Source of the DNA: Chitinophagaceae bacterium | GTDB lineage: Bacteria; Bacteroidota; Bacteroidia; Chitinophagales; Chitinophagaceae | Reading direction: 5' to 3' | Length of the DNA: 64,000 nt | Assembly (NCBI GenBank): GCA_019638595.1 | Contig: JAHBTJ010000006.1 | Coordinates: 124,001 to 188,000, forward strand | Part shown: piece by piece, positions 1 through 64,000 of the stretch | How the letters are laid out: the number at the start of each line of letters is the position of its first letter | Position numbering within the stretch: the first letter of the stretch is position 1 | Made by a program: the position numbers and the translations under genes | Notes under the pieces: generated by a model | Told to the model about the DNA's origin: nothing | Seen by the model: the letters and a program-made list of their open reading frames with translations, nothing else | Databases searched by the model: none

Positions 1-362
1 TATGCGTTCTCGGTTTGCCCGTAAAGACCGCCTACATTATAATCCTTACCATCAATGGTTAGCCTTGCTTCTGCCTTTACGGCGCGTATCAGTTGCTGAC
101 CATTGCCCAGGTTTTTGAAATCATAACAGCTAACATTCGGAGTGATCCTGAATACTCTTTTAACAAGGCCGTTATATAGAACAATATCTTTCCCCTGGTT
201 GCTTTTCCATATTCCTGCTTTTGTTGTAACAGGGTGTACCAGCCAGTCCTGCCCGGGCTGTTTTTCAAACGCATTGTTCCATACCGGAAGTTCCTGCAGA
301 CCTGTTTGGGCAGAGGTAAACACAGATAAAAGAAAAAAGCCAACGATCAATAAATGTCGCAT
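1..362 (-). CDS. Secreted protein, N-terminal part only (possible carbohydrate-active enzyme)
   Basis: The reading frame starts with ATG at 362 and runs off the left edge without a stop, so only about 120 N-terminal residues are visible. It opens with a clear signal peptide (MRHLLIVGFFLLSVFTSAQ) and continues as a soluble, aromatic-rich beta-type sequence (VWNNAF, GIWKSNQGKDIVLYNGLVKR, LTIDGKDYNVGGLYGQ). That style is seen at the N-terminus of large secreted glycosidase-like proteins of Bacteroidota, but I do not recognise a catalytic domain in this fragment. It is on the same strand as, and just downstream of, the GH123-type gene, so a shared glycan-degrading role is possible. The export call is firm; the enzymatic role is inference. 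Confidence 0.6.
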   Translation of the reverse strand, partial: MRHLLIVGFFLLSVFTSAQTGLQELPVWNNAFEKQPGQDWLVHPVTTKAGIWKSNQGKDIVLYNGLVKRVFRITPNVSCYDFKNLGNGQQLIRAVKAEARLTIDGKDYNVGGLYGQTENA

Positions 363-394
363 CAGGGTTTGTTTTGTTTGAGCAATGAAGTTGT

Positions 395-503
395 GTTTTA
401 GGTGTCAGCTATGGGCTATCGGCTTTTGATTTGTTTATAGTTTATAGTTTTTTGTTTGTGGTTAATCTGAAATATCAAATCAGCAATCAACAAATCAGCA
501 ATC
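395..503. repeat. Intergenic modular 'word' repeat, copy 1
   Basis: The gap between two minus-strand genes is built of short recurring words: a GTCAGCTATGGGCTATCGGC module, then TTTATAGTTTATAGTTTTTT and then ATCAAATCAGCAATC-type runs. The same modules recur at 12.4, 15.4, 19.6, 33.7 and 56.9 kb. No coding potential is visible. Confidence 0.6.
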
Positions 504-2255
504 CTATAGCGTTTCATTCAGGATATCCTTTACATGCACGAGCATCTCTTCTGCAGAAACAGTATTCAGTTGTTTGATATCAAATTGTTTAAGAACCGAT
601 TCCAGCCTGCTTAAAGCCTGGGGATCATTGGCCTTCCTGTATAAATTCCTGAGGATAACGATTTTTTCAAAATCCTGTATGCCTTCTACCAGCTTTTCAA
701 AACGAATAGAAGTGCGGGGTCCCGGGTATACCTGGTAGGTATCGCCTGCAGGCCAGGCGCTGAATCTTGAATCGCGCAGGGGATCGGCTACCCAGCTATT
801 GTACGCCCAGCGGAGATAGCCTGTAAAACCTTTGGCCGCCGCATACCAGCCTATCCAAACATGTTCGGCGGGAGGTGAAAAAGTAAACCCGTTGGGATAA
901 TTTTCGGTGCAGCAGGTATAATAGGTACTTGGTTTTCCTGCGGCAATTCTTTGCTGTAAAATGTCGTCCCCAAATTCAAGACTCGAAGCCAGGCAATAAT
1001 CAAATATGTCTTTTTCTATTTCGGGGTGGTAATTACCTGCAAGCGCTATCTTCCATTGGGGATCAACCTGCTTCAGCATTTTTATTACTACCTGCATGTC
1101 CTTCATCGGGCGTTCATCCATGGCAATAGTAGTAATACCAAACCATCCTTTTTGTTTAAGGTGTTTGGTAAAATCTTTCAGCATGCTGGTCCAGTGCGCA
1201 TTGTATTGCGGTGAGCCTACCGCCGCTTTAAGAGCCGTATCTTTTTGAGCGGCTTCGTCGTAGTAACGGAACGATAGCGCCCAGGGTACCATTGAATAAC
1301 AGTTGATGCGCTTTGTAATACCGCAGCTCATCACAAACGAAATGTATTTATCAAATAAACTGTAATCATATACCCAGGTACCGTTTTTCTTTTTTGTCCA
1401 TTTTATGAGCGAAGGAAAATCATCATAGGTCTGGTGCCCCCAGGGTTCCTCCATAATGCTGGCGGTAATATTTTTTTGTCCTGCATTTGCCAGCATGCTG
1501 TAGTAAGGCTTCATCAGCCTGAAATGTTCATCGCTCCAAAGCGGAACTCCATGCACTCTTGCAATAGCGGCAGGATGCTGCCACAGGTCAAGGTCAAAGC
1601 TCCAGGCAGAAGGTGGAGGCAGCACATGATTGATGACCCGTATGCTGAAAGGAAGCTGGTACGGCCGGTCGGCGTTGATGGTAATGCTGCCGTTATAAAC
1701 ACCGGCCGATATAGCGGGTGGAATTTGGATGCTCAGCCACAGCGGCTGCACTGAATTTTTTTCAACCGGTATATTAGGAATGATGTCAATCGCATCGGGC
1801 GACAGGGATGAGTCGAAATCGGCAGGTTTCCGGTATCCGCATCCGCCGGCAAATTCATCTGTTATCACGTATCGTACAAAACCGGCGCTGATAGCCGATT
1901 GGGGAATGATCTCTCCTTTTGCATTGGAGGGTTCGGTAATGGTATAGCTTACAGCCGGGATGGTTTGATTGGTCCATACCAGCAATTGTGTATGTATCTT
2001 TTCGCCCTTCCATCCGCTGGCGGCCCATTGTTGCTGTACCTGGATGCGCGGCACCTGCTGTTTAGGATACCGTGCATTGCTGTTTGCAAAGCTTACTGTT
2101 ACAGGCTGTGCCAGCTTTTCCCATGCCACCGGGTCAGCCGGTTGAATGTCCGGAGCTTCCGCAAAGTAATTTTTGCCTGGTACGCTGTAGCTCATATCCT
2201 GCGCAATAGCCGTGTAAAAGCCTGCGATAAAGAAAAATATCAATGTATATTTCAT
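504..2255 (-). CDS. Secreted glycoside hydrolase with GH123-type (former DUF4091) catalytic domain
   Basis: The 583-residue product has a signal peptide (first ~18 residues, ending AIA) followed by an N-terminal beta-sandwich region and a large TIM-barrel-like region. The C-terminal stretch with GYLRWAYNSW, DPLRDSRFSAWPAGDTY and YPGPRTSIRFEKLVEGIQD is characteristic of the domain once called DUF4091 and now assigned to GH123. GH123 members are beta-N-acetylgalactosaminidases using substrate-assisted catalysis with a neighbouring Asp-Glu pair; the Asp-Glu in AMDERPM is the natural candidate. Substrate cannot be fixed from sequence. It acts in the periplasm or at the surface and may act with the PNGase F-like protein at 12.6 kb. 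Confidence 0.85.
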   Translation of the reverse strand: MKYTLIFFFIAGFYTAIAQDMSYSVPGKNYFAEAPDIQPADPVAWEKLAQPVTVSFANSNARYPKQQVPRIQVQQQWAASGWKGEKIHTQLLVWTNQTIPAVSYTITEPSNAKGEIIPQSAISAGFVRYVITDEFAGGCGYRKPADFDSSLSPDAIDIIPNIPVEKNSVQPLWLSIQIPPAISAGVYNGSITINADRPYQLPFSIRVINHVLPPPSAWSFDLDLWQHPAAIARVHGVPLWSDEHFRLMKPYYSMLANAGQKNITASIMEEPWGHQTYDDFPSLIKWTKKKNGTWVYDYSLFDKYISFVMSCGITKRINCYSMVPWALSFRYYDEAAQKDTALKAAVGSPQYNAHWTSMLKDFTKHLKQKGWFGITTIAMDERPMKDMQVVIKMLKQVDPQWKIALAGNYHPEIEKDIFDYCLASSLEFGDDILQQRIAAGKPSTYYTCCTENYPNGFTFSPPAEHVWIGWYAAAKGFTGYLRWAYNSWVADPLRDSRFSAWPAGDTYQVYPGPRTSIRFEKLVEGIQDFEKIVILRNLYRKANDPQALSRLESVLKQFDIKQLNTVSAEEMLVHVKDILNETL

Positions 2256-2296
2256 TACTCGTTATTTCGCGTTAAAGCTACGTATATATATGCAAG

Positions 2297-2329
2297 CGGG
2301 TATCATCAAACGATTGCATAAAATACCCG
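2297..2329. promoter_or_regulatory. Inverted repeat between divergent genes
   Basis: CGGGTAT at 2297-2303 pairs perfectly with ATACCCG at 2323-2329 across a 19-base spacer, in the short gap between the divergently transcribed GH123 and retropepsin genes. It could be an operator or an RNA hairpin; nothing in the sequence decides which. Confidence 0.3.
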
Positions 2330-2365
2330 TTAATACAGATTCCTTATCTTTATTCAAAACAACCT

Positions 2366-2743
2366 ATGTCAATTTTAAAACTACCATTGCAATTTGTTGG
2401 TTCAAAGGGAGAAAAAATATTATACACGCTGTTCGACAGCGGGGCTAACCTGTCGTGTATAAGCGCTGCTAACCTGGAGGACCTTGAAGACCCGGTTAGC
2501 CTGGGAAATATAAGAAAGCTTGCTACAGCCAGCGAAGGACATTATATAGAAATAAAGGAACGTGTAACGCTCGACTTTTATATTAACGATGTGTTGCTTT
2601 CCGACGAATTTCTTGTAGTGCCCGGATTAAGCGAAGATGCTATCATCGGGGCGGCTACTTTGCAAAAATGGCGTATCAAGCTCGATTTTGAGCATGACCA
2701 GGTGCTTGTTGATCCTAAAGTAGCTAAGCTGCAACTGATATAA
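2366..2743 (+). CDS. Retropepsin-like aspartic protease
   Basis: This 125-residue protein has the retroviral-type aspartic protease motif LFDSGANLSCIS near residues 22-33 (catalytic Asp in D-S-G), preceded by hydrophobic strands. A downstream VVPGLSEDAIIGAATLQKW matches the family's conserved hydrophobic-Gly (IIGAA) element before the last helix. The length fits one retropepsin lobe, so an active enzyme would need to dimerise. There is no signal peptide, suggesting a cytoplasmic location. Single-domain bacterial proteins of this kind are mostly uncharacterised, and the substrate is unknown. It stands alone, 66 bases upstream of the permease on the same strand. Confidence 0.8.
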   Translation: MSILKLPLQFVGSKGEKILYTLFDSGANLSCISAANLEDLEDPVSLGNIRKLATASEGHYIEIKERVTLDFYINDVLLSDEFLVVPGLSEDAIIGAATLQKWRIKLDFEHDQVLVDPKVAKLQLI

Positions 2744-2809
2744 ACTTTCTTGTCCGGTTGATTGTTTTGATCTATTTTGGTCAATCGAATTCACCAAAAC
2801 ATACTCCGG

Positions 2810-4513
2810 ATGGGGCACCCGCTTTTCAGGAAAAAATCAATAGACAAGATCGTTAAGGATGCTGCAACATCACCAGGAGGCGATGGGCATCCGCATGGAT
2901 TAAGCAAAGTATTAGGCGTACGCGATCTCACTTTCCTGGGAATAGCGGCTGTGGTGGGTGCAGGTATTTTTTCCACCATAGGAAAGGCGGCTTACGACGG
3001 GGGACCGGGTATCTCGCTCCTTTTTATTATTACCGCGGTTACCTGCGGCTTTTCGGCATTGTGCTACGCTGAATTTGCGAGCAGGGTGCCAGTAGCGGGC
3101 AGCGCTTATACCTACTCGTATGTAACCTTTGGTGAGCTCGTAGCGTGGATCATCGGCTGGGCCCTGATACTCGAATACGCTATAGGCAATGTAGTGGTAG
3201 CTATTTCATGGAGCGGGTATTTTAACAACCTGCTGGTGCACCTGTTTCATATTCATTTGCCCGACTGGCTGCTGGTAGACCCTGTTACAGCCAAAGCGGC
3301 TTATACCGAGGCAACGACGGCGCTTGCTGCCGGCGGTTTGAACGCGGATGAAATAAGCAAATACCGGTTCGCGGTCAATGCCTGGAACGAAGCACCCGCG
3401 ATAGGAGGAAGCAAACTTTTTCTCAATCTCCCCGCATTTATCATTGTAGGGTTGGTTACCTGGCTTGCTTTTATTGGCATGAAGGAAAGCAAGCGTATGG
3501 CTAATTTTATGGTGATCTTTAAAATTGCAGTCATTCTTTTTGTAATAGTTGCAGGCGCTTTTTTCGTGGATGTGAACAACTGGACGCCCTTTTTGCCGAA
3601 CCGGTTTGAAGGGGTGCTGAAAGGGGTATCGGCTGTGTTTTATGCCTATATAGGTTTTGATGCTATTTCCACCACTGCCGAGGAATGCAGGAACCCCCAG
3701 CGCGATATGCCCAGGGGCATGATCTATTCCCTGGTCATTTGTACAGTGTTGTATATTTTAATTGCGCTGATATTAACGGGCATTGAAAATTATTCCGCAT
3801 TTAAGGGCGTAAATGACCCACTGGCCTTTGTGTTTGAAAAAAGAGCTCCCTGGATCGAAAAGATCATTTCTATCAGTGCCGTGGTAGCAACTACCAGCGT
3901 ATTGCTTGTTTTCCAGTTAGGGCAGCCCCGTATATGGATGAGCATGAGCCGCGACGGGTTACTGCCAAAAAAATTCCAGGCTATTCATCCCAGGTATAAA
4001 ACCCCTTCTTTTGCTACCATTGTTACCGGCATTATTGTTGGTATACCTTCGCTGTTCATTGATTCGGATTTTGTAACCGACTTAACCAGCATCGGTACCC
4101 TGTTCGCATTTATACTGGTATCGGGCGGAGTGTTGCTGCTGCCTCCCCGGCCTAAAAGCGATGGCGGCTTCCGTTTACCATATATAAACGGAAGATTTAT
4201 TGTGCCCCTGTTGCTGGCGTTGTTCATATATGCGTTTAGGCAACGGGTGGCAGACGCGGTGAAAAATTTTGGCAGTGAAAACTACCAGGAAATACTGTTC
4301 CTGGTTTTTATAGTGATCGCCACCCTGTTTGCTGTGCTTACCCTTATCCGCAAATACTCGCTTATTCCTATCCTGGGCGTATTGTTCTGCCTGTACCTGA
4401 TGATTGAAATTCCGGCTAATAGCTGGTTCTGGTTTTTTGTGTGGATGCTTTTGGGACTGGCCATTTATTTTTTATATGGGTTCCGGAATAGTAAGCTGGC
4501 AAAAGAAGGTTGA
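2810..4513 (+). CDS. APC-family amino-acid permease (cationic amino-acid transporter type)
   Basis: An inner-membrane permease of about 567 residues. After a short cytoplasmic head, the first membrane segment carries GIAAVVGAGIFSTIG, the APC-family substrate-binding motif. About 12-14 hydrophobic segments follow, with AVFYAYIGFDAISTTAEE (the conserved segment typical of CAT/YfnA-type members) near the middle. A roughly 60-residue hydrophilic loop lies between early membrane segments. I chose ATG 2810 over an in-frame TTG at 2777 because the extra residues are not transporter-like. The family exchanges or imports amino acids by proton coupling; the specific substrate is not readable. A regulatory partner is not obvious nearby. 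Confidence 0.88.
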   Translation: MGHPLFRKKSIDKIVKDAATSPGGDGHPHGLSKVLGVRDLTFLGIAAVVGAGIFSTIGKAAYDGGPGISLLFIITAVTCGFSALCYAEFASRVPVAGSAYTYSYVTFGELVAWIIGWALILEYAIGNVVVAISWSGYFNNLLVHLFHIHLPDWLLVDPVTAKAAYTEATTALAAGGLNADEISKYRFAVNAWNEAPAIGGSKLFLNLPAFIIVGLVTWLAFIGMKESKRMANFMVIFKIAVILFVIVAGAFFVDVNNWTPFLPNRFEGVLKGVSAVFYAYIGFDAISTTAEECRNPQRDMPRGMIYSLVICTVLYILIALILTGIENYSAFKGVNDPLAFVFEKRAPWIEKIISISAVVATTSVLLVFQLGQPRIWMSMSRDGLLPKKFQAIHPRYKTPSFATIVTGIIVGIPSLFIDSDFVTDLTSIGTLFAFILVSGGVLLLPPRPKSDGGFRLPYINGRFIVPLLLALFIYAFRQRVADAVKNFGSENYQEILFLVFIVIATLFAVLTLIRKYSLIPILGVLFCLYLMIEIPANSWFWFFVWMLLGLAIYFLYGFRNSKLAKEG

Positions 4514-4576
4514 CCGGTTTTAATGATTCTGTAACGATTTTTAGTATGTTTTTTCATACAAGGTTCCTGCAAGTAA

Positions 4577-4584
4577 TATATTTG
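4577..4584 (+). promoter_or_regulatory. Bacteroidota -7 promoter box for the DUF2490 gene
   Basis: TATATTTG matches the primary sigma-factor -7 consensus TAnnTTTG and lies 30 bases before ATG 4615. A small GTATG/CATAC hairpin (4544-4559) sits about where the -33 region would be. Confidence 0.45.
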
Positions 4585-4614
4585 CACGCTTTTTAAAAAG
4601 CTGATTTAAAACCG

Positions 4615-5343
4615 ATGATACTAAAGCGCTCCCTGCTGCTGGCAACGGCAATTATTTTTACATTTTCTGTTTTGGCCCAAACCAAAAACCTGGGATCGTG
4701 GAATGTGATCAACACCAGGCTTAGTCTTACTAAAAACTGGAGCGTTTTCAACGAACTGCAGCTTCGCTCCCAGTCTTTTTACAACGACCATTTTTATTAC
4801 GAAGTAAAAGGAGGCGTTTCATACAACATCAGTAAAAATTTTTCGGTATTGGCAGGTACGGGTAAATACATTACCTATGATGCGGAGCAGGAGGGAAACT
4901 TTCAAAAACCCATTACAGCCAATGAAACCAGGTTGTGGGAACAACTTACCATGAATCATTACCTGGAGCGGATAAAATTTGAGCATCGCTACCGCGCTGA
5001 GCAAAGATGGTTTAAAACCGGGTATCGTAACCGGTTCCGGTACAGGCTTAGCACTGCGTTACCGCTTAATAAAAGTAAAATAGAACCCGGTGCTTTTTTT
5101 GTTACCACGTTCAACGAGGTATTTCTTACCAATAATGCGCCTTACTTTGAGCGCAATCGTTTTTTTATGGGACTGGGGTATGAGATCAGTGAACTTTTGA
5201 TCGTGCAGCCGGGGTATGTTTATCAATACGATTATAAAAAGGATAACACAGGATCCGGTAAACATTTTTTTCAGTTTACATTGATGATTGATCTCGATGA
5301 TATGGAAGATGATATTCAGCGGCTGCCGTCTACGGTAGATTAG
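4615..5343 (+). CDS. DUF2490 family outer-membrane beta-barrel protein
   Basis: A 242-residue protein with a signal peptide (ending VLAQ, residues 1-21) followed by alternating amphipathic strands rich in aromatic residues, ending with a strand pair typical of outer-membrane barrels. The pattern SWNVINTRLSLTKNWSVFNEL at the start, NHYLERIKFEHRYRAEQRW in the middle and FMGLGYEISELLIVQPGYVY near the end fit DUF2490, a Bacteroidota family of small predicted outer-membrane barrels of unknown function. The last ~10 residues (DDMEDDIQRLPSTVD) form an acidic periplasmic tail. It is preceded by a good -7 box, so it is probably transcribed by itself. Confidence 0.85.
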   Translation: MILKRSLLLATAIIFTFSVLAQTKNLGSWNVINTRLSLTKNWSVFNELQLRSQSFYNDHFYYEVKGGVSYNISKNFSVLAGTGKYITYDAEQEGNFQKPITANETRLWEQLTMNHYLERIKFEHRYRAEQRWFKTGYRNRFRYRLSTALPLNKSKIEPGAFFVTTFNEVFLTNNAPYFERNRFFMGLGYEISELLIVQPGYVYQYDYKKDNTGSGKHFFQFTLMIDLDDMEDDIQRLPSTVD

Positions 5344-5424
5344 CCGGAAGAAGACACTTGCAGATGTCCTGTTTTTTGAGTATATTAGAATGCTTCATTA
5401 TTACTTCACTCAAAAACCTGCTTT

Positions 5425-5871
5425 ATGAACCTTCTGCAGAATATTGAAAGATGGGGCGATGCCCATCATCCCAAATGGCTCGATTTCATCCGCATGCTAC
5501 TGGGTATTTTTCTTTTTTTAAAAGGAGTGGAATTCATTAATAACATGGATAAGCTGATCGTTATAATGGAAAGAAGTGAGTTCCTGGGATCCATATCGCT
5601 TGGTATACTGGCGCATTATATAGTTTTTGCCCACCTGGTGGGCGGTATACTGATAGCAGTTGGGCTGCTTACGAGGCTGGCCGCCCTGGTGCAAATACCT
5701 GTTTTACTTGGCGCTATTCTTTTTGTGAACTTCAGCCAGGGAATTTTAGCCCCTCATGCCGACCTGTGGATGTCTGTTTTAGTACTGGGATTACTGATCT
5801 ATTTCCTTATAGCCGGCAGCGGACCTGTTTCTGTAGACGCGGCTATGAAAAAGCAACCTGAAAAACGTTGA
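5425..5871 (+). CDS. DoxX-family membrane protein
   Basis: A 148-residue integral membrane protein with four hydrophobic segments. The arrangement RMLLGIFLFLKGVEF, then HYIVFAHLVGGILIAVGLLTRLAAL, fits the DoxX/TQO-small-subunit fold, where a conserved Gly-rich second helix and Thr-Arg follow. In characterised cases DoxX-like proteins act in the quinone or redox economy of the membrane, but most bacterial paralogues have no assigned reaction. No electron-transfer partner gene is adjacent, so the role is left open. The 145-base gap after it holds only AT-rich sequence. Confidence 0.8.
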   Translation: MNLLQNIERWGDAHHPKWLDFIRMLLGIFLFLKGVEFINNMDKLIVIMERSEFLGSISLGILAHYIVFAHLVGGILIAVGLLTRLAALVQIPVLLGAILFVNFSQGILAPHADLWMSVLVLGLLIYFLIAGSGPVSVDAAMKKQPEKR

Positions 5872-6016
5872 TACATAGGTAAATGCTGCAGGTATATTAT
5901 ATTAATAATATCTTGAATATTTATTCAATTTATATTCAGGTTAAGAAAACTATACACTTTCATTAATTAATATCACATTGTCTTTTGCCTGGGTTGTTTT
6001 AGTTCTTTATTTCGGG

Positions 6017-6394
6017 CTATTCCCCTCCACCCAGCAATTCTCTTTCAATTTCTTCCATCTGCACAATATCCCAGGCTTCGCTTTCGGTAGGGGTAACGTT
6101 TAAAATATCAAGGAGATCCTCCTGCATCAATAGTTTTTTTACCGCCGGCTGAAGCTCACACACTACGAACGACCGGTTATCTTCAAGCGCTTCCTGCCGG
6201 GCAGTGGACAGGTATTCCGCTACTTCCATATCAAGCTGCTGAACCTGCATGAAATTCAAAATGATATGTTTAACATGATTTTGTGTAACTTCAGTCAGCA
6301 GTTTTCGTAAATCTTCTGTCATATTTGCAGATAAAGTTGACTCGTTTATCGTTATGACATGAAATTTTTCCTTGGTATCTATTTTGAAGTTCAT
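6017..6394 (-). CDS. STAS-domain protein (anti-sigma-factor-antagonist type)
   Basis: The 125-residue product reads as a single STAS domain: an N-terminal strand (FHVITINES), the segment HIILNFMQVQQLDMEVAEYLSTARQEA in the region where SpoIIAA-like proteins keep their phospho-acceptor site, and a late strand-helix RSFVVCELQPAVKKLL. The usual phosphorylatable Ser/Thr before the helix is not clearly present (the site reads QLDMEVAEY), so regulation by a SpoIIAB-like kinase is doubtful. An acidic tail follows. No anti-sigma kinase is nearby. It is divergent from clpC across 228 bases with no clear operator. Confidence 0.75.
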   Translation of the reverse strand: MNFKIDTKEKFHVITINESTLSANMTEDLRKLLTEVTQNHVKHIILNFMQVQQLDMEVAEYLSTARQEALEDNRSFVVCELQPAVKKLLMQEDLLDILNVTPTESEAWDIVQMEEIERELLGGGE

Positions 6395-6622
6395 AAACAG
6401 TTCTTTTGATTAGTTGTATTGCAAGTATAAAATTTACCTCTGTTCAAAACTTGCCTGAATAAGTAAAGTGTGTTTTTGTTATTCCTTTTGTTCCAGGCAT
6501 TAGGAATATAAATTGAATGATACCTCTCTGAACACAATAATTCGCACTGCTGCAATGTTCTATTGATCATAAGTCAAAATTATTCGTTATTATTGTATAG
6601 ATCACATTTAAAATTCAACTAA

Positions 6623-9154
6623 ATGGATAATAATTTTTCTACCCAGGTAAAGGAAATTATTTCGTTCAGCAGGGAAGAAGCACTGAGGTTGGGAAATGAT
6701 TTCATTGGAACAGAGCACCTGTTATTAGGATTGATAAGGGAAGGAGAAAATATGGCAGTTAAAATATTGAAAAATCTGAATGTTGACCTCTATGAATTGC
6801 GCAAGGAAGTAGAGTTAGCAGTGAAGGATAAAACAGGAAAGAACATTGCCAATATAAACAGCCTGCCTTTAACCAAACAGGCCGAAAAGGTGATACGCGT
6901 TACGGTGCTGGAGGCGAAAGCTTTAAAAAGCCCTACCGTGGAAACTGAGCACCTGATGCTCTCTATTTTGAAAAACAAAGAAAATATCGCTACTCAAATC
7001 CTCAATCAGTTTGATGTAGATTATGATCTTTTCAGAAATGAGTTAGGTATGGTAAAAAGTAATGATGTTCGCAGCGAGTACACCGACGATGCTGATGACG
7101 ACTTTGATGATGAAAAGAAAAGTTATCAGCAAAAATCGAAATCGCAAACCGCCAACGCCAAAAGCAAAACACCGGTACTTGATAATTTTGGCAGGGATAT
7201 AACAAGGCTTGCCGAAATGGGTACTTTAGACCCGATCGTTGGCCGCGAAGAAGAAATTGAAAGGGTATCACAGATATTATCAAGGCGTAAAAAGAACAAT
7301 CCTATCCTGATCGGTGAGCCGGGTGTTGGTAAAACCGCTATAGTGGAAGGGTTGGCCTTACGTATCGTTCAAAGAAAGGTTTCAAGGGTTTTGTTCGATA
7401 AAAGAGTAGTGTCTTTAGACCTTGCAGCCCTGGTAGCAGGTACAAAATACCGCGGGCAGTTTGAGGAAAGGATGAAAGCCATTATGAATGAGCTGGAAAA
7501 GAACAGGGATGTTATTCTTTTTATTGATGAGATCCATACTATAGTAGGAGCAGGCGGAGCCAGCGGGTCGCTCGATGCGTCCAATATATTTAAGCCGGCT
7601 TTGGCAAGAGGAGAGCTCCAGTGCATCGGCGCTTCCACCCTTGATGAATATCGCATGTATATTGAAAAAGACGGTGCATTAGACAGGAGGTTCCAGAAAG
7701 TGCTGGTAGATCCGCCAAGTGTGGACGAAACCATCCAGATATTGCAAAATATCAAACCTAAATATGAAGAGTACCACAACGTAACCTATTCGCAGGATGC
7801 GATAGACGCCTGTGTAAAGCTGAGCGACCGTTATGTAACCGACAGGTTGCTGCCTGATAAGGCGATAGATGTGATGGACGAAGTGGGCGCGCGGGTGCAC
7901 CTGAAAAACATCAATGTGCCCAACGAAATTGTAGAGCTGGAGAAGAAAATTGAAGATATCAAGCACGAAAAGAACAAGGTGGTAAAAAGCCAGCGTTTTG
8001 AAGAAGCGGCTTCGTTGCGGGATAATGAAAAAAGATTGCAGGAAGACCTGGAAAAGGCGAAAGCACAATGGGAGGAAGAGAGCAAGCATAAACGTTATCC
8101 TATAGACGAAGAGGCGATTGCAGAGGTGGTGAGCATGATGACCGGTATACCGGTTAAGAGAATGGTACAGGCCGAAACCGAAAAGCTGCGCAGGATGGCG
8201 GAAGACCTGAACGGCGCAGTAATTGGCCAGGATGAAGCGATCCTGAAAGTGGTAAAAGCCATTCAGCGTAACCGCGTAGGCTTAAAGGATCCCAAGAAAC
8301 CCATCGGTACATTCATATTCCTTGGTCCCACCGGTGTTGGTAAAACCGAATTGGCGAGGGCTTTGGCAAGATATATGTTCGACTCGGAAGATGCGCTGAT
8401 ACGCATTGATATGAGTGAGTACATGGAAAAGTTTACCGTAAGCAGGCTGATAGGAGCGCCTCCGGGATATGTTGGGTACGAAGAAGGCGGGCAGTTGACA
8501 GAAAGAGTACGACGCAAGCCTTATTCGGTAGTATTGCTCGATGAAATTGAAAAAGCGCATCCTGATATTTATAATATCCTGCTGCAGGTGCTGGATGATG
8601 GTCAGTTAACGGATGGGCTGGGTCGTAAAGTTGATTTCAAGAATACGCTGATCATTATGACTTCGAATATTGGCGTACGCCAATTGAAGGACTTTGGTGA
8701 AGGGGTGGGTTTTGCAACCGCCGCCCGCCAGCAGAGTTCGGAAGAAAATAATAAAGCGGTGATTGAAAAAGCGCTGAAGCGTACATTCAGCCCGGAGTTT
8801 TTGAACAGGATAGATGATGTAATGATCTTTAATACGCTTACCCAGGAGCATATCTTCAGGATCATAGATATCCTGATGAAGGGGGTAATGAAAAGACTCA
8901 GTAATCTTGGTTTTTCACTGGAGCTTACAGAAGAAGCGAAGACCTTCATCGCCGAAAAAGGATACGACCAGCAGTTTGGCGCACGTCCCCTGCACAGGGC
9001 TATCCAGAAATACCTGGAAGATCCTTTGGCGGAAGAAATACTGAATATGCATGTAAAGGCGGGAGATGTATTGATCGCTGATCTGGACAAAGAAAAATCG
9101 CTGATCAAATTTTCTCTGCAGGAAGAAGGTAAAAAGGAAAAATCAGAAGTATAA
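6623..9154 (+). CDS. clpC: ATP-dependent Clp protease ATP-binding subunit ClpC
   Basis: An 843-residue Hsp100 unfoldase that feeds proteins to ClpP. The N-terminal double Clp-N repeat occupies residues ~1-145 (EEALRLGNDFIGTEHLLLGL), followed by an acidic linker. The first AAA+ module has Walker A GEPGVGKT at ~231-238 and Walker B VILFIDEIHT. A short middle domain with a UVR-like segment (KSQRFEEAASLRDNEKRL) marks it as ClpC rather than ClpB. The second AAA+ module has Walker A GPTGVGKT at ~568-575 and VVLLDEIEKA. A lysine-rich tail ends the protein. It is full length. clpC is single here, followed by its own terminator; ClpP, McsB and CtsR are not in the window. Confidence 0.97.
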   Translation: MDNNFSTQVKEIISFSREEALRLGNDFIGTEHLLLGLIREGENMAVKILKNLNVDLYELRKEVELAVKDKTGKNIANINSLPLTKQAEKVIRVTVLEAKALKSPTVETEHLMLSILKNKENIATQILNQFDVDYDLFRNELGMVKSNDVRSEYTDDADDDFDDEKKSYQQKSKSQTANAKSKTPVLDNFGRDITRLAEMGTLDPIVGREEEIERVSQILSRRKKNNPILIGEPGVGKTAIVEGLALRIVQRKVSRVLFDKRVVSLDLAALVAGTKYRGQFEERMKAIMNELEKNRDVILFIDEIHTIVGAGGASGSLDASNIFKPALARGELQCIGASTLDEYRMYIEKDGALDRRFQKVLVDPPSVDETIQILQNIKPKYEEYHNVTYSQDAIDACVKLSDRYVTDRLLPDKAIDVMDEVGARVHLKNINVPNEIVELEKKIEDIKHEKNKVVKSQRFEEAASLRDNEKRLQEDLEKAKAQWEEESKHKRYPIDEEAIAEVVSMMTGIPVKRMVQAETEKLRRMAEDLNGAVIGQDEAILKVVKAIQRNRVGLKDPKKPIGTFIFLGPTGVGKTELARALARYMFDSEDALIRIDMSEYMEKFTVSRLIGAPPGYVGYEEGGQLTERVRRKPYSVVLLDEIEKAHPDIYNILLQVLDDGQLTDGLGRKVDFKNTLIIMTSNIGVRQLKDFGEGVGFATAARQQSSEENNKAVIEKALKRTFSPEFLNRIDDVMIFNTLTQEHIFRIIDILMKGVMKRLSNLGFSLELTEEAKTFIAEKGYDQQFGARPLHRAIQKYLEDPLAEEILNMHVKAGDVLIADLDKEKSLIKFSLQEEGKKEKSEV

Positions 9155-9180
9155 TAAATTTTGATTGCAATAAAAATGGA

Positions 9181-9207
9181 GGTTGTCTGTAAAGGCAACC
9201 TTTTTTT
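9181..9207 (+). terminator. Rho-independent terminator after clpC
   Basis: GGTTGTC and GGCAACC (9181-9200) pair around a six-base loop with one G-U pair, followed at once by seven T (9201-9207). It lies 27 bases after the clpC stop and separates clpC from cmk. Confidence 0.85.
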
Positions 9208-9240
9208 AATTTGAAAATATGGCAATTTGAAAATTGATAA

Positions 9241-9313
9241 AGTATGCAAAACTCCTTGCCCGATCTGAAGATCATTCAGGCGGGAGTGAGGCTTCTTCTT
9301 TTTTTCGCATACT
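9241..9313 (+). promoter_or_regulatory. Nested inverted repeat in the cmk leader
   Basis: Three nested pairings lie just upstream of cmk: AGTATGC (9241-9247) with GCATACT (9307-9313), ACTCC (9251-9255) with GGAGT (9283-9287), and CTGAA (9265-9269) with TTCAG (9275-9279). A pyrimidine-rich bulge (9291-9306) lies on the 3' side. This may be a structured leader RNA or a rearranged terminator. Confidence 0.4.
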
Positions 9314-9336
9314 ATGACTAATTTGCAGCAGCGATT

Positions 9337-10011
9337 ATGAAAAAAATTATCATAACCATAGATGGATGGTCGTCTTGCGGCAAAAGCACCCTGGCAAAGC
9401 AACTGGCAGAAGCGTTGAACTATGTTTACATAGACAGCGGCGCCATGTATCGTGCCATTACGCTATACTTTTTACGCAATACGATTGACTGGAAAAAAGA
9501 AAAAGCCGTAAAAGAAGCGCTGGAAGACATCCAGCTCGAATTTCGTACCAATGAGCTTACCAGGAAAACAGAAATATACCTGAATGATGAAAATGTAGAG
9601 TATATCATCAGGGGGTTGCTGATAGCAGAAAAAGTGAGCGAGGTGGCGGCCATTAAACAGGTGCGCGATTTTGCAGTGGCGCAGCAACGAAAAATGGGTG
9701 AGAAGAAAGGGATCGTGATGGATGGAAGAGATATCGGAACGGTTGTTTTTCCCCATGCTGAGCTGAAAATATTTATGACAGCCGATAATGCCGTAAGGGT
9801 TGAGCGCAGGTTTAAAGAACTGTATGCGCAAAACCCCAATATAACTATTGAAGAAGTAAAGAATAACCTGGAAATGCGGGATTATATAGATTCTCACCGT
9901 GAAGTAAGCCCCTTGCGCCAGGCAGATGATGCGCTGGTGCTTGATAATTCCAATATTACCCAGGAACAGCAATTTAAAAAGGCGTTGGAATGGGTGAAGG
10001 AGAGGGGTTGA
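9337..10011 (+). CDS. cmk: (d)CMP kinase
   Basis: A 224-residue cytidylate kinase that phosphorylates CMP and dCMP with ATP in pyrimidine nucleotide salvage and synthesis. The P-loop is GWSSCGKSTLAKQLA at residues ~8-22, the family signature YIDSGAMYRAIT follows at ~31-42, and the catalytic/NMP-binding region GIVMDGRDIGTVVFPHAE and the lid region RFKEL fit Cmk. Length is normal for the family. The start is ATG 9337. It stands alone after the clpC terminator and the structured leader; the common neighbours rpsA or ispH are not in view. Confidence 0.95.
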   Translation: MKKIIITIDGWSSCGKSTLAKQLAEALNYVYIDSGAMYRAITLYFLRNTIDWKKEKAVKEALEDIQLEFRTNELTRKTEIYLNDENVEYIIRGLLIAEKVSEVAAIKQVRDFAVAQQRKMGEKKGIVMDGRDIGTVVFPHAELKIFMTADNAVRVERRFKELYAQNPNITIEEVKNNLEMRDYIDSHREVSPLRQADDALVLDNSNITQEQQFKKALEWVKERG

Positions 10012-10134
10012 TCTTCCATATTAAAATACTCCTACTGATAATTTATTTCCCTGATTAAGCGTTTTGCTAAAAATTAAATTGGCGATATAAAAGATTCAAT
10101 AAAATCACGATAGGGAAACCTCGTAATTCATGTT

Positions 10135-11130
10135 ATGACAAGTAAAAAGAAAATTATTAAACCCCCGGTACTTTTCCCGGAAACCCAAAGACTGATTAAG
10201 AAAATACAAGCAACAAAGAAAATTAAGATATTGTCTTATTGGACTTCAATTCGCGGGTCTATTTGCCAGAATGATGTAAATGGTATATACGAAATAATAA
10301 AAGATTGGGAGGTACAGGATAAAATTTACCTGTTCATAAAATCAGATGGCGGTGATGGTAAAGCTTCTTTACGAATTATTAACCTGCTTCGGGAACATAC
10401 CAAAGAGCTGGTAGTGTTAGTAACAGGAGAATGTTCTTCGGCTGCAACAATTTTGGCGCTGGGTGCAGACGAGATCCATATGGGACCGCTTGCTTTTTTA
10501 TCTGCCGTAGATACTTCACTAACGCATGATTTGTCACCGGTAGATAAGGACAATAGTTTGGTTAGTGTAAGTCAGGATGAATTAACAAGAGTTTTGAAGT
10601 TATGGAAAGAGTCGGAAAAAAATGAAAATCCCTATTCGAGCCTTTATTCCTATATCCACCCTCTGGTATTTGGCGCATTGGACAGGGCCAGTTCATTGTC
10701 AATAAAATTATGTACGGATATACTCTCTTATCACATGGCTGATAAGAAAAAGGCCCAGGCTATTAGTAAAAAACTAAATTCCGATTATCCATCTCACAAC
10801 TATCCTATCTTGTTTAAAGAAGCCAAAGAAATGGGACTTAATGTAAAACCCATTGATAAGGAAATTCATGATGTCTTATTTCAGTTGAACAATTTATATT
10901 CAACAATGGCTCAAAAAGCATTAACAGATTTTGATGAAAATAATTATCATGATAATGAAATAAGAAACATTATTGAGGCCGAAGGAATTCAAATTTATTA
11001 TCAAACAGATAAAGACTGGCACTATCGGAATGATGAACGACGCTATATTCCGTTAAACGATAATAGTTCCTGGTATAAAGTGCGCGGTACGATTCAAAAA
11101 TTTAATACTGAGGTTTTTGAATTGCGTTAA
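10135..11130 (+). CDS. SDH-family Clp-fold serine protease (SppA/DUF114-like)
   Basis: A 331-residue soluble protein with a ClpP/crotonase fold. Key elements are LFIKSDGGDG (~66-75, the oxyanion-hole Gly-Gly), GECSSAATILALGADEIHMGPLAFLSAVD (residues 98-126, nucleophile probably Ser102, Asp126) and SHNYPI (His221). This Ser-Asp-His order fits the family annotated as 'SDH family Clp fold serine proteinase', related to archaeal DUF114 membrane-bound proteases. There is no membrane anchor here. The C-terminal ~80 residues (ALTDFDENNYHDNEIRN onward) are an unrecognised extension. The gene is clearly more AT-rich than clpC and cmk, hinting at a different origin. Substrate unknown. Confidence 0.75.
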   Translation: MTSKKKIIKPPVLFPETQRLIKKIQATKKIKILSYWTSIRGSICQNDVNGIYEIIKDWEVQDKIYLFIKSDGGDGKASLRIINLLREHTKELVVLVTGECSSAATILALGADEIHMGPLAFLSAVDTSLTHDLSPVDKDNSLVSVSQDELTRVLKLWKESEKNENPYSSLYSYIHPLVFGALDRASSLSIKLCTDILSYHMADKKKAQAISKKLNSDYPSHNYPILFKEAKEMGLNVKPIDKEIHDVLFQLNNLYSTMAQKALTDFDENNYHDNEIRNIIEAEGIQIYYQTDKDWHYRNDERRYIPLNDNSSWYKVRGTIQKFNTEVFELR

Positions 11131-11159
11131 AAAAGCAGGGAAGCTCATTCAAAGTTAAT

Positions 11160-11267
11160 TTCGCTGTACGAGGCGCCCCAGGCTTTTGCTGTCTTTTTGC
11201 TGTGCGGCTTTTCGCTGTGCGAGGCGTCTTCGCCTCGCATGGTATTACTGTCGCCTCCGGGCGACAG
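11160..11267. repeat. GCTGT-word repeat with two adjacent 8-bp stem-loops
   Basis: TTCGCTGTACGAGGCG and TTCGCTGTGCGAGGCG recur about 50 bases apart, separated by more GCTGT words. Two tight hairpins follow: GCGAGGCG/CGCCTCGC (11219-11238, loop TCTT) and CTGTCGCC/GGCGACAG (11248-11267, loop TCCG). A related TTTTCGCTGTAC sequence with a CGGTG/CACCG hairpin occurs in reverse orientation at 30669-30716. This looks like a REP-type dispersed repeat. Confidence 0.5.
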
Positions 11268-11331
11268 AACATGTGCTGTTCATAAGCTTTTTCTCCCCAC
11301 TTTTCCTTTATCTTCACCCAAAACATTTATA

Positions 11332-12408
11332 ATGGCGCAGCAAAAAATCAAGGTTGGGGTGGTGGGTTTTGGCATCTCCGCAAAAGTATTTCATCTTCCT
11401 TTTATAACAACATTACCGGAGCAATATGAGCTGGTGAGCATTTTGCAGCGCAAGGGCGATGAAGCTAAAGCGCAGTTCCCCCAAGCTAAAATAGTTCGTA
11501 CCATAGAAGAGCTGGTGCAGGACCCGGAGATAGACCTGGTAGTTATAACAACGCCCAACGATACGCATTTTCCCTATAGCAAAATGGCGCTGGAAGCCGG
11601 TAAACATGTGGTGCTGGAAAAACCTTTTACCAATACGGCAGAGGAAGGACGGCAACTGGTAGAAATAGCCAAAGCTTCCGGGAAAATATTAAGCGTATAT
11701 CAAAACAGGCGCTATGTAAGCGACTTCAGTACCATCAAAGAAATTCTTGACAATAAACTGCTGGGTGAAGTGCATGAGTTTGAAGCGCATTATGACAGGT
11801 ACAGGGCGGAAGAGCGGCCTGCTGCATGGAGAGAAGCTCCATTGCCGGGAAGTGGTATACTATACGATCTGGGCGCGCATATTATTGACCAGGTTTTGTA
11901 TTTCTTTGGGATGCCTCAAAATATTACTGCCGATATCCGTTTACAGCGCCCCCACGCGCGGGTAGATGACTATTTCAACATCTGGCTCGATTACGGTTTT
12001 AACAAGGTTATCCTGCATGCGGGTATGCTGGTACGTGAGCCTGGTCCCCGGTACATGATACAGGGTACGCTGGGTTCGTTCATAAAGTACGGCGAAGATC
12101 CGCAGGAAGCGCGTTTACGAGCAGGTGAGTTACCTGTAGACGATGATTGGGGGCAGGAAAAAGAAGATACATTCGGCTTGCTGCATACTGTTATCAACGG
12201 CGAAACAGTTAAAAAGAAATATCCTTCCCTTAGGGGAAGCTACGCGGATTACTATCTTGAGCTGTATCAAACCATTGTTCATGGCGCGCCGCTACGCGAA
12301 AAGCCGGAGCATGGCTATAATACCATCCGCATTATGGAGCTCGCCATACAAAGCAACCAGGAAAAAAGAACCATTCCGTGTACGGGATTGATGGATGGGG
12401 GGGTATAG
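11332..12408 (+). CDS. Gfo/Idh/MocA-family NAD(P)-dependent oxidoreductase
   Basis: A 358-residue dehydrogenase with an N-terminal Rossmann fold (KVGVVGFGISAKVFHLPF, residues ~6-23) and the family motif GKHVVLEKPFTNTAEEG carrying the E-K-P substrate/cofactor element. The C-terminal alpha/beta domain includes GSGILYDLGAHIIDQVLYFFG, where the His of AHIIDQ is the usual catalytic position. It resembles E. coli YdgJ-type members that act on sugars or inositol derivatives. A longer in-frame start upstream (11197) reads through the repeat element and is not plausible; ATG 11332 places Met directly before the Rossmann strand. No sugar operon surrounds it. Confidence 0.88.
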   Translation: MAQQKIKVGVVGFGISAKVFHLPFITTLPEQYELVSILQRKGDEAKAQFPQAKIVRTIEELVQDPEIDLVVITTPNDTHFPYSKMALEAGKHVVLEKPFTNTAEEGRQLVEIAKASGKILSVYQNRRYVSDFSTIKEILDNKLLGEVHEFEAHYDRYRAEERPAAWREAPLPGSGILYDLGAHIIDQVLYFFGMPQNITADIRLQRPHARVDDYFNIWLDYGFNKVILHAGMLVREPGPRYMIQGTLGSFIKYGEDPQEARLRAGELPVDDDWGQEKEDTFGLLHTVINGETVKKKYPSLRGSYADYYLELYQTIVHGAPLREKPEHGYNTIRIMELAIQSNQEKRTIPCTGLMDGGV

Positions 12409-12584
12409 CTATTAGCTGTCAGCTATGGGCTATGGGCAGTGCGCTATCAGCCGTCAGCAATTTATTGTTTATGGTTTTTTGTTTATGGTTACCACAAACC
12501 TGAAACTCCAAACTATAAACCTGTAATCTGAAACCTGTAACCTGCAACAGTCATCAAATATCAAATTTCAAATCTCGCGTTTTC
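12409..12584. repeat. Intergenic modular 'word' repeat, copy 2
   Basis: The gap consists of a GTCAGCTATGGGCTATGG module, a GTTTATGGTTTTTTGTTTAT module that can pair with the downstream AACTATAAAC, then CCTGTAACCTGCAACAG, then ATCAAATATCAAATTTCAAA. The order of modules matches the copies at 15.4 and 33.7 kb. Confidence 0.65.
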
Positions 12585-14513
12585 ATGAAAAAAATATTCT
12601 CTTTACTATCATTTGTTTGTGTGTTTCAAACTGCTACATGGGCAGGAGTGCCGGATACCATTCATGTAGTATCTCATAATAAAGCGGTAGTAGTTACCGA
12701 TCCGTCTACAGGTGTAAAAGCCTACCGGAACTGGGCTGTTTTTCCTTCGGAACAAACGAAGATCCGCCGCATCAATCTCAAAGTAACGTTCGGCTGTCCT
12801 GATTCTTTGCGCTGCGCCGACTGGGATTACCTGGATCACATCTATATCAGGAGAAAAGGAGGCGTGAATAGCCCGTCGCTTGATTATCCTATCGGGCGTA
12901 TGCTGACTCCCTATGGGGGAGCATTTGCCAAAGACTGGAGCTTTGAGTGGAATACAGAGATCACGGATTTTAGCCTGCTGCTGCGCGACAGCGTTGAAAT
13001 TGAATACCAGCATACAGGCTATGAGCCCGCCGATGACCGTGGCTGGAAGATAACCGTGGATTTTGAAATGATCAAAGGCACGCCCGTAATGGAGCCGGTA
13101 AGTATCAGTAAGCTGTACGATGGTAATTTTAAATACGGCGACAGCACGCTGGATATTGAACAGCAGTTGAAACCGGTTTCTTTCGTAACAGGTAAAGAAG
13201 CGGTACAGGCGAAGCTCTTGGTATACCAAACCGGTCATGGTATGGACGAGAACGGTTGCGGGGAGTTTTGCAGCCGCTACCGCGAGATCTGGTTCGACGG
13301 TAAAATGATTGACAAGAGAAATATCTGGAGAGCTTGTGGAGACAACCCGCTGTATCCGCAGGCCGGCACATGGATAATAGACCGCGCTTACTGGTGCCCC
13401 GGCTACCTGCAGCACCCGGATGTATTTGACCTGCCGCTTACTAACGGTAAGGAACATACGGTAGATATCAATATGCAGCCCTACGTTAGCAGCAAACCCA
13501 GTGCCAATGAAGTAATAGCAGCTTACCTGGTACAGTACAAAAAACCGGAAGCGAAATACGATGTGGCGATGGAAGATGTGATAGTGCCCACCGATAAACA
13601 AATACACCTGCGCAGCAATCCTTCTTCTACAGGAGCGTTCATCATCCTGAAAAACCTGGGCGTCGCAACGCTGAATCAATGTATTATTGAGTATGGAACC
13701 CGGGGCTTTCAAAAAAGACGGTATACCTGGAAAGGCGACCTTGCATTCAGCAGGCAGGATACGGTGCGGTTGCCTGGTGTAATTGACGGCAGACCAGGTG
13801 AAAATATTTTTGATGTGAGCGTTCTTTCACCCAATGGAAAAAAGGATCAGTTTGCGGGCGACAACCGGATGAGTACGGGTTTTACTAAGGTACCTGTGCA
13901 TGGAAGGGAAATGGTAATAAATCTGCTCACTAACAGGCAGGCTGCTGAAAACAGTTATGAAGTAAAAAACAGTAAGGGCGAAATTGTATATGAAAGAAAA
14001 CCCGGTTCGTTAAGCAACGAAACCAACTACCGCGATACATTAAAGCTCAGCCCCGGCAGCTATGAATTTATACTCAAAGATACCGGCGACAACGGGCTGG
14101 AATTCTGGTTCAATAACCGTGGCGGCAGGGGTTTTGTACGCCTGCTGGACACGAAAGGAAGGATGCTCAAAAGCTTTGATTCGGACTTTGGGAGCAGTAT
14201 TTATTATGGTTTTGAAGTAACGGATGATACAACTACGATAGCATTGCCGGTAACCGAGCCGGCTGTTGGCGTATTTCCTACACGAACAAGCGGTAAAACA
14301 ACTCTGGATTACTTTGGCAATATTCCGCAAAAGGTAGTGGTGAAGCTGGTAACCGATCCCGGCGGCGAAACGATTGAGGAACACGTGTATGAATCGCTGA
14401 AGGAAGGTATATTTACCTATGACCTGTCTTACCGGCCGGCACAGCGTTATTACCTGAAAGTTTTTGCAGACGGTAAGCTGGTATACAATAAAAGAGTGCG
14501 GGTAGGGCAGTGA
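12585..14513 (+). CDS. Secreted peptide-N-glycosidase F-like protein
   Basis: A 642-residue exported protein (signal peptide ending TWAG). The first third (RNWAVFPSEQTKIRRINLK, FGCPDSLRCADWDYLDHIYI, then LRDSVEIEYQHTGYEPADDRGWKITVDFEMIKG) matches the N-terminal PNGase F-like domain, and the region to ~residue 330 with the paired HG-MDENGCGEFC segment completes the two-domain core. PNGase F removes N-linked glycans from asparagine; the exact catalytic acids cannot be placed without an alignment. A middle beta-sandwich and a final ~80 residues (VFPTRTSGKTTLDYF, YYLKVFADGKLVYNKRV) look like a type IX secretion C-terminal signal. Likely surface or secreted enzyme acting on glycoproteins. Confidence 0.75.
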   Translation: MKKIFSLLSFVCVFQTATWAGVPDTIHVVSHNKAVVVTDPSTGVKAYRNWAVFPSEQTKIRRINLKVTFGCPDSLRCADWDYLDHIYIRRKGGVNSPSLDYPIGRMLTPYGGAFAKDWSFEWNTEITDFSLLLRDSVEIEYQHTGYEPADDRGWKITVDFEMIKGTPVMEPVSISKLYDGNFKYGDSTLDIEQQLKPVSFVTGKEAVQAKLLVYQTGHGMDENGCGEFCSRYREIWFDGKMIDKRNIWRACGDNPLYPQAGTWIIDRAYWCPGYLQHPDVFDLPLTNGKEHTVDINMQPYVSSKPSANEVIAAYLVQYKKPEAKYDVAMEDVIVPTDKQIHLRSNPSSTGAFIILKNLGVATLNQCIIEYGTRGFQKRRYTWKGDLAFSRQDTVRLPGVIDGRPGENIFDVSVLSPNGKKDQFAGDNRMSTGFTKVPVHGREMVINLLTNRQAAENSYEVKNSKGEIVYERKPGSLSNETNYRDTLKLSPGSYEFILKDTGDNGLEFWFNNRGGRGFVRLLDTKGRMLKSFDSDFGSSIYYGFEVTDDTTTIALPVTEPAVGVFPTRTSGKTTLDYFGNIPQKVVVKLVTDPGGETIEEHVYESLKEGIFTYDLSYRPAQRYYLKVFADGKLVYNKRVRVGQ

Positions 14514-14557
14514 AAATTGTCTGTATCCGGGTATCTTTTTCATTAAATAGCAACAAT

Positions 14558-15409
14558 ATGAAATACCTGTTTGTAATATGCTTTTTTTTGACCGGTACTT
14601 TGTCTTCCTGTGCCCAAAAAAAGGCCAGACTGATCGTGCGGGGAGATGATATGGGTTTTTCCCATAGCGGTAATGAAGCGCTGATCCAAACATATAAAGA
14701 CGGTATAGAAAGATCCATTGAGGTAATTGTTCCTGCTCCCTGGTTTCCTGAAGCGGTTAAGATGCTTGCCGGTCATCCTTCTGTAGATGTAGGCATTCAC
14801 CTGGCGCTCACCAGCGAATGGGACAATGTAAAATGGAGACCGGTGTCTGTTTGCCCTACGCTTACGAACGAAGACGGTTATTTTCATCCCATGATATGGC
14901 CCAATAAAAATTACCCGGGCCAGGCCCTGCTCGAAAAGCAATGGTCTATTGAAGATGTGGAGCGCGAATTCAGGGCACAGATAGAGCTGGCTTTAAAGAA
15001 GATCCCGCGCGTGAGTCATGTATCTGCACATATGGGATGCACCGCTTTGAGTGAGGAAGTAAAAGCGTTGACCAAAAAGCTGGCAAAGGAATATCATATT
15101 GACATTGACCCTTCGGAGAAAAATGTTAAGCAGGCTACATACAAGGGCGCCAGTAAAACACCTGCCGAAAAGAAGCAAAGCTTTATAGCCATGTTGCATA
15201 CGCTTGAGCCGGGCAATACTTACCTGTTTGTAGATCATCCCGCTTTTGATACGCCCGAAATGCGTGCTATTCATCATATAGGCTACGAAAATGTGGCGGA
15301 AGACCGGCAGGGTGTGGCAGATATATGGACAGATAAGGAGATCATAGCATTGATCAAAAAACTGGATATCGAACTGATCAGCTATAAAGACCTTTTGAAA
15401 AAATGGTAA
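14558..15409 (+). CDS. ChbG/HpnK (YdjC)-family carbohydrate deacetylase, lipoprotein
   Basis: A 283-residue YdjC-fold protein. After a signal peptide with a lipobox-like LSSC, the sequence LIVRGDDMGFSHSGNEAL gives the metal-binding Asp-Asp pair, and VDVGIHLALTSEWDNVKWRP and RVSHVSAHMGC provide the metal-binding histidines expected in the family. Characterised members remove N- or O-acetyl groups from short oligosaccharides such as diacetylchitobiose. ATG 14558 is preferred to the upstream start at 14510, which would overlap the PNGase F-like gene and hide the signal peptide. Short spacing suggests co-transcription with that gene and a joint role in glycan breakdown. Confidence 0.85.
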   Translation: MKYLFVICFFLTGTLSSCAQKKARLIVRGDDMGFSHSGNEALIQTYKDGIERSIEVIVPAPWFPEAVKMLAGHPSVDVGIHLALTSEWDNVKWRPVSVCPTLTNEDGYFHPMIWPNKNYPGQALLEKQWSIEDVEREFRAQIELALKKIPRVSHVSAHMGCTALSEEVKALTKKLAKEYHIDIDPSEKNVKQATYKGASKTPAEKKQSFIAMLHTLEPGNTYLFVDHPAFDTPEMRAIHHIGYENVAEDRQGVADIWTDKEIIALIKKLDIELISYKDLLKKW

Positions 15410-15419
15410 AGCGTTCAGG

Positions 15420-15546
15420 AATGAGTTTATTAGTTTATGGTTTTTTGTTTATAGTTGGGACAAACCACAAACTATAAACCACAAACCCGAAACCTGTAAC
15501 CTGCCCCTCCAACCTGCAACAGCCATCAAATCTCAAATTTCAAATT
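15420..15546. repeat. Intergenic modular 'word' repeat, copy 3
   Basis: GTTTATAGTT (15447-15456) pairs perfectly with AACTATAAAC (15470-15479). It is followed by CCTGTAACCTGC, CAACCTGCAACAGCCATC and repeated CAAATTTCAAAT words, the same module order as copies 2 and 5. It lies between convergent genes, so a bidirectional termination role is possible. Confidence 0.65.
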
Positions 15547-16254
15547 TCAAATTCTCTCTCTCAACATTCCCTTCAATACTTCCCACACATTGTTGGCAAC
15601 GATCTTTTGTCCTTCGGCAGTGGGGTGGATGCCATCGGCCTGGTTCAGCTTTTCTTCGCCGCCCACACCTTCCAGCAGGAATGGTAAAAAAGCGGTTTTA
15701 TTTTTTTCGGCGAGGGTTTTATACAATTGCTGAAATTCATCGGCGTATTTTTTGCCGAGGTTGGGTGGCACCCGCATACCCGTGACCAGGATCCTGGCAT
15801 CGGGGTATTTCGCTTTTACCTTATCAATGATCGCCTGCAGGTTTTGCGACGTTTCCTGCAGCGGTATTCCCCTTAAACCGTCATTACCACCCAGTTCCAG
15901 TACAAATATGTCAACAGGTTGTTGTAGTATCCAGTCTACCCTGCTTTTACCACCGGCTGTAGTTTCACCGCTCAGTCCCGCGTTAACAGCCTTATAAGGG
16001 TAATGCAGCGAATCGAGCTTTTGCTGAATGAGGGAAGGGAACGCTTCTGTAAGATCCAGCCCATAGCCGGCAGTCAGGCTATTACCGAAGAATACGATAT
16101 TCTTTTTTTCTTCAGGCGTTGTTTTCCGGGCTTGAGGGCTATCTATCTTATTTACAGGTTCAGGTGGACTGGTTTGATTGTTGCAGGAGATGCAAAGCAG
16201 CATCAGCAGTACGGTAAAACTGTAACTATATTGAAAGGATTGCCTGGTCGTCAT
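15547..16254 (-). CDS. SGNH/GDSL arylesterase, TesA-like
   Basis: A 235-residue exported hydrolase with a lipoprotein-type signal (LLMLLCISC, Cys ~24). The SGNH blocks are all present: GNSLTAGYG (nucleophile Ser), VNAGLSGETT (Gly), LELGGNDGLRG (Asn) and DGIHPTAEGQ (Asp-His). This matches TesA (thioesterase I / lysophospholipase L1 / arylesterase) in domain order and length. It is divergent from the ABC transporter genes at 16.3 kb; the same esterase-divergent-from-exporter layout is known for E. coli tesA-ybbA-ybbP. The lipid anchor places it in the envelope. Confidence 0.88.
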   Translation of the reverse strand: MTTRQSFQYSYSFTVLLMLLCISCNNQTSPPEPVNKIDSPQARKTTPEEKKNIVFFGNSLTAGYGLDLTEAFPSLIQQKLDSLHYPYKAVNAGLSGETTAGGKSRVDWILQQPVDIFVLELGGNDGLRGIPLQETSQNLQAIIDKVKAKYPDARILVTGMRVPPNLGKKYADEFQQLYKTLAEKNKTAFLPFLLEGVGGEEKLNQADGIHPTAEGQKIVANNVWEVLKGMLRERI

Positions 16255-16353
16255 AAAAAACCTGTTAACTAAATTTTAAAAATACTGTAATTTAAATAAC
16301 TCTTTCTCAAACCATGTAATTTGGAAAGAACTGTTAAACACAATACAAATAAA

Positions 16354-17055
16354 GTGAATTCAATACTCCGGGTCAGTAATATTACAAAGTGGTATAAAAC
16401 CGGTAGCAGGCAACTGACCGTTTTACACAATATTTCCTTTTCGGTAGAAGAAGGTTCTATCGTATCCATTGTGGGCCCTTCCGGCAGCGGCAAAACCACC
16501 CTGCTGGGCTTGTGTGCCGGGCTCGACCATGCAAGCAGCGGTTCCGTAATGATCAATGGCATTGTGCTCGATCATTTGGGAGAAGATGAAAGAGCCCGTA
16601 TCCGTAACCGTTACCTTGGTTTTATTTTCCAGAATTTCCAGTTAATGCCTACTTTAACGGCGTTGGAAAACGTGATGGTTCCTTTGGAATTGAGAGGCGA
16701 AAAAAATATCCGGGAAAGAGCTGTGATATTGCTTGAAAAAGTGGGATTGTCGGAGCGCATCCATCACTACCCCGCACAGTTATCGGGTGGAGAGCAGCAG
16801 CGGGTATCTATAGCGCGGGCGTTTTCAACCAATCCCAAAATTTTGTTTGCCGATGAGCCTACCGGTAACCTGGATGATGAAACCAGCGACAGGATAGTGC
16901 GGTTGCTTTTTGATTTGAATAAAGAAGCAGGCACTACGTTGATCATTGTAACACATAACCCCGAACTGGCGGAAAGCACGCACCGGATCATTCAATTAAG
17001 AGGAGGGCATATTGTTTCCGACAGGCCAACCGGGAACGCGGTATTGTCTGCATAA
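16354..17055 (+). CDS. ABC transporter ATP-binding protein, YbbA/LolD-type
   Basis: A 233-residue ATPase with Walker A GPSGSGKTT, Q-loop FQNFQLMPTL, signature LSGGEQQR, Walker B ILFADEPTG and the switch His in IIVTHN. It belongs to the MacB/LolD/YbbA subgroup that partners FtsX-type permeases. GTG 16354 was chosen; a TTG at 16321 in the same frame would add 11 polar residues and cannot be excluded. The stop is 9 bases before the permease start, so the two are co-transcribed. The family energises extraction of lipids, lipoproteins or peptides rather than classical import. Confidence 0.9.
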   Translation: MNSILRVSNITKWYKTGSRQLTVLHNISFSVEEGSIVSIVGPSGSGKTTLLGLCAGLDHASSGSVMINGIVLDHLGEDERARIRNRYLGFIFQNFQLMPTLTALENVMVPLELRGEKNIRERAVILLEKVGLSERIHHYPAQLSGGEQQRVSIARAFSTNPKILFADEPTGNLDDETSDRIVRLLFDLNKEAGTTLIIVTHNPELAESTHRIIQLRGGHIVSDRPTGNAVLSA

Positions 17056-17064
17056 ACAAACCAG

Positions 17065-19626
17065 ATGGAGCATCAATCACAACCCGCATATAAAAAAATC
17101 AATTTCCCGTGGCTGTTAACGATGGCATGGCGCGACAGCCGGCGCAACCGCGGGCGGCTATTGCTGTTCATTGCTTCTATTATTATAGGTATTGCCGCGC
17201 TGGTAGCTATATTTTCTTTAGGGGATAATGTAAGAAAGGATATAGATAACCAGGCTAAATCGCTAACGGGCGCCGACCTGGTAATTGACAACAATCGTAA
17301 GCCTGATGAAGCCATTGGCAGGCTGATTGATTCGCTGGGTGAAGAGCGGTCGGTACAGTGCAGCTTTGCATCAATGGTATATTTTAAAAAAAGCGGTGGC
17401 ACAAGACTGGTAGAGGTGCTGGCGCTGGATGGCACGTATCCTTACTACGGGAGTTTTGAAACTATACCGGCAGCAGCGGGCAGGGATTTCCGGAATGCAC
17501 AGGAAGCGCTGGTAGATAAAACCCTGATGCTGCAATACAACGCGCAGCCGGGCGATACCATACAGGTGGGTGCATTGGATTTTCGAATTGCGGGTACGCT
17601 TACACAGGCGCCCGGGCGTACCGGTATTTCAACCACTATAGCTGCGCCTGTATATATTCCGTTCCGGTACCTTGAACAAACAGGCTTATTGCAAAAAGGA
17701 AGCAGGTTCAAATACACTTATTATTTTAAGTATGCTTCGGCAAATCAGTTGGACAGGCAACTGGGTGCTGTAAAGGATACGCTTGAAAAAGCGGGATGGG
17801 ATCATGATACCGCTGAATCGAGGAAAAGGCAAACCAGCCGCCAGTTTGATGATCTCTCTAAATTTCTGACACTTGTTGGGTTTATTGCCCTTTTGCTGGG
17901 TTGTATCGGCATTGCCAGCTCCATTAATATTTATGTGCGTGAAAAAATAAGCAGCATAGCGGTATTGCGTTGCCTCGGGGCATCCGGCCTGCAGACTTTT
18001 CTTATATATCTTATCCAGATTATTGCGATAGGTTTTGCCGGCGCTGTAATGGGAGCCGTTTTGGGAACGGCTGCCGGGCAGTTGTTACCGATCGTTTTGA
18101 AAGACCTGCTGCCGGTGAATATTACAACTGCTATTTCGTGGGGAGCCATTATAAAAGGAGTGGGATTGGGAGTTGTAATTTCCTTTTTGTTTGGCTTATT
18201 GCCGCTGCTTTCCGTCCGGGGCATTTCCCCGTTGTATACATTGCGTGTATCGCTGGAGTCGCGTTCTGCATGGAAAGATCCCGCGCGGGTGTTGCTGTCC
18301 GGCATCATCCTGCTTGCTGTATGCCTGTTCGCAAGGCTCCAGATGGAAGGCTGGATGCAGGCGTTGCTGTTTACTGCAGGTATTCTTGCCGCGTTCACTT
18401 TTCTTACGCTCGCGGCTTTGCTGCTGCGTTGGACAGTAAGAAAATTTTTTCCTTCCCGGCTGGGCTATGTGTGGCGGCAGGGTTTTTCTAATTTATATCG
18501 TCCCAACAATCAAACCATACTGCTGGTTGTTACGATAGGCCTGGGTACGCTTTTCATCGGCACCCTTTATTTTGTACAGGGCACATTAATGAACAGGGTG
18601 TCACTATCTGCCAGCGGCAACCAGTCGAACATGGTGCTGTTTGATATACAGACCGGCCAGAAAGAAGGAGTTGCCGGTATTGCGAAACAATTTAAGCTGC
18701 CTTTACAGCAACAGGTACCCATTGTAACCATGCGTATAGAAGAGATCAACGGCAAAACAGCCGACGATGCCAGGAAAGATTCAACCTTGCGCATACCACG
18801 CCGGGCTTATGAGGGAGAAATAAGGGTAACGTACAGGGATACCCTCACCGGTTCCGAGAAATTAACCGCCGGGAAAATGGAAGCTAACGGGCACCGTCAG
18901 GGGCAGCCGGTATATATATCGCTCGAAAAAGGATGGGCGGAGCACATTAAGGCGGGTATAGGAGACAGCATACTCTTTAATGTACAGGGCGCGTTGGTAC
19001 CAACTGTTGTAGGCAGCCTCCGGGATGTGGACTGGCAGCGGGTGCAAACCAATTTCAGGGTAGTGTTCCCCAGCGGGGTGCTGGAAAACGCGCCACAGTT
19101 TTATGTGCTGGTAACACGGGTGCCTTCAAGGGAGGTTTCCGCGGCATTCCAGCAATCGGTTGTTCAACAATATCCTAATATTTCGATCATTGACCTGGGG
19201 TTGATCTTACAGGTACTGGATGAAGTATTGGAAAAGATCGGTTTTGTGATCCGTTTCATGGCGGGCTTCAGCATCATTACCGGGCTCATCGTATTGATCG
19301 CTTCGGTATTTGTAAGTAAATACCAGCGCATGCAGGAAAGTATTTTGTTACGAACGCTGGGCGCCAGCCGCAGGCAGCTATTCATGATCATTATGCTGGA
19401 ATATTTTTTCCTGGGTGCATTGGCTGCGGCAACCGGTATCCTGCTGTCGCTGGCAGGAAGCTGGGCTTTAGCTCATTTCAGCTTTGACGCCCCGTTCCAG
19501 CCTTCCTGGCTGCCTGTTGTTATCCTGTTTTTTGCGATCGCTTTTCTTACTATCATCATCGGTTTGCTCAACAGCAGGAGCGTGGTGAATACCCCGCCAC
19601 TGGAAATATTGAGGAAAGAAGTGTGA
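17065..19626 (+). CDS. FtsX-like ABC permease, YbbP type
   Basis: An 853-residue inner-membrane protein with two FtsX-type halves. The first membrane helix is followed by a ~200-residue periplasmic domain, then a three-helix FtsX module (~270-400), two extra central helices (~410-450), a second periplasmic domain, and a final FtsX module with ISKYQRMQESILLRTLGASR-like sequence. The double-length, roughly ten-helix arrangement is that of YbbP rather than LolC or MacB. With the preceding ATPase it forms an exporter-like complex whose substrate is unproven. Its 3' end meets the convergent maf gene across a 74-base AT-rich word repeat. Confidence 0.88.
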   Translation: MEHQSQPAYKKINFPWLLTMAWRDSRRNRGRLLLFIASIIIGIAALVAIFSLGDNVRKDIDNQAKSLTGADLVIDNNRKPDEAIGRLIDSLGEERSVQCSFASMVYFKKSGGTRLVEVLALDGTYPYYGSFETIPAAAGRDFRNAQEALVDKTLMLQYNAQPGDTIQVGALDFRIAGTLTQAPGRTGISTTIAAPVYIPFRYLEQTGLLQKGSRFKYTYYFKYASANQLDRQLGAVKDTLEKAGWDHDTAESRKRQTSRQFDDLSKFLTLVGFIALLLGCIGIASSINIYVREKISSIAVLRCLGASGLQTFLIYLIQIIAIGFAGAVMGAVLGTAAGQLLPIVLKDLLPVNITTAISWGAIIKGVGLGVVISFLFGLLPLLSVRGISPLYTLRVSLESRSAWKDPARVLLSGIILLAVCLFARLQMEGWMQALLFTAGILAAFTFLTLAALLLRWTVRKFFPSRLGYVWRQGFSNLYRPNNQTILLVVTIGLGTLFIGTLYFVQGTLMNRVSLSASGNQSNMVLFDIQTGQKEGVAGIAKQFKLPLQQQVPIVTMRIEEINGKTADDARKDSTLRIPRRAYEGEIRVTYRDTLTGSEKLTAGKMEANGHRQGQPVYISLEKGWAEHIKAGIGDSILFNVQGALVPTVVGSLRDVDWQRVQTNFRVVFPSGVLENAPQFYVLVTRVPSREVSAAFQQSVVQQYPNISIIDLGLILQVLDEVLEKIGFVIRFMAGFSIITGLIVLIASVFVSKYQRMQESILLRTLGASRRQLFMIIMLEYFFLGALAAATGILLSLAGSWALAHFSFDAPFQPSWLPVVILFFAIAFLTIIIGLLNSRSVVNTPPLEILRKEV

Positions 19627-19700
19627 GCCGGCATATAATACTAATGCAGCAATCAAATTTCCGTATTCTCAAATTTTCATATTTTCAAATTTCCACATTC
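19627..19700. repeat. CAAATTT word repeat between convergent genes
   Basis: This gap is almost entirely variations on TCAAATTTCCATATTCTC, the last module of the larger 'word' repeat family seen elsewhere in the window. No hairpin is evident. Confidence 0.45.
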
Positions 19701-20279
19701 TCAAATTAATTTCAAACTTCTCACCACCCTGCTTACCGGCAGTCCCATTACGTTATAAAAATCACCATTGATCTTTTCAATCCCGATCACGCCTATCCAT
19801 TCCTGTATGGCATAAGCGCCCGCTTTATCGTAAGGGTTATAATTGTCTATGTAAAACGCTATCTCTTCCGGGGTAAGTGTATGGAACCAAACTTCCGTAG
19901 CGTCGGCAAACTCAATACAATCCTGTTCGCCGTTCAAGATAACAACGCCGGTAATCACTTCGTGTTTTTTGCCCGATAACAGGGTTAATATACGGATAGC
20001 GTCTTCCCGGTTACGGGGTTTTCCCAATATTTCATTTTCGCATACAACTATGGTATCTGCAGCCAGCACAGGCAGGTTGCTTTCGTAGCGGCTGTATATT
20101 TCACTTTGCTTTACCACAAACGCTTTTTGCCTGGCAATATGAATGGCAACCTCCGCAGGAGAAAGACCGGGAGGGTACGATTCGTTTGTTGACTGCACTA
20201 TGATATCAAAATCTACTTCGGCCCACTCCAGCAACTGTTTGCGGCGTGGCGACTGCGAAGCCAGGATTATTTTTTTCAT
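19701..20279 (-). CDS. maf: Maf-family nucleoside-triphosphate pyrophosphatase
   Basis: A 192-residue house-cleaning enzyme that hydrolyses non-canonical or excess nucleoside triphosphates to monophosphates. The N-terminal signature IILASQSPRRKQLL, the catalytic-region motif VLAADTIVVCENEILGKP and the late YDKAGAYAIQEW are all typical. Length is standard. Its start overlaps the stop of the UbiA gene by four bases (ATGA), showing translational coupling in the DUF2520-UbiA-Maf operon. Whether it prefers dTTP/UTP or m7GTP cannot be told from sequence alone. Confidence 0.93.
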   Translation of the reverse strand: MKKIILASQSPRRKQLLEWAEVDFDIIVQSTNESYPPGLSPAEVAIHIARQKAFVVKQSEIYSRYESNLPVLAADTIVVCENEILGKPRNREDAIRILTLLSGKKHEVITGVVILNGEQDCIEFADATEVWFHTLTPEEIAFYIDNYNPYDKAGAYAIQEWIGVIGIEKINGDFYNVMGLPVSRVVRSLKLI

Positions 20280-21238
20280 GAATGATACAATTTGAAGAAC
20301 AGCATGGAAAGTATACCTGTAAGCATTACGAACTTAACAGCGCCGCTCAGGTAGGCAAAATCCGCCGGCATAGTGGCAACATATAACTTTCGCGTGATCC
20401 ACAATAAAGGAATTATTATAAGCAAAACACAATACAGGATGCTCCACCACCAGCCCAGGTACATGGCATAAAATTGTATGGCAAGCAACGCGCCTGTAAG
20501 CACCATTAGCCATACGCCGGTAAATACTTTGGCAACAGGCACTCCCCAAACGATCGGCATGGTTTTACACCCGTAACGCGCGTCGCCCTCCATATCTTCC
20601 ATATCTTTAATTACTTCGCGTATCAGTGAAATTACAAAGGCGAACCCCCCGTATAAAAAAGTAAGCCGCATAATGCGCCGGTGAACAGCTTCGCTTACAA
20701 TGCCGTGCAGGCGCCAGCCGGGTATAATATTGACAGGAAAATAATCTATGAAAAAAAATACTACAAATACTACCCAGGCGGTAAGCAGCGATATGATAAT
20801 ATTGCCCGACAGTAATTTCTTTTTAAAGGTGGTGGAATATACCCACAGCAATAAAACACATACCACATTGGAAAATCCTATCAGCCAGTTGTGCGTTACA
20901 AATGAAATATAAAAACCCATTACCACTCCCGCGGTTGATAATATCCAGTGCCAGATGATCGCCCAGCGCCGGTGTATTACCTTTTCTACCACTATCCGTT
21001 GGGGTTTGTTTACCTGGTCTATATTCAGGTCAAAATAGTCGTTGATAACATATCCGCCGGCGGCTATAAAAATGGAAGACAATACTAAAAGGATAAAAAG
21101 CGCCAACTCATCTGAAAAAAACTCACCGGGGTGAACGGCCGGATACAGGATACAGAAATAAAAAAGGCATTGGGTAATGCCGATGAATATAAGATTTTGA
21201 TACCTGATAAGTCTGAAAAAAGCGCCTATCATTTTCAT
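20276..21238 (-). CDS. UbiA-family prenyltransferase (geranylgeranylglycerol-phosphate geranylgeranyltransferase-like)
   Basis: An integral membrane prenyltransferase of about 320 residues with about nine hydrophobic segments. The two Asp-rich metal-diphosphate motifs are NDYFDLNIDQVNKP and REVIKDMEDMEGDA. In Bacteroidota this branch is usually annotated as (S)-2,3-di-O-geranylgeranylglyceryl-phosphate-type transferase, although the true acceptor is unclear. ATG 21238 (MKMIGAFFRLIRYQN) was chosen because it begins where homologues do; ATG 21285 is a possible alternative and ATG 21322 would overlap the upstream gene by 47 bases. It sits in the middle of a three-gene operon with DUF2520 and Maf genes. 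Confidence 0.82.
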   Translation of the reverse strand: MKMIGAFFRLIRYQNLIFIGITQCLFYFCILYPAVHPGEFFSDELALFILLVLSSIFIAAGGYVINDYFDLNIDQVNKPQRIVVEKVIHRRWAIIWHWILSTAGVVMGFYISFVTHNWLIGFSNVVCVLLLWVYSTTFKKKLLSGNIIISLLTAWVVFVVFFFIDYFPVNIIPGWRLHGIVSEAVHRRIMRLTFLYGGFAFVISLIREVIKDMEDMEGDARYGCKTMPIVWGVPVAKVFTGVWLMVLTGALLAIQFYAMYLGWWWSILYCVLLIIIPLLWITRKLYVATMPADFAYLSGAVKFVMLTGILSMLFFKLYHS

Positions 21239-21275
21239 GCGGTGAAGGTAAAGCCCTAAACTGGAAATAAGAAAT

Positions 21276-22043
21276 TCAAAGTACATGATAAAACCGCCGG
21301 ATACTATCGGTAAACACATCATATATTCTTTTGATCTCCGGGTAATTATATAAAAGCTCTTCCTGCTTTTGTAAGGTAGATCTGTCGTTCCGGATGGCGG
21401 GCCCGGTTTGCATATCAGCCGGCTTGTATTGCTTTAACCTTGCGGCTGTTTCCTGTATAAGCGGGAGCAGCAATGTAAAATCAAGCGCTTCGCGCCGGCA
21501 AAAAGCCTCTGTAAGGGCAAACAGGTGATTGGCGAAGTTGTTGGAAAGAACAGCGCCTGTATGCAGCTTCATCCGCCTGGTGTCATCTGCCTGTTCTACC
21601 ATATGCGATAAAGAAAAGGCAAACACCCTGATAACATCAAGGGTAGTGTCGTTATCGGCATCAATCAAAAATGGAATACCGGGTATTTCAAGCCGGTCGC
21701 TGCGCAGGCTTTGCAGCGGGTATAATATGCCGTAATGGCTGCCCAGTCCCTTCAGTACTTCTTTGGGTACAGACCCGGCAGTATGCAATACAATGCCTCT
21801 TTTTACCGGCAGGATCTCTTTGATCGTTCGCAGGGCATCATCCGCTATGGCTATAATATATATGTCTGCCTGCTGGCTTATTTCCTTAAAGTCAGATATG
21901 GCTTCGCTGTGCAGCATGCGGGCCAGTTCATCCGCTTTTTCCCGGTTCCTGCCTGCCACCTGCATTATAGTGTGCCCTGCCTGCTGTATCACTTTTCCCA
22001 GCACAAAGGCAACATTCCCGGTACCGATCAAAACTATATTCAT
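21276..22043 (-). CDS. Rossmann-like / DUF2520 domain protein
   Basis: A 255-residue cytosolic protein. Residues 1-125 form a Rossmann NAD(P)-binding domain (NIVLIGTGNVAFVLGKVI), and the remainder is the DUF2520 helical domain (RRMKLHTGAVLSNNFANHLFAL) that resembles the dimerisation domain of 6-phosphogluconate/ketopantoate-type dehydrogenases. The family is widespread but its substrate is not established. It is the first gene of the operon ahead of UbiA and Maf. In other Bacteroidota a KdsC-like phosphatase often sits between it and UbiA; none is present here. Confidence 0.85.
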   Translation of the reverse strand: MNIVLIGTGNVAFVLGKVIQQAGHTIMQVAGRNREKADELARMLHSEAISDFKEISQQADIYIIAIADDALRTIKEILPVKRGIVLHTAGSVPKEVLKGLGSHYGILYPLQSLRSDRLEIPGIPFLIDADNDTTLDVIRVFAFSLSHMVEQADDTRRMKLHTGAVLSNNFANHLFALTEAFCRREALDFTLLLPLIQETAARLKQYKPADMQTGPAIRNDRSTLQKQEELLYNYPEIKRIYDVFTDSIRRFYHVL

Positions 22044-22101
22044 TGTATAAATTGTAAGGTTAATGTAATATCCCGGCTTTTTAGTCAGGGCACTTTACAA
22101 G

Positions 22102-22109
22102 TATATTTG
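22102..22109 (+). promoter_or_regulatory. -7 promoter box for the alpha/beta hydrolase gene
   Basis: TATATTTG fits TAnnTTTG and lies 32 bases before ATG 22141. Its place argues that translation starts at 22141 rather than at the in-frame TTG at 22123. Confidence 0.5.
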
Positions 22110-22140
22110 CCGCTTCCTGTATTTGACGGCAGGCAATATC

Positions 22141-22983
22141 ATGAAATTATCGCAGAAAATAGCACTTGCGTTCATCCGCCTTCAATTCCGCATACTTTCT
22201 TTTGTGGCGCCCCAAAAAGCGGCACAAAAGGCTTTTGGGTTGTTTTGTACCCCCCGGAGAAAAAAACAATCCCCCGGCTCTCCTGTACTAAATAATGCCG
22301 GGTTGCTGGCCATTGCGGTGAACAATTACCTGCTGCATGGGTATAGCTGGAATGCGGGGGGAGAAAAAAAGATACTGGTCATTCATGGCTTTGAATCAAC
22401 TGCCACTAACTTTTGTATATATGTAGACCGGTTAGTGCAAAAGAACTACCAGGTGATTGCTTTTGACGCCCAGGCACATGGAAAAAGCGAAGGAAAGACC
22501 ATTACCCTGCCGGAATATGTACATACGCTTTTAAGCATCTGTAAACAGTTCGGTCCCTTTGATGCCTATATGGCTCATTCGTTCGGCGGACTGGCGCTTG
22601 CACACCTGCTGGAAGAAATACCACACAGCAGCAATACCAAAGTTGTATTCATTGCCCCTGCTACAGAAACTGTTTCCGCTATCAACGGTTTTTTCAGTGT
22701 ATTGCGGTTGAACAAAAAAGTAAGGTTATTGTTTGAACAAATAGTGGAGCAGAGTGGAATAAGAAGCCCCCGGTATTATTCTATACGCAGGGCCATGAAT
22801 AATATAGGGGCAACGGTTTTGTGGCTGCACGACCGGGAAGATAATATTACTCCTTTTACGGACGCCCAAAGGGTACAGGACGACCGCCATCAAAACATTC
22901 AATTTATTGTAACCCAGGGACTTGGACACCGTAAAATTTACCGCGATCCCACTATAATGCAACAGATCCTGGATTTTTTGTAA
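22141..22983 (+). CDS. Alpha/beta hydrolase
   Basis: A 280-residue alpha/beta-hydrolase. The oxyanion segment is ILVIHGFESTATNF (HG motif), the nucleophile elbow is MAHSFGGLALAH (Ser in H-S-F-G-G), and a late Asp-His pair is offered by WLHDREDNITPF and GLGHRKIYRD. The first ~45 residues are hydrophobic and basic, possibly a membrane-associated head rather than a cleaved signal. Substrate class (lipid, ester or amide) is not predictable. It stands alone between the divergent DUF2520 operon and topA. Confidence 0.85.
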   Translation: MKLSQKIALAFIRLQFRILSFVAPQKAAQKAFGLFCTPRRKKQSPGSPVLNNAGLLAIAVNNYLLHGYSWNAGGEKKILVIHGFESTATNFCIYVDRLVQKNYQVIAFDAQAHGKSEGKTITLPEYVHTLLSICKQFGPFDAYMAHSFGGLALAHLLEEIPHSSNTKVVFIAPATETVSAINGFFSVLRLNKKVRLLFEQIVEQSGIRSPRYYSIRRAMNNIGATVLWLHDREDNITPFTDAQRVQDDRHQNIQFIVTQGLGHRKIYRDPTIMQQILDFL

Positions 22984-23062
22984 ATACTCGTTTTTTTTGT
23001 TTTTTGGTTGTTTACTTTAATATTGCAGCAATTTTAAGCGGGAAAGTATTGCTTAACAGGTG

Positions 23063-23091
23063 GTTTTGCCGGTTTTTTTGTTCGGCAAAAC
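23063..23091 (+). promoter_or_regulatory. Perfect 9-bp stem-loop in the topA leader
   Basis: GTTTTGCCG (23063-23071) and CGGCAAAAC (23083-23091) pair perfectly over an 11-base T-rich loop. There is no T-tract after it, so it is not a standard terminator for the hydrolase gene; it could be a leader structure for topA about 105 bases downstream. Confidence 0.4.
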
Positions 23092-23196
23092 GGGCAGTTG
23101 TTATATTTCTTAACTAAAAGAGGATAGCGGCGAAAGTTTGTTCAAACCAGAAAGATACCTGCAATATTTTACCGGTAACTGAGTTTAACCAATACC

Positions 23197-25767
23197 ATGG
23201 CAAAAAATTTATTGATAGTAGAATCTCCGGCAAAGGCAAAAACCATTGAAAAGATACTTGGCAGCGATTTCGAGGTAAAAAGCTGCTATGGACATATTCG
23301 CGACCTGGAGAAAAATGATATGGGCATTGATATCAATAATCATTTTAAGCCCAGGTATATCATCCCGGAGGAAAAAGAAAAAGTGGTAAAAGAGCTGAAG
23401 GGACTGGCCAAAAAAAGCAGTGAAGTATGGCTGGCAACGGATGAGGACCGCGAAGGAGAAGCCATAAGCTGGCATTTGTGCGAAGTGCTTGGTTTGGATC
23501 CTGCTAAAACCAAACGCATTGTTTTTCACGAAATTACCAAACCCGCTATTCAATCGGCGGTAAAGTCGCCCCGCACGCTGGACATGAACCTCGTGAACGC
23601 CCAGCAGGCACGCCGTATACTCGACAGGATCGTGGGTTTTGAATTGTCGCCTGTGCTTTGGCGTAAGATGAGCATGCGCAATAACCTGAGTGCAGGACGT
23701 GTGCAAAGCGTGGCAGTAAGGTTGATAGCGGAACGCGAAAGAGAGATCAATGCGTTTACGGCTGCCGGCACCTTTAAAATAGAAGCCTTGCTTGAAGCAA
23801 GGGATATCAGCGATAAAGCGGTAAGCTTTAAAGCCGAAGGAGGCAAATACAACGAAGCGGAAGACGCGAACGCTTTTTTACAGAGCTGCATAGGAGCAAA
23901 ATATACCGTAAGGGATATACAGGTAAAGCCCGCAAAAAAATCGCCGGCTGCCCCGTTTACCACGTCTACCCTGCAGCAGGAAGCCTCGCGCAAAATGGGA
24001 TACTCGGTAAGTCGCACCATGCTGCTGGCGCAAAAGCTGTACGAAAATGGTTATATCAGCTATATGCGTACCGATAGTGTGAACCTGAGCGATACCGCGT
24101 TGAACGATATTACCGGCAGGATACGGTCGCAATACGGCAACGATTACGTGCAGGTACGCAAATACAAGAACAAAAACGAATCGGCGCAGGAAGCGCATGA
24201 GGCGATCCGTCCAACGGCTATGGACAGGCTGACGGTTGACGATGCCGACTGCCGGAAATTATATGAGCTGATCTGGAAACGTACGATGGCAAGCCAGATG
24301 TCGGACGCGGAACTTGAAAAGACCATTGCAAAGATCAATATCTCCACCAATAACCAGGATCTTACCGCCCAGGGCGAAGTGCTGAAGTTTGAAGGGTTTT
24401 TAAAGGTATACCGCGAAGACAGGGATGAGGATGACATGGAAGAAGAAGCTGCCGAAGGTATGTTACCCCCGCTGGAAATAAACCTGCAACTGGTGTTCAG
24501 AGAAATGAAGGCGATAGAACGCTTTTCGCGGCCCGCTCCCCGCTTTACAGAGGCTTCGCTGGTAAAAAAGCTGGAAGAGCTGGGCATCGGTCGTCCTTCT
24601 ACCTATGCGCCTACTATTTCTACCATATTAAAAAGAGGCTATGTTGAAAAAAGGGATAAGGACGGTGTGAAAAGAGATTTCAGGATAATGCTGCTGAAGA
24701 ATGATAAAATTACCAGGATCACTGAACAGGAAACGACCGGCGCTGAAAAAGCGAAGCTGTTCCCCTCGGATCTGGGACTGGTAGTAACCGATTTCTTAAA
24801 GCAGTATTTTGACGATATAATGGATTATGGCTTTACCGCCAGGATAGAAGAAGAGTTTGATGAAGTGGCGCAGGGTAAGATGAAATGGAATGAAATGCTG
24901 GGTGATTTTTATACGCCCTTTAAAAAAGATGTTGACAATACGATTGAAACAGCCGAGCGTATTAAGGGAGAAAGAGAACTGGGCACAGATCCTGAAAGCG
25001 GGAAACCGGTTGTTGCCCGTATGGGGCGGTATGGACCAATGGTGCAGATAGGCACTACTACCGATGAGGAAAAGCCGCGCTTCGCTAAAATACCTACCGG
25101 TCAAAGTATTGAAACCATCAGCTTTGAAGAGGCGATGGACCTGTTTAAAGCGCAGGCGGGATTAGGCGAATACGAGGGCAGGGAAATATCGGTGAATGTG
25201 GGCCGGTTTGGTCCTTATGTAAAGTGGGGCGACGATTTTATTTCTATTCCTAAAGGTACCGACCTGGGTACGGTTGATCTTGAAAAGGCGATCCAGTATA
25301 TTGAAGCGAAGAAAAAAGCGGAGGCGCCGGTAGGCACGTATGATGGCAAGCCCATTACCAAGGGAACAGGCCGGTTTGGTCCTTTTATAAAATGGGATGG
25401 CATATTTATCAACGTGCCACGCAGGTATAATTTTGCAAATCTTACGCAGGCGGAGATGAATGAGTTGATTGATGCGAAGATCGAGAAAGAAAGCAACCGC
25501 TATATACAACGTTGGGCCGATGAAAAAATATCGGTAGAAAACGCCAGGTGGGGTCCTATCATTAAGTTTGGAAAAAAAATCGTAAAGATACCCAGGAAGG
25601 CGGATGGTTCTAAATATACTGCCGATGACCTGACCGGCGTTTCGCTGGAAGAAGTAAAGCAGTTCATAGAAGCGGAGATACCGGGCGCCTTTGCCAAAAA
25701 AGAAAAAAAGGCGAAAGCCCCTGCCAAAAAAACAGCGGCTAAAAAGGCTGCTGCAAAAAAGAAGTAA
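23197..25767 (+). CDS. topA: DNA topoisomerase I
   Basis: An 856-residue type IA topoisomerase that relaxes negative supercoils by cutting one strand. The TOPRIM domain lies at the N-terminus (LLIVESPAKAKTIEKIL and ATDEDREGEAISWHL with its metal-binding acids). The active-site tyrosine is Tyr289 in YISYMRTDSVNLS. Instead of the C4 zinc fingers of the E. coli enzyme, the C-terminus has several ~60-residue repeats (GRYGPMVQIG, GRFGPYVKWG, GRFGPFIKWDG, RWGPIIKFGKK), the 'Topo_C' repeat type, then a Lys/Ala-rich tail. This is the usual Bacteroidota form and is intact. Confidence 0.97.
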   Translation: MAKNLLIVESPAKAKTIEKILGSDFEVKSCYGHIRDLEKNDMGIDINNHFKPRYIIPEEKEKVVKELKGLAKKSSEVWLATDEDREGEAISWHLCEVLGLDPAKTKRIVFHEITKPAIQSAVKSPRTLDMNLVNAQQARRILDRIVGFELSPVLWRKMSMRNNLSAGRVQSVAVRLIAEREREINAFTAAGTFKIEALLEARDISDKAVSFKAEGGKYNEAEDANAFLQSCIGAKYTVRDIQVKPAKKSPAAPFTTSTLQQEASRKMGYSVSRTMLLAQKLYENGYISYMRTDSVNLSDTALNDITGRIRSQYGNDYVQVRKYKNKNESAQEAHEAIRPTAMDRLTVDDADCRKLYELIWKRTMASQMSDAELEKTIAKINISTNNQDLTAQGEVLKFEGFLKVYREDRDEDDMEEEAAEGMLPPLEINLQLVFREMKAIERFSRPAPRFTEASLVKKLEELGIGRPSTYAPTISTILKRGYVEKRDKDGVKRDFRIMLLKNDKITRITEQETTGAEKAKLFPSDLGLVVTDFLKQYFDDIMDYGFTARIEEEFDEVAQGKMKWNEMLGDFYTPFKKDVDNTIETAERIKGERELGTDPESGKPVVARMGRYGPMVQIGTTTDEEKPRFAKIPTGQSIETISFEEAMDLFKAQAGLGEYEGREISVNVGRFGPYVKWGDDFISIPKGTDLGTVDLEKAIQYIEAKKKAEAPVGTYDGKPITKGTGRFGPFIKWDGIFINVPRRYNFANLTQAEMNELIDAKIEKESNRYIQRWADEKISVENARWGPIIKFGKKIVKIPRKADGSKYTADDLTGVSLEEVKQFIEAEIPGAFAKKEKKAKAPAKKTAAKKAAAKKK

Positions 25768-25895
25768 CAGCGCTTAAGGCTTATATGTTTAGTTCTTAAC
25801 AGGCACGATGCAGGGAAAACGCATTTAAAAAAGTAATCCTGACATTGGAATGAAATATTTTCCTGCACTTCACTGATTACTTTATATTAAGGGTA

Positions 25896-26235
25896 GCCCC
25901 TGACGGGGCAAAATAAAATATCCGGCTTTTTTTCTACAAGCAGGTAGCCGCTATGCGGCATATTTCAGGTGTGTATCCCCCGGCGAATGAAATACTATTA
26001 TTTCAGTTCCCCACTATACAAAATGCGTTGGATATATTAGATCTTCTGTGCCATGGGCACAACCTGTTTGAGCCGCTATGTGGCATATTTCAGATGTATA
26101 TCCCCGGCGAATGAAATACTATTATTTCAGTTTCTCCACTATACAAAATGCGTTGGATATATTAGATATTCTGTGCCATCGGCACAACCTGTTTGTAGAC
26201 AAAGAGGATAATTTTTAATAATGCGCCATCGGCGC
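25896..26235. repeat. Cluster of REP-like palindromes
   Basis: Six short palindromes share a five-base stem and a loop of three or four bases: GCCCC/GGGGC (25896-25909), GCCGC/GCGGC (25947-25959), GTGCC/GGCAC (26048-26060), GCCGC-like (26072-26084), GTGCC/GGCAC (26173-26185) and GCGCC/GGCGC (26223-26235). Loops are TAT, ATG or ATC in most cases. The last is followed by TACCC, as in the copy at 35.92 kb. Confidence 0.65.
25947..26196. repeat. Tandem duplication of a 125-bp unit
   Basis: Unit 1 (25947-26071) and unit 2 (26072-26196) are nearly identical, differing at scattered positions (for example TATGCGG versus TATGTGG, CCATGGG versus CCATCGG). Each unit holds two triloop palindromes and a TGAAAT/ATTTCA inverted repeat. 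There are no spacers, so it is not a CRISPR array. Confidence 0.8.
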
Positions 26236-26634
26236 TACCCTGGTTTTATAGTTATATAAGGAAGACCGCACCCGAAGTACCCATTTAAAGTCTTTAAATC
26301 AGCAACCCATGCTCCCAGCCCTGCTTAACATGTATGTTTAAATAATATTGCTCTTTCGGGGCATTTTACAGCTTACGTTCCTAAGTTGACGCCTATACCT
26401 GGCTTTACCGGGCTGCCATCCCTACGGGATGACATGAGTTATTGACCAGGTGTATGTTAATCATTTGGGGCTGAGGTGTAAAAGCACTGCCAAATCCGGG
26501 AAGGTATACCGGCGTTAAGCATTTAAAAAGTGCAGAGCGGGGGTGAAATGAGCATACATTAGTTTAGATACGTTTGTCCTGATGCATCGTGTGCCGGCAG
26601 AATATTTCGTAGATTTATTCCGCAAAAGGATTAT

Positions 26635-27257
26635 ATGCCACAAACGAACTGGGCGGAAGCGATGAAGCTTTTGCTCAATAAATACAAGGGGAAAAAGCAC
26701 CCGCTTGAGTACAAAAATATTTACCAGTTGGTAGTAATGGTCATCCTGTCGGCGCAGGACTCCGACCGGAATATCAACCAGCTTGCCCCCCACTGTTCGA
26801 AAACTTTCCCGATATGCAATCGCTTGCCAAAGCAGTTCCTGAAGATCTGTACCCTTTTATTGGTAAGGTGAGAAATTTCGCGAACAAGGCAAAATGGCTG
26901 GTTGAGATAGGGCATACTATTAAAAAGAACAGTAATATCCCGCTTTCGATGGATGAGCTGACGGCGTTACCGGGTATAGGGAGGAAATCCGCGAACGTTA
27001 TCAGGAGAGAGGCAGGAGAAGCTCCTGAAGGAGTGATCGTTGACCTGCATGTGGTAAGAGTAGCGCCGAGGCTGGGCATAGCTACCGGCGCAGATCCTAA
27101 AAAAATAGAAAAACAAATAATGGATGTCGTGCCTGCAAAATACTGGGATGCCGGTATGGCGATGTCGTTCCTGGGTCGTGAAATATGCAGGCCCCAGCCT
27201 AAATGCGACATTTGTTTTATGAAGGAGTATTGCGCTTATTATAAAGCGAACAGGTAG
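26635..27257 (+). pseudogene. nth: Endonuclease III (nth) interrupted by a -1 frameshift
   Basis: The region encodes a DNA glycosylase/AP lyase that removes oxidised pyrimidines. The first frame (from ATG 26635) covers the N-terminus to VILSAQDSDRNINQLAP; the second (open to 27257) continues LFENFPDMQSLAKAV through the helix-hairpin-helix LPGIGRKSANVI (catalytic Lys), VDLHVVRV (catalytic Asp) and a Cys cluster CRPQPKCDICFMKEYC. The frames join if one base is added in the C6 run at 26786-26791. The first Cys spacing is five residues, against six in E. coli Nth. It is either a recent inactivation, a slippage-prone switch or a sequencing error. Confidence 0.8.
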
Positions 27258-27425
27258 GAGAGGTGTTTCAAAGCCTGTTCATCCTTTAGTCAATTCCCAG
27301 GTCGTCTGTAATCTTTTTTCTTCAACCCTCATTAATATTTCCACACTATCAAGTCCCATATCGTTTCAATGTTGGAGTGTTCCCCAAAGCACCTTGTAAA
27401 TATCGTTGGGTAGAGCCGGTTATTG

Positions 27426-27941
27426 CTACTCTTCCACCTCTACTATCAGCTCTACTTCCACGGCCATATTAAAAGGCAGCGCGTTAACGCCAAGGGCCGT
27501 GCGGGCATGTTTCCCTTTATCGCCAAATACCTGGATCATCATATCCGAAAAACCGTTTATTATTTTAGGCTGATCATAAAAGTCGTCGGCGCTATTCACA
27601 AACCCCGATACTTTTACAATGCGTTTTACTTTTTTCAGAGATCCCAGTTCCGCTTTTAATGCAGCCAGTTGATGGATGGCGGTCAGCCGGGCCGCTTCAT
27701 AAGCCTCTTCAATAGAAAGATCTTTACCTGCCTTGCCTTTAATATATGTTCCGTTGTCTTTAAGAGGGCCCTTTCCGGCTAAAAAAACCAGGTTGCCCGA
27801 GCGCACAGCATTTACATAGCTTGCTACGGGAGGCGATACTTTAGGCAATACAATTCCCATCTTTGCCAACGTTTCTTCCGGAGTTTGCGCGTTCACATTT
27901 AGTATAACCAATGTTGCCAGCGCTAATAGTAAGTATTTCAT
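27426..27941 (-). CDS. Exported RidA/YjgF-family protein
   Basis: A 171-residue protein with a signal peptide (ending NVNAQ, ~19 residues) and a RidA domain: SGNLVFLAGKGPL, the central helix AARLTAIHQLAALKAELGSL, and the C-terminal ARTALGVNALPFNMAVEVEL in which the Arg corresponds to the imine-binding residue of active RidA enzymes. Cytosolic RidA deaminates reactive enamines and imines; exported paralogues are less understood. It starts 29 bases after the GAPDH gene on the same strand and is probably in the same transcript. Confidence 0.87.
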   Translation of the reverse strand: MKYLLLALATLVILNVNAQTPEETLAKMGIVLPKVSPPVASYVNAVRSGNLVFLAGKGPLKDNGTYIKGKAGKDLSIEEAYEAARLTAIHQLAALKAELGSLKKVKRIVKVSGFVNSADDFYDQPKIINGFSDMMIQVFGDKGKHARTALGVNALPFNMAVEVELIVEVEE

Positions 27942-27970
27942 GAATCGGTGATTTTATAAGAGTTAATATA

Positions 27971-28960
27971 TCAGCCTGCCTTTTTCATATAATGCAGCCA
28001 GTCTATGATCCTGCTCGTGTATCCGTATTCGTTATCAAACCATGCTACCAGCCGTACCTGCTTACCGGCTACCGCTGTTAATGTGCCGTCCAGTACAAGA
28101 GAATGCGTATTTCCCTTAATGTCGGCAGATACAAGCGGATCATCCGTATAAGCTATGATCCCTTTATATTCCATCTCGGCTGTTTTATGGAACAGCGCAT
28201 TTATTTGTGTACGGGTTACCGGCTCCTTCATCCGGATAACGAAGTCGCCCATAGCGCCGTTGGTAACCGGCACGCGTGTAGACGACGTGGCGATTTTGCC
28301 TGCAAGCGGGGGCAGCAATCTCTCCAGCGACTGCGCCAGGTCAATTTCTACCGGGATGATAGATTCGGCAGCAGCCCTGCCCCGGCGGTATTGCGAATGA
28401 CTGGTATCCACCAGCGATTGCCGCGATGTATAAGAATGCAACATGTGGATATGCGCAGACTCAATACCTATCGAATTCAGTATATACAGAACATGCGTAG
28501 CACAATTCGTCATACACCCGCCGGGAGATACCATTGTAATATCGTTCGTGAATTTATGATGGTTAAATCCGTAAATGATCAAGGGTATATCTTCCGATCC
28601 TGTTGTTGACAATAGTACTTTTCCGGCGCCTGCATGTAAATGCCCGGCTGCTTTTTCGCCGCTCGTAAACCTGCCGCTGCATTCTATTACCACATCTATA
28701 TCCAGTTCCTTCCATGGGAGGGATGAAGGCTCCGCCTGTTGCAAAACACGAAAGCTTTTGTTGCCCGCCACGATCCTGTCATCCTGTATATGCAGGGGAG
28801 TGGCATAGCTGCCATAAAGCGAATCGTATTTTAATAAGTAACAAAGATGGTCTATGTCCATAATATCGTTTACCGCTATTACCGACAATTCCGGATCCTG
28901 CAATAAACGCCTGCATAATAACCTGCCTATTCTTCCCATACCGTTAATGGCAACACGCAT
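27971..28960 (-). CDS. Glyceraldehyde-3-phosphate dehydrogenase family protein, divergent
   Basis: A 329-residue NAD(P)-dependent dehydrogenase with the GAPDH Rossmann start AINGMGRIGRLLCRRLL. The active-site Cys is in PGGCMTNCATHVL, which departs from the usual S-C-T-T-N-C, and the catalytic His is in MLHSYTSRQ (usually HAYT or HSYT). SQYRRGRAAAESIIP and WFDNEYGYTSRIIDW are conserved. The altered active-site loop suggests a paralogue, not necessarily the main glycolytic enzyme. ATG 28960 is chosen because a -7 box at 28988-28995 falls inside the longer ORF that starts at 29035. The preferred aldehyde substrate is uncertain. Confidence 0.85.
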   Translation of the reverse strand: MRVAINGMGRIGRLLCRRLLQDPELSVIAVNDIMDIDHLCYLLKYDSLYGSYATPLHIQDDRIVAGNKSFRVLQQAEPSSLPWKELDIDVVIECSGRFTSGEKAAGHLHAGAGKVLLSTTGSEDIPLIIYGFNHHKFTNDITMVSPGGCMTNCATHVLYILNSIGIESAHIHMLHSYTSRQSLVDTSHSQYRRGRAAAESIIPVEIDLAQSLERLLPPLAGKIATSSTRVPVTNGAMGDFVIRMKEPVTRTQINALFHKTAEMEYKGIIAYTDDPLVSADIKGNTHSLVLDGTLTAVAGKQVRLVAWFDNEYGYTSRIIDWLHYMKKAG

Positions 28961-28987
28961 ATTGAAACTGCTTTTTAAAATGTGCCG

Positions 28988-28995
28988 CAAAGATA
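28988..28995 (-). promoter_or_regulatory. -7 promoter box for the GAPDH-like gene
   Basis: On the minus strand TATCTTTG (28995 to 28988) matches TAnnTTTG and lies about 28 bases before ATG 28960. It supports the short start of the GAPDH-like gene. Confidence 0.5.
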
Positions 28996-29074
28996 AGGAG
29001 TATACGGTCTGATAGTGTTCGGCCGGTTTGATCACGGGCAGACCTTGTTTGTTTATAAGATCCGGCTTCCTGTA

Positions 29075-30607
29075 CTAATACTTAGCGCCGGCTCCCGGCG
29101 GGGGAATACTTTTTAAAATAAACTCACGCAAATGCTGGTTGCTGGTGGCCAGGTCTTCTTTACGCAGGTACATCATATGCCCGCTGCGATAGCCTTCCCA
29201 ACTGATACGGTTTTTCATTTTCCCGGCAGGATCTATCTGCCACAGGTTATATTTTGCATTGAAATAGTCGCAGGCGCCATCGTAATAGCCGCTTTGCACC
29301 AATAGATTTAGGTTGGGGTTTTGAGCCATTGCCTGGCGGAGGTTTTCCCCGGTGTTATTGTTCTTATTATCCCAGGGAAATACATTGCCGAACATCAGGT
29401 ACTGCAGATCTGTTTTGTAATTCAGCTCATCCCGCACATACATGTTAATGGCAGGCGTAAAAGAATGCAGCCACGAAGTAAGCTCGGCATTATAATCAGG
29501 ACGTTCGCCTCCGTCCTTTTTATCCATTCCCCTGTACCTTGAATCCAGCCTGCCTACGGTGAAGCCCTTATCGCGGAGCAGCTCTTTCCAAAAGAGGCTG
29601 GTATTGATATCAAGATTGTTGTTAATCACTACTTTTTCAGACAGCCCGGAATAACGGGCAACCTTATCCGCTATTTCTTTTCGTTTGGATGCTTCGAGCG
29701 AACCGCCTTTGGTTAATGCAGGCAAATACTCGTTGATGGTAAAAGCCTCCACTTCCGGCAGCATAGCGGCCAGGTCTTTTTGCTGCAGGTCGGGCGGCAG
29801 CATTTTATGATACCAGGCCGTAGCCGCGTAATAAGGCAGCAGCAAAGCCGCATCCATTACAGCGCCTCTTTCCATTCCCAGGTCGGTAGGCGAAACAAGG
29901 ATCACCCCGTTCAGGTACATCCATTGCGCGTTTTGCAGTTCCAGCGCAAGTCCAGATACACGCGTTGTTCCATAGCTTTCACCGATCAGGTATTTGGGGG
30001 ATGACCACCGTTTGTACCTGCTCACAAAAGTACCTATCCATTCTGCCAGGTATTTGATATCGGCGCTCACACCAAAAAATTTTGACCCCGGCACGTCTTT
30101 ATTCAGCGGTCTTGAAAAGCCTGTATTTACAGGATCAACATATACAATATCCGCCACATCCAGGATAGAATGCGGGTTGTCTTTTAGTCCGTAAGGCTGC
30201 ACAGGATACCCTTCGTCATCTATTTCAAGAATACGCGGACCCGTATACCCGATCTGCATCCATACCGATGAAGTGCCTGGTCCCCCGTTAAACGAAATTA
30301 CCAGCGGGCGGGAAGAACGGTCGCTTATATCTGATCTTTCAAAATAAGTATAAAAAACACCCGCTATGGGTTTGCCTTCTTCATCCCAAACCGGAATAGT
30401 ACCCGCGATGGCTTTATAAGGAACCCGTTGTCCACTGATGGTTACTACATGCGTGGTAGCTACAGCATGATCGGGTTTTAAAATACGCAGCGGCTCACCG
30501 GCAGGTGCATTACCCGTTGCCGCAGGCGAAGGAGCTTCCTTCTTTTGCGCTATGCTTTCCATAAATATCATTCCCAGGCATACCGACAACAAAAAAAACG
30601 ATTTCAT
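29075..30607 (-). CDS. S10-family serine carboxypeptidase, exported
   Basis: A 510-residue secreted peptidase. After the signal peptide (FFLLSVCLGMIFMESIAQ) it shows the S10 landmarks: the oxyanion segment LVISFNGGPGTSSVWMQIGYTGPR, the nucleophile GESYGTTRVSGLA, the catalytic Asp in QSGYYDGACDY, and the catalytic His near the C-terminus in YRSGHMMYLR. Carboxypeptidase Y-type enzymes remove C-terminal residues. ATG 30607 is chosen over 30643 because it gives Met directly before the signal peptide. It lies just upstream of the GAPDH-like gene on the same strand, separated by a promoter, so it is probably independent. Confidence 0.9.
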   Translation of the reverse strand: MKSFFLLSVCLGMIFMESIAQKKEAPSPAATGNAPAGEPLRILKPDHAVATTHVVTISGQRVPYKAIAGTIPVWDEEGKPIAGVFYTYFERSDISDRSSRPLVISFNGGPGTSSVWMQIGYTGPRILEIDDEGYPVQPYGLKDNPHSILDVADIVYVDPVNTGFSRPLNKDVPGSKFFGVSADIKYLAEWIGTFVSRYKRWSSPKYLIGESYGTTRVSGLALELQNAQWMYLNGVILVSPTDLGMERGAVMDAALLLPYYAATAWYHKMLPPDLQQKDLAAMLPEVEAFTINEYLPALTKGGSLEASKRKEIADKVARYSGLSEKVVINNNLDINTSLFWKELLRDKGFTVGRLDSRYRGMDKKDGGERPDYNAELTSWLHSFTPAINMYVRDELNYKTDLQYLMFGNVFPWDNKNNNTGENLRQAMAQNPNLNLLVQSGYYDGACDYFNAKYNLWQIDPAGKMKNRISWEGYRSGHMMYLRKEDLATSNQHLREFILKSIPPPGAGAKY

Positions 30608-30808
30608 ATCATTAAAGTTTATTTCAAAGGTCATTGGGCGCATTTAAAACTATTGTACTGAAAGTGGGCGGTGAGACACCGTCCACGGCGCACGCCCTGG
30701 TACAGCGAAAAGAAATGCATCCGGGTCATTTGCCTAAGCTAAGAAATAAAAATTATTTTTGAACGGTGAAGTATCTTTCCACATGCACTTATCTTTCCAT
30801 ACTCAACA

Positions 30809-31246
30809 ATGAATAACGATCAAATCTACAGTATTCCCGCCCGTTTCAGGCGCATTGAAAATCTGCATATCCTCCTCTGGCTTTTAAAAGACGTTTGCTG
30901 GGCGCTCAATTTCAGGGTGATGGGTATGATCATGATTATACCTACACTTACCGTAGCGGTACTGATTACCTGGCAAACCCGTAAGCTTACTGCCGAGCTG
31001 CTGCACAACCTGGCGGTAGTATGCTGGATCACCGCCAACTGCTTGTGGATGACAGGTGAATTTTTTGGTTGGGATGAAGGAAAATGGGGCGCCCGCCACC
31101 TGGCATTGATCCCTTTTATCCTGGGACTGCTTGTGCTGGCATATTTTTATCTTTTCCTTGTACCCAGCAAGCGATCCAGGCAAAAAATGCAGGCGCAAAA
31201 GCAGGAAATACTGGAGCAGGAGAAAAAAACAGGGAACTATAATTAA
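30809..31246 (+). CDS. Small inner-membrane protein, function unknown
   Basis: A 145-residue protein I do not recognise. It has three predicted membrane helices: one near residues 38-56 (VMGMIMIIPTLTVAVLI), one near 65-85 (LLHNLAVVCWITANCLWMTGEFFGW) and one near 98-115 (LALIPFILGLLVLAYFYLFL), followed by a charged Lys/Gln/Glu-rich cytoplasmic tail that may form a coiled coil (~118-142). The tryptophan-rich second helix is reminiscent of small respiratory-type membrane proteins but that is only an impression. It sits ahead of aspS with its own AT-rich upstream region. Confidence 0.65.
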   Translation: MNNDQIYSIPARFRRIENLHILLWLLKDVCWALNFRVMGMIMIIPTLTVAVLITWQTRKLTAELLHNLAVVCWITANCLWMTGEFFGWDEGKWGARHLALIPFILGLLVLAYFYLFLVPSKRSRQKMQAQKQEILEQEKKTGNYN

Positions 31247-31300
31247 CATAAGCTGCCGTACTTCCTTATACGTTCATTCGCCTTTGTAACCTCATTTATT

Positions 31301-31308
31301 TACCTTTG
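31301..31308 (+). promoter_or_regulatory. -7 promoter box for aspS
   Basis: TACCTTTG matches TAnnTTTG exactly and lies 21 bases before the aspS start codon at 31329, implying a short leader. Confidence 0.55.
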
Positions 31309-31328
31309 CAGTCCTTTAAAATAGAAGA

Positions 31329-33167
31329 ATGTACAGGACACACACATGCGGAGCCTTAAGATTGCAGGACGCGGGCAGGGAAGTTACTTTAGCCGGGTGG
31401 GTACAATCCATCCGTAAATTCGGATCTATTACGTTTGTAGACCTGCGCGACAGGTATGGCATTACCCAGTTGCTTTTTGATGAAGCGTTGAACCGCGAAT
31501 TGGAAGACAATCCCCTGGGGCGTGAGTATGTGCTGCAGGTAAAAGGCGCCGTGGCTGAGCGCAGCAACAAAAATTCACATATACCTACGGGAGATATTGA
31601 AATACACGTGACCGGCTTCAGCATTCTCAATAAATCCGTTACACCGCCATTTACTATCCAGGATGATACGGATGGCGGAGATGACCTGCGCATGAAATTC
31701 AGGTACCTCGATCTGCGCAGGAATGCGGTAAAGCGCAATCTTGAGCTGCGTTACGCGGTAAGCCGCTCTGCCAGGAACTACCTGCACGAGCATGGTTTCA
31801 TGGATATAGAAACGCCTTTCCTGATCAAATCAACGCCTGAAGGCGCCCGTGATTTTGTGGTACCCTCCCGTATGAATGCGGGACAGTTTTACGCTTTGCC
31901 GCAAAGTCCCCAAACATTTAAGCAGTTATTAATGGTAAGCGGGTACGATCGCTATTACCAGGTAGTGAAGTGTTTTCGTGATGAAGACCTGCGGGCCGAC
32001 CGGCAACCGGAGTTCACCCAGATAGACTGTGAAATGAGCTTTGTGGAGCAGGAGGATATCCTGCATATGTTTGAAGGGTTGATAAAAAGGATATTTAAGG
32101 ATGTAAAGAACATAGACTATACTGAACAGGTGGAAAGAATGAGCTGGGAAGATGCTATGTGGAATTATGGTAACGATAAGCCCGATATCCGCTTCGGCAT
32201 GCGTATTGCCAACCTCAAATTTCCTGCATATGCTTTTCCCGGAAAAAAGCCAGCCCTGGCAGAAGGATTACCGGCAGAATTTAAGGTGTTTGATGAAGCG
32301 GAAACCGTACTGGCCATTGCAGTACCCGGCTGCAGCGAATACAGCAGGAAGCAAACGGATGAACTAACGGAATGGGTTAAACGCCCGCAGATAGGCATGA
32401 AGGGACTGGCGTTCATTAAATGCCTGCCGGAAGGTAATAGCGATGGAGCTTTTAAAAGCAGTTTCGATAAATTTTATAATGAGCAACAATTAAAGGAGCT
32501 GGCCGGCGCTGTTAACGCGCAGGCGGGCGACCTGGTATTGATCCTTGCCGGCGCTGAAGAACGAACGCGCAAAGCCGTGAGTGAATTGAGGCTGGAAATG
32601 GGAAGACGCCTGGGGTTAAGAAAAGATGATGCGTTTAAACTTTTATGGGTGCTTGATTTTCCCTTATTTGAATATGCCGAAGAAGACAACAGGTGGGTAG
32701 CAAGGCACCATCCTTTCACATCGCCCAAGCCGCAGGATATAGAAACAATGATATCGCATTCACCGGTCATTACCGATGCCGTAAAATACCTCGAACATCC
32801 GTATGCCCGTATTAAAGCCAATGCTTATGACATGGTGCTGAACGGAAATGAAATCGGTGGCGGGTCCATAAGGATATTCCAGCGGAACCTGCAGGAAAAA
32901 ATGTTTTCGGCCCTGGGCATGAGCCGGGATGAAGCCCTGCACAAGTTCGGCTTTTTGCTGGGCGCTTTTGAGTATGGCGCTCCCCCGCACGGCGGCATTG
33001 CCTTTGGCTTTGACAGGTTGTGCGCTATTTTGGGCGGAAGTGAAAGTATACGCGATTTTATTGCATTCCCCAAAAATAACAGTGGCAGGGATACCATGCT
33101 GGATGCCCCGTCAACAATAGATGAAAAGCAACTGGAAGAGCTTTCCATTGCATTGCGGGAGAGTTAA
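31329..33167 (+). CDS. aspS: Aspartate--tRNA ligase
   Basis: A 612-residue class II aminoacyl-tRNA synthetase of the bacterial type. It begins with the OB-fold anticodon-binding domain ([28 protein letters not shown]) and continues to the catalytic domain with motif 2 ([18 protein letters not shown]), the ~120-residue bacterial GAD insertion (~290-420), and motif 3 ([15 protein letters not shown]). The length and GAD insertion exclude the archaeal type. It is essential for protein synthesis. It has its own promoter box and is followed 25 bases later by a small membrane protein. Confidence 0.97.
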
Positions 33168-33192
33168 ATCAATTTTAATTAAAGACCGGCTT

Positions 33193-33678
33193 ATGAATAA
33201 TGTTTTAAAAACCGCAACGGTTTTATCGTGGATCAATATCGTGATTGGCGGACTGCTGGTTGCAGGCGGACTGCTGGGAGTGGCAATGACCGGAGGTGCC
33301 CTGATGATGCTGATCTCCGTAGTATTAACAGGAGCTATAGTATTACATAGTTACGCCACATTGCAATTGCGTAAAAGCATTATTGATCCTGATGTTCCGT
33401 TGGGTAATCAAACGCCTGTTGGTATACGCATGGTGGGATTCATCGCTTTGTTCTTTGCTATCCTGAATATCGGTAACGCCGTGGTGATTGTACAAAACGC
33501 CCCGGAAGTAGCCCAGCAGGCTTTGCTGAATATGCCGCTAAAGCCGGATGGTATAGATTTTGTGACCGCTGTAAAAGCCGCCGGCATTTTTTCGTTGATC
33601 TTCAGCATAGGCATTGCTGTGAATGTTTTCCTCAGCATCAGGCTGCTGCGCTGGTACCTGGGTGGTAAGCCGGAATGA
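33193..33678 (+). CDS. Four-helix membrane protein, function unknown
   Basis: A 161-residue integral membrane protein with four hydrophobic segments: ~10-35 (SWINIVIGGLLVAGGLLGVAM), ~38-58 (ALMMLISVVLTGAIVLHSYA), ~83-104 (VGFIALFFAILNIGNAVVIV) and ~128-150 (GIFSLIFSIGIAVNVFLSIRLL). No catalytic motif is seen. Tandem Gly residues and the lack of charged residues in the helices suggest tight packing, not a channel with a polar lining. ATG 33193 is preferred; the longer ORF (from 33121) would overlap aspS. Probably transcribed with aspS. Confidence 0.65.
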   Translation: MNNVLKTATVLSWINIVIGGLLVAGGLLGVAMTGGALMMLISVVLTGAIVLHSYATLQLRKSIIDPDVPLGNQTPVGIRMVGFIALFFAILNIGNAVVIVQNAPEVAQQALLNMPLKPDGIDFVTAVKAAGIFSLIFSIGIAVNVFLSIRLLRWYLGGKPE

Positions 33679-33684
33679 GCCGAG

Positions 33685-33960
33685 GGCTGTTAGCTATCGG
33701 CTGTGAGAGCCGTCAGCAATTTATGGTTTATGGTTTTTTGTTTATAGTTGAGAAGAGCAACTACAAACCATAAACTACAAACAACAAACTGTGCCTGCCT
33801 GAAATAGGTTGACGTTTTGTGAACCACGGAGCTACACAAAGACACTGACGGCTGATCGCTGACAGCCGATAGCTCTCAACTAAACCACAAACTTGTAACC
33901 TGCGACCTGTAACCTGCAACAGCCATCAAATCTCAAATCTCAAATTTCAAATCCCTCTGT
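33685..33960. repeat. Large modular 'word' repeat with nested inverted repeats, copy 5
   Basis: This gap before the HMG-CoA-lyase-like gene folds on itself. The outer arms AGCTATCGGCTGT (33692-33704) and ACAGCCGATAGCT (33862-33874) match over 13 bases, GCCGTCAG (33709-33716) pairs CTGACGGC (33845-33852), and inside lies GTTTATGGTTT (33726-33736) with AAACCATAAAC (33765-33775). The last part is CCTGTAACCTGCAACAGCC then ATCAAATCTCAAATTTCAAA. This is the longest member of the family in the window. Confidence 0.75.
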
Positions 33961-33972
33961 AACTTGCACTGT

Positions 33973-34836
33973 ATGACGGATGATACAATTGTAAAATTGA
34001 TCGAATGCCCGCGGGATGCCATGCAGGGCTGGCCACGTTTTATCCCTACTGAACAAAAAGTACAGTACCTGAACGCGCTGCTGACCGTTGGCTTTGATAC
34101 GCTGGATTTCGGCAGCTTCGTTTCACCCAAAGCCATTCCGCAAATGGCGGATACGGCTGCCGTTATACCTCAACTGGATCTTTCAAAAACAAGTACCAGG
34201 CTGCTGGCTATTGTTGCCAATGTAAGAGGTGCGGAGCAAGCTGTACAATACGACGAGATATCTTATCTGGGTTTCCCGTTTTCGGTATCTCCTGTTTTTC
34301 AGCAGCGCAATACCAACAGCACAATAGAAGAATCGTTAGCGCGCGTGGAAGCAATCCAGCAACTTTGTATTCATAAGAACAAACAACTGGTTATTTATAT
34401 TTCCATGGCATTCGGTAATCCATACGGCGATGCGTATAATGAGGAGATCGTTTTTGACTGGATAAATAAAATGCAGGCGCTGGGCATTACTATTGTGTCG
34501 CTGGCAGATACGGTAGGCGTGGCTACCCCCCAACAGGTATTGACTATGACGGAGTATGTGGTACAACATTTCCCCGGTATTGAAACTGGCGTTCACCTTC
34601 ATTCAACTCCTTTTAACAGGGAAGCTAAAATGGAAGCCGCTCTTCAGGCAGGTTGCAGAAGATTTGACGGGGCGTTGAACGGCATAGGTGGGTGTCCTAT
34701 GGCCAACGATGAGCTGGTTGGCAATATGGATACCGTTGAAATGATCCGCTATTTTGATAAGAAAAAACTCACAACAGGTATTCAGGAAGCAGCCCTGGAA
34801 AACTGTGTTGATATTGCTCATTCAATTTTTATTTAA
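33973..34836 (+). CDS. Hydroxymethylglutaryl-CoA lyase-like protein
   Basis: A 287-residue TIM-barrel protein of the DRE-TIM metallolyase group. VKLIECPRDAMQGWPRFIPTE replaces the usual 'EVSPRDGLQ' element, TGVHLHSTPFNRE carries the metal-binding histidines, and ALNGIGGCPMANDELVGNMDT carries the active-site Cys of the GGCP motif. HMG-CoA lyase splits HMG-CoA to acetoacetate and acetyl-CoA in leucine and ketone metabolism. The Cys-Pro in ECPRD in place of the common Ser-Pro makes the exact substrate uncertain. ATG 33973 is used (a TTG lies 9 bases upstream). It ends one base before the GSCFA gene starts. Confidence 0.85.
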   Translation: MTDDTIVKLIECPRDAMQGWPRFIPTEQKVQYLNALLTVGFDTLDFGSFVSPKAIPQMADTAAVIPQLDLSKTSTRLLAIVANVRGAEQAVQYDEISYLGFPFSVSPVFQQRNTNSTIEESLARVEAIQQLCIHKNKQLVIYISMAFGNPYGDAYNEEIVFDWINKMQALGITIVSLADTVGVATPQQVLTMTEYVVQHFPGIETGVHLHSTPFNREAKMEAALQAGCRRFDGALNGIGGCPMANDELVGNMDTVEMIRYFDKKKLTTGIQEAALENCVDIAHSIFI

Positions 34837-34837
34837 A

Positions 34838-35839
34838 ATGGATTTCAGACTGCCATTTAAAGTAGCTCCTTTCAGCAAAACCATATCGCACAAACATTCT
34901 ATATTCTTATCCGGCTCCTGTTTTACAGAACACATGAGCCATTACCTGGCAGAAGCAAAATTTTCTGTGCTGGAAAATCCGCATGGTATTTTATTTAACC
35001 CGCACAGCATTACCTCTTCATTGCTCGCTTACATTGAAAATAAAACCTATACCCGGGAAGACCTGTTTCACTACAACGAAAGCTGGCATAGCTGGGAGCA
35101 TCACAGCCGTTTTTCTCATCCTGTTGCGGAAGAAGCTTTGCATACGATCAACCAGTCGCAACGTGCAGCCCATCATTTTTTGCAGAAAGCCGACTGGCTG
35201 ATCATAACGACTGGTTCGGCATGGGTATATGAGCTTAAAAAGGATGACCCTAACGGAGCAGAACATACGATCGTTGCCAACTGCCATAAAGTACCTGCCG
35301 ACCGGTTTCGCAAGCGTTTGATGAGTACAGAGGAAGTATTATCAGGACTGGGCAATATGCTGTACCGTCTTTTTCTTTTTAACCCTGCTATCAAGGTCAT
35401 ATTCACGATCAGCCCCGTACGGCATTTGCGGGATGGTTTTGTGGAGAACAATAAAAGCAAAGCCATACTGATACAGGCGGTACATCACCTGGTAGAAAAG
35501 TTTGAGCAGCTTTTTTATTTTCCTGCTTACGAGCTGGTGATAGATGATCTGCGCGATTACAGGTTTTACGCGGAAGACATGGTGCATCCTAATTACCTCG
35601 CTACAGGTTATGTATGGGAGCAGTTCCGTTCCGCGTGTATAGACCCTTCATCGCTGCCATTGATGCGGGAAATGGAAAAGATCAACCTGGCATTAAAACA
35701 TCGTCCTTTCAATCCCTCCTCGCAGGCACACCAAAAGTTTATACAGGCGAATCTTAAAAAAGTAAAAGAGCTGCAGGCAGAGTACCCGTATCTTGATTTT
35801 ACAAAAGAGAGAATGTATTTTGAAAAGGGAGGTTATTAG
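34838..35839 (+). CDS. GSCFA-domain protein
   Basis: A 333-residue cytosolic protein named for the motif GSCFTEH at residues ~25-31 (FLSGSCFTEHMSHYLAEAKF). Other conserved pieces are NPHGILFNP, LIITTGSAWVY and FTISPVRHLRDG. GSCFA members have an SGNH-hydrolase-like arrangement and are common in Bacteroidota, but no substrate is established. ATG 34838 gives MDFRLPFKV; the longer ORF overlaps the previous gene by more than 80 bases and is rejected. Only one base separates it from the HMG-CoA-lyase-like gene, so the two are surely co-transcribed. Confidence 0.9.
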   Translation: MDFRLPFKVAPFSKTISHKHSIFLSGSCFTEHMSHYLAEAKFSVLENPHGILFNPHSITSSLLAYIENKTYTREDLFHYNESWHSWEHHSRFSHPVAEEALHTINQSQRAAHHFLQKADWLIITTGSAWVYELKKDDPNGAEHTIVANCHKVPADRFRKRLMSTEEVLSGLGNMLYRLFLFNPAIKVIFTISPVRHLRDGFVENNKSKAILIQAVHHLVEKFEQLFYFPAYELVIDDLRDYRFYAEDMVHPNYLATGYVWEQFRSACIDPSSLPLMREMEKINLALKHRPFNPSSQAHQKFIQANLKKVKELQAEYPYLDFTKERMYFEKGGY

Positions 35840-35892
35840 CGATGGCAACCGCTTAATAAATTGAGTATTATGCCTCATGAAGGCTGCCTGCT

Positions 35893-35938
35893 TGTAGAAA
35901 TAATAACAATAAGGCTTTGTGCACCATAGGTGCTACCC
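35893..35938. repeat. Second locus of the topA-nth REP-like repeat
   Basis: CTTGTAGAAATAATAACAAT and then TGCACCATAGGTGCTACCC (35920-35938) match, with changes, TTTGTAGACAAAGAGGATAA and TGCGCCATCGGCGCTACCC at 26191-26239. The triloop hairpin GCACC/GGTGC is at 35921-35933. It lies between the convergent GSCFA and DUF4132 genes and could serve as a terminator for either. Confidence 0.6.
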
Positions 35939-35953
35939 TTTCTTCTCTTTCTT

Positions 35954-38917
35954 TTATCTTCTATCCTGTTCTTCTCTTTTCTTAATGCTTTCAACTGCTG
36001 CGATTGCTTCATTTAAAAATATTGGTGGTATGTCTTTCAGCTTCATCAGCTTTTCATCATCATCGCTGCTGATATATCCAATCCACTTATTGGGCGCTTT
36101 GGCTTTGTTTACAAAATACAGCCTGCCCAGCTTTTCATCTCCGCCCCATCCATAGCCGGCGCCTACGCCTTCTACCTCCAATACGGCTTCAATCTTTTTT
36201 TCGAAATACAACAGGTTGAATGATTCCAGGTAACCGCCATCGCCTGTTGGTCCTTTATGCCAGCCATATTTTTCCAATACGCCCCGGATAGAGCCTGTGG
36301 CCATATTCGTTCCTTCATATGTATGAATAATGGATCCCGACATATCAAGGCCTGACAGGTCCGGTATCTTTCGATCCAGTTGTGCAAATACGGTTTCAAT
36401 CGCCCTGTCAAAAAATACCTGCTTCCATTGTTGCAGCGCATCCGCGCTCAGTTGTGAGGGATGCACCATGCCGGTCACCGCACTTTCTTCTATTTCATAT
36501 TCATCTTCGGTTGCAGTTAAAAGACCGGTATCATCGCTTACAATAAACGTATCCTGCAGCAGCCCGTCATTGGTATAGGTGCCCCAAAGCAGTTTGGTTG
36601 CATACATAAACATCACCGGGTTCTCCAGGAAAAACTGCTGCCATTGATCTTTTGTCCACCGGCGTTGTATAATAAGATAGTACTCCATCCGCGGTGATTG
36701 CGATTTTACTACATCTCTTACTTCTTTTGCTATATCCTTATATTCATCTTTCAGCTCTTTACCGGCGGCAGCCGGCAGCGATTTCAGCTTTTTATCATCC
36801 TCGTTGAAATAGGCAATTTTGAAATTACTGTCAATGAATGCCCGGTACGGCGCTCCATTTATTTCGAAGTGCTTAAACAATCCCTCAAAACCAAAGTCGG
36901 GAACAATACGGTCGCCCAATTCGTGTATGCTGATGCCCAGCTCTTCCGCAGCCGTTTCGAGCGCCTGCAGTGCAGCCGCGCCTACGTTGGCTTTTTTGGT
37001 ACGGTATTTACGGCTGTACCACTCTACCCATCGCAACGCTTTATCACTGCCCTGTAATGCCAGCGCTCCCACGCCATACTCTGCCATTTTGTAACGGTTC
37101 TCCTCCATCCAGCCATTAATGGTGGTCCGGATCTTATCAACCACCGCATCGTCACCCAGTAAGCCGGCAATTGCCATCAGGTATTTATGCTCGGGCTTAG
37201 CTCCCTTATTTTTATACAATTGAACCAGGTGCAGGGCAAACGGAGCAGCAGCTTCCTTATCCAGCAACTGAAGAACAAAACGGGCTTCTATATCACTTTG
37301 CATGGTTTTCACCCGGCTCATCCTGTACAATAAAAACCGGGTTACCCTTCCCGGTACCTCCCTGCCATTTTGATATCGCAAGGCAGGGAGCTCCTCTTCA
37401 TGCAGCCAGGCTTCTACCGGCTTGTCCAGCTTTCCCCTGCCGGCGGCAGACGCTACCAGGGTTTCAACAAAATCTTCGTCAGCCGATGCAGGCAAACTTT
37501 CAACCACAGACTGCAGCAATACATCCCGTGCATTGTCGTTTGTTTCTGTATTCAGCATTTGCATAATAGCCGCCGCAGTTTTTTCTCCCGGGAAATAACC
37601 AAGGATCAGTGCTGCCGTCTGCCTTGTTTCAGCATTTTTATGATTTAACAGTTGAATGGCTTTATCTTCCGCATCCGGATCGCCCTCTGCGAGCATTGCT
37701 GCCACTTTATTACGAAGTGGTTTTGATTTGTGAGACGTTAGTTCCCACGCAGCATCCATGTGTTGTTTTGCTGTTGCATACTGCTTCAGCAGGTCCAGCA
37801 CGCGCGTATAGTATTCTATGCCGCCGGTTTTGGAAGCAAGTGCGGCCCGGAGCGCAGCAACGGTATGACTGCTTTGATGTCGGCCTATAACTTCAAGGGT
37901 CCCTATTGTTACAAATGCTTTTCCCGATAAAACTTCTCCAAAATAGCCTTCAGCTTTCGTGCGATCTTGTTCATACAGGATGAGCCAGGCGACCGAACTA
38001 AGCGACATATAACTGGCCGGCCATGTATCGTCGTTAGTGCTGAATGAACCCTCCCAGGGGTCCGGCTCCAGCGTATAAAAGTGTTGCAGGTACTCATATG
38101 CCATAGAGCAGGCCAGGGCGGAAAACCGCTTTTTATCTGCCAGGTACAGCCTTATGGCAATGGAAAAATCCGGCGGCAGGTTCTCCTTCTTTCTTATAGA
38201 AGTTTCTAAAACGCCTGTTATAAACCGGATAGCATCATCATCGTTGAGCAGTGCAGGCAGCTCCTTTTTTAACAGTCCATCGGTTTGCCGGGCGCCCCAC
38301 AACAGGTATTTATTGGCTTCTGCAGGATGGTATTTTTTTAAGAGGCCAAATAAGGTGTTGCTCCAGTAGCGGTGATGTTGATTACTGATATGATAAAGTC
38401 TGCCCAGGTGGGTTGCAGGTATTTTTTGTATTGTAGCCGAAAAATATTCCAGCAATTGAGTTTTTGATTTTGAAATGATACTGCCTTCCGCAAATGCATT
38501 ATCGTACTGGTATATGAGGCTCATTAGTACCTCATCATCGGATATGCCGCTTTGTTTTATTTGTGCAACCAGGTATGTAAGATGTTCCTCCGAAGGATGG
38601 CTTAAGAAATACCAGAATAAATGGGAATAATATTGCCCCGACAAATAGGGATAAAAGTCCGGGTGATTCACCACATTCAGGATCAATTGGTCGCCCTGAT
38701 CCGGGTTCAGTGGGTTTTTCAATAGCTTCAATAATCCCGTTAAAGAATATACTGAAAAATCCTGGATCGTATTGCTGAGCGTGCTTGTTGCTCCCGTCAG
38801 GTAATCAATTACAATATTATGATTGGTTAGCTGGGAGGGATTGTAGTTGTTGCCAGGAAAATTTTTCAGGGGATCGTCTCCTATAACGTCCAAAATTTCT
38901 TGTTTAGAAAACAGCAT
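35954..38917 (-). CDS. HEAT-repeat protein with C-terminal DUF4132 domain
   Basis: A 987-residue cytosolic protein, last gene of the six-gene MoxR/VWA operon. Residues ~100-700 are helical repeats (for example AIQLLNHKNAETRQTAALILGYFPGEKTAAAIM) forming an alpha-solenoid. From ~residue 740 onward the sequence (YYLIIQRRWTKDQWQQFFLENP, then FMYATKLLWGTYTND, GLDMSGSIIHTYEG, YFEKKIEAVLEVEGVGAG) fits DUF4132, known from E. coli YehI/MolR-type proteins. It is shorter than YehI. DUF4132 has no proven function; a scaffold or substrate-recognition role for the ATPase-VWA pair is inference. It starts 72 bases after the VWA gene. Confidence 0.82.
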   Translation of the reverse strand: MLFSKQEILDVIGDDPLKNFPGNNYNPSQLTNHNIVIDYLTGATSTLSNTIQDFSVYSLTGLLKLLKNPLNPDQGDQLILNVVNHPDFYPYLSGQYYSHLFWYFLSHPSEEHLTYLVAQIKQSGISDDEVLMSLIYQYDNAFAEGSIISKSKTQLLEYFSATIQKIPATHLGRLYHISNQHHRYWSNTLFGLLKKYHPAEANKYLLWGARQTDGLLKKELPALLNDDDAIRFITGVLETSIRKKENLPPDFSIAIRLYLADKKRFSALACSMAYEYLQHFYTLEPDPWEGSFSTNDDTWPASYMSLSSVAWLILYEQDRTKAEGYFGEVLSGKAFVTIGTLEVIGRHQSSHTVAALRAALASKTGGIEYYTRVLDLLKQYATAKQHMDAAWELTSHKSKPLRNKVAAMLAEGDPDAEDKAIQLLNHKNAETRQTAALILGYFPGEKTAAAIMQMLNTETNDNARDVLLQSVVESLPASADEDFVETLVASAAGRGKLDKPVEAWLHEEELPALRYQNGREVPGRVTRFLLYRMSRVKTMQSDIEARFVLQLLDKEAAAPFALHLVQLYKNKGAKPEHKYLMAIAGLLGDDAVVDKIRTTINGWMEENRYKMAEYGVGALALQGSDKALRWVEWYSRKYRTKKANVGAAALQALETAAEELGISIHELGDRIVPDFGFEGLFKHFEINGAPYRAFIDSNFKIAYFNEDDKKLKSLPAAAGKELKDEYKDIAKEVRDVVKSQSPRMEYYLIIQRRWTKDQWQQFFLENPVMFMYATKLLWGTYTNDGLLQDTFIVSDDTGLLTATEDEYEIEESAVTGMVHPSQLSADALQQWKQVFFDRAIETVFAQLDRKIPDLSGLDMSGSIIHTYEGTNMATGSIRGVLEKYGWHKGPTGDGGYLESFNLLYFEKKIEAVLEVEGVGAGYGWGGDEKLGRLYFVNKAKAPNKWIGYISSDDDEKLMKLKDIPPIFLNEAIAAVESIKKREEQDRR

Positions 38918-38989
38918 GATCGGTTATTTTTATTTCTTCACCTCGCACACAGGCAGCAGTGTGAGAGATCTTGTTACTTTTTTGCTTTA

Positions 38990-40129
38990 TCATTTTTTCA
39001 ATACCATATCTTCCTTAGCAGCCCACATGCCTATATCCTGTTTGCCAAGTGCCGCTGCCATCAGGTCGGGGAACTTATCGGGTGTACAGGCAAATACAGG
39101 GATACCCAGGTTCGATAAAAACTGTGCATTGCCATGATCGTAAGCAGGCGCTCCTTCGTCATTCAGCGCCAGCAACACAACCAACTGAACACCTGCGGCG
39201 GCCAATTCTGTTGCACGTTTACGCATACCCTCCACGCTGCCGCCTTCATATAAATCGGTTATCAATACCAACACTGTATCCGTTGGACGGGTAATGATCT
39301 GTTGGCAATACGTTAATGCCGCATGTATATCTGTTCCGCCTCCCAACTGTACACCAAATAACAATTCAACAGGGTCTGTCAGCTCTTCTGTTAAATCTGC
39401 CACGGCAGTATCAAATACGACCATTTTTGTTTTAATGGCAGGAATAGACGCCATCACCGAGCCAAAAATGCCGGAGTACACAACAGAAGTTCCCATAGAC
39501 CCGCTCTGGTCCAAACATAAAACAACATCTTTTAACGAGCTTCTTTTCCGGCCATACCCGATGCGTGTTTCAGGAATGATGGTTTTATATGCAGGCTGGT
39601 AATGCTTAAGATTCTTGAGAATGGTAGCATGCCAGTTAATTTCATTGTGCCGTGGACGGCGGTTACGGGTGCTTTTGTTCAGGCTTCCGGTAATTGCCTG
39701 TTGTGTTGGCTGCATCAGCTTCCGCATCAGCTCATCTACTACCTTCCGCACCACCTGCCGCGCCGTATCTTTTGTTTTGTCGGGAATTACGTGGCTGAGC
39801 GTCATTAAAGTAGCTACGAGATGTACATCTGCTTCTACATTTTGCAGCATCTCTTTCTCAAGTAACATTTGCGTAAGGTTCAACCTGGTTAATGCGTCCT
39901 TTTGCATAACCTGCACAACCGTGTTGGGAAAAAAGCTCCGTATATCGCCTAACCACCTGCTTACATTGGGCGAGGATGCGCCCAGCCCGCCTTTTCGATC
40001 GCTGTCATACAGCGCGTCCAGCGTGTTGCTTATCTGCAGATCAGTTCCGTTAAGGCCGTATCCCGTACCGTCATTGGCATCACTGCCCAATATCAAACGC
40101 CACTTACGTATATCTTTTTCGTTCGTCAT
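38990..40129 (-). CDS. VWA-domain protein (YehP-like, MoxR partner)
   Basis: A 379-residue cytosolic protein with a von Willebrand A domain in its C-terminal half. The metal site is complete: DQSGSM at residues 207-212, Thr266 in GGGTDIHAA and Asp292 in LITDLYEGG. The N-terminal ~190 residues are helical and basic (RRPRHNEINWHATILKNLKHYQP), the arrangement of CoxE/YehP-type VWA proteins that pair with MoxR ATPases. Such pairs are thought to act as metal-insertion or complex-remodelling chaperones. No signal peptide or membrane helix. It follows the DUF5682 gene by 28 bases. Its length matches E. coli YehP as I recall it. Confidence 0.9.
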   Translation of the reverse strand: MTNEKDIRKWRLILGSDANDGTGYGLNGTDLQISNTLDALYDSDRKGGLGASSPNVSRWLGDIRSFFPNTVVQVMQKDALTRLNLTQMLLEKEMLQNVEADVHLVATLMTLSHVIPDKTKDTARQVVRKVVDELMRKLMQPTQQAITGSLNKSTRNRRPRHNEINWHATILKNLKHYQPAYKTIIPETRIGYGRKRSSLKDVVLCLDQSGSMGTSVVYSGIFGSVMASIPAIKTKMVVFDTAVADLTEELTDPVELLFGVQLGGGTDIHAALTYCQQIITRPTDTVLVLITDLYEGGSVEGMRKRATELAAAGVQLVVLLALNDEGAPAYDHGNAQFLSNLGIPVFACTPDKFPDLMAAALGKQDIGMWAAKEDMVLKK

Positions 40130-40157
40130 CTTTAAAGCGCATTATTGTTTTTAGATG

Positions 40158-42539
40158 CTAGATGTTCGCTCTCCCATATCCAAACAGCTCCATTATTACC
40201 GGAATGCTTTGTGCAGCTCTCTTTTCATCAAATGCGGTGGTTTCCTTCCTGCTCACCAATACGCCGCCTCCCTTTGCTTTTTCACCGATCTTTCGCCGCT
40301 CTGCCGCTGTAAAATTTGAAAAGGTCCGGCGCAGCAAAGGCAATACATGCATGAAATTTTCATCGTCCAAATGCTGCACCCAATTATTGATCACGGCCCA
40401 CAGGTCGTTATCCACCAATAGTAAAGTACCGCTCCCTTTTAAAAAGCCTTCCAGCCAGGAAGCGGCAACCGCGGGGCTTACCGCCGGTGACATAGCGAAA
40501 TAAAAGGCACGCAGCAGCGCATCGCCCTCTAATATTTTATAGTCGCTCAGCAAGCGGGTAGCATATCCCGCAAGTACCGGCGCCGCCTGTGCATTTCCCG
40601 ATATGGCATGTAATGTTTGCTGCCATTCAGCAAGTATATCCTGTATTTGCAGCACATTTACCGCATCATTCATTTTGTAAAACAATTCCAGCAGCTGTGC
40701 CGCGGCATCTTCATTTACGGACGTACATGCCGCCGGTAAGCTCACGCAGATCCTGCTGATCATGCTTTCCAGTATTCCTGCTACCAGTGCGGCATCGGTT
40801 TTGCGCACATTACCATAACGGCTAACCGAAACCAGGCTGGGAATTACTTCCATTAATTGTATTACATCGCCTGTGGCAGCGGAAAGATTATTGACCTGTT
40901 GTATCAATACATCCACTGCCCGGGGTAATTTGGCCGACAGGGTTTGCTCCAGCAATTCACATACATGCCTCAGGCCGGTGGCATTACCTGCCTGGTCAAT
41001 AATAAACTTCGAAGCCGCTTCTTCCACTGTATTTCCCCAATTGCCTTTGTCAATGATATCAATAGAAAATTCAGGGTTCCATTGCAGGCGCCACAGCTCT
41101 TTAAAAGTGCCTTTGCCTCCAATATCCTGTTTGTTCCCCCATTGTATCTGAAGCAACTGCAGGCGATGCAGCAACACGCTTCGTTGCAGATCGGTGTCTT
41201 TTCTCAGATCCAATGTATAGTCTTTCCAGTCGGCAGAGGCAGGCAAGCGCAGTTTTTTCTGCAGCTTGTCAATATCCAGTTGCAGCGGCGGGCGGGGAAT
41301 ATCAGCAGGCACTTCCCCGATGGCATTGCTTACGATCAACCGGTCGTGCACCAGGCTCATCAGGATATTTTCTCCATTGCATAATACGCTCAAAACAGCT
41401 TCATTCAGCTCTTCCAGGCCTGCTTTGGGCAAAGCCCGGAGTGCCGCCAGCGATTCAGCCAGCCTCACCGCTTCCACCACATGTGCTACGGAGGTATCCA
41501 TATTATTTTCCCTGAACAGTCGGGCAACCTTTGCCATCCATCTTGTACCGTCATCTTCGGGATATTTCCATATATGACGGTACCAGCCCGGTGATGCAAT
41601 GCCGGCACCGTAGCCGCTGTAAAAGCTTAGGCGTCTATACGTCCACGGTATCCAGGTACATTCCACCTTTACTTTGGGTAAGCCTTTCAGCAGATCATTA
41701 TCTTCCTTTGCTTTTGGCATATCCGCCAGTGCAGGTGCATGCCACGCACCGCAAACCACTGCAATGTTCCGGAACATTTCCTTCTCTGCCTGGCGAATGG
41801 TCTTTCGCATATGCGCTTCCCGCAACCGTTCCATACGGTCGTCTTTTCGGGGAAAAGCTTCCCGCAATGTTTTCATTGATTCCATCACTGCTTCAAATAC
41901 AGCTTCATCATTCATCCGGTGCTCAAACATATGTTCCCACCATTTCTCACCATCAGCATAACCCGCTGCCTTTGCCAGGTGGCTAATCGGGTCAGTATAT
42001 AAACTTACTTCCGCATCCTCCTCAATTGCCGCATCTCCCGCATCATTATTATGTAACCACCGCCGGGAATGCTTCCCCAACTGCATGGGCGACGCTCCGT
42101 TCGACTGGATATCGCTATTCGGCGATCTTCCGTTATTTAATATCTCTTTAGCGCCCGTATGATCATCTGCCCCTGCTGCTTTTGCTGCAGCCTCTTCCGC
42201 TTCTTTCCGTTTTTCTTCCTCAATGGCAAACTGGTGACATGCGGGAAGATCCATAAACCTGACAGGAATTTTATTTTTACGGGCATATAATATGGCCTGC
42301 CACTCCGGCGAAAATTCCGCGAAAGGGTAGAAAGATGAGTGTTTTGGATTATCAGGCTGATAACATAAGATCGCCACCGGGGGCTTTAACGCTTTGTGAT
42401 TCGCCCATTGCAAAATCTCATCTGCCTCCGGCGGACCTTCCACCAGCACCATATCAGGCCTGGTTTGTTCAAGGAATGCTTTCACGTTTTTCGCAGAGCC
42501 CGGCCCGTGATGCCGTATACCTAAAATGTTAACAGGCAT
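40158..42539 (-). CDS. DUF5682 protein with TraB/TIKI-like hydrolase motifs (YehM-like)
   Basis: A 793-residue cytosolic protein. The N-terminal ~270 residues contain ILGIRHHGPGSA (6-16), VLVEGPPEADE (31-41), REAHMRKTIR (240-249) and VVCGAWHAPAL (261-271). The order G-x-x-H, E-G, R-x-x-H/M, G-A-x-H is that of the TraB/PrgY/TIKI/EreA/ChaN superfamily, whose members are metal-dependent hydrolases or proteases. The remaining ~500 residues are helical and unrecognised. A Ser/Asn/Gly-rich stretch (130-166) interrupts the N-terminal domain. The family assignment to DUF5682 is from length, context and these motifs; enzymatic activity is inference. Third from the 3' end of the operon. Confidence 0.82.
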   Translation of the reverse strand: MPVNILGIRHHGPGSAKNVKAFLEQTRPDMVLVEGPPEADEILQWANHKALKPPVAILCYQPDNPKHSSFYPFAEFSPEWQAILYARKNKIPVRFMDLPACHQFAIEEEKRKEAEEAAAKAAGADDHTGAKEILNNGRSPNSDIQSNGASPMQLGKHSRRWLHNNDAGDAAIEEDAEVSLYTDPISHLAKAAGYADGEKWWEHMFEHRMNDEAVFEAVMESMKTLREAFPRKDDRMERLREAHMRKTIRQAEKEMFRNIAVVCGAWHAPALADMPKAKEDNDLLKGLPKVKVECTWIPWTYRRLSFYSGYGAGIASPGWYRHIWKYPEDDGTRWMAKVARLFRENNMDTSVAHVVEAVRLAESLAALRALPKAGLEELNEAVLSVLCNGENILMSLVHDRLIVSNAIGEVPADIPRPPLQLDIDKLQKKLRLPASADWKDYTLDLRKDTDLQRSVLLHRLQLLQIQWGNKQDIGGKGTFKELWRLQWNPEFSIDIIDKGNWGNTVEEAASKFIIDQAGNATGLRHVCELLEQTLSAKLPRAVDVLIQQVNNLSAATGDVIQLMEVIPSLVSVSRYGNVRKTDAALVAGILESMISRICVSLPAACTSVNEDAAAQLLELFYKMNDAVNVLQIQDILAEWQQTLHAISGNAQAAPVLAGYATRLLSDYKILEGDALLRAFYFAMSPAVSPAVAASWLEGFLKGSGTLLLVDNDLWAVINNWVQHLDDENFMHVLPLLRRTFSNFTAAERRKIGEKAKGGGVLVSRKETTAFDEKRAAQSIPVIMELFGYGRANI

Positions 42540-42592
42540 GGGTAATTAATTTAATCGGTAGCAATTGAAAGGCGGCATATACATACTTTTTG

Positions 42593-43672
42593 TTAATCTA
42601 AATCCCTGCATGCCCTGTATATATCTTTCCATTCTTCCCGGGGTTTTACCACGGTTTCGAGGTACTCTTTCCATACAATCTTATCCTGCACCGGGTCTTT
42701 TACTACCGCGCCTAAAATGCCGGCAGCAAGATCATTGGCTTTCAATTGCCCATCGCCGAAATATGCTGCCATTGCCATTCCATTGTTCACAACAGAAATC
42801 GCTTCGGCCGTGCTGAGGGTGCCGCTGGGTGATTTTATTTTTGTTTTCCCGTCCAGCGATGCGCCGTTGCGCAGCTCCCGGAAAATGGTAACAATGCGTT
42901 TGATCTCCTGTAATGCCGGCGGTTCGGCAGGCAGCTCCATTACTTTTTCAAAACTCTCTACCCTGCGCCGGACAATGTCTATCTCTTCTTCCATAGAATC
43001 AGGTACCGGGAGTATCACGGTATTAAACCTCCTTTTTAATGCACTCGATAGTTCATTCACCCCTTTATCCCTGTTATTGGCAGTGGCAATCACGTTAAAG
43101 CCCCTTACGGCCTGCACTTCCGTATTCAGCTCGGGTACCGGCAATGTTTTCTCTGAAAGAATAGTGATCAGCGTATCCTGCACATCGGCGCCGATACGCG
43201 TAAGCTCTTCAATACGGGCAATCTTACCATCCTTCATGGCACGCATTACGGGTGTTTCCACCAGCGCTTTTTCCGAAGGACCTTCGGCTAGCAGCCGGGC
43301 ATAATTCCATCCGTAACGAATGGCTTCTTCACCCGTACCCGCCGTGCCCTGTACGATCATGGTGGAATCGCCGCTGATGGCAGCAGCCAGGTGCTCGCTC
43401 ACCCAGCTCTTGGCGGTGCCCGGTAATCCATACAGCAATAATGCGCGATCGGTAGTGAGCGTTGCCACTGCTATTTCCATCAATCGTTTGTTGCCAATAT
43501 ATTTGGGCGATACCTCAAATCCATTGTTCAATTTTCCACCGGTTAAATACATTACTACCGATTGAGGCGACAGCTTCCAGTTAGCAGGTTTTTTGTTGCT
43601 GTCATTTTTTTGCAGCTCTTCCAGTTCCTGTGCAAATAGCTGCTCGGCATGTTGGCGTAATACTGTTGACAT
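42593..43672 (-). CDS. MoxR-type AAA+ ATPase (YehL-like)
   Basis: A 359-residue ATPase. Walker A is GLPGTAKS at residues 82-89. The Walker B region reads KIARIEELTR, with Glu-Glu in place of the usual Asp-Glu, then sensor 1 IATANNRDKG and the arginine-finger region ALKRRFN. These and the length fit the YehL subgroup of the MoxR clade. MoxR ATPases form hexamers and work with VWA proteins to mature or remodel target complexes. It begins 10 bases after the DUF5691 gene, pointing to tight coupling. The target is unknown; no methanol-dehydrogenase or CO-dehydrogenase genes lie nearby. Confidence 0.92.
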   Translation of the reverse strand: MSTVLRQHAEQLFAQELEELQKNDSNKKPANWKLSPQSVVMYLTGGKLNNGFEVSPKYIGNKRLMEIAVATLTTDRALLLYGLPGTAKSWVSEHLAAAISGDSTMIVQGTAGTGEEAIRYGWNYARLLAEGPSEKALVETPVMRAMKDGKIARIEELTRIGADVQDTLITILSEKTLPVPELNTEVQAVRGFNVIATANNRDKGVNELSSALKRRFNTVILPVPDSMEEEIDIVRRRVESFEKVMELPAEPPALQEIKRIVTIFRELRNGASLDGKTKIKSPSGTLSTAEAISVVNNGMAMAAYFGDGQLKANDLAAGILGAVVKDPVQDKIVWKEYLETVVKPREEWKDIYRACRDLD

Positions 43673-43682
43673 AGATATCTGT

Positions 43683-45164
43683 TTACTGATTGAAATATTG
43701 TATTGTCTGATCTTTTAGCTGAATAAGCTTGGTTATATAGGCGCTCATGCTGTTCCAGTGATCCTTGTGGTATTCCTGTTCAGGACTTACCTGGTGTAGT
43801 ATGGTTGTAGCCTGTACGGGCAACAGGTGAATGATGCTGCTGTAAAAGGAACGGTTGTACTGGTAAGTGTTTTTTGCAGTATGGTTAAAAATTTCTTTTG
43901 TGAGCGCTGCCGTCCATTCATTTGAAAACCGGAGGGCATACTGCACAATGCTATCCGGAAATTGCTGCATGTATTGCAGGCAACCGGCTTCCTGCTCCGC
44001 GGGAGGAAGCAGCGGTATAATATCTATATAAAATACCTTGCTATGCTGTGCAAACGCTTTTGCCCATTCAACATCTTTAAACCGTACGATGGCATTTACC
44101 AGTGCCGGTATTAATTTTTTACCGGTTTCATGTGCCTGGAAGTATTCAATTACCTGTTGTTTGCTTACCTGCAGATGGATTTCCCAAAAAGCAGGGGGTG
44201 TATGCTCTGCCAGTTGAAACAAAATAAACGCATCATCTGTAAGCTCTTTATTATTGCTGAGCTTGTCAATGCCTGTTTTGTAAATACTTTCATCCGGTAT
44301 TGTTAAGTGAAATTCCGGTTGTATGGTATTGCTGAGCCCCAGTAATTTTTTTTGCTGCTTAAGGCTAACCGATTGCTGCAATGCCTGTTGGTACTGCTGT
44401 ACAACAGCAGATCCCGGTATTGATTTTAAAAGGGATAAAGCTGTTTCCTTTACTTTTTTACTCTTATCGTTTACCAATCCTTCCAGGAAAGCGATATCAG
44501 CATCGTTGACCGTTTCATATAACAGCTCCAGGAATGACTGGCGGGTGGCAGCGTCCTCCTGCTGCCAGGTTTGCTGCAGCCATTGCAGACCCAACGCGGG
44601 ATCGTTCCTGCGGACCTGTTGCAATGCCATCTTACGCTGGTCGGTCGTGCCGGTTTGCCAAAGCTCTTCTTCGGTGCCGGTATTACCAAAGTTCCAGTGC
44701 GGGTTGAACACGGCCAGCCAGGCGCCACGTTTGCCCGTGCAGCAACTGATAAGGGGTTGTAATTTTTTGTGCTGTTCGCCTACGGTTAATAACAGCGGTA
44801 CAAACGGCGGCGCAACTATTTGTTGATACTTATTGCAATGGGTAAGCCAAAGCTGAAGCAAAGGAATATTTTCTTCACTTACAATATCCTGCAGTACCTG
44901 CATGCTTTTCCTGCTGCAGTATTTTTTTTCTTCAGATGGCGCCGGCGCCATGCTGATTTCCCTGTTGAGCGCCGCCGCGCCACTTTGACGATAATTGAAT
45001 GCTAATGACGCTGCCTGCAGGAATTTCTCTTCTTTATCGAGCAAGCCATTCTCCTGTATAACATTAAAGGCAGGCAATAATACATCGTTCACTTCCCGCT
45101 CGCTGATGTTTTTTTTATCCGTTCCCAGTATAGCCGCATGAATAACAGTATTCCAGAGTTCCAT
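43683..45164 (-). CDS. DUF5691-family alpha-helical protein
   Basis: A 493-residue cytosolic protein. It begins MELWNTVIHAAILGTDKK, the typical opening of DUF5691, and is almost entirely alpha-helical with HEAT-like segments (LQWLQQTWQQEDAATRQSFLEL; KKVKETALSLLKSIPGSAVV). A high Gln content and no catalytic motif argue for a scaffold. It lies between the SWIM and MoxR genes (51 and 10 base gaps), so it is part of the same machine. I know of no function for this family. In the E. coli yeh set I do not recall a separate homologue. Confidence 0.8.
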   Translation of the reverse strand: MELWNTVIHAAILGTDKKNISEREVNDVLLPAFNVIQENGLLDKEEKFLQAASLAFNYRQSGAAALNREISMAPAPSEEKKYCSRKSMQVLQDIVSEENIPLLQLWLTHCNKYQQIVAPPFVPLLLTVGEQHKKLQPLISCCTGKRGAWLAVFNPHWNFGNTGTEEELWQTGTTDQRKMALQQVRRNDPALGLQWLQQTWQQEDAATRQSFLELLYETVNDADIAFLEGLVNDKSKKVKETALSLLKSIPGSAVVQQYQQALQQSVSLKQQKKLLGLSNTIQPEFHLTIPDESIYKTGIDKLSNNKELTDDAFILFQLAEHTPPAFWEIHLQVSKQQVIEYFQAHETGKKLIPALVNAIVRFKDVEWAKAFAQHSKVFYIDIIPLLPPAEQEAGCLQYMQQFPDSIVQYALRFSNEWTAALTKEIFNHTAKNTYQYNRSFYSSIIHLLPVQATTILHQVSPEQEYHKDHWNSMSAYITKLIQLKDQTIQYFNQ

Positions 45165-45215
45165 TCGTATCGTTTCTGCTATTGAATCTTTAATAAGTAT
45201 GACTAATTTGCCGGG

Positions 45216-46655
45216 TTACAACAAATGATATTCCTGCCGGTCCCATAACCCTACGGGCTCGTAGCTTTGTTCACGACCAACAACCACAACGTCTACAGCA
45301 TTACCTCCCGAAATAGAAAGCAGTTTCCAGATGCGGCGCTGTTCATTGCGGACAGGCATCATATTTTTTTCCATATCCTGAAGCCACCAGCTTCCATTGT
45401 ATAGAACAGGCGTTACCTGCTGTATAATGTATGGACGTTCGCTGCGAAAGGGAAGCTTACTATTGTAGTCTGTTTCATGCTGCAATACCTGCTGCCAATT
45501 GCTGAACCCGGTAAATTCAGTAGCAGCATTGCTGTTGATCTGCCGTTTGATAATGGCCCGCATCGGCAGTACCGATGGATAAAAAACCAGCTCAGCCTGT
45601 ATGAACATGCCCGGCATAAGCGTAAGCTGCGCACCCTGCCCGCGGACAATGAATTGCAAAACCAGCGCATAGCTGTTGCTGTTAGTGCCATACAACCAGT
45701 TGCGTTCGGTAGTTACATTGTCGTCTTCCGATATTTGTTTAGCTAAAACCAGCCATGTATCTACCATGCCGGTTTGCTCTTTCAACGCTTCCTGGTTTTG
45801 TGTAAAGCCTATCCAGGTACGCACGTCCTGCTGTAAAGGTTCGCTGAAGTGCTGAATATGCTTAAAAGATTCAGCCACCATATACAAACGCAGCAACTGA
45901 TCCATGAATACAGATTGCCAGCCTTCTGTATAGAAATTGGTATCCCCAAGGTTACGGATCATACCGGCCAGCCCGGGGGCCTGCGCATCAATCATACGCC
46001 GGGACATATTCTGAAAGAAAGTAGGTTCCTTATCGGGTATGCCGGTAAGCCCGTTCCGTATAATATCTTTTATCCAGGTTTTCAATTCGGCAATGCCATC
46101 CTCTACTTTAGACTGGCGTTGCTGCTGACGTTTGGCTTGGGCCGATTCATCAACGGGTTTGTCTTTTTTCTCTGCCTGCTTTTCCTGTTTTTCTGATCGT
46201 TTGGCCAACCATTCAGCTACCCATGCCGGCGCTTCAGCCCCGGTAAAATTATTCTTCTGGCGGGCATATAGCAACAACAAACCCAACCCATGCTTACACG
46301 GAAATTTACGGCTGGGGCAACTACATTTGAAGGCAATATTAGTAGTATCTATTTGTGTTTGATATGGCTTACTGCCGCTTCCCTGGCATTCGCCCCAAAT
46401 AGCCACATCGTTGTAAGAGCGGGTAACCCATTTGGCAGGAGCAGCAAGTCCCAGCCCGGCTTTTTGAGAAGACGCATCGGGAGCAAGTGAAAGTATTTGT
46501 TCTTCGGTTAGATCCAATGGATAAAATTTACCGGAAGATAGCGAAAAAGGAGAAATGGAATGAAAAAGTTGAATACAGGCTATACTTTGGAGTAGTGATT
46601 GTATTGGAAAAGTAAATGGTATCTCTCCGGTTGAAGATATCTGTCTTGGAGGCAT
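45216..46655 (-). CDS. SWIM zinc-finger protein (YehQ-like)
   Basis: A 479-residue protein and first gene of the MoxR/VWA operon. The SWIM motif is C111-x-C113...C120-x-H122 (FKCSCPSRKFPCKHGLGLLLL). SWIM fingers bind zinc and often nucleic acid or protein. The rest is helical with a basic stretch (residues ~150-185: AKRSEKQEKQAEKKDKPVDE). The first ~46 residues look unlike coding sequence of this family; homologues begin near DLTEEQILSLAPD, so a TTG start at 46517 is possible. It is divergent from the TlpA-like gene across about 80 bases. Confidence 0.85.
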   Translation of the reverse strand: MPPRQISSTGEIPFTFPIQSLLQSIACIQLFHSISPFSLSSGKFYPLDLTEEQILSLAPDASSQKAGLGLAAPAKWVTRSYNDVAIWGECQGSGSKPYQTQIDTTNIAFKCSCPSRKFPCKHGLGLLLLYARQKNNFTGAEAPAWVAEWLAKRSEKQEKQAEKKDKPVDESAQAKRQQQRQSKVEDGIAELKTWIKDIIRNGLTGIPDKEPTFFQNMSRRMIDAQAPGLAGMIRNLGDTNFYTEGWQSVFMDQLLRLYMVAESFKHIQHFSEPLQQDVRTWIGFTQNQEALKEQTGMVDTWLVLAKQISEDDNVTTERNWLYGTNSNSYALVLQFIVRGQGAQLTLMPGMFIQAELVFYPSVLPMRAIIKRQINSNAATEFTGFSNWQQVLQHETDYNSKLPFRSERPYIIQQVTPVLYNGSWWLQDMEKNMMPVRNEQRRIWKLLSISGGNAVDVVVVGREQSYEPVGLWDRQEYHLL

Positions 46656-46736
46656 GGTGTCCTACAAAAGATTAAATATTTGTATTTTTAAGTAATGTTT
46701 GTTAAGGGTTTAATACAGCCTAAAGATAATTGCATC

Positions 46737-47651
46737 ATGAACATAGCATCACTCATTTCTTTCTTGTTTGTTCTTTTTACTATGAATGGTTTTGCTCAGT
46801 CTGGTGATACGATATTTGATACTATTCCCGGGAAATACAAACCTCAATTTAAAGAGGATCTTGAAAAGTATAGTGCCTATGCCAATCCCTCAATGGAAAG
46901 ATTATCAAAAACGGGGGCATTATTGGATGCTGTTGAGCGAGGATATTTAAAGGGCTTGAATAAAGATTCCTTGCTCTCTGCTTATGAGTTACAAAAAGAC
47001 ACAACTTATATCAAAAAAATAGAGTTTATCAGGCAACTCCCCGACAGCTATGCATCATTGTGGGTTTTCAACCAATGGGTTCTCACCTCCCCAAGATTCT
47101 CCCTGGATAGCCTGGTTAATATTTTTTCTTTTTTTAACCCGGAGCTCAAGGAAACGCCTCTGGGCAAAGAGGTAATAGCGTCTATTAAAAGGAAAAAAAT
47201 ATTACAGCTAAACAATGAGATGCCGCTTTTTACATTTAAAACAGAGCAAGACAAATATATTGATCTTGCTTCCTTTCGTAACAAAAAATATGTGTTACTT
47301 TGTTTTTGGGCTTCCTGGTGCGGGCCATGTATAAGGAATATTCCATTATTGAAAAAAATAGATTCAACTTACGGAAAGAAAGAACTGCAAACCATTTCAA
47401 TTTCAATTGATAAAAATAAAAAAGACTGGTTATCTGCATTGAAAAAATACAATATGCCCTGGCTGCAGGCCCTGGATATCCGCGTCAATACAGAAAAAGG
47501 CAATATCCAAACCCTGTATGAAATATATTATATACCACAATATTTTCTTATTAATAAAGAAGGGGAATTAATCTACCAGGATTTTCTTGATAAAGACGAG
47601 GAGGATCATGTAAAATTGCTAAATCTCTTAACACAAACTTTTCAAAAATAG
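46737..47651 (+). CDS. TlpA/thioredoxin-like exported protein
   Basis: A 304-residue protein with a signal peptide (residues ~1-20, ending GFAQ), a helical N-terminal ~150-residue segment, and a C-terminal AhpC/TSA-like thioredoxin domain. The redox centre is WASWCGPCIRNIP (CxxC), and YYIPQYFLINKEGELI carries the cis-proline element. Such Bacteroidota proteins act as periplasmic disulfide reductases, often in cytochrome c maturation or oxidative protection. ATG 46737 is chosen over 46695 since it gives Met before the signal peptide. It is divergent from the MoxR/VWA operon; a functional link is not evident. Confidence 0.88.
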   Translation: MNIASLISFLFVLFTMNGFAQSGDTIFDTIPGKYKPQFKEDLEKYSAYANPSMERLSKTGALLDAVERGYLKGLNKDSLLSAYELQKDTTYIKKIEFIRQLPDSYASLWVFNQWVLTSPRFSLDSLVNIFSFFNPELKETPLGKEVIASIKRKKILQLNNEMPLFTFKTEQDKYIDLASFRNKKYVLLCFWASWCGPCIRNIPLLKKIDSTYGKKELQTISISIDKNKKDWLSALKKYNMPWLQALDIRVNTEKGNIQTLYEIYYIPQYFLINKEGELIYQDFLDKDEEDHVKLLNLLTQTFQK

Positions 47652-47675
47652 TAGAATACCCTGTCCTTTTACAAT

Positions 47676-47813
47676 GACCGCTAACGGTTTGCAGGTTTAA
47701 AAGTTGCGGTTTTACTTGCAGAACCTCTGTCGGCCCGTACCAAAAAAAATAAAAATAAGTGAAGGGTGTGTAAGCACTCCGCCCGCAATTTTTTAACCTG
47801 TTGTTAGCGGTTC
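47676..47813 (-). repeat. attC-like imperfect palindrome A
   Basis: ACCGCTAACGGTTTGCAGG (47677-47695) and its surroundings to 47709 pair with the segment ending CTGTTGTTAGCGGTT (47780-47812). The match is nearly perfect apart from a few extra bases on one arm, an asymmetry also seen in integron attC sites. The core is CTAAC / GTTAG. On the minus strand it directly follows the SdpI-like ORF, as an attC site follows its cassette gene. The outer core bases differ from the classical RYYYAAC consensus. Confidence 0.55.
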
Positions 47814-47837
47814 GGGCTTTTGGTGGGCACTGTTTGG

Positions 47838-48200
47838 TCAGTTTGGCTTTTGCTCATGTTCGTTACGGAATTTCCTCTTAATCGCTCTTTCAACGTTTGT
47901 TATTAAAATAATAACCGGTCCAATTATAAGGATAAGTCCAAGTGTGATAGTAATGCCTTTATTGGGATTGTACCAAATTCCAATAACAGAACACAATGCC
48001 AAAATGATTCCTAATTTAATAGATTCTTTCGCCGAATAGAGTTGAGCGAAGTCCCATGTTTGTTGATTTTTCATAGAGCGAAAAGTCCGGTATCCGTAAG
48101 AACTATTGATTTTCTTCCCTGGAAATTTCAGCAGTATAAAACCTGCAATTAAGAAAAATGTTCCCATTAAAATGGGAATAAAAAATAGTGCATTGTTCAT
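47838..48200 (-). CDS. SdpI-family membrane protein
   Basis: A 120-residue membrane protein with three hydrophobic segments: ~4-25, ~63-81 and ~85-105. Between the first two lies KINSSYGYRTFRSMKNQQTWDFAQ, the diagnostic SdpI/YhfL sequence. SdpI in Bacillus is an immunity and signalling protein against the SdpC toxin; small stand-alone homologues are widespread and usually unassigned. It lies in the AT-rich cassette-like block, oriented like the three next genes and flanked on its 3' side by palindrome A. An immunity-like role is possible but unproven. Confidence 0.8.
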   Translation of the reverse strand: MNNALFFIPILMGTFFLIAGFILLKFPGKKINSSYGYRTFRSMKNQQTWDFAQLYSAKESIKLGIILALCSVIGIWYNPNKGITITLGLILIIGPVIILITNVERAIKRKFRNEHEQKPN

Positions 48201-48220
48201 TGTTTGGTTTTTGGGGCGCC

Positions 48221-48400
48221 CTGACGCTAACGGATAGGTATCTGTGACGTGTCGAAAGAATCAGTCGGCCGAATTTAGTACAAAAGTTAAATAGTAGCAC
48301 AAGTATTGGGTATTTACATCAGGCTGCCATATTGCAAATACCCTGTTGAACTAAACTTTCAGTAGCCCTGCGTACGAAACGAAAGCGCTGTTATTGGTGG
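48221..48400 (-). repeat. attC-like palindromic region B
   Basis: The gap opens with GACGCTAACGGATAGG, sharing the CGCTAACGG core with site A. It contains a GGGTATTT/AAATACCC hairpin (48308-48343) and ends AAAGCGCTGTTATTGGTGGGC, similar to the TTAGCGGTTCGGGC...TGGTGGGC flank of site A. The overall pairing is weaker than in site A. It follows the DUF695 ORF on the minus strand. Confidence 0.45.
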
Positions 48401-48408
48401 GCGGGCAT

Positions 48409-49503
48409 TTAGTCAGGTCTAAATCGTTCCAATGATTGCCAATATTTGTCTTTGTAAATATCGTATTCTATTTCAAATCTGTTGTCGTTGTTTTGTTGCG
48501 TTTTGAAAAATACTTTTGAAGGTTTGCGGAAGTCTTTGCAGGCAAAATAAATATCTCGTTCGCTGTTTGCGGTTTGTCTGCCAATATATAAATAACCGTC
48601 TTTGTCTGAAAGTTGTTGTAATATGCTTTCTTCAATTTCGTTTAAGCTTTGGTAGTCATTTTCGTTGGGCATTCCGTTATTGTTAGTTCCGTCATACTTA
48701 AAAGTAATTACAGCAATCCAGGGATGTGAAGCTTTGCTGTCCCACTTAAGAAGTTGAGTATTTACAACTGCTATTAATTTGTTTCCACTTTCCAATTCAG
48801 CTTCCAAAATTGAGTGTTCGTCATCTTTTGTATCATAACAAACACCGTCATATTTTTCAATAAATTCTTTTTGTCGCCAGGTCAAAAAGTCTTTGAGTTT
48901 TGCAATTGGAACAAGTTCTTTTTCTGCTTCGTGTCTGCCGGTTATTTTCAGGTTGTCTATATTTTTTACAAAGTCAAGTTCGCCTAAATAATTGTCTAAG
49001 AAAATGTAAATTCCATTTCCAATTTGCTGTTTGTTTTCTTCTGTCAGCTCGTTATGAATTACAGTAATGTCAATTTCATCCGGATAGTCAGAGTGGTCGT
49101 TGGAATAGAAGAATAAATTATCGGTGTCAAATTTATATCCAGCCATATTGATGGCTACGTTTTGAATGTCCAACGCAGGTTTGAGGGCTGTAAATTTCCA
49201 GCCGTTGATTTTCGGCGCCTGCTCTACAAGTTCTTCTATGAAAACAATGTTTTTCGTGTTGCCGTCTGCTGTTAATACTAATTCAACAGTGTTGTCATCA
49301 TACATACCTGTCAGATAATAATACCCGTCTTTTAGTTCAGCGAGTTTTGGCGAAAGTTTGTCAAAGAAGCCTTTTTCAATGTTTCTGCGGGATTTGACCA
49401 CATTAAAAAATGTCTTTTCGTTGTTTTGAAACCAATTCCAAAAGTCGCTGTAACTTTTGATTGATTCATCTTTCCTGCCAAAAATATTTTTTAGAAAACT
49501 CAT
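48409..49503 (-). CDS. DUF695-domain protein
   Basis: A 364-residue soluble protein. The N-terminal part (SYSDFWNWFQNNEKTFFNVVK, LSPKLAELKDGYYYLTGMY) and a C-terminal ~130-residue region (ASHPWIAVITFKYDGTNNNGMP, then SILQQLSDKDGYLYIGRQTANSERDIYFACKDFRKP) match the DUF695-type fold as I remember it. DUF695 proteins are small cytosolic proteins of unknown function. The gene is AT-rich compared with its distant neighbours, uses the minus strand like the other three in the block, and is followed by palindrome B. Confidence 0.75.
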   Translation of the reverse strand: MSFLKNIFGRKDESIKSYSDFWNWFQNNEKTFFNVVKSRRNIEKGFFDKLSPKLAELKDGYYYLTGMYDDNTVELVLTADGNTKNIVFIEELVEQAPKINGWKFTALKPALDIQNVAINMAGYKFDTDNLFFYSNDHSDYPDEIDITVIHNELTEENKQQIGNGIYIFLDNYLGELDFVKNIDNLKITGRHEAEKELVPIAKLKDFLTWRQKEFIEKYDGVCYDTKDDEHSILEAELESGNKLIAVVNTQLLKWDSKASHPWIAVITFKYDGTNNNGMPNENDYQSLNEIEESILQQLSDKDGYLYIGRQTANSERDIYFACKDFRKPSKVFFKTQQNNDNRFEIEYDIYKDKYWQSLERFRPD

Positions 49504-49529
49504 TGGTCTGTCAAGTTAAATTTTAATCC

Positions 49530-49600
49530 GGTGCGGTCTGTAAGCCATGCCTGGAGCGAACAGGTATTTGTGATGGCAGGGCATTCTGTATTGCATCACG
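49530..49600 (-). repeat. Palindrome-bearing junction C of the cassette-like block
   Basis: The gap between the DUF695 and DUF4288-like genes holds ATGCCTG / CAGGGCAT (49547-49584) and GTGATG (49570-49575) with CATCAC (49594-49599). It is a palindrome-rich junction like A, B and D, but without a GCTAAC core that I can see. Confidence 0.35.
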
Positions 49601-49636
49601 CTGATACCGAAGTTGATAAAAAAATAATTATCTTGT

Positions 49637-50347
49637 TTACGTCCCATTCCATGCTCTTGTGCTTGTTGTTTTACGGCTTTTAAGTATTGAAAAAATTTCA
49701 ACACCTTCAGGTTTATTAAATTCGTCAACGTTTGTTATATCTGTTGCAAAGCAATCATCATAGCTTTCGATTTTCCATCTTACTAACCTTAAATCAGAGT
49801 TCAAATATGGTTCACAATATTTCTTTTCCTGTTTTTTAACTTTATTGTAAGCACTCTCAACTGAATTTGCTTTAACTAAAACATACCGTTCCTCATATGA
49901 TTGCATTCCTGTTGTGAATCCTTCAATCTGTATTGCAACAGTCATTTTTACGCAATAAAAATGATAAGTCGGTGCAACTTTCTTTTTCTTTGCTCCTTCT
50001 AATTTATAAATAAAAATGCTTTCAATAAATGATTGCCTTGCAAGTTTTAAGATTGAAGCAAGACTTAGCCAGGCTTTAACTCCACTTTTTCGTTGTCTAT
50101 TTCCAACTATTTCGTAGGAATCAAAATAATTTTTGTCAATTAGTTTTTGGAAGTTGGTCTTAAGTAAGTTGCTTCTAAATTTTTTTCTGTTTGGCAAGTC
50201 AAGGTTTGCAACTGTTTTCCAATCCGGATATTTAATGTAAATAGTTGCAAAAGCCATTCGCTTGTCAGGTGAAATTTCTTTTATTATATTCCAGTCCTCT
50301 AAAGAAAAAAGCTTGGTCATTTTAAGAAATCCGATAGAGTCTTCCAT
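49637..50347 (-). CDS. DUF4288-like protein, chimeric 3' end
   Basis: A 236-residue protein. The C-terminal half (YHFYCVKMTVAIQIEGFTTG, YEERYVLVKANSVESAYNKV, VRWKIESYDDCFATDI) resembles DUF4288, a small family with no known function. The N-terminal ~110 residues are basic and helical and unrecognised. The last ~14 residues (RKTTSTRAWNGT) run into the junction sequence C and look like read-through after the natural end was lost. It is 42 bases downstream of the next ORF, so the two may share one cassette. Confidence 0.6.
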   Translation of the reverse strand: MEDSIGFLKMTKLFSLEDWNIIKEISPDKRMAFATIYIKYPDWKTVANLDLPNRKKFRSNLLKTNFQKLIDKNYFDSYEIVGNRQRKSGVKAWLSLASILKLARQSFIESIFIYKLEGAKKKKVAPTYHFYCVKMTVAIQIEGFTTGMQSYEERYVLVKANSVESAYNKVKKQEKKYCEPYLNSDLRLVRWKIESYDDCFATDITNVDEFNKPEGVEIFSILKSRKTTSTRAWNGT

Positions 50348-50389
50348 AGAATTAATTGTCTGTCGTGAAAAATAATACTATGTTCTAAC

Positions 50390-50785
50390 TCATATTTTGT
50401 TATTATTTTTTGCAATTGTTTTATTGTCAGAATTAATCCAAGTCCGTGTCAAAACATAGTTTGTCAAATTGCCTTTTGGATAATATCCGTCATAGCACCA
50501 TATTTCCAAATTATCAATTAGACCGTCTTTGAAAAACAATGTTGCTTTTGCTTCAATATGCTGTTTGTCTGATTTAATTGTTATACCGCCTAAAACTAAA
50601 TCTGGCTTTTCTGCCCTAAATTTTTCAATTCCGATGTTATGGTCAAAATAAACAAACAGTCCACTACCTGTGTAGTCAAAATTCTTCTCTGTTAAAAATG
50701 AAATTTGTTGTCTTGCGCATAGTCCATCTTCATCACTATCAAGCAAGAGGTTTAAAATGTCGTTTATGTAATTTGATTTTATCAC
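50390..50785 (-). CDS. Hypothetical protein in the cassette-like block
   Basis: A 131-residue acidic cytosolic protein I do not recognise. It opens with NDILNLLLDSDEDGLCARQQISFLTEKNFDYTG and shows alternating strands (GSGLFVYFDHN, LVLGGITI, IEAKATLFFKDGLIDNLEIWCYDGY), suggesting a small alpha/beta or beta-sheet fold. It is the first of four same-strand genes in the AT-rich block. Palindrome D lies just upstream. No membrane segment or signal peptide. Confidence 0.6.
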   Translation of the reverse strand: MIKSNYINDILNLLLDSDEDGLCARQQISFLTEKNFDYTGSGLFVYFDHNIGIEKFRAEKPDLVLGGITIKSDKQHIEAKATLFFKDGLIDNLEIWCYDGYYPKGNLTNYVLTRTWINSDNKTIAKNNNKI

Positions 50786-50808
50786 TTTTCAAATCTTGTA
50801 GAATGTAT

Positions 50809-50970
50809 GTTAGCCTTGCAGCTAACGTTCGTATTTCCGCTAAAATACGCACTTATGCCTTCAAAACAATTATAGTAATGGCTTGTAAAATACAGGGTCA
50901 ATATGAAATGCGCAGTGAAGAGGTGCGTTGCGCAAATACGGACAGAGCATACGTTTTTAAACGCGTATAA
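50809..50970 (-). repeat. attC-like palindromic region D
   Basis: GTTAGC (50809-50814) and GCTAAC (50821-50826) form a small inverted repeat, and the latter leads into GTATTTCCGC...GCAC (50831-50852), which pairs with GTGCGTTGCGCAAATAC (50923-50939). The outer end reaches GCATACGTT. It sits just before the 5' end of the first ORF of the block, where the attC of a preceding cassette would lie. Confidence 0.5.
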
Positions 50971-51053
50971 TTACTTAAATTACCACTAACATCAGGGTAT
51001 AATAATATTTACCAACTGTTGTTTAAAAGCAATCCTGCGCAGCCCAAACCTGT

Positions 51054-51383
51054 TTACACGCCCAGTTGCGCTCTTCCTTCTTCGGTGAGCATTTCAAAGC
51101 TCCAGGGCGGGTTGAAAGTGAGGTTGATGTCTGTTTTTCTTTCGGGGAAAACCGTTTCTATTGCATTGCGCACACCGGTGGTGATGGCTTCGCCCATAGG
51201 GCAGTGTGGTGTGGAGAGCGTCATCGTTACGGTTATCGTATCTTCCTTTTCAAAATCCAGGTCGTATATCAGCCCCAGGTCTACCACATTCACAAAAAGC
51301 TCAGGGTCTATTACATGGTAGAGCGCCTGCTGCGCTTTCATTTTTTTGGCCGCATGCGGATCGGTAAAGGCAATATCCATCAT
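51054..51383 (-). CDS. MIP18/DUF59-family (PaaD/SufT-like) Fe-S assembly protein
   Basis: A 109-residue cytosolic protein with the MIP18 fold: QALYHVIDPELFVNVVDLGLIYDLDF, then the conserved TVTMTLSTPHCPMGEAI with the reactive Cys, and NLTFNPPWSFEML (the family's V-x-x-PPW element). Such proteins help deliver Fe-S clusters. ATG 51383 overlaps the preceding stop codon by four bases, so the much longer ORF start at 51554 is rejected. It closes the nitrosative-stress operon, fitting repair of damaged Fe-S centres. Confidence 0.88.
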   Translation of the reverse strand: MMDIAFTDPHAAKKMKAQQALYHVIDPELFVNVVDLGLIYDLDFEKEDTITVTMTLSTPHCPMGEAITTGVRNAIETVFPERKTDINLTFNPPWSFEMLTEEGRAQLGV

Positions 51384-52645
51384 AATGTCTTTGTTTTGTG
51401 AAGCAGGGTTTTCATTACATTCAGCAGGTATAAAGAGGCTACCGAAAGCCATGCTATGCCCGCTATGCGGATGATAACAGCTTCTCCTGCAATAATACCC
51501 GCCGCAAGCAACAGGATAGCGGCAATAAAAAGCCTGAACTGCCAGCTTACCCATCCTTCATTATACAAATGCTTGGGCAAAGGTACTTTTACTTTTCCCG
51601 AAAGCGTTTTGTAATGGCCGTTCCAGACGATGAAGGGCAGCGTCTTAAATGTTTTACCCAGGATAATACCTGTTATCCAGCCCATAAATAAAAGTGTTCC
51701 GTACAGTATAGTCCATTGATAATTCCCGGCAAACAGGAGGAGCGGTATGAACAGGACGGCAATTACCAGTAACAAAAAAGATACAAATGTGTGCTTCATC
51801 TGTACGTCTGTTTTTTTACGGATCCGGTGGCGAAAGGTATCGTACAGGTAGAGCAACCAGCATACAATACCCGCTGCAGCTATAACAGCATACAACAATA
51901 CGTGGAAGCCGTTGATCCCCCAAAAATATCCGTCTCCCAGGAACAACAACAGCCCTGCATTTTGGAGGATGCAGGCGTAGTACAATAATTTTTCTTTTGC
52001 GGATTTCCCCAGTAAAAACATGGGTACCAGCTTACTGCTGATACCGGTGATGAGCTGTAGGAACCAGCCTGCCAGCCCCGCATGGGCGTGCAGCTTCAGG
52101 ATATCCAGGTGATTTTTATTGAAAAAAGGATGACTTAAATGGATGGCGAGCAACAATCCCACTATAACCGTGAACAACAGCCATGCAGCCGAAGTAACGA
52201 TAAACAGCCTCGCTACTGAATAGTGAATGCAGATACGGCTCGTGAATACGGCGTTGATAAAATAAGCGCCTGCGGATAATACAACCAGCACGCCGCCACT
52301 GATCATCAGCCACCCGGGTTGAAAATTCCAGAAAGAAACAACCAGTAGCGCTACGCCTGCTGTAAGCGTGTACCAGCAAAGCGATGCCATTGCCGGACTG
52401 AACAGGTCGCGCTCGCAAACAACGGGCAGCAACTGGTGCGCCGCGCCGAAAATGATCATTGTGCCCCAGCCTAATGCCGCTGTATGTACTATTGCCAGCA
52501 AATGCGGGTTAAAATAATGAGCGGTAAAACTGTCGGCGCCTAATAATAATAGCAGGCACAGCAGCCAGAAGGCAATGGCTCCCGTAGCGTAAAACGGTAG
52601 TATCGCACTGTTAGGCGGCGCCTTCCCTATGTTAATGTCTGCCAC
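51380..52645 (-). CDS. Heme-copper-oxidase-subunit-I-like membrane protein
   Basis: A 421-residue protein with about 12 hydrophobic segments and no signal peptide. Conserved His residues sit in helix-end motifs: LAIVHTAALGWGTMIIFGAAHQLLPVV and ILKLHAHAGLAGWFLQLITGISSKLVPM. This resembles NnrS or the short relatives of cytochrome oxidase subunit I and nitric-oxide reductase found near Ric/ScdA genes in Bacteroidota. The full set of oxidase ligands is not present, so it may bind heme without being an oxidase. The gene is between a DUF2249 gene (14 bases) and the MIP18 gene (4-base overlap). Confidence 0.72.
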   Translation of the reverse strand: MADINIGKAPPNSAILPFYATGAIAFWLLCLLLLLGADSFTAHYFNPHLLAIVHTAALGWGTMIIFGAAHQLLPVVCERDLFSPAMASLCWYTLTAGVALLVVSFWNFQPGWLMISGGVLVVLSAGAYFINAVFTSRICIHYSVARLFIVTSAAWLLFTVIVGLLLAIHLSHPFFNKNHLDILKLHAHAGLAGWFLQLITGISSKLVPMFLLGKSAKEKLLYYACILQNAGLLLFLGDGYFWGINGFHVLLYAVIAAAGIVCWLLYLYDTFRHRIRKKTDVQMKHTFVSFLLLVIAVLFIPLLLFAGNYQWTILYGTLLFMGWITGIILGKTFKTLPFIVWNGHYKTLSGKVKVPLPKHLYNEGWVSWQFRLFIAAILLLAAGIIAGEAVIIRIAGIAWLSVASLYLLNVMKTLLHKTKTL

Positions 52646-52659
52646 CCCGGTAACGTTTA

Positions 52660-53481
52660 TTATTTTTCAAAAAGGATCATTTTTACATTGCTGTCATCAA
52701 CAGTATGAATATGCACTTCGTAATTTTTATCTGCCAGCTCTTCCAGCAGGTATACAGGTACCCGTTTATGATGCACGTACAGCATATAACCTTTAGGCAA
52801 AACGCTTAGCTCGGCCAGGATTGTCTGCATAGGCATTGGCATTTCCATAGCGCGCACATCCGTTTCTTTTATTTTTTCTTTAGGGAAAGAGTCATACAGC
52901 GTTTGGAATGAAACCGCATCATTTACTATTACCTTATCATTTTCCTCTTTTTTTGTTTCGGTTTCTTTTTGTTTCTTCAGAAAATAAGTATGCGATTCTT
53001 TATCAGAGATCATATCCACATAGCTGCCTTCCGCTTTTTCCTGTTCCAGCAAATGAATAAGCGGGGTAGGAACGAAGCTGTTGATAATGCACAGTATCCC
53101 GCCGGGCGGCACGTCTTTGAACCTGCCCAGGATCGCCCTCAGCGGGTCTGTTCCCGATTCTATGATCGGGCGCACATCATAATGGGTAATATCGCTTTCT
53201 TTAGCTTGTAAAAGCCACTGCGGTTTAGGGGATGCTGCTGCGGCAACCGGAGTGGATTTTTCGTACTCAAAACCCAGCGGCGTTAATGCGGCAATAAGGG
53301 CTTCCACCGTACTTCCGCCCATCTTTGCCGCTTCGGCAATAGTAACCCGTGATGCCATCACTTTCCTGAGTATCGGATTTCTCAACCGCTGCAAAGGGGG
53401 GGCTACGCCCGCAATCGCTTCAATGCTGTTTTTGTTGGCTTTTATCAGCTCCGATATTTTGGTGCCGTCGTTTATTTTCAT
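52660..53481 (-). CDS. DUF1858-DUF2249 domain protein
   Basis: A 273-residue soluble protein. The N-terminal ~75 residues (ISELIKANKNSIEAIAGVAPPLQRLRNPILRKV) form a DUF1858-type helical domain. Two DUF2249 copies follow: HYDVRPIIESGTDPLRAILGRFKDVPPGGILCI and VRAMEMPMPMQTILAELSVLPKGYMLYV, each with the family's D-V-R-hydrophobic start. DUF2249 is related to TusA/SirA-type folds and occurs with Ric proteins and nitrite/NO genes. ATG 53481 is used; an upstream start at 53523 would add an unrelated N-terminus. Role in NO response is inferred from context. Confidence 0.82.
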   Translation of the reverse strand: MKINDGTKISELIKANKNSIEAIAGVAPPLQRLRNPILRKVMASRVTIAEAAKMGGSTVEALIAALTPLGFEYEKSTPVAAAASPKPQWLLQAKESDITHYDVRPIIESGTDPLRAILGRFKDVPPGGILCIINSFVPTPLIHLLEQEKAEGSYVDMISDKESHTYFLKKQKETETKKEENDKVIVNDAVSFQTLYDSFPKEKIKETDVRAMEMPMPMQTILAELSVLPKGYMLYVHHKRVPVYLLEELADKNYEVHIHTVDDSNVKMILFEK

Positions 53482-53540
53482 TGCATTACTTTTTAAATAC
53501 CGCAGATGTACAGACACTTCCATACACCTGCGGCTGGTGG

Positions 53541-54494
53541 TCAGGCTATTTCTTTTTCCAGCGCTATAGCCTTGGGAAAAAGAATGTTATTCTCTACGTG
53601 CATACATTGCTTCAGATCATTTTCCATCTCCTCCAGTTTTTGGTAGAGGTAGGTGTAAGAATTGCACGCATCTTCCGGTAATTCATAGTTGGCGGTAAGT
53701 CTGCGTATATAAGCGAGGTCTTCCGACATAATAGCGTGTTCTTTTTGCAGCAGCAGCGACGATCGCCTGATCATACCCGGCTCAGTAGCCGGTGGTTGGC
53801 CCGTGGTTCCGTTCTTTTTTGCCACTGCCTGCCTGATAGCGGGGAATGCCACTTTTTCTTCCTTACTGATATGCGCCAGCAGGTTTTGCAAAAACGATGG
53901 TACGGACTGTGCCAGCCGGTTTAGCTCAGGATGGTCCAGCCCGTGGCGCTGCGCCACTTTTTCCGTTAATCCTTTGATTACTTCCACGTTGTCTTTTACA
54001 TAACGGTGATGCGTATGGGAGATATAATCTGAAAGAAAATCAAGCTGCCATTTATTAAAGTCCTGCGATGCAGACAGCGGTTTGTTTTCCGCTTCCTTCA
54101 AAGCCGCGGTCAGCTCTTCCGCGCTGATGCCCGCTTCCTCTCCGGCTTCTATCAGTGTTTTGTCGCCGCCGCAGCTATAATCAATTCCCTTTGCCTTAAA
54201 CACTTCCGCTTTCCGCATATCCTTTGCCGCGATGGCGCCTACGGTTTCGCCATTGCTATGGTTGCCGCGCTTTGCTATTTTCACCTGCCAGCGGCGGGGC
54301 CCCTGCTCCAGGTATTCCCAGGTAAAGATATTGCCGCGTTCGCCCAAAAGCTGGTAGTATAAAGGTTTCGGGTCGTGATCGTTGTCTATAATAAAACTTT
54401 CGCCCGCATCCAGCTCGTCAAAATGTTTGAAGATAGTGGGATGTTTGAGCTTGGGCTCAATACGGGTTACATCCAGCATTTCTACAGTTACCAT
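53541..54494 (-). CDS. Iron-sulfur cluster repair di-iron protein (Ric/ScdA/YtfE) with N-terminal DUF2249
   Basis: A 317-residue protein. Residues ~1-75 are a DUF2249 domain (LDVTRIEPKLKHPTIFKHFDELDAGESF), an extra module compared with E. coli YtfE. DUF542/ScdA_N follows (VGAIAAKDMRKAEVFKAKGIDYSCGGDKTLIEA), then a hemerythrin-like four-helix domain with di-iron ligands (YISHTHHRYVKDN, LAHISKEEKVAFPAI, LLQKEHAIMSEDL, MHVENNILFPKAI). Ric proteins restore Fe-S clusters damaged by NO or peroxide. It is the first gene of the four-gene operon and has a promoter box and palindrome upstream. Confidence 0.92.
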   Translation of the reverse strand: MVTVEMLDVTRIEPKLKHPTIFKHFDELDAGESFIIDNDHDPKPLYYQLLGERGNIFTWEYLEQGPRRWQVKIAKRGNHSNGETVGAIAAKDMRKAEVFKAKGIDYSCGGDKTLIEAGEEAGISAEELTAALKEAENKPLSASQDFNKWQLDFLSDYISHTHHRYVKDNVEVIKGLTEKVAQRHGLDHPELNRLAQSVPSFLQNLLAHISKEEKVAFPAIRQAVAKKNGTTGQPPATEPGMIRRSSLLLQKEHAIMSEDLAYIRRLTANYELPEDACNSYTYLYQKLEEMENDLKQCMHVENNILFPKAIALEKEIA

Positions 54495-54523
54495 GATATT
54501 CGCTTTTTGTATGAATGAGGATA

Positions 54524-54531
54524 CAAAGGTA
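54524..54531 (-). promoter_or_regulatory. -7 promoter box of the Ric operon
   Basis: Reading 54531 to 54524 on the minus strand gives TACCTTTG, an exact TAnnTTTG, about 30 bases before the Ric start codon. Confidence 0.55.
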
Positions 54532-54541
54532 GGAGTAAATT

Positions 54542-54571
54542 AAAATAAAAGATAAAAATGTCTTTTATTTT
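54542..54571 (-). promoter_or_regulatory. Perfect 11-bp palindrome at the Ric promoter
   Basis: AAAATAAAAGA (54542-54552) and TCTTTTATTTT (54561-54571) are exact inverted copies around an 8-base spacer. The site overlaps the expected -33 region of the promoter above, fitting control by an NO- or redox-sensing regulator; which one is not decided by the sequence. Confidence 0.55.
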
Positions 54572-54711
54572 CCCAAAAGCGAAAACGGAAACAGCGGAAC
54601 GGGGTATTATTGCAAAAAACAGAAGGATCAAAAGGCTTATTTTATGCTTTGCCAGGTGCTTATGGATACTCCGGCGGGCAGGTTTTGCCTGATAGCCCAT
54701 TAGCAGCCCTT

Positions 54712-55149
54712 TTATTTTACCGTTCTTTTGGTGCTTATCGCGATCCTGTTCCAGGCATTGATGGTTACAACTGCCATTATGATTTGGGCAATATAATTCC
54801 CGTCAAAAAGTTTTTCTGCCTGTTTATAGGTTTTATCGCTTAATCCGTTTTGGCTGATCAAAGTCACTTCTTCCGTTATGGCTAAAATGGCTCTTTCTTC
54901 TTCCGAAAACAGTTCCGTTTCCTTCCAGGCATTGAGCAGGAAAATACGCCGGGAAGTTTCACCTTGTTTTAATGCATCTGAAGTGTGCATATTGATGCAA
55001 AACGCGCAGCCATTGATTTGAGAAGCCCGGATTTTAATCAGTTCTATGTGTGTTTGAGAGAGATGGGAATTGTGCAGGTACTCTTCTAATGTAAGCATTG
55101 CTTTATATGCGTCAGGCTCGAGCTTTTGGATGTCAATCCGTTCCTCCAT
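54712..55149 (-). CDS. Carboxymuconolactone decarboxylase-family (AhpD-like) protein
   Basis: A 145-residue helical protein with the AhpD motif CAFCINMHTSDA: Cys-x-x-Cys with a His three residues later, as in peroxidase-linked CMD proteins. LIKIRASQINGCAFC and AILAITEEVTLIS are also typical. Such proteins reduce peroxides or act as thiol-disulfide partners. ATG 55149 is one base after the ArsR gene stop, so it belongs to the SRPBCC-ArsR-CMD operon. An upstream Met (55170) would overlap ArsR and is less likely. Confidence 0.88.
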   Translation of the reverse strand: MEERIDIQKLEPDAYKAMLTLEEYLHNSHLSQTHIELIKIRASQINGCAFCINMHTSDALKQGETSRRIFLLNAWKETELFSEEERAILAITEEVTLISQNGLSDKTYKQAEKLFDGNYIAQIIMAVVTINAWNRIAISTKRTVK

Positions 55150-55150
55150 T

Positions 55151-55498
55151 TTATTTATTTTTTTTGGCAAAGGTAAAATCTATCGCTTTTTTGTTTAACA
55201 GGGTTTCTAATTTTTTTAGTTTGGATGACCAAAAGCTATCAAAGAAGCCAATCCATTCCTGCAGTTCATTAAAACCGTCCTGTTTCAAAATGCAATAACG
55301 CTCCCTGCCGATGTTTTGGATGGAAATAAAACCTGCACCATTCAGTATTTTGATATGTTTAGAAACCGCGGGTCTGCTCATTTCAAAATTTTCCGCAAGT
55401 GAATTTATTGTCAGGCTGTTTTTTGATAACAGTTGTAGCATTTGCCGTCTGCTTGGGTCGGCAATTACTTGAAATGCATCCAGAGCTGGTGTTGCCAT
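55151..55498 (-). CDS. ArsR-family transcriptional regulator
   Basis: A 115-residue winged-helix repressor: AFQVIADPSRRQMLQLLSKNSLTINSLAENFEMSRPAVSKHIKIL carries the full helix-turn-helix, followed by the wing (GFISIQNIGRERYCIL). The metal-binding ELCVCDL box of classical ArsR is absent, so it more probably belongs to the subgroup that pairs with SRPBCC proteins. It starts one base after the SRPBCC stop. The two paired palindromes upstream of the operon are likely its binding sites. Confidence 0.9.
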   Translation of the reverse strand: MATPALDAFQVIADPSRRQMLQLLSKNSLTINSLAENFEMSRPAVSKHIKILNGAGFISIQNIGRERYCILKQDGFNELQEWIGFFDSFWSSKLKKLETLLNKKAIDFTFAKKNK

Positions 55499-55499
55499 G

Positions 55500-55931
55500 T
55501 TACGCGGGATTTAATTGTTCGAATAAGCGTTTGCCGATTTTCACCCAGCCTTTGTTCATTATGAAGTAAGCCAGGTAGTTTTTAATTCCTTTAAACCCTT
55601 TGTGCTCCAGGGTTACAATAGTTCCGCTGTTTATCGGTGTAAGCGTCCAGGTAACAATAGAATCAAGCGAAGGTTTTTCTTTTGATAAGCCGCCTTTCCA
55701 CGAATAAACCAATTTCCGGTAAGGAACGATTTCCAGTACTTCACAATAAATTCTACCATCAAATCCGAGCTTCAATTTAGGTTTTGTACCGAACTGAAAC
55801 TTATGGCCCACTATAGGCTTGAAGTTGTTTGGCATAAGCCATTGTGCCAAAAGATCCGGGTTGGTCAGGTATTCCCAAACGGCTTCCGGTGATTGTGTGA
55901 ATGTAAATTGATGTTTTATTTCTTTTGACAT
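55500..55931 (-). CDS. SRPBCC/AHSA1-family protein
   Basis: A 143-residue START-like protein: HQFTFTQSPEAVWEYLTNPDLLAQWLMPNNF at the N-terminus and TWTLTPINSGTIVTLEHKGF at the C-terminal helix-strand fit the AHSA1-type SRPBCC domain that binds small hydrophobic ligands. In many bacteria such genes are co-transcribed with an ArsR regulator, as here. It is the first gene of the operon, with operators immediately upstream (55937-55980). Ligand unknown. Confidence 0.88.
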   Translation of the reverse strand: MSKEIKHQFTFTQSPEAVWEYLTNPDLLAQWLMPNNFKPIVGHKFQFGTKPKLKLGFDGRIYCEVLEIVPYRKLVYSWKGGLSKEKPSLDSIVTWTLTPINSGTIVTLEHKGFKGIKNYLAYFIMNKGWVKIGKRLFEQLNPA

Positions 55932-55936
55932 ATTAT

Positions 55937-55980
55937 GTAACTTTAAAGTTACTCGAATATATATGTAACTTTTAGATTAC
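55937..55980 (-). promoter_or_regulatory. Paired ArsR-type operator upstream of the SRPBCC-ArsR-CMD operon
   Basis: GTAACTTTAAAGTTAC (55937-55952) is a perfect 16-base palindrome. A second, imperfect copy, GTAACTTTTAGATTAC, is at 55965-55980, 28 bases away centre to centre. The first copy includes TAACTTTA, one base off the -7 consensus on the minus strand, so a bound repressor would cover the promoter. Confidence 0.65.
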
Positions 55981-56082
55981 CCAAATTTTTTTCAGGAATT
56001 ATTGCTTTGTTTTTAAGCTATTGCCAGTAAGCGTGTAAGGATATTACTGTTTTCTCCGGGATGTATTTTGGTTCAATTGCGG

Positions 56083-56604
56083 TTATTGCCAGGTTTTTTT
56101 CATCATAATGTCGGTTTGTTCTTCATCGCCTAACCTGAAAATGTGCTTGTCGAATTCTATGAAGCCGTTCTTTTTATAAAAGTGAAGTGCTCTTTTATTT
56201 TCTTCCCAAACGCCTAACCAAACGTAGTCCAGGTTTTTCTGCTTAGCAATTTCAATTGCTTTTTCGCACAGGATCTGCCCGGTTTTCATCCCATGAAATT
56301 CACGGAGCACATAAATCCGTTCAATTTCAAGCGATTTCGGGTCTTTCAGCTCAGATTGTGCTGCCCCAAAATTGATCTTTAAATAACCGATTGTTTTACC
56401 GTCAAGCTCAGCAAAATAAAATTGTGAAAATCCGTTGTTGAGTTCGTCTGTGAGCTTTTGAATGGAGAAGCTGCCGGCTAAATATTTTTTTATATTTTCT
56501 TCGGTATTGACGTCCGAAAAGGTTTCGTAAAATGTTTGCCTGCCGATATGCTGTAGTTGCCCGATGTCGTTTAAGGTTACTTCTTTGATTTGTATATTAT
56601 TCAT
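56083..56604 (-). CDS. GNAT-family N-acetyltransferase (PaiA-like)
   Basis: A 173-residue acetyltransferase. The GNAT motif A is seen in EIERIYVLREFHGMKTGQILCEKAIEIAKQKN (acetyl-CoA loop), and motif B in YVWLGVWEENKRALHFYKKNGFIEF. The N-terminal ITLNDIGQLQHIGRQTFYETFSDVNT resembles spermidine/spermine N-acetyltransferase PaiA-type proteins. Substrate is not established; a polyamine is possible. It is separate from the ArsR operon (151-base gap) and on the same strand. Confidence 0.9.
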   Translation of the reverse strand: MNNIQIKEVTLNDIGQLQHIGRQTFYETFSDVNTEENIKKYLAGSFSIQKLTDELNNGFSQFYFAELDGKTIGYLKINFGAAQSELKDPKSLEIERIYVLREFHGMKTGQILCEKAIEIAKQKNLDYVWLGVWEENKRALHFYKKNGFIEFDKHIFRLGDEEQTDIMMKKTWQ

Positions 56605-57068
56605 TGGTGAAGTTAAGAAGGTCGTTTTTAATGTTGTGCCGTTTACTTTTCAGGTGTGGTAATAAATAACCGTTCCCGGGTTTCGATTCCTCCCATGAGT
56701 TGTATGGATTTAAACGCGTATTATGGCGGCAGACAACTGCTCTCACCGAAGGTAACTCTGTCAGGCAGTAGTATTGAAGTTGAGCATCAGTACAAAAGCC
56801 AGGCAGATTTCTCCCTCGCAAAAAGCTACATTAAACTATAGTGTTCATGTTGGCTCGGTCGAAATGACGGGGAGAAGGTGCAGGTTTAGGGTTACAAGTT
56901 TCAGGTTGCAAGTTTCGGGTTTGTAGTTTATGGCTATATAAACAACAAACAGGCGCTCAACAATAAACGACAAACCATAAACTATAAATTTCAAATTTAT
57001 TCTTGCAAATGTTATTCATAATGCGTATTTTAATCTTTTAACCTGTTTAACACTTTTAGTTGTTACCT
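56605..57068. other. Intergenic region without genes, mostly dispersed repeats
   Basis: No credible gene is seen. The left part contains a tRNA-T-arm-like word GGGTTTCGATTCC that does not extend into a tRNA, and CAGATTTCTCCCTCG and CTCGGTCGAAATGACGGGGA, a recurring Bacteroidota intergenic word. The right part (56881-56995) is a 'word' repeat copy: TAGTTTATGG (56924-56933) pairs with CCATAAACTA (56975-56984), with GTTTCAGGTTGCAAG words at its left. Confidence 0.6.
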
Positions 57069-58340
57069 ATGACGGAAAAACTTCTTCAGTTCATCTGGCA
57101 GATGCAGTATTTCAACAAAGCCGGGCTGCATACTGTACAGCAGGAACCGCTGAGCATCATTCATCCCGGTTGTTTAAATAAGCACCAGGGGCCTGATTTT
57201 ACCGGCGCGGGCGTCAGGATAGGTCAAACCACCTGGGCAGGCAATATAGAGCTGCATGTAAAAGCTTCCGACTGGAAGAACCACCGCCATGATGACGACC
57301 GCAATTATAAGAATGTGATCCTGCATGTTGTATGGAAAAATGATTTGAATGAAAAGGATACACCCGCGGCGGCATTGCCCACGCTGGTATTGGAAGACCG
57401 TGTTCCTAAATTGCTGCTGCAGCGCTATGAAGAGCTGATGTACAGCCTGTCCTGTATTCCCTGCGAAAACAGCCTGGCAGAAGTACCGGCTTTGATCTGG
57501 ACATCGTGGAAGGAAAGAATGGTGGCTGAGCGGTTGGAAAGAAAAACCGCTGCTATCCAAAAGCACCTGGAGCAAACCACCAATCATTGGGAAGAAGTAT
57601 TCTGGTGGATGATCGCCCGTAATTTTGGTATTACTGTTAACAGCAACGCCTTTGAAGAAGTGGCAAGATCAATTCCCGTAAACATATTATCAAAGCATAA
57701 AAACCAGATCCATCAACTGGAAGCCCTGCTGTTGGGGCAGGCGGGATTGCTGGAGCAGCCCTTTCATGAATCTTATCCCCGCATGCTGCAAAGGGAATAT
57801 CAATTCCTTAAGCAGAAATATGGCTTTCACCGCATCAGCCAGCCGGTTCATTTTTTAAGAATGCGGCCGCAAAATTTCCCTACCATACGCCTGGCGCAGC
57901 TTGCTATGCTGATCCACCTGTCTCATCATCTGTTTTCGCAGGTAAAGCTTGCGGTGCACCCGGACGAGCTAAGAAAGCTTTTGAGCGTTACAGCCAACGA
58001 CTACTGGCATTATCATTACCGGTTGAATGAAGAAGCCGCTTTTTCTGAAAAAACGCTGGGTATGCAAACCGTTAATAACATTATCATCAACACTGTAATT
58101 CCCATTGTATACGCTTACGGGCACATATACAACGAGCCTGCTTATAAAAACAAGGCGGTGCGCTGGCTGAATGATATTCCTGCAGAGGAAAATACAGTTA
58201 CAAGGCAGTGGAAGCTACCCGGAATAACCAATACATCCGCCTTCGATTCCCAGGCGCTGAATGAGCTTACAAAGCAATATTGCAGGCACAAGCGCTGTCT
58301 TTCCTGCGCTGTGGGTAACGCGGTGCTTAAGCGATCGTAA
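57069..58340 (+). CDS. DUF2851 family protein
   Basis: A 423-residue cytosolic protein. IHPGCLNKHQGPDFTGAGVRIG and WAGNIELHVKASDWKNHRHDDDRNYKNVILHVV near the N-terminus are the strongly conserved DUF2851 core; the rest is helical, ending with a Cys pair (RHKRCLSCAVGNAVLKRS). The core pattern, with Asp, Glu, and His-rich segments, has a nuclease-like look, but no function has been shown to my knowledge. The family is almost confined to Bacteroidota. ATG 57069 is used; a TTG at 57060 is in frame. Confidence 0.88.
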   Translation: MTEKLLQFIWQMQYFNKAGLHTVQQEPLSIIHPGCLNKHQGPDFTGAGVRIGQTTWAGNIELHVKASDWKNHRHDDDRNYKNVILHVVWKNDLNEKDTPAAALPTLVLEDRVPKLLLQRYEELMYSLSCIPCENSLAEVPALIWTSWKERMVAERLERKTAAIQKHLEQTTNHWEEVFWWMIARNFGITVNSNAFEEVARSIPVNILSKHKNQIHQLEALLLGQAGLLEQPFHESYPRMLQREYQFLKQKYGFHRISQPVHFLRMRPQNFPTIRLAQLAMLIHLSHHLFSQVKLAVHPDELRKLLSVTANDYWHYHYRLNEEAAFSEKTLGMQTVNNIIINTVIPIVYAYGHIYNEPAYKNKAVRWLNDIPAEENTVTRQWKLPGITNTSAFDSQALNELTKQYCRHKRCLSCAVGNAVLKRS

Positions 58341-58343
58341 TGA

Positions 58344-58766
58344 TTAGTTAACCGGTATTTCGTTCCATTTAAATATCGCGTTCACCTTAATATTGGGGTG
58401 AATGCTGTAAATAACCGGGCAGGTATGGGCTGCTCTTTCCAGAACGGTTCTTTGCTTTTCTGTTAACAATATATTATCCGGAAAATGAAATGTTAAATTT
58501 ATGCCGCCTATTCTGCGGGGATCGCCCGCCATAATTTTTTCTACTTCCACTTTTATTCCCCTGATATCGAGCTCCATATCGCGGGCTTTAATACCCATAA
58601 TAGTGAGCATGCAGCTTGCCAAAGCAGTGGCTACCAGGTCCGAAGGAGAGAATCTTTCCCCCTTTCCCTGGTTGTCAGGAGGAGCGTCGGTTTCAATTAC
58701 AGTGCCCGATTTCAGATGAGTGCAAACCGTACGTAAATTTCCTTCGTACACTACTGTTGAAGTCAT
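58344..58766 (-). CDS. OsmC-family peroxide-reducing protein
   Basis: A 140-residue OsmC/Ohr-fold protein. The two conserved Cys are in ATALASCMLTIMGIKA and ERAAHTCPVIYSIHP, the pair used to reduce organic peroxides in OsmC and Ohr enzymes. FSPSDLVATALAS and the C-terminal VNAIFKWN are typical of the general OsmC branch. ATG 58766 is chosen; the longer ORF would extend through the divergent gene's leader. It meets the 3' end of the DUF2851 gene with only three bases between. Confidence 0.9.
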   Translation of the reverse strand: MTSTVVYEGNLRTVCTHLKSGTVIETDAPPDNQGKGERFSPSDLVATALASCMLTIMGIKARDMELDIRGIKVEVEKIMAGDPRRIGGINLTFHFPDNILLTEKQRTVLERAAHTCPVIYSIHPNIKVNAIFKWNEIPVN

Positions 58767-58815
58767 TGTATTATTTTTGTTTAAATTTACGATTAAAGAA
58801 CATAAAATATTCCAC

Positions 58816-59634
58816 GTGAAGAAAATCATTGCTGTTGGTTTGCTTATTTGTTTTACGGTTGGAGGATATGCTCAGCAGGAACAGGGAAGGCGTACAAAAG
58901 AAGATAAGAAAAGACAAAAGCGGGAAAAGATCAACCAGTTGCTGAAGCTGGAGGAAGAAGGATTTCCATCGTTCAGGAAGCAGAGCGCTTTCGGGATTAA
59001 GCTGAATACAGACGGGTGGGGGCTATCGTACGAACTGGGCAGGTCAAATACCGCAACACGTGCAACCCTTTACCAACTGGAGTTCAATGAAAAAAAACAT
59101 CCCAAAGAAATAAAGACAAGCGTGGCGTCTTCTGCCGGAGGTTTTATATTTTTCGGTAACCCCTATGTATACGGTAAAACGAATATTTTTTATCAATTGA
59201 AGCTTTCTGCCGGGCAGCAATTACTGATCGGCGGCAAAGGCAATAAAAACGGGGTGTCGGTATATGGAGTGGGTACAGGCGGCGTTTCGCTGGGCTTTAT
59301 GCGTCCGTATTATGTTGAAGTAATTGATAACAGCAACAAAAACAAGTTCGTAAAATACGATTCGCCCGATAGCTTACTTTTTATGGACCCGAACAGCATT
59401 ATCGGGGGCGGAGGATTGACCAAGGGATGGAACGAAGTGAAATTCGCACCGGGACTTCATGCCAAAACGGCCATCCGGTTCGATTATAACCGGTTTAATA
59501 CCATTGTTTCAGCCATTGAGGGCGGGGTAAACGCCGAATATTATTTAAAAGATATTGATCAAATGATGTATAACCCCACCCGTAAGTTCTTTCTGAACGC
59601 CTATGTTTCCATCTTATTTGGCAAACGCAAGTAA
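58816..59634 (+). CDS. Exported protein, possible outer-membrane barrel, unrecognised
   Basis: A 272-residue protein starting with GTG 58816, which gives a signal peptide (KKIIAVGLLICFTVGGYAQQ). A basic segment (GRRTKEDKKRQKREK) follows, and then beta-rich, Gly/aromatic sequence (FGIKLNTDGWGLSYELGRS; GVSLGFMRPYYVEVID; KTAIRFDYNRFNTIV) ending FLNAYVSILFGKRK, which suggests an outer-membrane barrel. I cannot name the family. The alternative ATG at 58720 would overlap the OsmC gene start. It is 40 bases upstream of lipA. Confidence 0.7.
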   Translation: MKKIIAVGLLICFTVGGYAQQEQGRRTKEDKKRQKREKINQLLKLEEEGFPSFRKQSAFGIKLNTDGWGLSYELGRSNTATRATLYQLEFNEKKHPKEIKTSVASSAGGFIFFGNPYVYGKTNIFYQLKLSAGQQLLIGGKGNKNGVSVYGVGTGGVSLGFMRPYYVEVIDNSNKNKFVKYDSPDSLLFMDPNSIIGGGGLTKGWNEVKFAPGLHAKTAIRFDYNRFNTIVSAIEGGVNAEYYLKDIDQMMYNPTRKFFLNAYVSILFGKRK

Positions 59635-59640
59635 GAGGGT

Positions 59641-59648
59641 TATTTTTG
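59641..59648 (+). promoter_or_regulatory. -7 promoter box for lipA
   Basis: TATTTTTG (59641-59648) fits TAnnTTTG, 27 bases before ATG 59675. Confidence 0.5.
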
Positions 59649-59674
59649 TGTTCCCGTAATTTTCAATTTATACT

Positions 59675-60601
59675 ATGAGCGGATCTTGCGTTAGTTTTCA
59701 GGAAGCGGAGCCACGCGCTAAAAAGCCGGATTGGTTGAGGGTGAAGCTGCCCATAGGAGAGAGCTACAAGAATGTAAGGAACTTAGTTGATACTCATAAG
59801 CTGCATACTATTTGCGAAAGCGGTAATTGTCCCAATATGGGAGAATGCTGGGGCGCCGGAACCGCTACTTTTATGATACTTGGTAATATCTGCACACGCA
59901 GTTGCGGCTTTTGTGCGGTGGCAACCGGCCGGCCGGAGGCTGTTGACTGGGACGAGCCGCAACGGGTAGCCGAAGCCATTTACCTGATGAAGGTAAAGCA
60001 CGCTGTAATTACTTCGGTAGACAGGGATGAACTGAAAGACGGGGGGAGTATAATATGGTATAATACCATTAAAGCGGTTAAAGCTTTAACACCCGGTACC
60101 ACACTTGAAACACTGGTGCCTGACTTTAAAGGCGAAAAAGAAAATATTCAACGCATTATAGAAGCCGCGCCGGAAGTGGTATCGCACAATATTGAAACCG
60201 TGGAACGCATGACCCGCCAGGTGCGTATACAGGCTAAATACTGGCGAAGCATGGAGGTGCTGAAATACCTGAAAGAAAGCGGCATGCGTACAAAATCGGG
60301 TATTATGCTGGGGTTGGGAGAAACACAGGAGGAAGTATTGCAAACCATGCGCGACCTGCGTGCCAGCGGGGTAGATGTAATTACTATTGGTCAATACCTG
60401 CAACCCACCCGCAAACATTTGCCGGTACAACGGTTCGTACACCCGCAGGAATTTGACGAGTATACCCTGGCCGGCTATGAAATGGGATTTGATTACGTGG
60501 AAAGCGGCCCGCTGGTCCGTTCGTCTTACCATAGCGAGCGGCATGTATACCCCGGTATTGGCAAGCTGCAATGGGAACAAAAAAAAGCTATGATGGCCTG
60601 A
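59675..60601 (+). CDS. lipA: Lipoyl synthase
   Basis: A 308-residue radical-SAM enzyme that inserts two sulfur atoms into octanoyl groups on lipoyl-bearing proteins. The auxiliary cluster motif is [12 protein letters not shown], the radical-SAM motif is [10 protein letters not shown] (C-x3-C-x2-C), and the C-terminal R-S-S-Y is seen in [11 protein letters not shown]. Length is normal. LipB is not in the window. The gene has its own promoter box. Confidence 0.97.
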
Positions 60602-60633
60602 TAAAAATCAAAATAAGCAACAGCGACTGCTCT

Positions 60634-60641
60634 TATTTTTG
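60634..60641 (+). promoter_or_regulatory. -7 promoter box for the 60667 gene
   Basis: TATTTTTG matches TAnnTTTG and lies 25 bases before ATG 60667. Confidence 0.5.
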
Positions 60642-60666
60642 CTGAGGTCTTTTTAAAACACTCACT

Positions 60667-61686
60667 ATGTCCCGCCTGAAATTTTTGTTGCTTTTTTGCT
60701 TTGCATACCCCGTTATGGCCATTGCTCAAAGGGCTACCCGCGACTTTGAAATAGAAATGCCGAAAGAAAAAGTGCCCGGTAGCCTGTATCATTCCATTGA
60801 ATATATTGACTCGCGCCCTGATACCAGTAATATGGGCATTGTGCAGTTAGGAGCTTTTAATAAAAAAGCCAGGGTGGTTCCTGTTATTCCGTTCGATCGC
60901 CAGTTGAAAAAGTTACTGGACGTTTTAGCCGGCGGTGAGCAGGGAAATGATACGCTTTTATTCCAGTTGCGGCAGTTAAGCTTTGCCGAAATAACAGGCG
61001 CAATGAGTGAAAAGGGGTATTGTTATTTGCGGGCGGCGCTGTACCATAAAAAGGAAGATGCTTACCGTTTTGTAAACGAGATTGATACGGTGCTTTTGGT
61101 AAAGTCGATGGATGTAACCAAAGCCCTGTTCAGGAATGGCAGCAAGCTGTTGGCAGGTTTTATAGCGGATAACCTTTTAAAGCCGTCTTCCGGTGAAATA
61201 ATATATTCCGGTACGGAGGTGGCGGGTATAGACAGTGTTGAAAAAAGAAAGCTCAACGTATACAATGTGGATGCTTATGCAGAGGGCGTTTACAAAAGCT
61301 ATGAATCGTTTGCCAGCCAGGCGCCGGATCATGTAAATATGGAAGTTACGGTAAAGCGGGATACCATATCATCGTTGAAAGTGCAGCGTGAAGACGGGAA
61401 AATGGAAAAAATAAAATCCAAAGACCTGTATGCCGTAGTATACCGGGGTAAAATATTTATAGCCACCGATTATGGGTATTATCCTGTTGAAAAAATAAAT
61501 GATGACTTTTTGTTTACAGGCAAGGCTAAGGTAGCGGCATCAGCCGGGGATATGATAGCTGCTGGCGTTTTTTTTGGAATAATAGGAAGCCTGATAGCAG
61601 AAAATTCCGCCAATGCCACTTTTGAAATGAAGATAGATCATATCAACGGAGGCTTTATCAGGTTAAGGGAAGTAAAGTCTTATTAA
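60667..61686 (+). CDS. Exported protein of unknown function
   Basis: A 339-residue protein with a signal peptide (FLLLFCFAYPVMAIAQ) and an otherwise soluble, mostly beta/alpha sequence with no motif I recognise. RDTISSLKVQREDGKMEKIKSKDLYAVVYRGKIFIATDYGYYPVEKINDDFLFTGKA shows repeated short strands. A Gly/Ala-rich hydrophobic segment near residue 300 (GDMIAAGVFFGIIGSLIAENSA) may be a membrane-inserting helix. It is located after lipA with its own promoter box. Confidence 0.65.
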   Translation: MSRLKFLLLFCFAYPVMAIAQRATRDFEIEMPKEKVPGSLYHSIEYIDSRPDTSNMGIVQLGAFNKKARVVPVIPFDRQLKKLLDVLAGGEQGNDTLLFQLRQLSFAEITGAMSEKGYCYLRAALYHKKEDAYRFVNEIDTVLLVKSMDVTKALFRNGSKLLAGFIADNLLKPSSGEIIYSGTEVAGIDSVEKRKLNVYNVDAYAEGVYKSYESFASQAPDHVNMEVTVKRDTISSLKVQREDGKMEKIKSKDLYAVVYRGKIFIATDYGYYPVEKINDDFLFTGKAKVAASAGDMIAAGVFFGIIGSLIAENSANATFEMKIDHINGGFIRLREVKSY

Positions 61687-61988
61687 GTAACCGGCAAATA
61701 ACCCCGGTCCAAACCATTTTTATTTTTTCCGATGCTTCCGGTTTCGGAAAGATGTATCCTTGTTTCTTCTCTTTCACAAAAAATAAATCAAGTCAGGCAA
61801 ATAATAAATGTGCCTGTGTAGTGAAGTATGCTATAAATATTTTAGCATTTCTTAATTATCAGTCAATGTTGGGAAACGGGCATGTCCTTTTGTTAGATAG
61901 CAGTTATGACTGGCAGGGAGTGCTACCGGCTTTTATGTGTTCGATTATCCTAATTACATATTTCACTAATCACTAAAAACTTAAAATC
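61687..61988. other. Intergenic stretch with no supported gene
   Basis: These 302 bases contain only AT-rich sequence and a short open frame (61752-61976) with poor codon character. Nothing else is evident. The following gene starts at 61989. Confidence 0.5.
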
Positions 61989-62603
61989 ATGATTCTGGGT
62001 CAAAGCGTTACTCCCTGCGAAGGAGAAGTATCTATCAAGTCATATCAATGCACTCAATTCAATTCGAAAGTATTTGGTATTAAAGCGAACGGTTTTCTTG
62101 AAGTAACGAACAAAAGATTGTTATTTCAGGCGCTGGGTAAAGACATAAGCAGTTGGAGCGTTATTCATAGTGAAGTTGCGGTTGCTGATGTGTCTGAAAT
62201 AAAAATATACAAAGGAAGTTCGTTTAATATTCTTTTATTAATAATAGGGATCATTCTTTCTCTTTTTGCAGCCAGTGTTATAAAAGCAATTTTATCATTT
62301 ACCATGAACAGCGGGGGGCTGGGAACTTTTATTTCGTTTGCCATATTAGTAGGAGGTATATACTGGTTTTATACTAAATGCAGAAAAGAAGCTTTTTCAT
62401 TAGTTGTGCAAACAAAAGGCGGGAGCGGTAAAGTGGTAAGTATAGCGGGGCTATCGCCTTTTGGGGAAGGCGGATCAGTTGCATCGAAAGCGTTACAGGC
62501 GGAACCCGGACCGGATAGTGAACTGTTGTTTAAAGAAATTGGTGCTGTTGTATCCGATATTCAAAACCTCGGTGAAAATGCAATTGAAAAATGGAAGAAA
62601 TAA
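61989..62603 (+). CDS. Bacterial-PH-like membrane protein
   Basis: A 204-residue protein. The first ~75 residues read as a bacterial PH-type domain (IKANGFLEVTNKRLLFQALG... then VADVSEIKIYKGSS). Two membrane helices follow at ~78-100 (FNILLLIIGIILSLFAASVIKAIL) and ~112-130 (LGTFISFAILVGGIYWFYTKC), then a cytosolic Gly-rich tail. Such proteins are membrane-linked and uncharacterised. The next gene starts 28 bases later on the same strand, so they are probably in one operon with the partial gene at the end of the window. Confidence 0.65.
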   Translation: MILGQSVTPCEGEVSIKSYQCTQFNSKVFGIKANGFLEVTNKRLLFQALGKDISSWSVIHSEVAVADVSEIKIYKGSSFNILLLIIGIILSLFAASVIKAILSFTMNSGGLGTFISFAILVGGIYWFYTKCRKEAFSLVVQTKGGSGKVVSIAGLSPFGEGGSVASKALQAEPGPDSELLFKEIGAVVSDIQNLGENAIEKWKK

Positions 62604-62631
62604 TACCTTAACCCCCCTAAGCTGAATTATT

Positions 62632-63864
62632 GTGAATATAGGAGACCGGGTAGAAATGAGAGGTTTTGTTACTTCGGAGAAATTTTTGATAAATCAAACT
62701 TTACCGGAAATAGAAGAAAGGTTAGGGTTTCACAAAGGGCGTCTTTCGCAAGGAGCTACTTTTTTAATAGCGGAAAGACTACCCCAAAAAGGAGAATTTG
62801 AACCGCAGGGTTATAGCCAGGTTGCAGGACATAAACAGTTGCCAACGCTGGATCAAAAAATTGCTCCGGGAGGACCATTGGAGGGATACAGAAAGGATGC
62901 TTTATTGACAATGGCACAAAATGCCATGGCAGAAGATCGCCTTGTTAAAGTTGTTCCCAAAATGGAACATAATCCTGGTATGAGCAACGATCAGCAATAC
63001 CCTCCGGGCAAAGGTGTACCCCAATGGGAATTAACTTCAAAAATTCCTTTTAAAGTAGAAAGTATAGTAGAAGCAGGAGGTAAATATGTTGGTCAGCAGT
63101 CCTCTAAAACTGAAGGATCTTCTCATAGCGGGTCAGATCAAAATAAAAAAACAATGGAAGAGAAAAAAAATATTCCAGAACAGCAGGCTGTCAGTCAAAC
63201 TGCATCCAGGGAGTACGATAAATTAATGCAGGATCAAAAGGCGAGATGGGATGAAAGGGAGGGTATGAATAATGAATCAAAAAATAAGATGATGGAAAAG
63301 TTTAAATCGGAAACGGAAGAGTTCAATAAAAAATACCCTGGCTTTAAAAGCGAAGTTGAGAAACATAACCAGGAAGGGAATTCTTCTTCGGCAACATCCT
63401 CTCAAAATACTAAAGTATCTGAAATTCAGAACAATACTTTATCCCCCCAATTTAATAATGCGGCAAAAAATACAGGCGAAAGTAAGTTCATGAATAAAAA
63501 AGAGGGAGGGGAAGGCGAAACCCAGGCTGACAAGGGAAAGGGGGAAGAGGAAAAAAAGGGAACAGGACAAATGGCGGCTGCTGCACCGGCCCCCGGAGGA
63601 GGGGCCGGGAACAAAGAAAAAAGTGAAAACGAAAATGCTGCAGCCGGTAGCGCCGATCAAAAATCGAAGTTTATAAACACCGATCAAAATAAAGGAGGAG
63701 AGAGTGCTCCCTCTAACCAGCCCGCCCAGGGCTCACGATTTGTAAACCAGCCGGCAAACCAGGCGCCGTCGCCACCGCCACCGCCTGCTAAACCGGTAAA
63801 TACACAACAGGCTCCGACTCCGCCACCACCTCAACCCCAAAAGCCCCAGGGGCAGGGTTATTGA
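62632..63864 (+). CDS. Proline-rich disordered protein with repeated S-K/R-F-x-N motifs
   Basis: A 410-residue protein starting with GTG (GTGAATATAGGAGACC). Residues ~1-150 are a folded, unrecognised domain; ~155-410 are low-complexity and disordered, rich in Gly, Ser, Lys, Glu and ending in poly-Pro (APSPPPPPAKP, APTPPPPQPQKP). Three short motifs recur in the disordered part: ESKFMNK, KSKFINT and GSRFVNQ, which could be binding or processing sites. No signal peptide. The next gene begins 19 bases later. I cannot name a family. Confidence 0.65.
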   Translation: MNIGDRVEMRGFVTSEKFLINQTLPEIEERLGFHKGRLSQGATFLIAERLPQKGEFEPQGYSQVAGHKQLPTLDQKIAPGGPLEGYRKDALLTMAQNAMAEDRLVKVVPKMEHNPGMSNDQQYPPGKGVPQWELTSKIPFKVESIVEAGGKYVGQQSSKTEGSSHSGSDQNKKTMEEKKNIPEQQAVSQTASREYDKLMQDQKARWDEREGMNNESKNKMMEKFKSETEEFNKKYPGFKSEVEKHNQEGNSSSATSSQNTKVSEIQNNTLSPQFNNAAKNTGESKFMNKKEGGEGETQADKGKGEEEKKGTGQMAAAAPAPGGGAGNKEKSENENAAAGSADQKSKFINTDQNKGGESAPSNQPAQGSRFVNQPANQAPSPPPPPAKPVNTQQAPTPPPPQPQKPQGQGY

Positions 63865-63883
63865 AACATTATAAGTAATTAAG

Positions 63884-64000
63884 ATGGCAGATTTATTAAA
63901 TCATATTAAGCATTTTGAGGGATCTCAATTAAAATTAGATCATAAACAGCTTCAGCTTGATTCAACAAGTCCCCGTTGTATTTTAACGGGTATGGATTTT
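63884..64000 (+). CDS. Unknown protein, 5' part only
   Basis: The frame begins at ATG 63884 (MADLLNHIKHFEGSQLKLDH) and is open to the right edge, giving 39 visible residues. The amphipathic start has no signal peptide. It follows the proline-rich gene by 19 bases and so belongs to the same operon. Too little is visible to assign a family. Confidence 0.55.
   Translation, partial: MADLLNHIKHFEGSQLKLDHKQLQLDSTSPRCILTGMDF

What the first reader, a model, noticed from the sequence alone, without database searches (positions are those of the whole stretch)
35954..46655. Six-gene MoxR-VWA-DUF5682-SWIM operon, a Bacteroidota version of the E. coli yeh set
Six minus-strand genes with gaps of 51, 10, 53, 28 and 72 bases encode SWIM, DUF5691, MoxR-type ATPase, DUF5682, VWA and HEAT/DUF4132 proteins. 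From memory, E. coli carries yehL (MoxR), yehM (DUF5682), yehP (VWA) and yehQ (SWIM) next to yehI (DUF4132), with similar lengths. The set is conserved across distant phyla yet has no proven target. The ATPase-VWA pair suggests a remodelling or metal-insertion chaperone; the DUF5682 protein may be its client or effector enzyme. The separate DUF5691 gene may be specific to some lineages.
Basis: partly seen in the sequence, partly recalled or inferred. Interest (0 to 1): 0.75.

Follow-up and report, generated by a model that had tools for sequence, protein, structure and literature searches.

The report
ATPase-driven hydrolase operon of unknown target
A five-gene set shared by many bacterial phyla, with a divergent relative in E. 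coli, appears to pair an ATP-driven remodelling machine with a previously unrecognised enzyme of the Tiki/TraB peptidase-like family, which makes a long-anonymous gene group testable.

Summary
In detail: six minus-strand genes with the stated gaps and families. The interpretation needs changing. The conserved unit is five genes, SWIM-DUF5691-MoxR-DUF5682-VWA, in that order in 55 of 64 loci with enough flank, in seven or more phyla. DUF4132 is an optional sixth gene (10 of 80 loci). E. coli yehI-L-M-P-Q is a diverged relative: no DUF5691, SWIM at the other end and barely similar. So this is the widespread form, not a Bacteroidota version of yeh. In 198 genomes of the window's phylum all 7 with DUF5682 have DUF5691 (one weakly), against 1 weak hit in 191 without. 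In 18 genomes with mostly scattered loci each holds one DUF5682, one VWA and (17 of 18) one MoxR. New lead: the first 300 residues of DUF5682 resemble PrgY-type TraB proteins of the Tiki hydrolase superfamily (best E 2.7e-6, score 47.6; 298 decoys reach 30.2), with motif residues aligned and invariant, also in E. coli YehM. Best reading: a NorQD-like MoxR-VWA motor that activates, or works with, a Tiki-type hydrolase. Fold and substrate are untested; structure prediction was off.

The parts
45216..46655 (-). SWIM zinc-finger protein, first gene; true start probably near 46511 or a little upstream
   Evidence: Pfam SWIM 7.8e-5; a CxC...CKH finger of the type CSCPSRKFPCKH in 60 of 62 family ORFs; profile match starts at 46511
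43683..45164 (-). DUF5691 protein, probably a HEAT-like helical solenoid
   Evidence: Pfam DUF5691 3.7e-93, HEAT_2 0.0059 under cut-off; hhalign to the DUF4132/HEAT protein family E 6e-4, probability 28.7
42593..43672 (-). MoxR-type AAA+ ATPase (YehL family)
   Evidence: Pfam AAA_5 3.9e-37; Walker A pattern and an E-E Walker B in 73 of 74 family ORFs each; PDB midasin and NorQ
40158..42539 (-). DUF5682 protein (YehM family); residues 1-310 predicted Tiki/TraB-type hydrolase domain, rest of unknown fold
   Evidence: Pfam DUF5682 3.4e-274; PrgY-type TraB profile and sequence comparisons; weak Pfam hits to TraB in 2 of 49 and ChaN/Tiki in 1 of 49 members
38990..40129 (-). VWA protein of the CoxE type (YehP family) with MIDAS residues
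   Evidence: Pfam VWA_CoxE 2.9e-46; DxSxSM in 71 of 72, GGT[DN] in 69 of 72 and the later D motif in 69 of 72 family ORFs
35954..38917 (-). HEAT-repeat plus DUF4132 protein, optional sixth gene
   Evidence: Pfam DUF4132 1.6e-32, HEAT_2 7.8e-8; family found in 10 of 80 related loci

Best explanation
The operon encodes a self-contained machine. A MoxR AAA+ ring and its CoxE-like VWA partner work as an ATP-driven remodelling pair, as NorQ and NorD do. Their working partner is DUF5682, whose first ~300 residues form a Tiki/TraB-superfamily hydrolase domain with an intact active site. The motor either puts that enzyme into its active (possibly metal-loaded) state or hands it a substrate. DUF5691 (HEAT-like solenoid) and the SWIM zinc-finger protein hold the complex together or recognise the target; DUF4132/HEAT is an add-on found in some lineages. 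Shown: gene content, conserved order, co-retention, intact motifs. Supported by sequence but not by structure: the Tiki/TraB relationship. Inferred: physical complex, direction of action, hydrolase activity, substrate, cytoplasmic location.
For: Order SWIM-DUF5691-MoxR-DUF5682-VWA in 55 of 64 eligible loci, and on a Deinococcus plasmid with one small extra ORF inside; annotated partial sets on Rhizobium and Methylosinus plasmids. DUF5691 in 7 of 7 DUF5682-positive (one below cut-off) and 1 of 191 DUF5682-negative genomes of the window's phylum (Fisher 3.8e-12, or 9.0e-11 counting only hits over cut-off). In 18 genomes chosen mostly because the locus looked incomplete: one DUF5682 in 18 of 18, one VWA in 18 of 18, one MoxR in 17 of 18 (one of them partial), often on different contigs. 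DUF5682 N-domain against PrgY-type TraB: profile-profile E 2.9e-4, 2.0e-4 and 6.2e-6 in the two directions without insert columns, best single sequence E 2.7e-6 over 220 columns. H10, E34, D97, R240-E241 and G264-x-x-H267 align with residues invariant in the 9 PrgY-type sequences and are 23 of 23 in a set of which 22 were not chosen by motif, E. coli included. MoxR-VWA principle: NorQD (PMC13036017 abstract, PMC9976466 passages).
Against: No structure could be predicted. PDB profile searches with the DUF5682 family found no Tiki-fold chain. GumN-type TraB and EreA single sequences, of the same superfamily, did not rise above decoys (0 of 16; as profiles E 0.023 and 0.066), and only 4 of 9 distinct PrgY-type sequences did. 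In the Pfam scan of 49 members, TraB was hit by 2, but a glycosyltransferase family by 3, so that scan is weak by itself. Shuffling the PrgY profile in 10-column blocks gave a maximum (38.2) above the real score (36.7), so much of the signal is local motifs. No data show that MoxR or VWA touch DUF5682. One Tiki enzyme is reported as metal-independent (PMC6254334 passages), so the fold does not imply metal loading.
Confidence: 0.5

Rival explanations
1. The MoxR-VWA pair matures an enzyme outside the operon (a respiratory, iron-sulfur or molybdenum enzyme), and DUF5682, DUF5691, SWIM and DUF4132 are adaptors for that client.
For: Known MoxR-VWA pairs (NorQD, CbbQO, RavA-ViaA) act on separate enzymes (passages). 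A SUF iron-sulfur assembly group lies just upstream in four Chitinophaga loci (L014, L015, L016, L018), and SufC/D/S-type genes lie near the Flectobacillus locus L054; the window has an FeS_assembly_P gene at 51054-51554. Genes by E. coli yehI carry the old name molR, molybdate utilisation (PMC4245954 passages citing Lee 1990; that paper not seen; the link to yeh is recalled).
Against: The SUF neighbourhood is in 5 of 80 loci, four of them one close clade; the other printed clusters, 29 in all, are scattered, genus-level or antisense ORFs. The operon is also on plasmids without an obvious client. The putative catalytic residues of DUF5682 are fully kept, which an adaptor would not need.
Confidence: 0.25
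2. It is a conflict (anti-phage or anti-plasmid) system like the MoxR-VWA ternary systems described by others.
For: MoxR and VWA with a third part resemble the ternary systems of PMC7159879 (passages). Patchy presence: 7 of 198 genomes of the window's phylum and 10 of 200 of the Pseudomonadota draw; 26 records of the plasmid collection, some of them chromosome-sized.
Against: Only weak, partial PADLOC matches: OloA and HEAT-ARM to the HEAT regions, IetA and REase_II to the ATPase. No defence genes among the recurrent neighbour clusters printed, as far as their example sequences could be recognised. MoxR is 68-91% identical to the window copy in 15 relatives from several phyla and the putative catalytic residues are invariant, opposite to fast-diversifying effectors. 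yehM is in 5,284 of 5,426 E. coli genomes. Bacteroidota copies group together in a quick tree (one change, support 78).
Confidence: 0.1
3. It is a nucleic-acid or DNA-damage response module: SWIM, HEAT and DUF4132/WGR proteins bind nucleic acid and DUF5682 is a regulator.
For: An operon with a DUF4132 gene is strongly upregulated on DdrO depletion in Deinococcus radiodurans (PMC8533742 passage). SWIM fingers are often nucleic-acid linked (recalled).
Against: That Deinococcus gene was not shown to lie in this operon; DUF4132 was found in only 10 of 80 loci of this type.
Confidence: 0.1

Closest known systems
E. coli yehI-yehK-yehL-yehM-yehP-yehQ (K-12, 2200279-2210944)
   Same: MoxR, DUF5682, VWA in the same internal order, with DUF4132 and a SWIM protein next to them; the same putative active-site residues in YehM
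   Different: No DUF5691; SWIM protein at the other end and not alignable beyond the finger; DUF4132 upstream instead of downstream; DUF5682 only 26% identical
NorQ/NorD and CoxD/CoxE type MoxR-VWA metal-insertion pairs
   Same: MoxR ATPase plus VWA_CoxE protein with MIDAS; NorQ is a PDB relative of the ATPase
   Different: No NOR or CODH gene recognised among the recurrent neighbours printed; Walker B carries E-E; two extra conserved partners
PrgY-type TraB proteins / Tiki hydrolase superfamily
   Same: Aligned GxxH, E, D, R-[DE], GAxH motifs and profile similarity of DUF5682 residues 4-300
   Different: About 480 further residues of unknown fold instead of the C-terminal part of the TraB proteins; tied to an ATPase operon
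MoxR-vWA ternary conflict systems (PMC7159879)
   Same: MoxR plus VWA plus a third component
   Different: The paper's main text has no mention of YehL, SWIM or EreA; no variable effectors seen here; match to bpMoxR only under cut-off

Membership tests
MoxR AAA+ ATPases | AAA_5/MoxR domain with Walker A, Walker B, sensor 1 and arginine finger | tested here: met
   Pfam AAA_5 3.9e-37; Walker A and E-E Walker B in 73 of 74 ORFs each, sensor 1 pattern in 70 of 74, ALKRRF in 65 of 74. Walker B is E-E, not D-E
VWA (CoxE-like) MoxR partners | VWA domain with DxSxS, T, D MIDAS residues | tested here: met
   Pfam VWA_CoxE 2.9e-46; 71, 69 and 69 of 72 ORFs for the three motifs (a narrower first pattern matched only 49 of 72); in 16 aligned sequences DxSxS and the later D are invariant, T nearly so
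MoxR-VWA metal-insertion systems (NorQD, CoxDE) | Demonstrated metal or cofactor insertion into a client | not testable with these tools
   Needs biochemistry; a SUF iron-sulfur group is next to the operon in one Chitinophaga clade and near it in Flectobacillus only
Tiki/TraB/EreA/ChaN hydrolase superfamily (DUF5682 residues 1-310) | Sequence-profile relationship to a member family | tested here: met
   PrgY-type TraB: with the limits given under evidence against; 2 of 49 members hit PF01963 (best 0.0027), 1 of 49 PF04187 (0.021), among 39 families hit in all. Not met for GumN-type and EreA singles
Tiki/TraB/EreA/ChaN hydrolase superfamily (DUF5682 residues 1-310) | Conserved catalytic His and Glu motifs | tested here: met
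   H10, E34, H267 aligned to the TraB His, Glu, His and 23 of 23; G7 is 19 of 23 and H11 21 of 23 there; the second Glu of the 2His/2Glu set described for another member has no assigned equivalent
Tiki/TraB/EreA/ChaN hydrolase superfamily (DUF5682 residues 1-310) | Parallel beta-sheet core fold | not testable with these tools
E. coli yeh set | Same five/six families in one operon | tested here: not met
   MoxR and VWA align over nearly all their length and DUF5682 by profile over nearly all; DUF4132 aligns over 342 residues; SWIM not significant; DUF5691 not found in E. coli (control row)
MoxR-vWA ternary conflict systems | Third component VMAP/iSTAND/FtsH and variable effectors | tested here: not met
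   No such domain at E up to 0.1 in the six proteins; bpMoxR and nSTAND P-loop matches of the ATPase are under cut-off

The most novel reading that the evidence does not exclude
A new kind of AAA+ hydrolase machine: a MoxR ring with a VWA adaptor that drives a Tiki-type peptidase (DUF5682), found across bacteria and, in a diverged form, in nearly all E. coli, as a protein-quality or peptide-processing device unlike Clp, Lon or FtsH.
Probability: 0.2. Interest if true: 0.85.

Novelty: new variant of a known kind. Interest (0 to 1): 0.6.

Why it matters
yehM, the DUF5682 gene, is matched in 5,284 of 5,426 complete E. coli genomes, yet the listings showed no functional study of the set. Reading DUF5682 as a Tiki/TraB-type hydrolase names exact residues to mutate in a laboratory K-12 strain, and would give a MoxR-VWA pair an enzyme partner encoded in its own operon.

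Tried and rejected
Structure prediction and fold search: off. PDB sequence search with DUF5682 profiles: only chance-level matches. TraB search in 34 genomes that carry DUF5682: none found, and without a positive control this shows nothing. Viral contigs: no DUF5682 relative among 78 pattern matches and no TraB among 23; one unannotated 'Bacteriophage sp.' record of 14 kb holds a DUF5682 gene, possibly bacterial DNA. Neighbour analysis for defence or client genes: 29 clusters in 3 to 9 loci, on a crude ORF choice; most are scattered, genus-level or antisense to the operon, the exception being a SUF group. Global-mode hhalign was a wrong setting and was replaced by local mode. The iron-sulfur/NO-type genes at 51-54 kb of the window were considered as clients and set aside: unrelated genes lie between, and only the FeS_assembly_P type was seen again near relatives (L015, L016, L018).

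Limits: loci were found with two peptide patterns, one containing GIRHH, so the 68 of 68 for H10/H11 is partly by selection; L041 was dropped there for lacking HH, as were rows under 700 residues and rows 72% or more identical to a kept one. One search repeats the count on 23 sequences, 22 of which came from searches by family profile, protein or place. The 18 genomes were chosen by hand, mostly for an incomplete-looking locus; in one (G436) MoxR, DUF5682 and VWA are side by side, and in some drafts contig ends may explain the split. In one search, 16 of 80 loci lacked flank and were left out of the order count; two of these also show all five in order. The DUF4132 count rests on a profile built from the window gene and may miss distant copies. 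The 16 loci of alignments A4-A6 were picked by hand from those with the genes. Decoys were 298 ORFs of 230-450 residues from the fetched loci (I asked for up to 420); some may not be real genes.
Full report
What is there. The window holds six minus-strand ORFs in the stated places, with gaps of 51, 10, 53, 28 and 72 bases. Pfam assigns SWIM, DUF5691, AAA_5 (MoxR type), DUF5682, VWA_CoxE and HEAT plus DUF4132, all over the curated cut-offs. NCBIfam gives no match over its cut-offs; the ATPase is weakly like MadB and GvpN ATPases. PADLOC matches are weak and partial: OloA and HEAT-ARM to the HEAT regions, IetA and REase_II to the ATPase. PHROGs has families of unknown function matching DUF4132, VWA and DUF5682; the phage collection holds one unannotated record with a DUF5682 gene.

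How conserved it is. With profiles built from the window genes, 64 of the 80 had enough flank to judge; 55 of 64 show SWIM-DUF5691-MoxR-DUF5682-VWA in that order on one strand, counting two (L025, L054) in which DUF4132 lies between DUF5682 and VWA (layout). They include Bacteroidota, Cyanobacteria, Chloroflexi, Planctomycetes, Acidobacteria, Verrucomicrobia and Proteobacteria (titles). DUF4132 was found in 10 of 80. On plasmids the annotated neighbours are the same: SWIM, DUF5691, AAA, a small ORF, DUF5682, VWA in Deinococcus; DUF5691 to VWA, after a hypothetical protein, in Rhizobium; SWIM to DUF5682 in Methylosinus (that gene table is incomplete by design). MoxR is the most conserved part: 68-91% identity to the window protein in 15 relatives, mean column identity 82%, against 68% for VWA and 49% for SWIM, each over 16 sequences, and 44% for DUF5682 over 63. 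A quick tree of 85 DUF5682 sequences keeps the 41 labelled Bacteroidota rows together (one change, support 78), while Pseudomonadota and Chloroflexota need 5 and 4 changes, so descent with losses plus some transfer is likely.

It behaves as a unit. In 198 genomes of the window's phylum (Bacteroidota, by its nearest named relatives) DUF5682 occurs in 7 and DUF5691 in 8, six of them over the cut-off: 7 of 7 DUF5682-positive genomes, one of these below the cut-off, and 1 of 191 negative ones, a partial sub-threshold hit (Fisher 3.8e-12; 9.0e-11 with hits over the cut-off only). I then took 18 genomes, most of them chosen because the DUF5682 locus looked incomplete. All 18 have exactly one DUF5682, all 18 exactly one VWA at E up to 1e-40, and 17 of 18 one MoxR, partial in one. 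In G037 and G218 the DUF5682, VWA, MoxR and DUF5691 genes lie on four different contigs. Fifteen of these 18 also have a DUF5691 match, one of them below the cut-off. Genes that are kept together after they have come apart most likely work together. The missing control is a MoxR/VWA search in DUF5682-negative genomes.

Neighbours. Clustering of 823 neighbour ORFs of the 80 loci gave 29 clusters present in 3 to 9 loci. Most are scattered kinases, transporters, genus-level synteny or ORFs antisense to the operon. One is worth noting: a SUF iron-sulfur assembly group (SufBD, class-V aminotransferase, SufE, FeS_assembly_P domains) lies just upstream, on the same strand, in four related Chitinophaga loci, and SufBD and the aminotransferase lie near the Flectobacillus locus on the other strand. 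Five of 80 loci is too few to call it a partner, but with the FeS_assembly_P gene of the window itself (51054-51554) it is a hint towards iron or metal.

Relation to E. coli. yehI (DUF4132), yehL (MoxR), yehM (DUF5682), yehP (VWA) and yehQ (SWIM) are adjacent in K-12, with yehK after yehI, and have those Pfam domains. By BLAST, MoxR/YehL 39%, VWA/YehP 34%, DUF5682/YehM 26% and DUF4132/YehI 26% over 342 residues match; SWIM/YehQ is not significant (E 0.45, profile 0.16), and no yeh protein significantly matches DUF5691. In the Pseudomonadota draw, 10 of 200 genomes carry DUF5682: four only the high-scoring kind, five only a lower-scoring Yeh-like kind, and one both. All five Yeh-like-only genomes lack DUF5691; 17 of the other 20 genomes searched in the same call have it. 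Two of the Yeh-like stretches fetched show a yehQ homologue after VWA (L165 and, weakly, L167). There are therefore two forms, and the window has the common one. yehM is matched in 5,284 of 5,426 E. coli genomes, in 5,166 over at least 80% of its length.

What DUF5682 is. The family is unnamed, but its N-terminal 300 residues carry GIRHHGPGS, then VEGP, SPEW, DLP, RExxM and CGAWHxPAL. From recall this looked like the Tiki/TraB/EreA superfamily, so I tested it. A profile of 63 DUF5682 sequences against 9 PrgY-type TraB sequences gave E 2.9e-4 over 219 columns; the other operon proteins gave 0.1 or worse against the same TraB profile. A mainly GumN-type profile and an EreA profile gave only 0.023 and 0.066, though the PrgY and EreA profiles, accepted kin (passages, for Ere; TraB recalled), gave 0.021 with each other. 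With insert columns removed the two directions gave 2.0e-4 and 6.2e-6; the highest of 150 column shuffles scored 26.5 against 36.7, but the highest of 100 ten-column block shuffles scored 38.2, so local motifs carry much of the signal. Single sequences: the best PrgY-type protein scored 47.6 (E 2.7e-6), and 4 of 9 distinct PrgY-type proteins beat all 298 decoys (maximum 30.2), while 0 of 16 GumN-type or EreA proteins did. In the alignment H10, E34, D97, R240-E241, G264 and H267 fall on residues that are invariant in the TraB set. Scanned one by one against Pfam, 2 of 49 members hit TraB_PrgY_gumN (best 0.0027) and 1 of 49 the ChaN/Tiki family (0.021); 39 families were hit in all (25 shown), a glycosyltransferase family by 3 members, so this alone proves little. 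H10, E34, E79, D97, R240, E241, M244 and H267 are present in 23 of 23 sequences, 22 of which were not chosen by motif; H11 is F or L in two and G7 aligns with P in four. PDB profile searches found no Tiki-fold chain. I hold the superfamily assignment at about three in four.

How it may work. NorQD shows the principle: the VWA protein plugs the MoxR ring with a finger, its MIDAS binds the client, and ATP turnover drives a remodelling that lets metal enter (PMC13036017 abstract; PMC9976466 passages). Here the ATPase has its motifs, with an unusual E-E Walker B in 73 of 74 ORFs; its PDB relatives at E up to 1e-3 are midasin and NorQ; and the VWA protein keeps the MIDAS. The constant third partner is DUF5682, so the simplest reading is that MoxR-VWA works on or with it. 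Tiki itself is reported as metal-dependent, another member as metal-independent (PMC6254334 passages), so metal loading is one option among two; substrate delivery is the other. DUF5691 and the DUF4132 protein look HEAT-like and, with the SWIM finger, may be scaffold or target-recognition parts.

Literature. Full-text searches for DUF5682/DUF5691/DUF4132 (3 papers, all for DUF4132), the yeh gene names (6 papers listed; 40 of 667 listed) and domain combinations (20 of 212 listed; none) showed no functional study of this set in the listings; most subscription papers are not covered. Deletion of molR1, which its authors place at 47.3 min on the E. coli map and tie to the 1990 molR work, has no growth defect alone but one with lepA deleted (PMC4245954 passages). 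That molR1 is yehF or yehH, next to yehI, is my recall, not a call. An operon with a DUF4132 gene is strongly upregulated on DdrO depletion in Deinococcus radiodurans (PMC8533742 passage). Neither fixes the function of this operon.

Verdict. The new part is the predicted hydrolase identity of DUF5682 with exact residues to test. It is a new variant of a known kind, MoxR-VWA systems, with interest 0.6.

Noticed in passing
window 51054-54494, minus strand: Likely iron-sulfur/nitric-oxide repair group: FeS_assembly_P protein, a 421-aa membrane protein weakly like COX1, and two DUF2249 proteins, one with ScdA_N and Hemerythrin domains.
   Followed up: partly
L014, L015, L016, L018 upstream of the SWIM gene; L054 1-3446: SUF iron-sulfur assembly genes beside the operon in one Chitinophaga clade (same strand) and near it in Flectobacillus (opposite strand).
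   Followed up: partly
window 48409-50785, minus strand: Three small genes in a row; the two scanned carry DUF695 and DUF4288; they may be immunity-like or recently acquired.
   Followed up: no
window 46695-47651, plus strand: Redoxin/thioredoxin-fold protein divergent from the operon start.
   Followed up: no
window 33964-35839, plus strand: HMGL-like lyase overlapping a GSCFA protein, facing the 3' end of the operon.
   Followed up: no
phages collection, MT835988.1 10644-12755: A 14-kb faecal 'Bacteriophage sp.' record holds a DUF5682 gene, 28.8% identical; it may be bacterial DNA in a viral bin.
   Followed up: no
   Followed up: no
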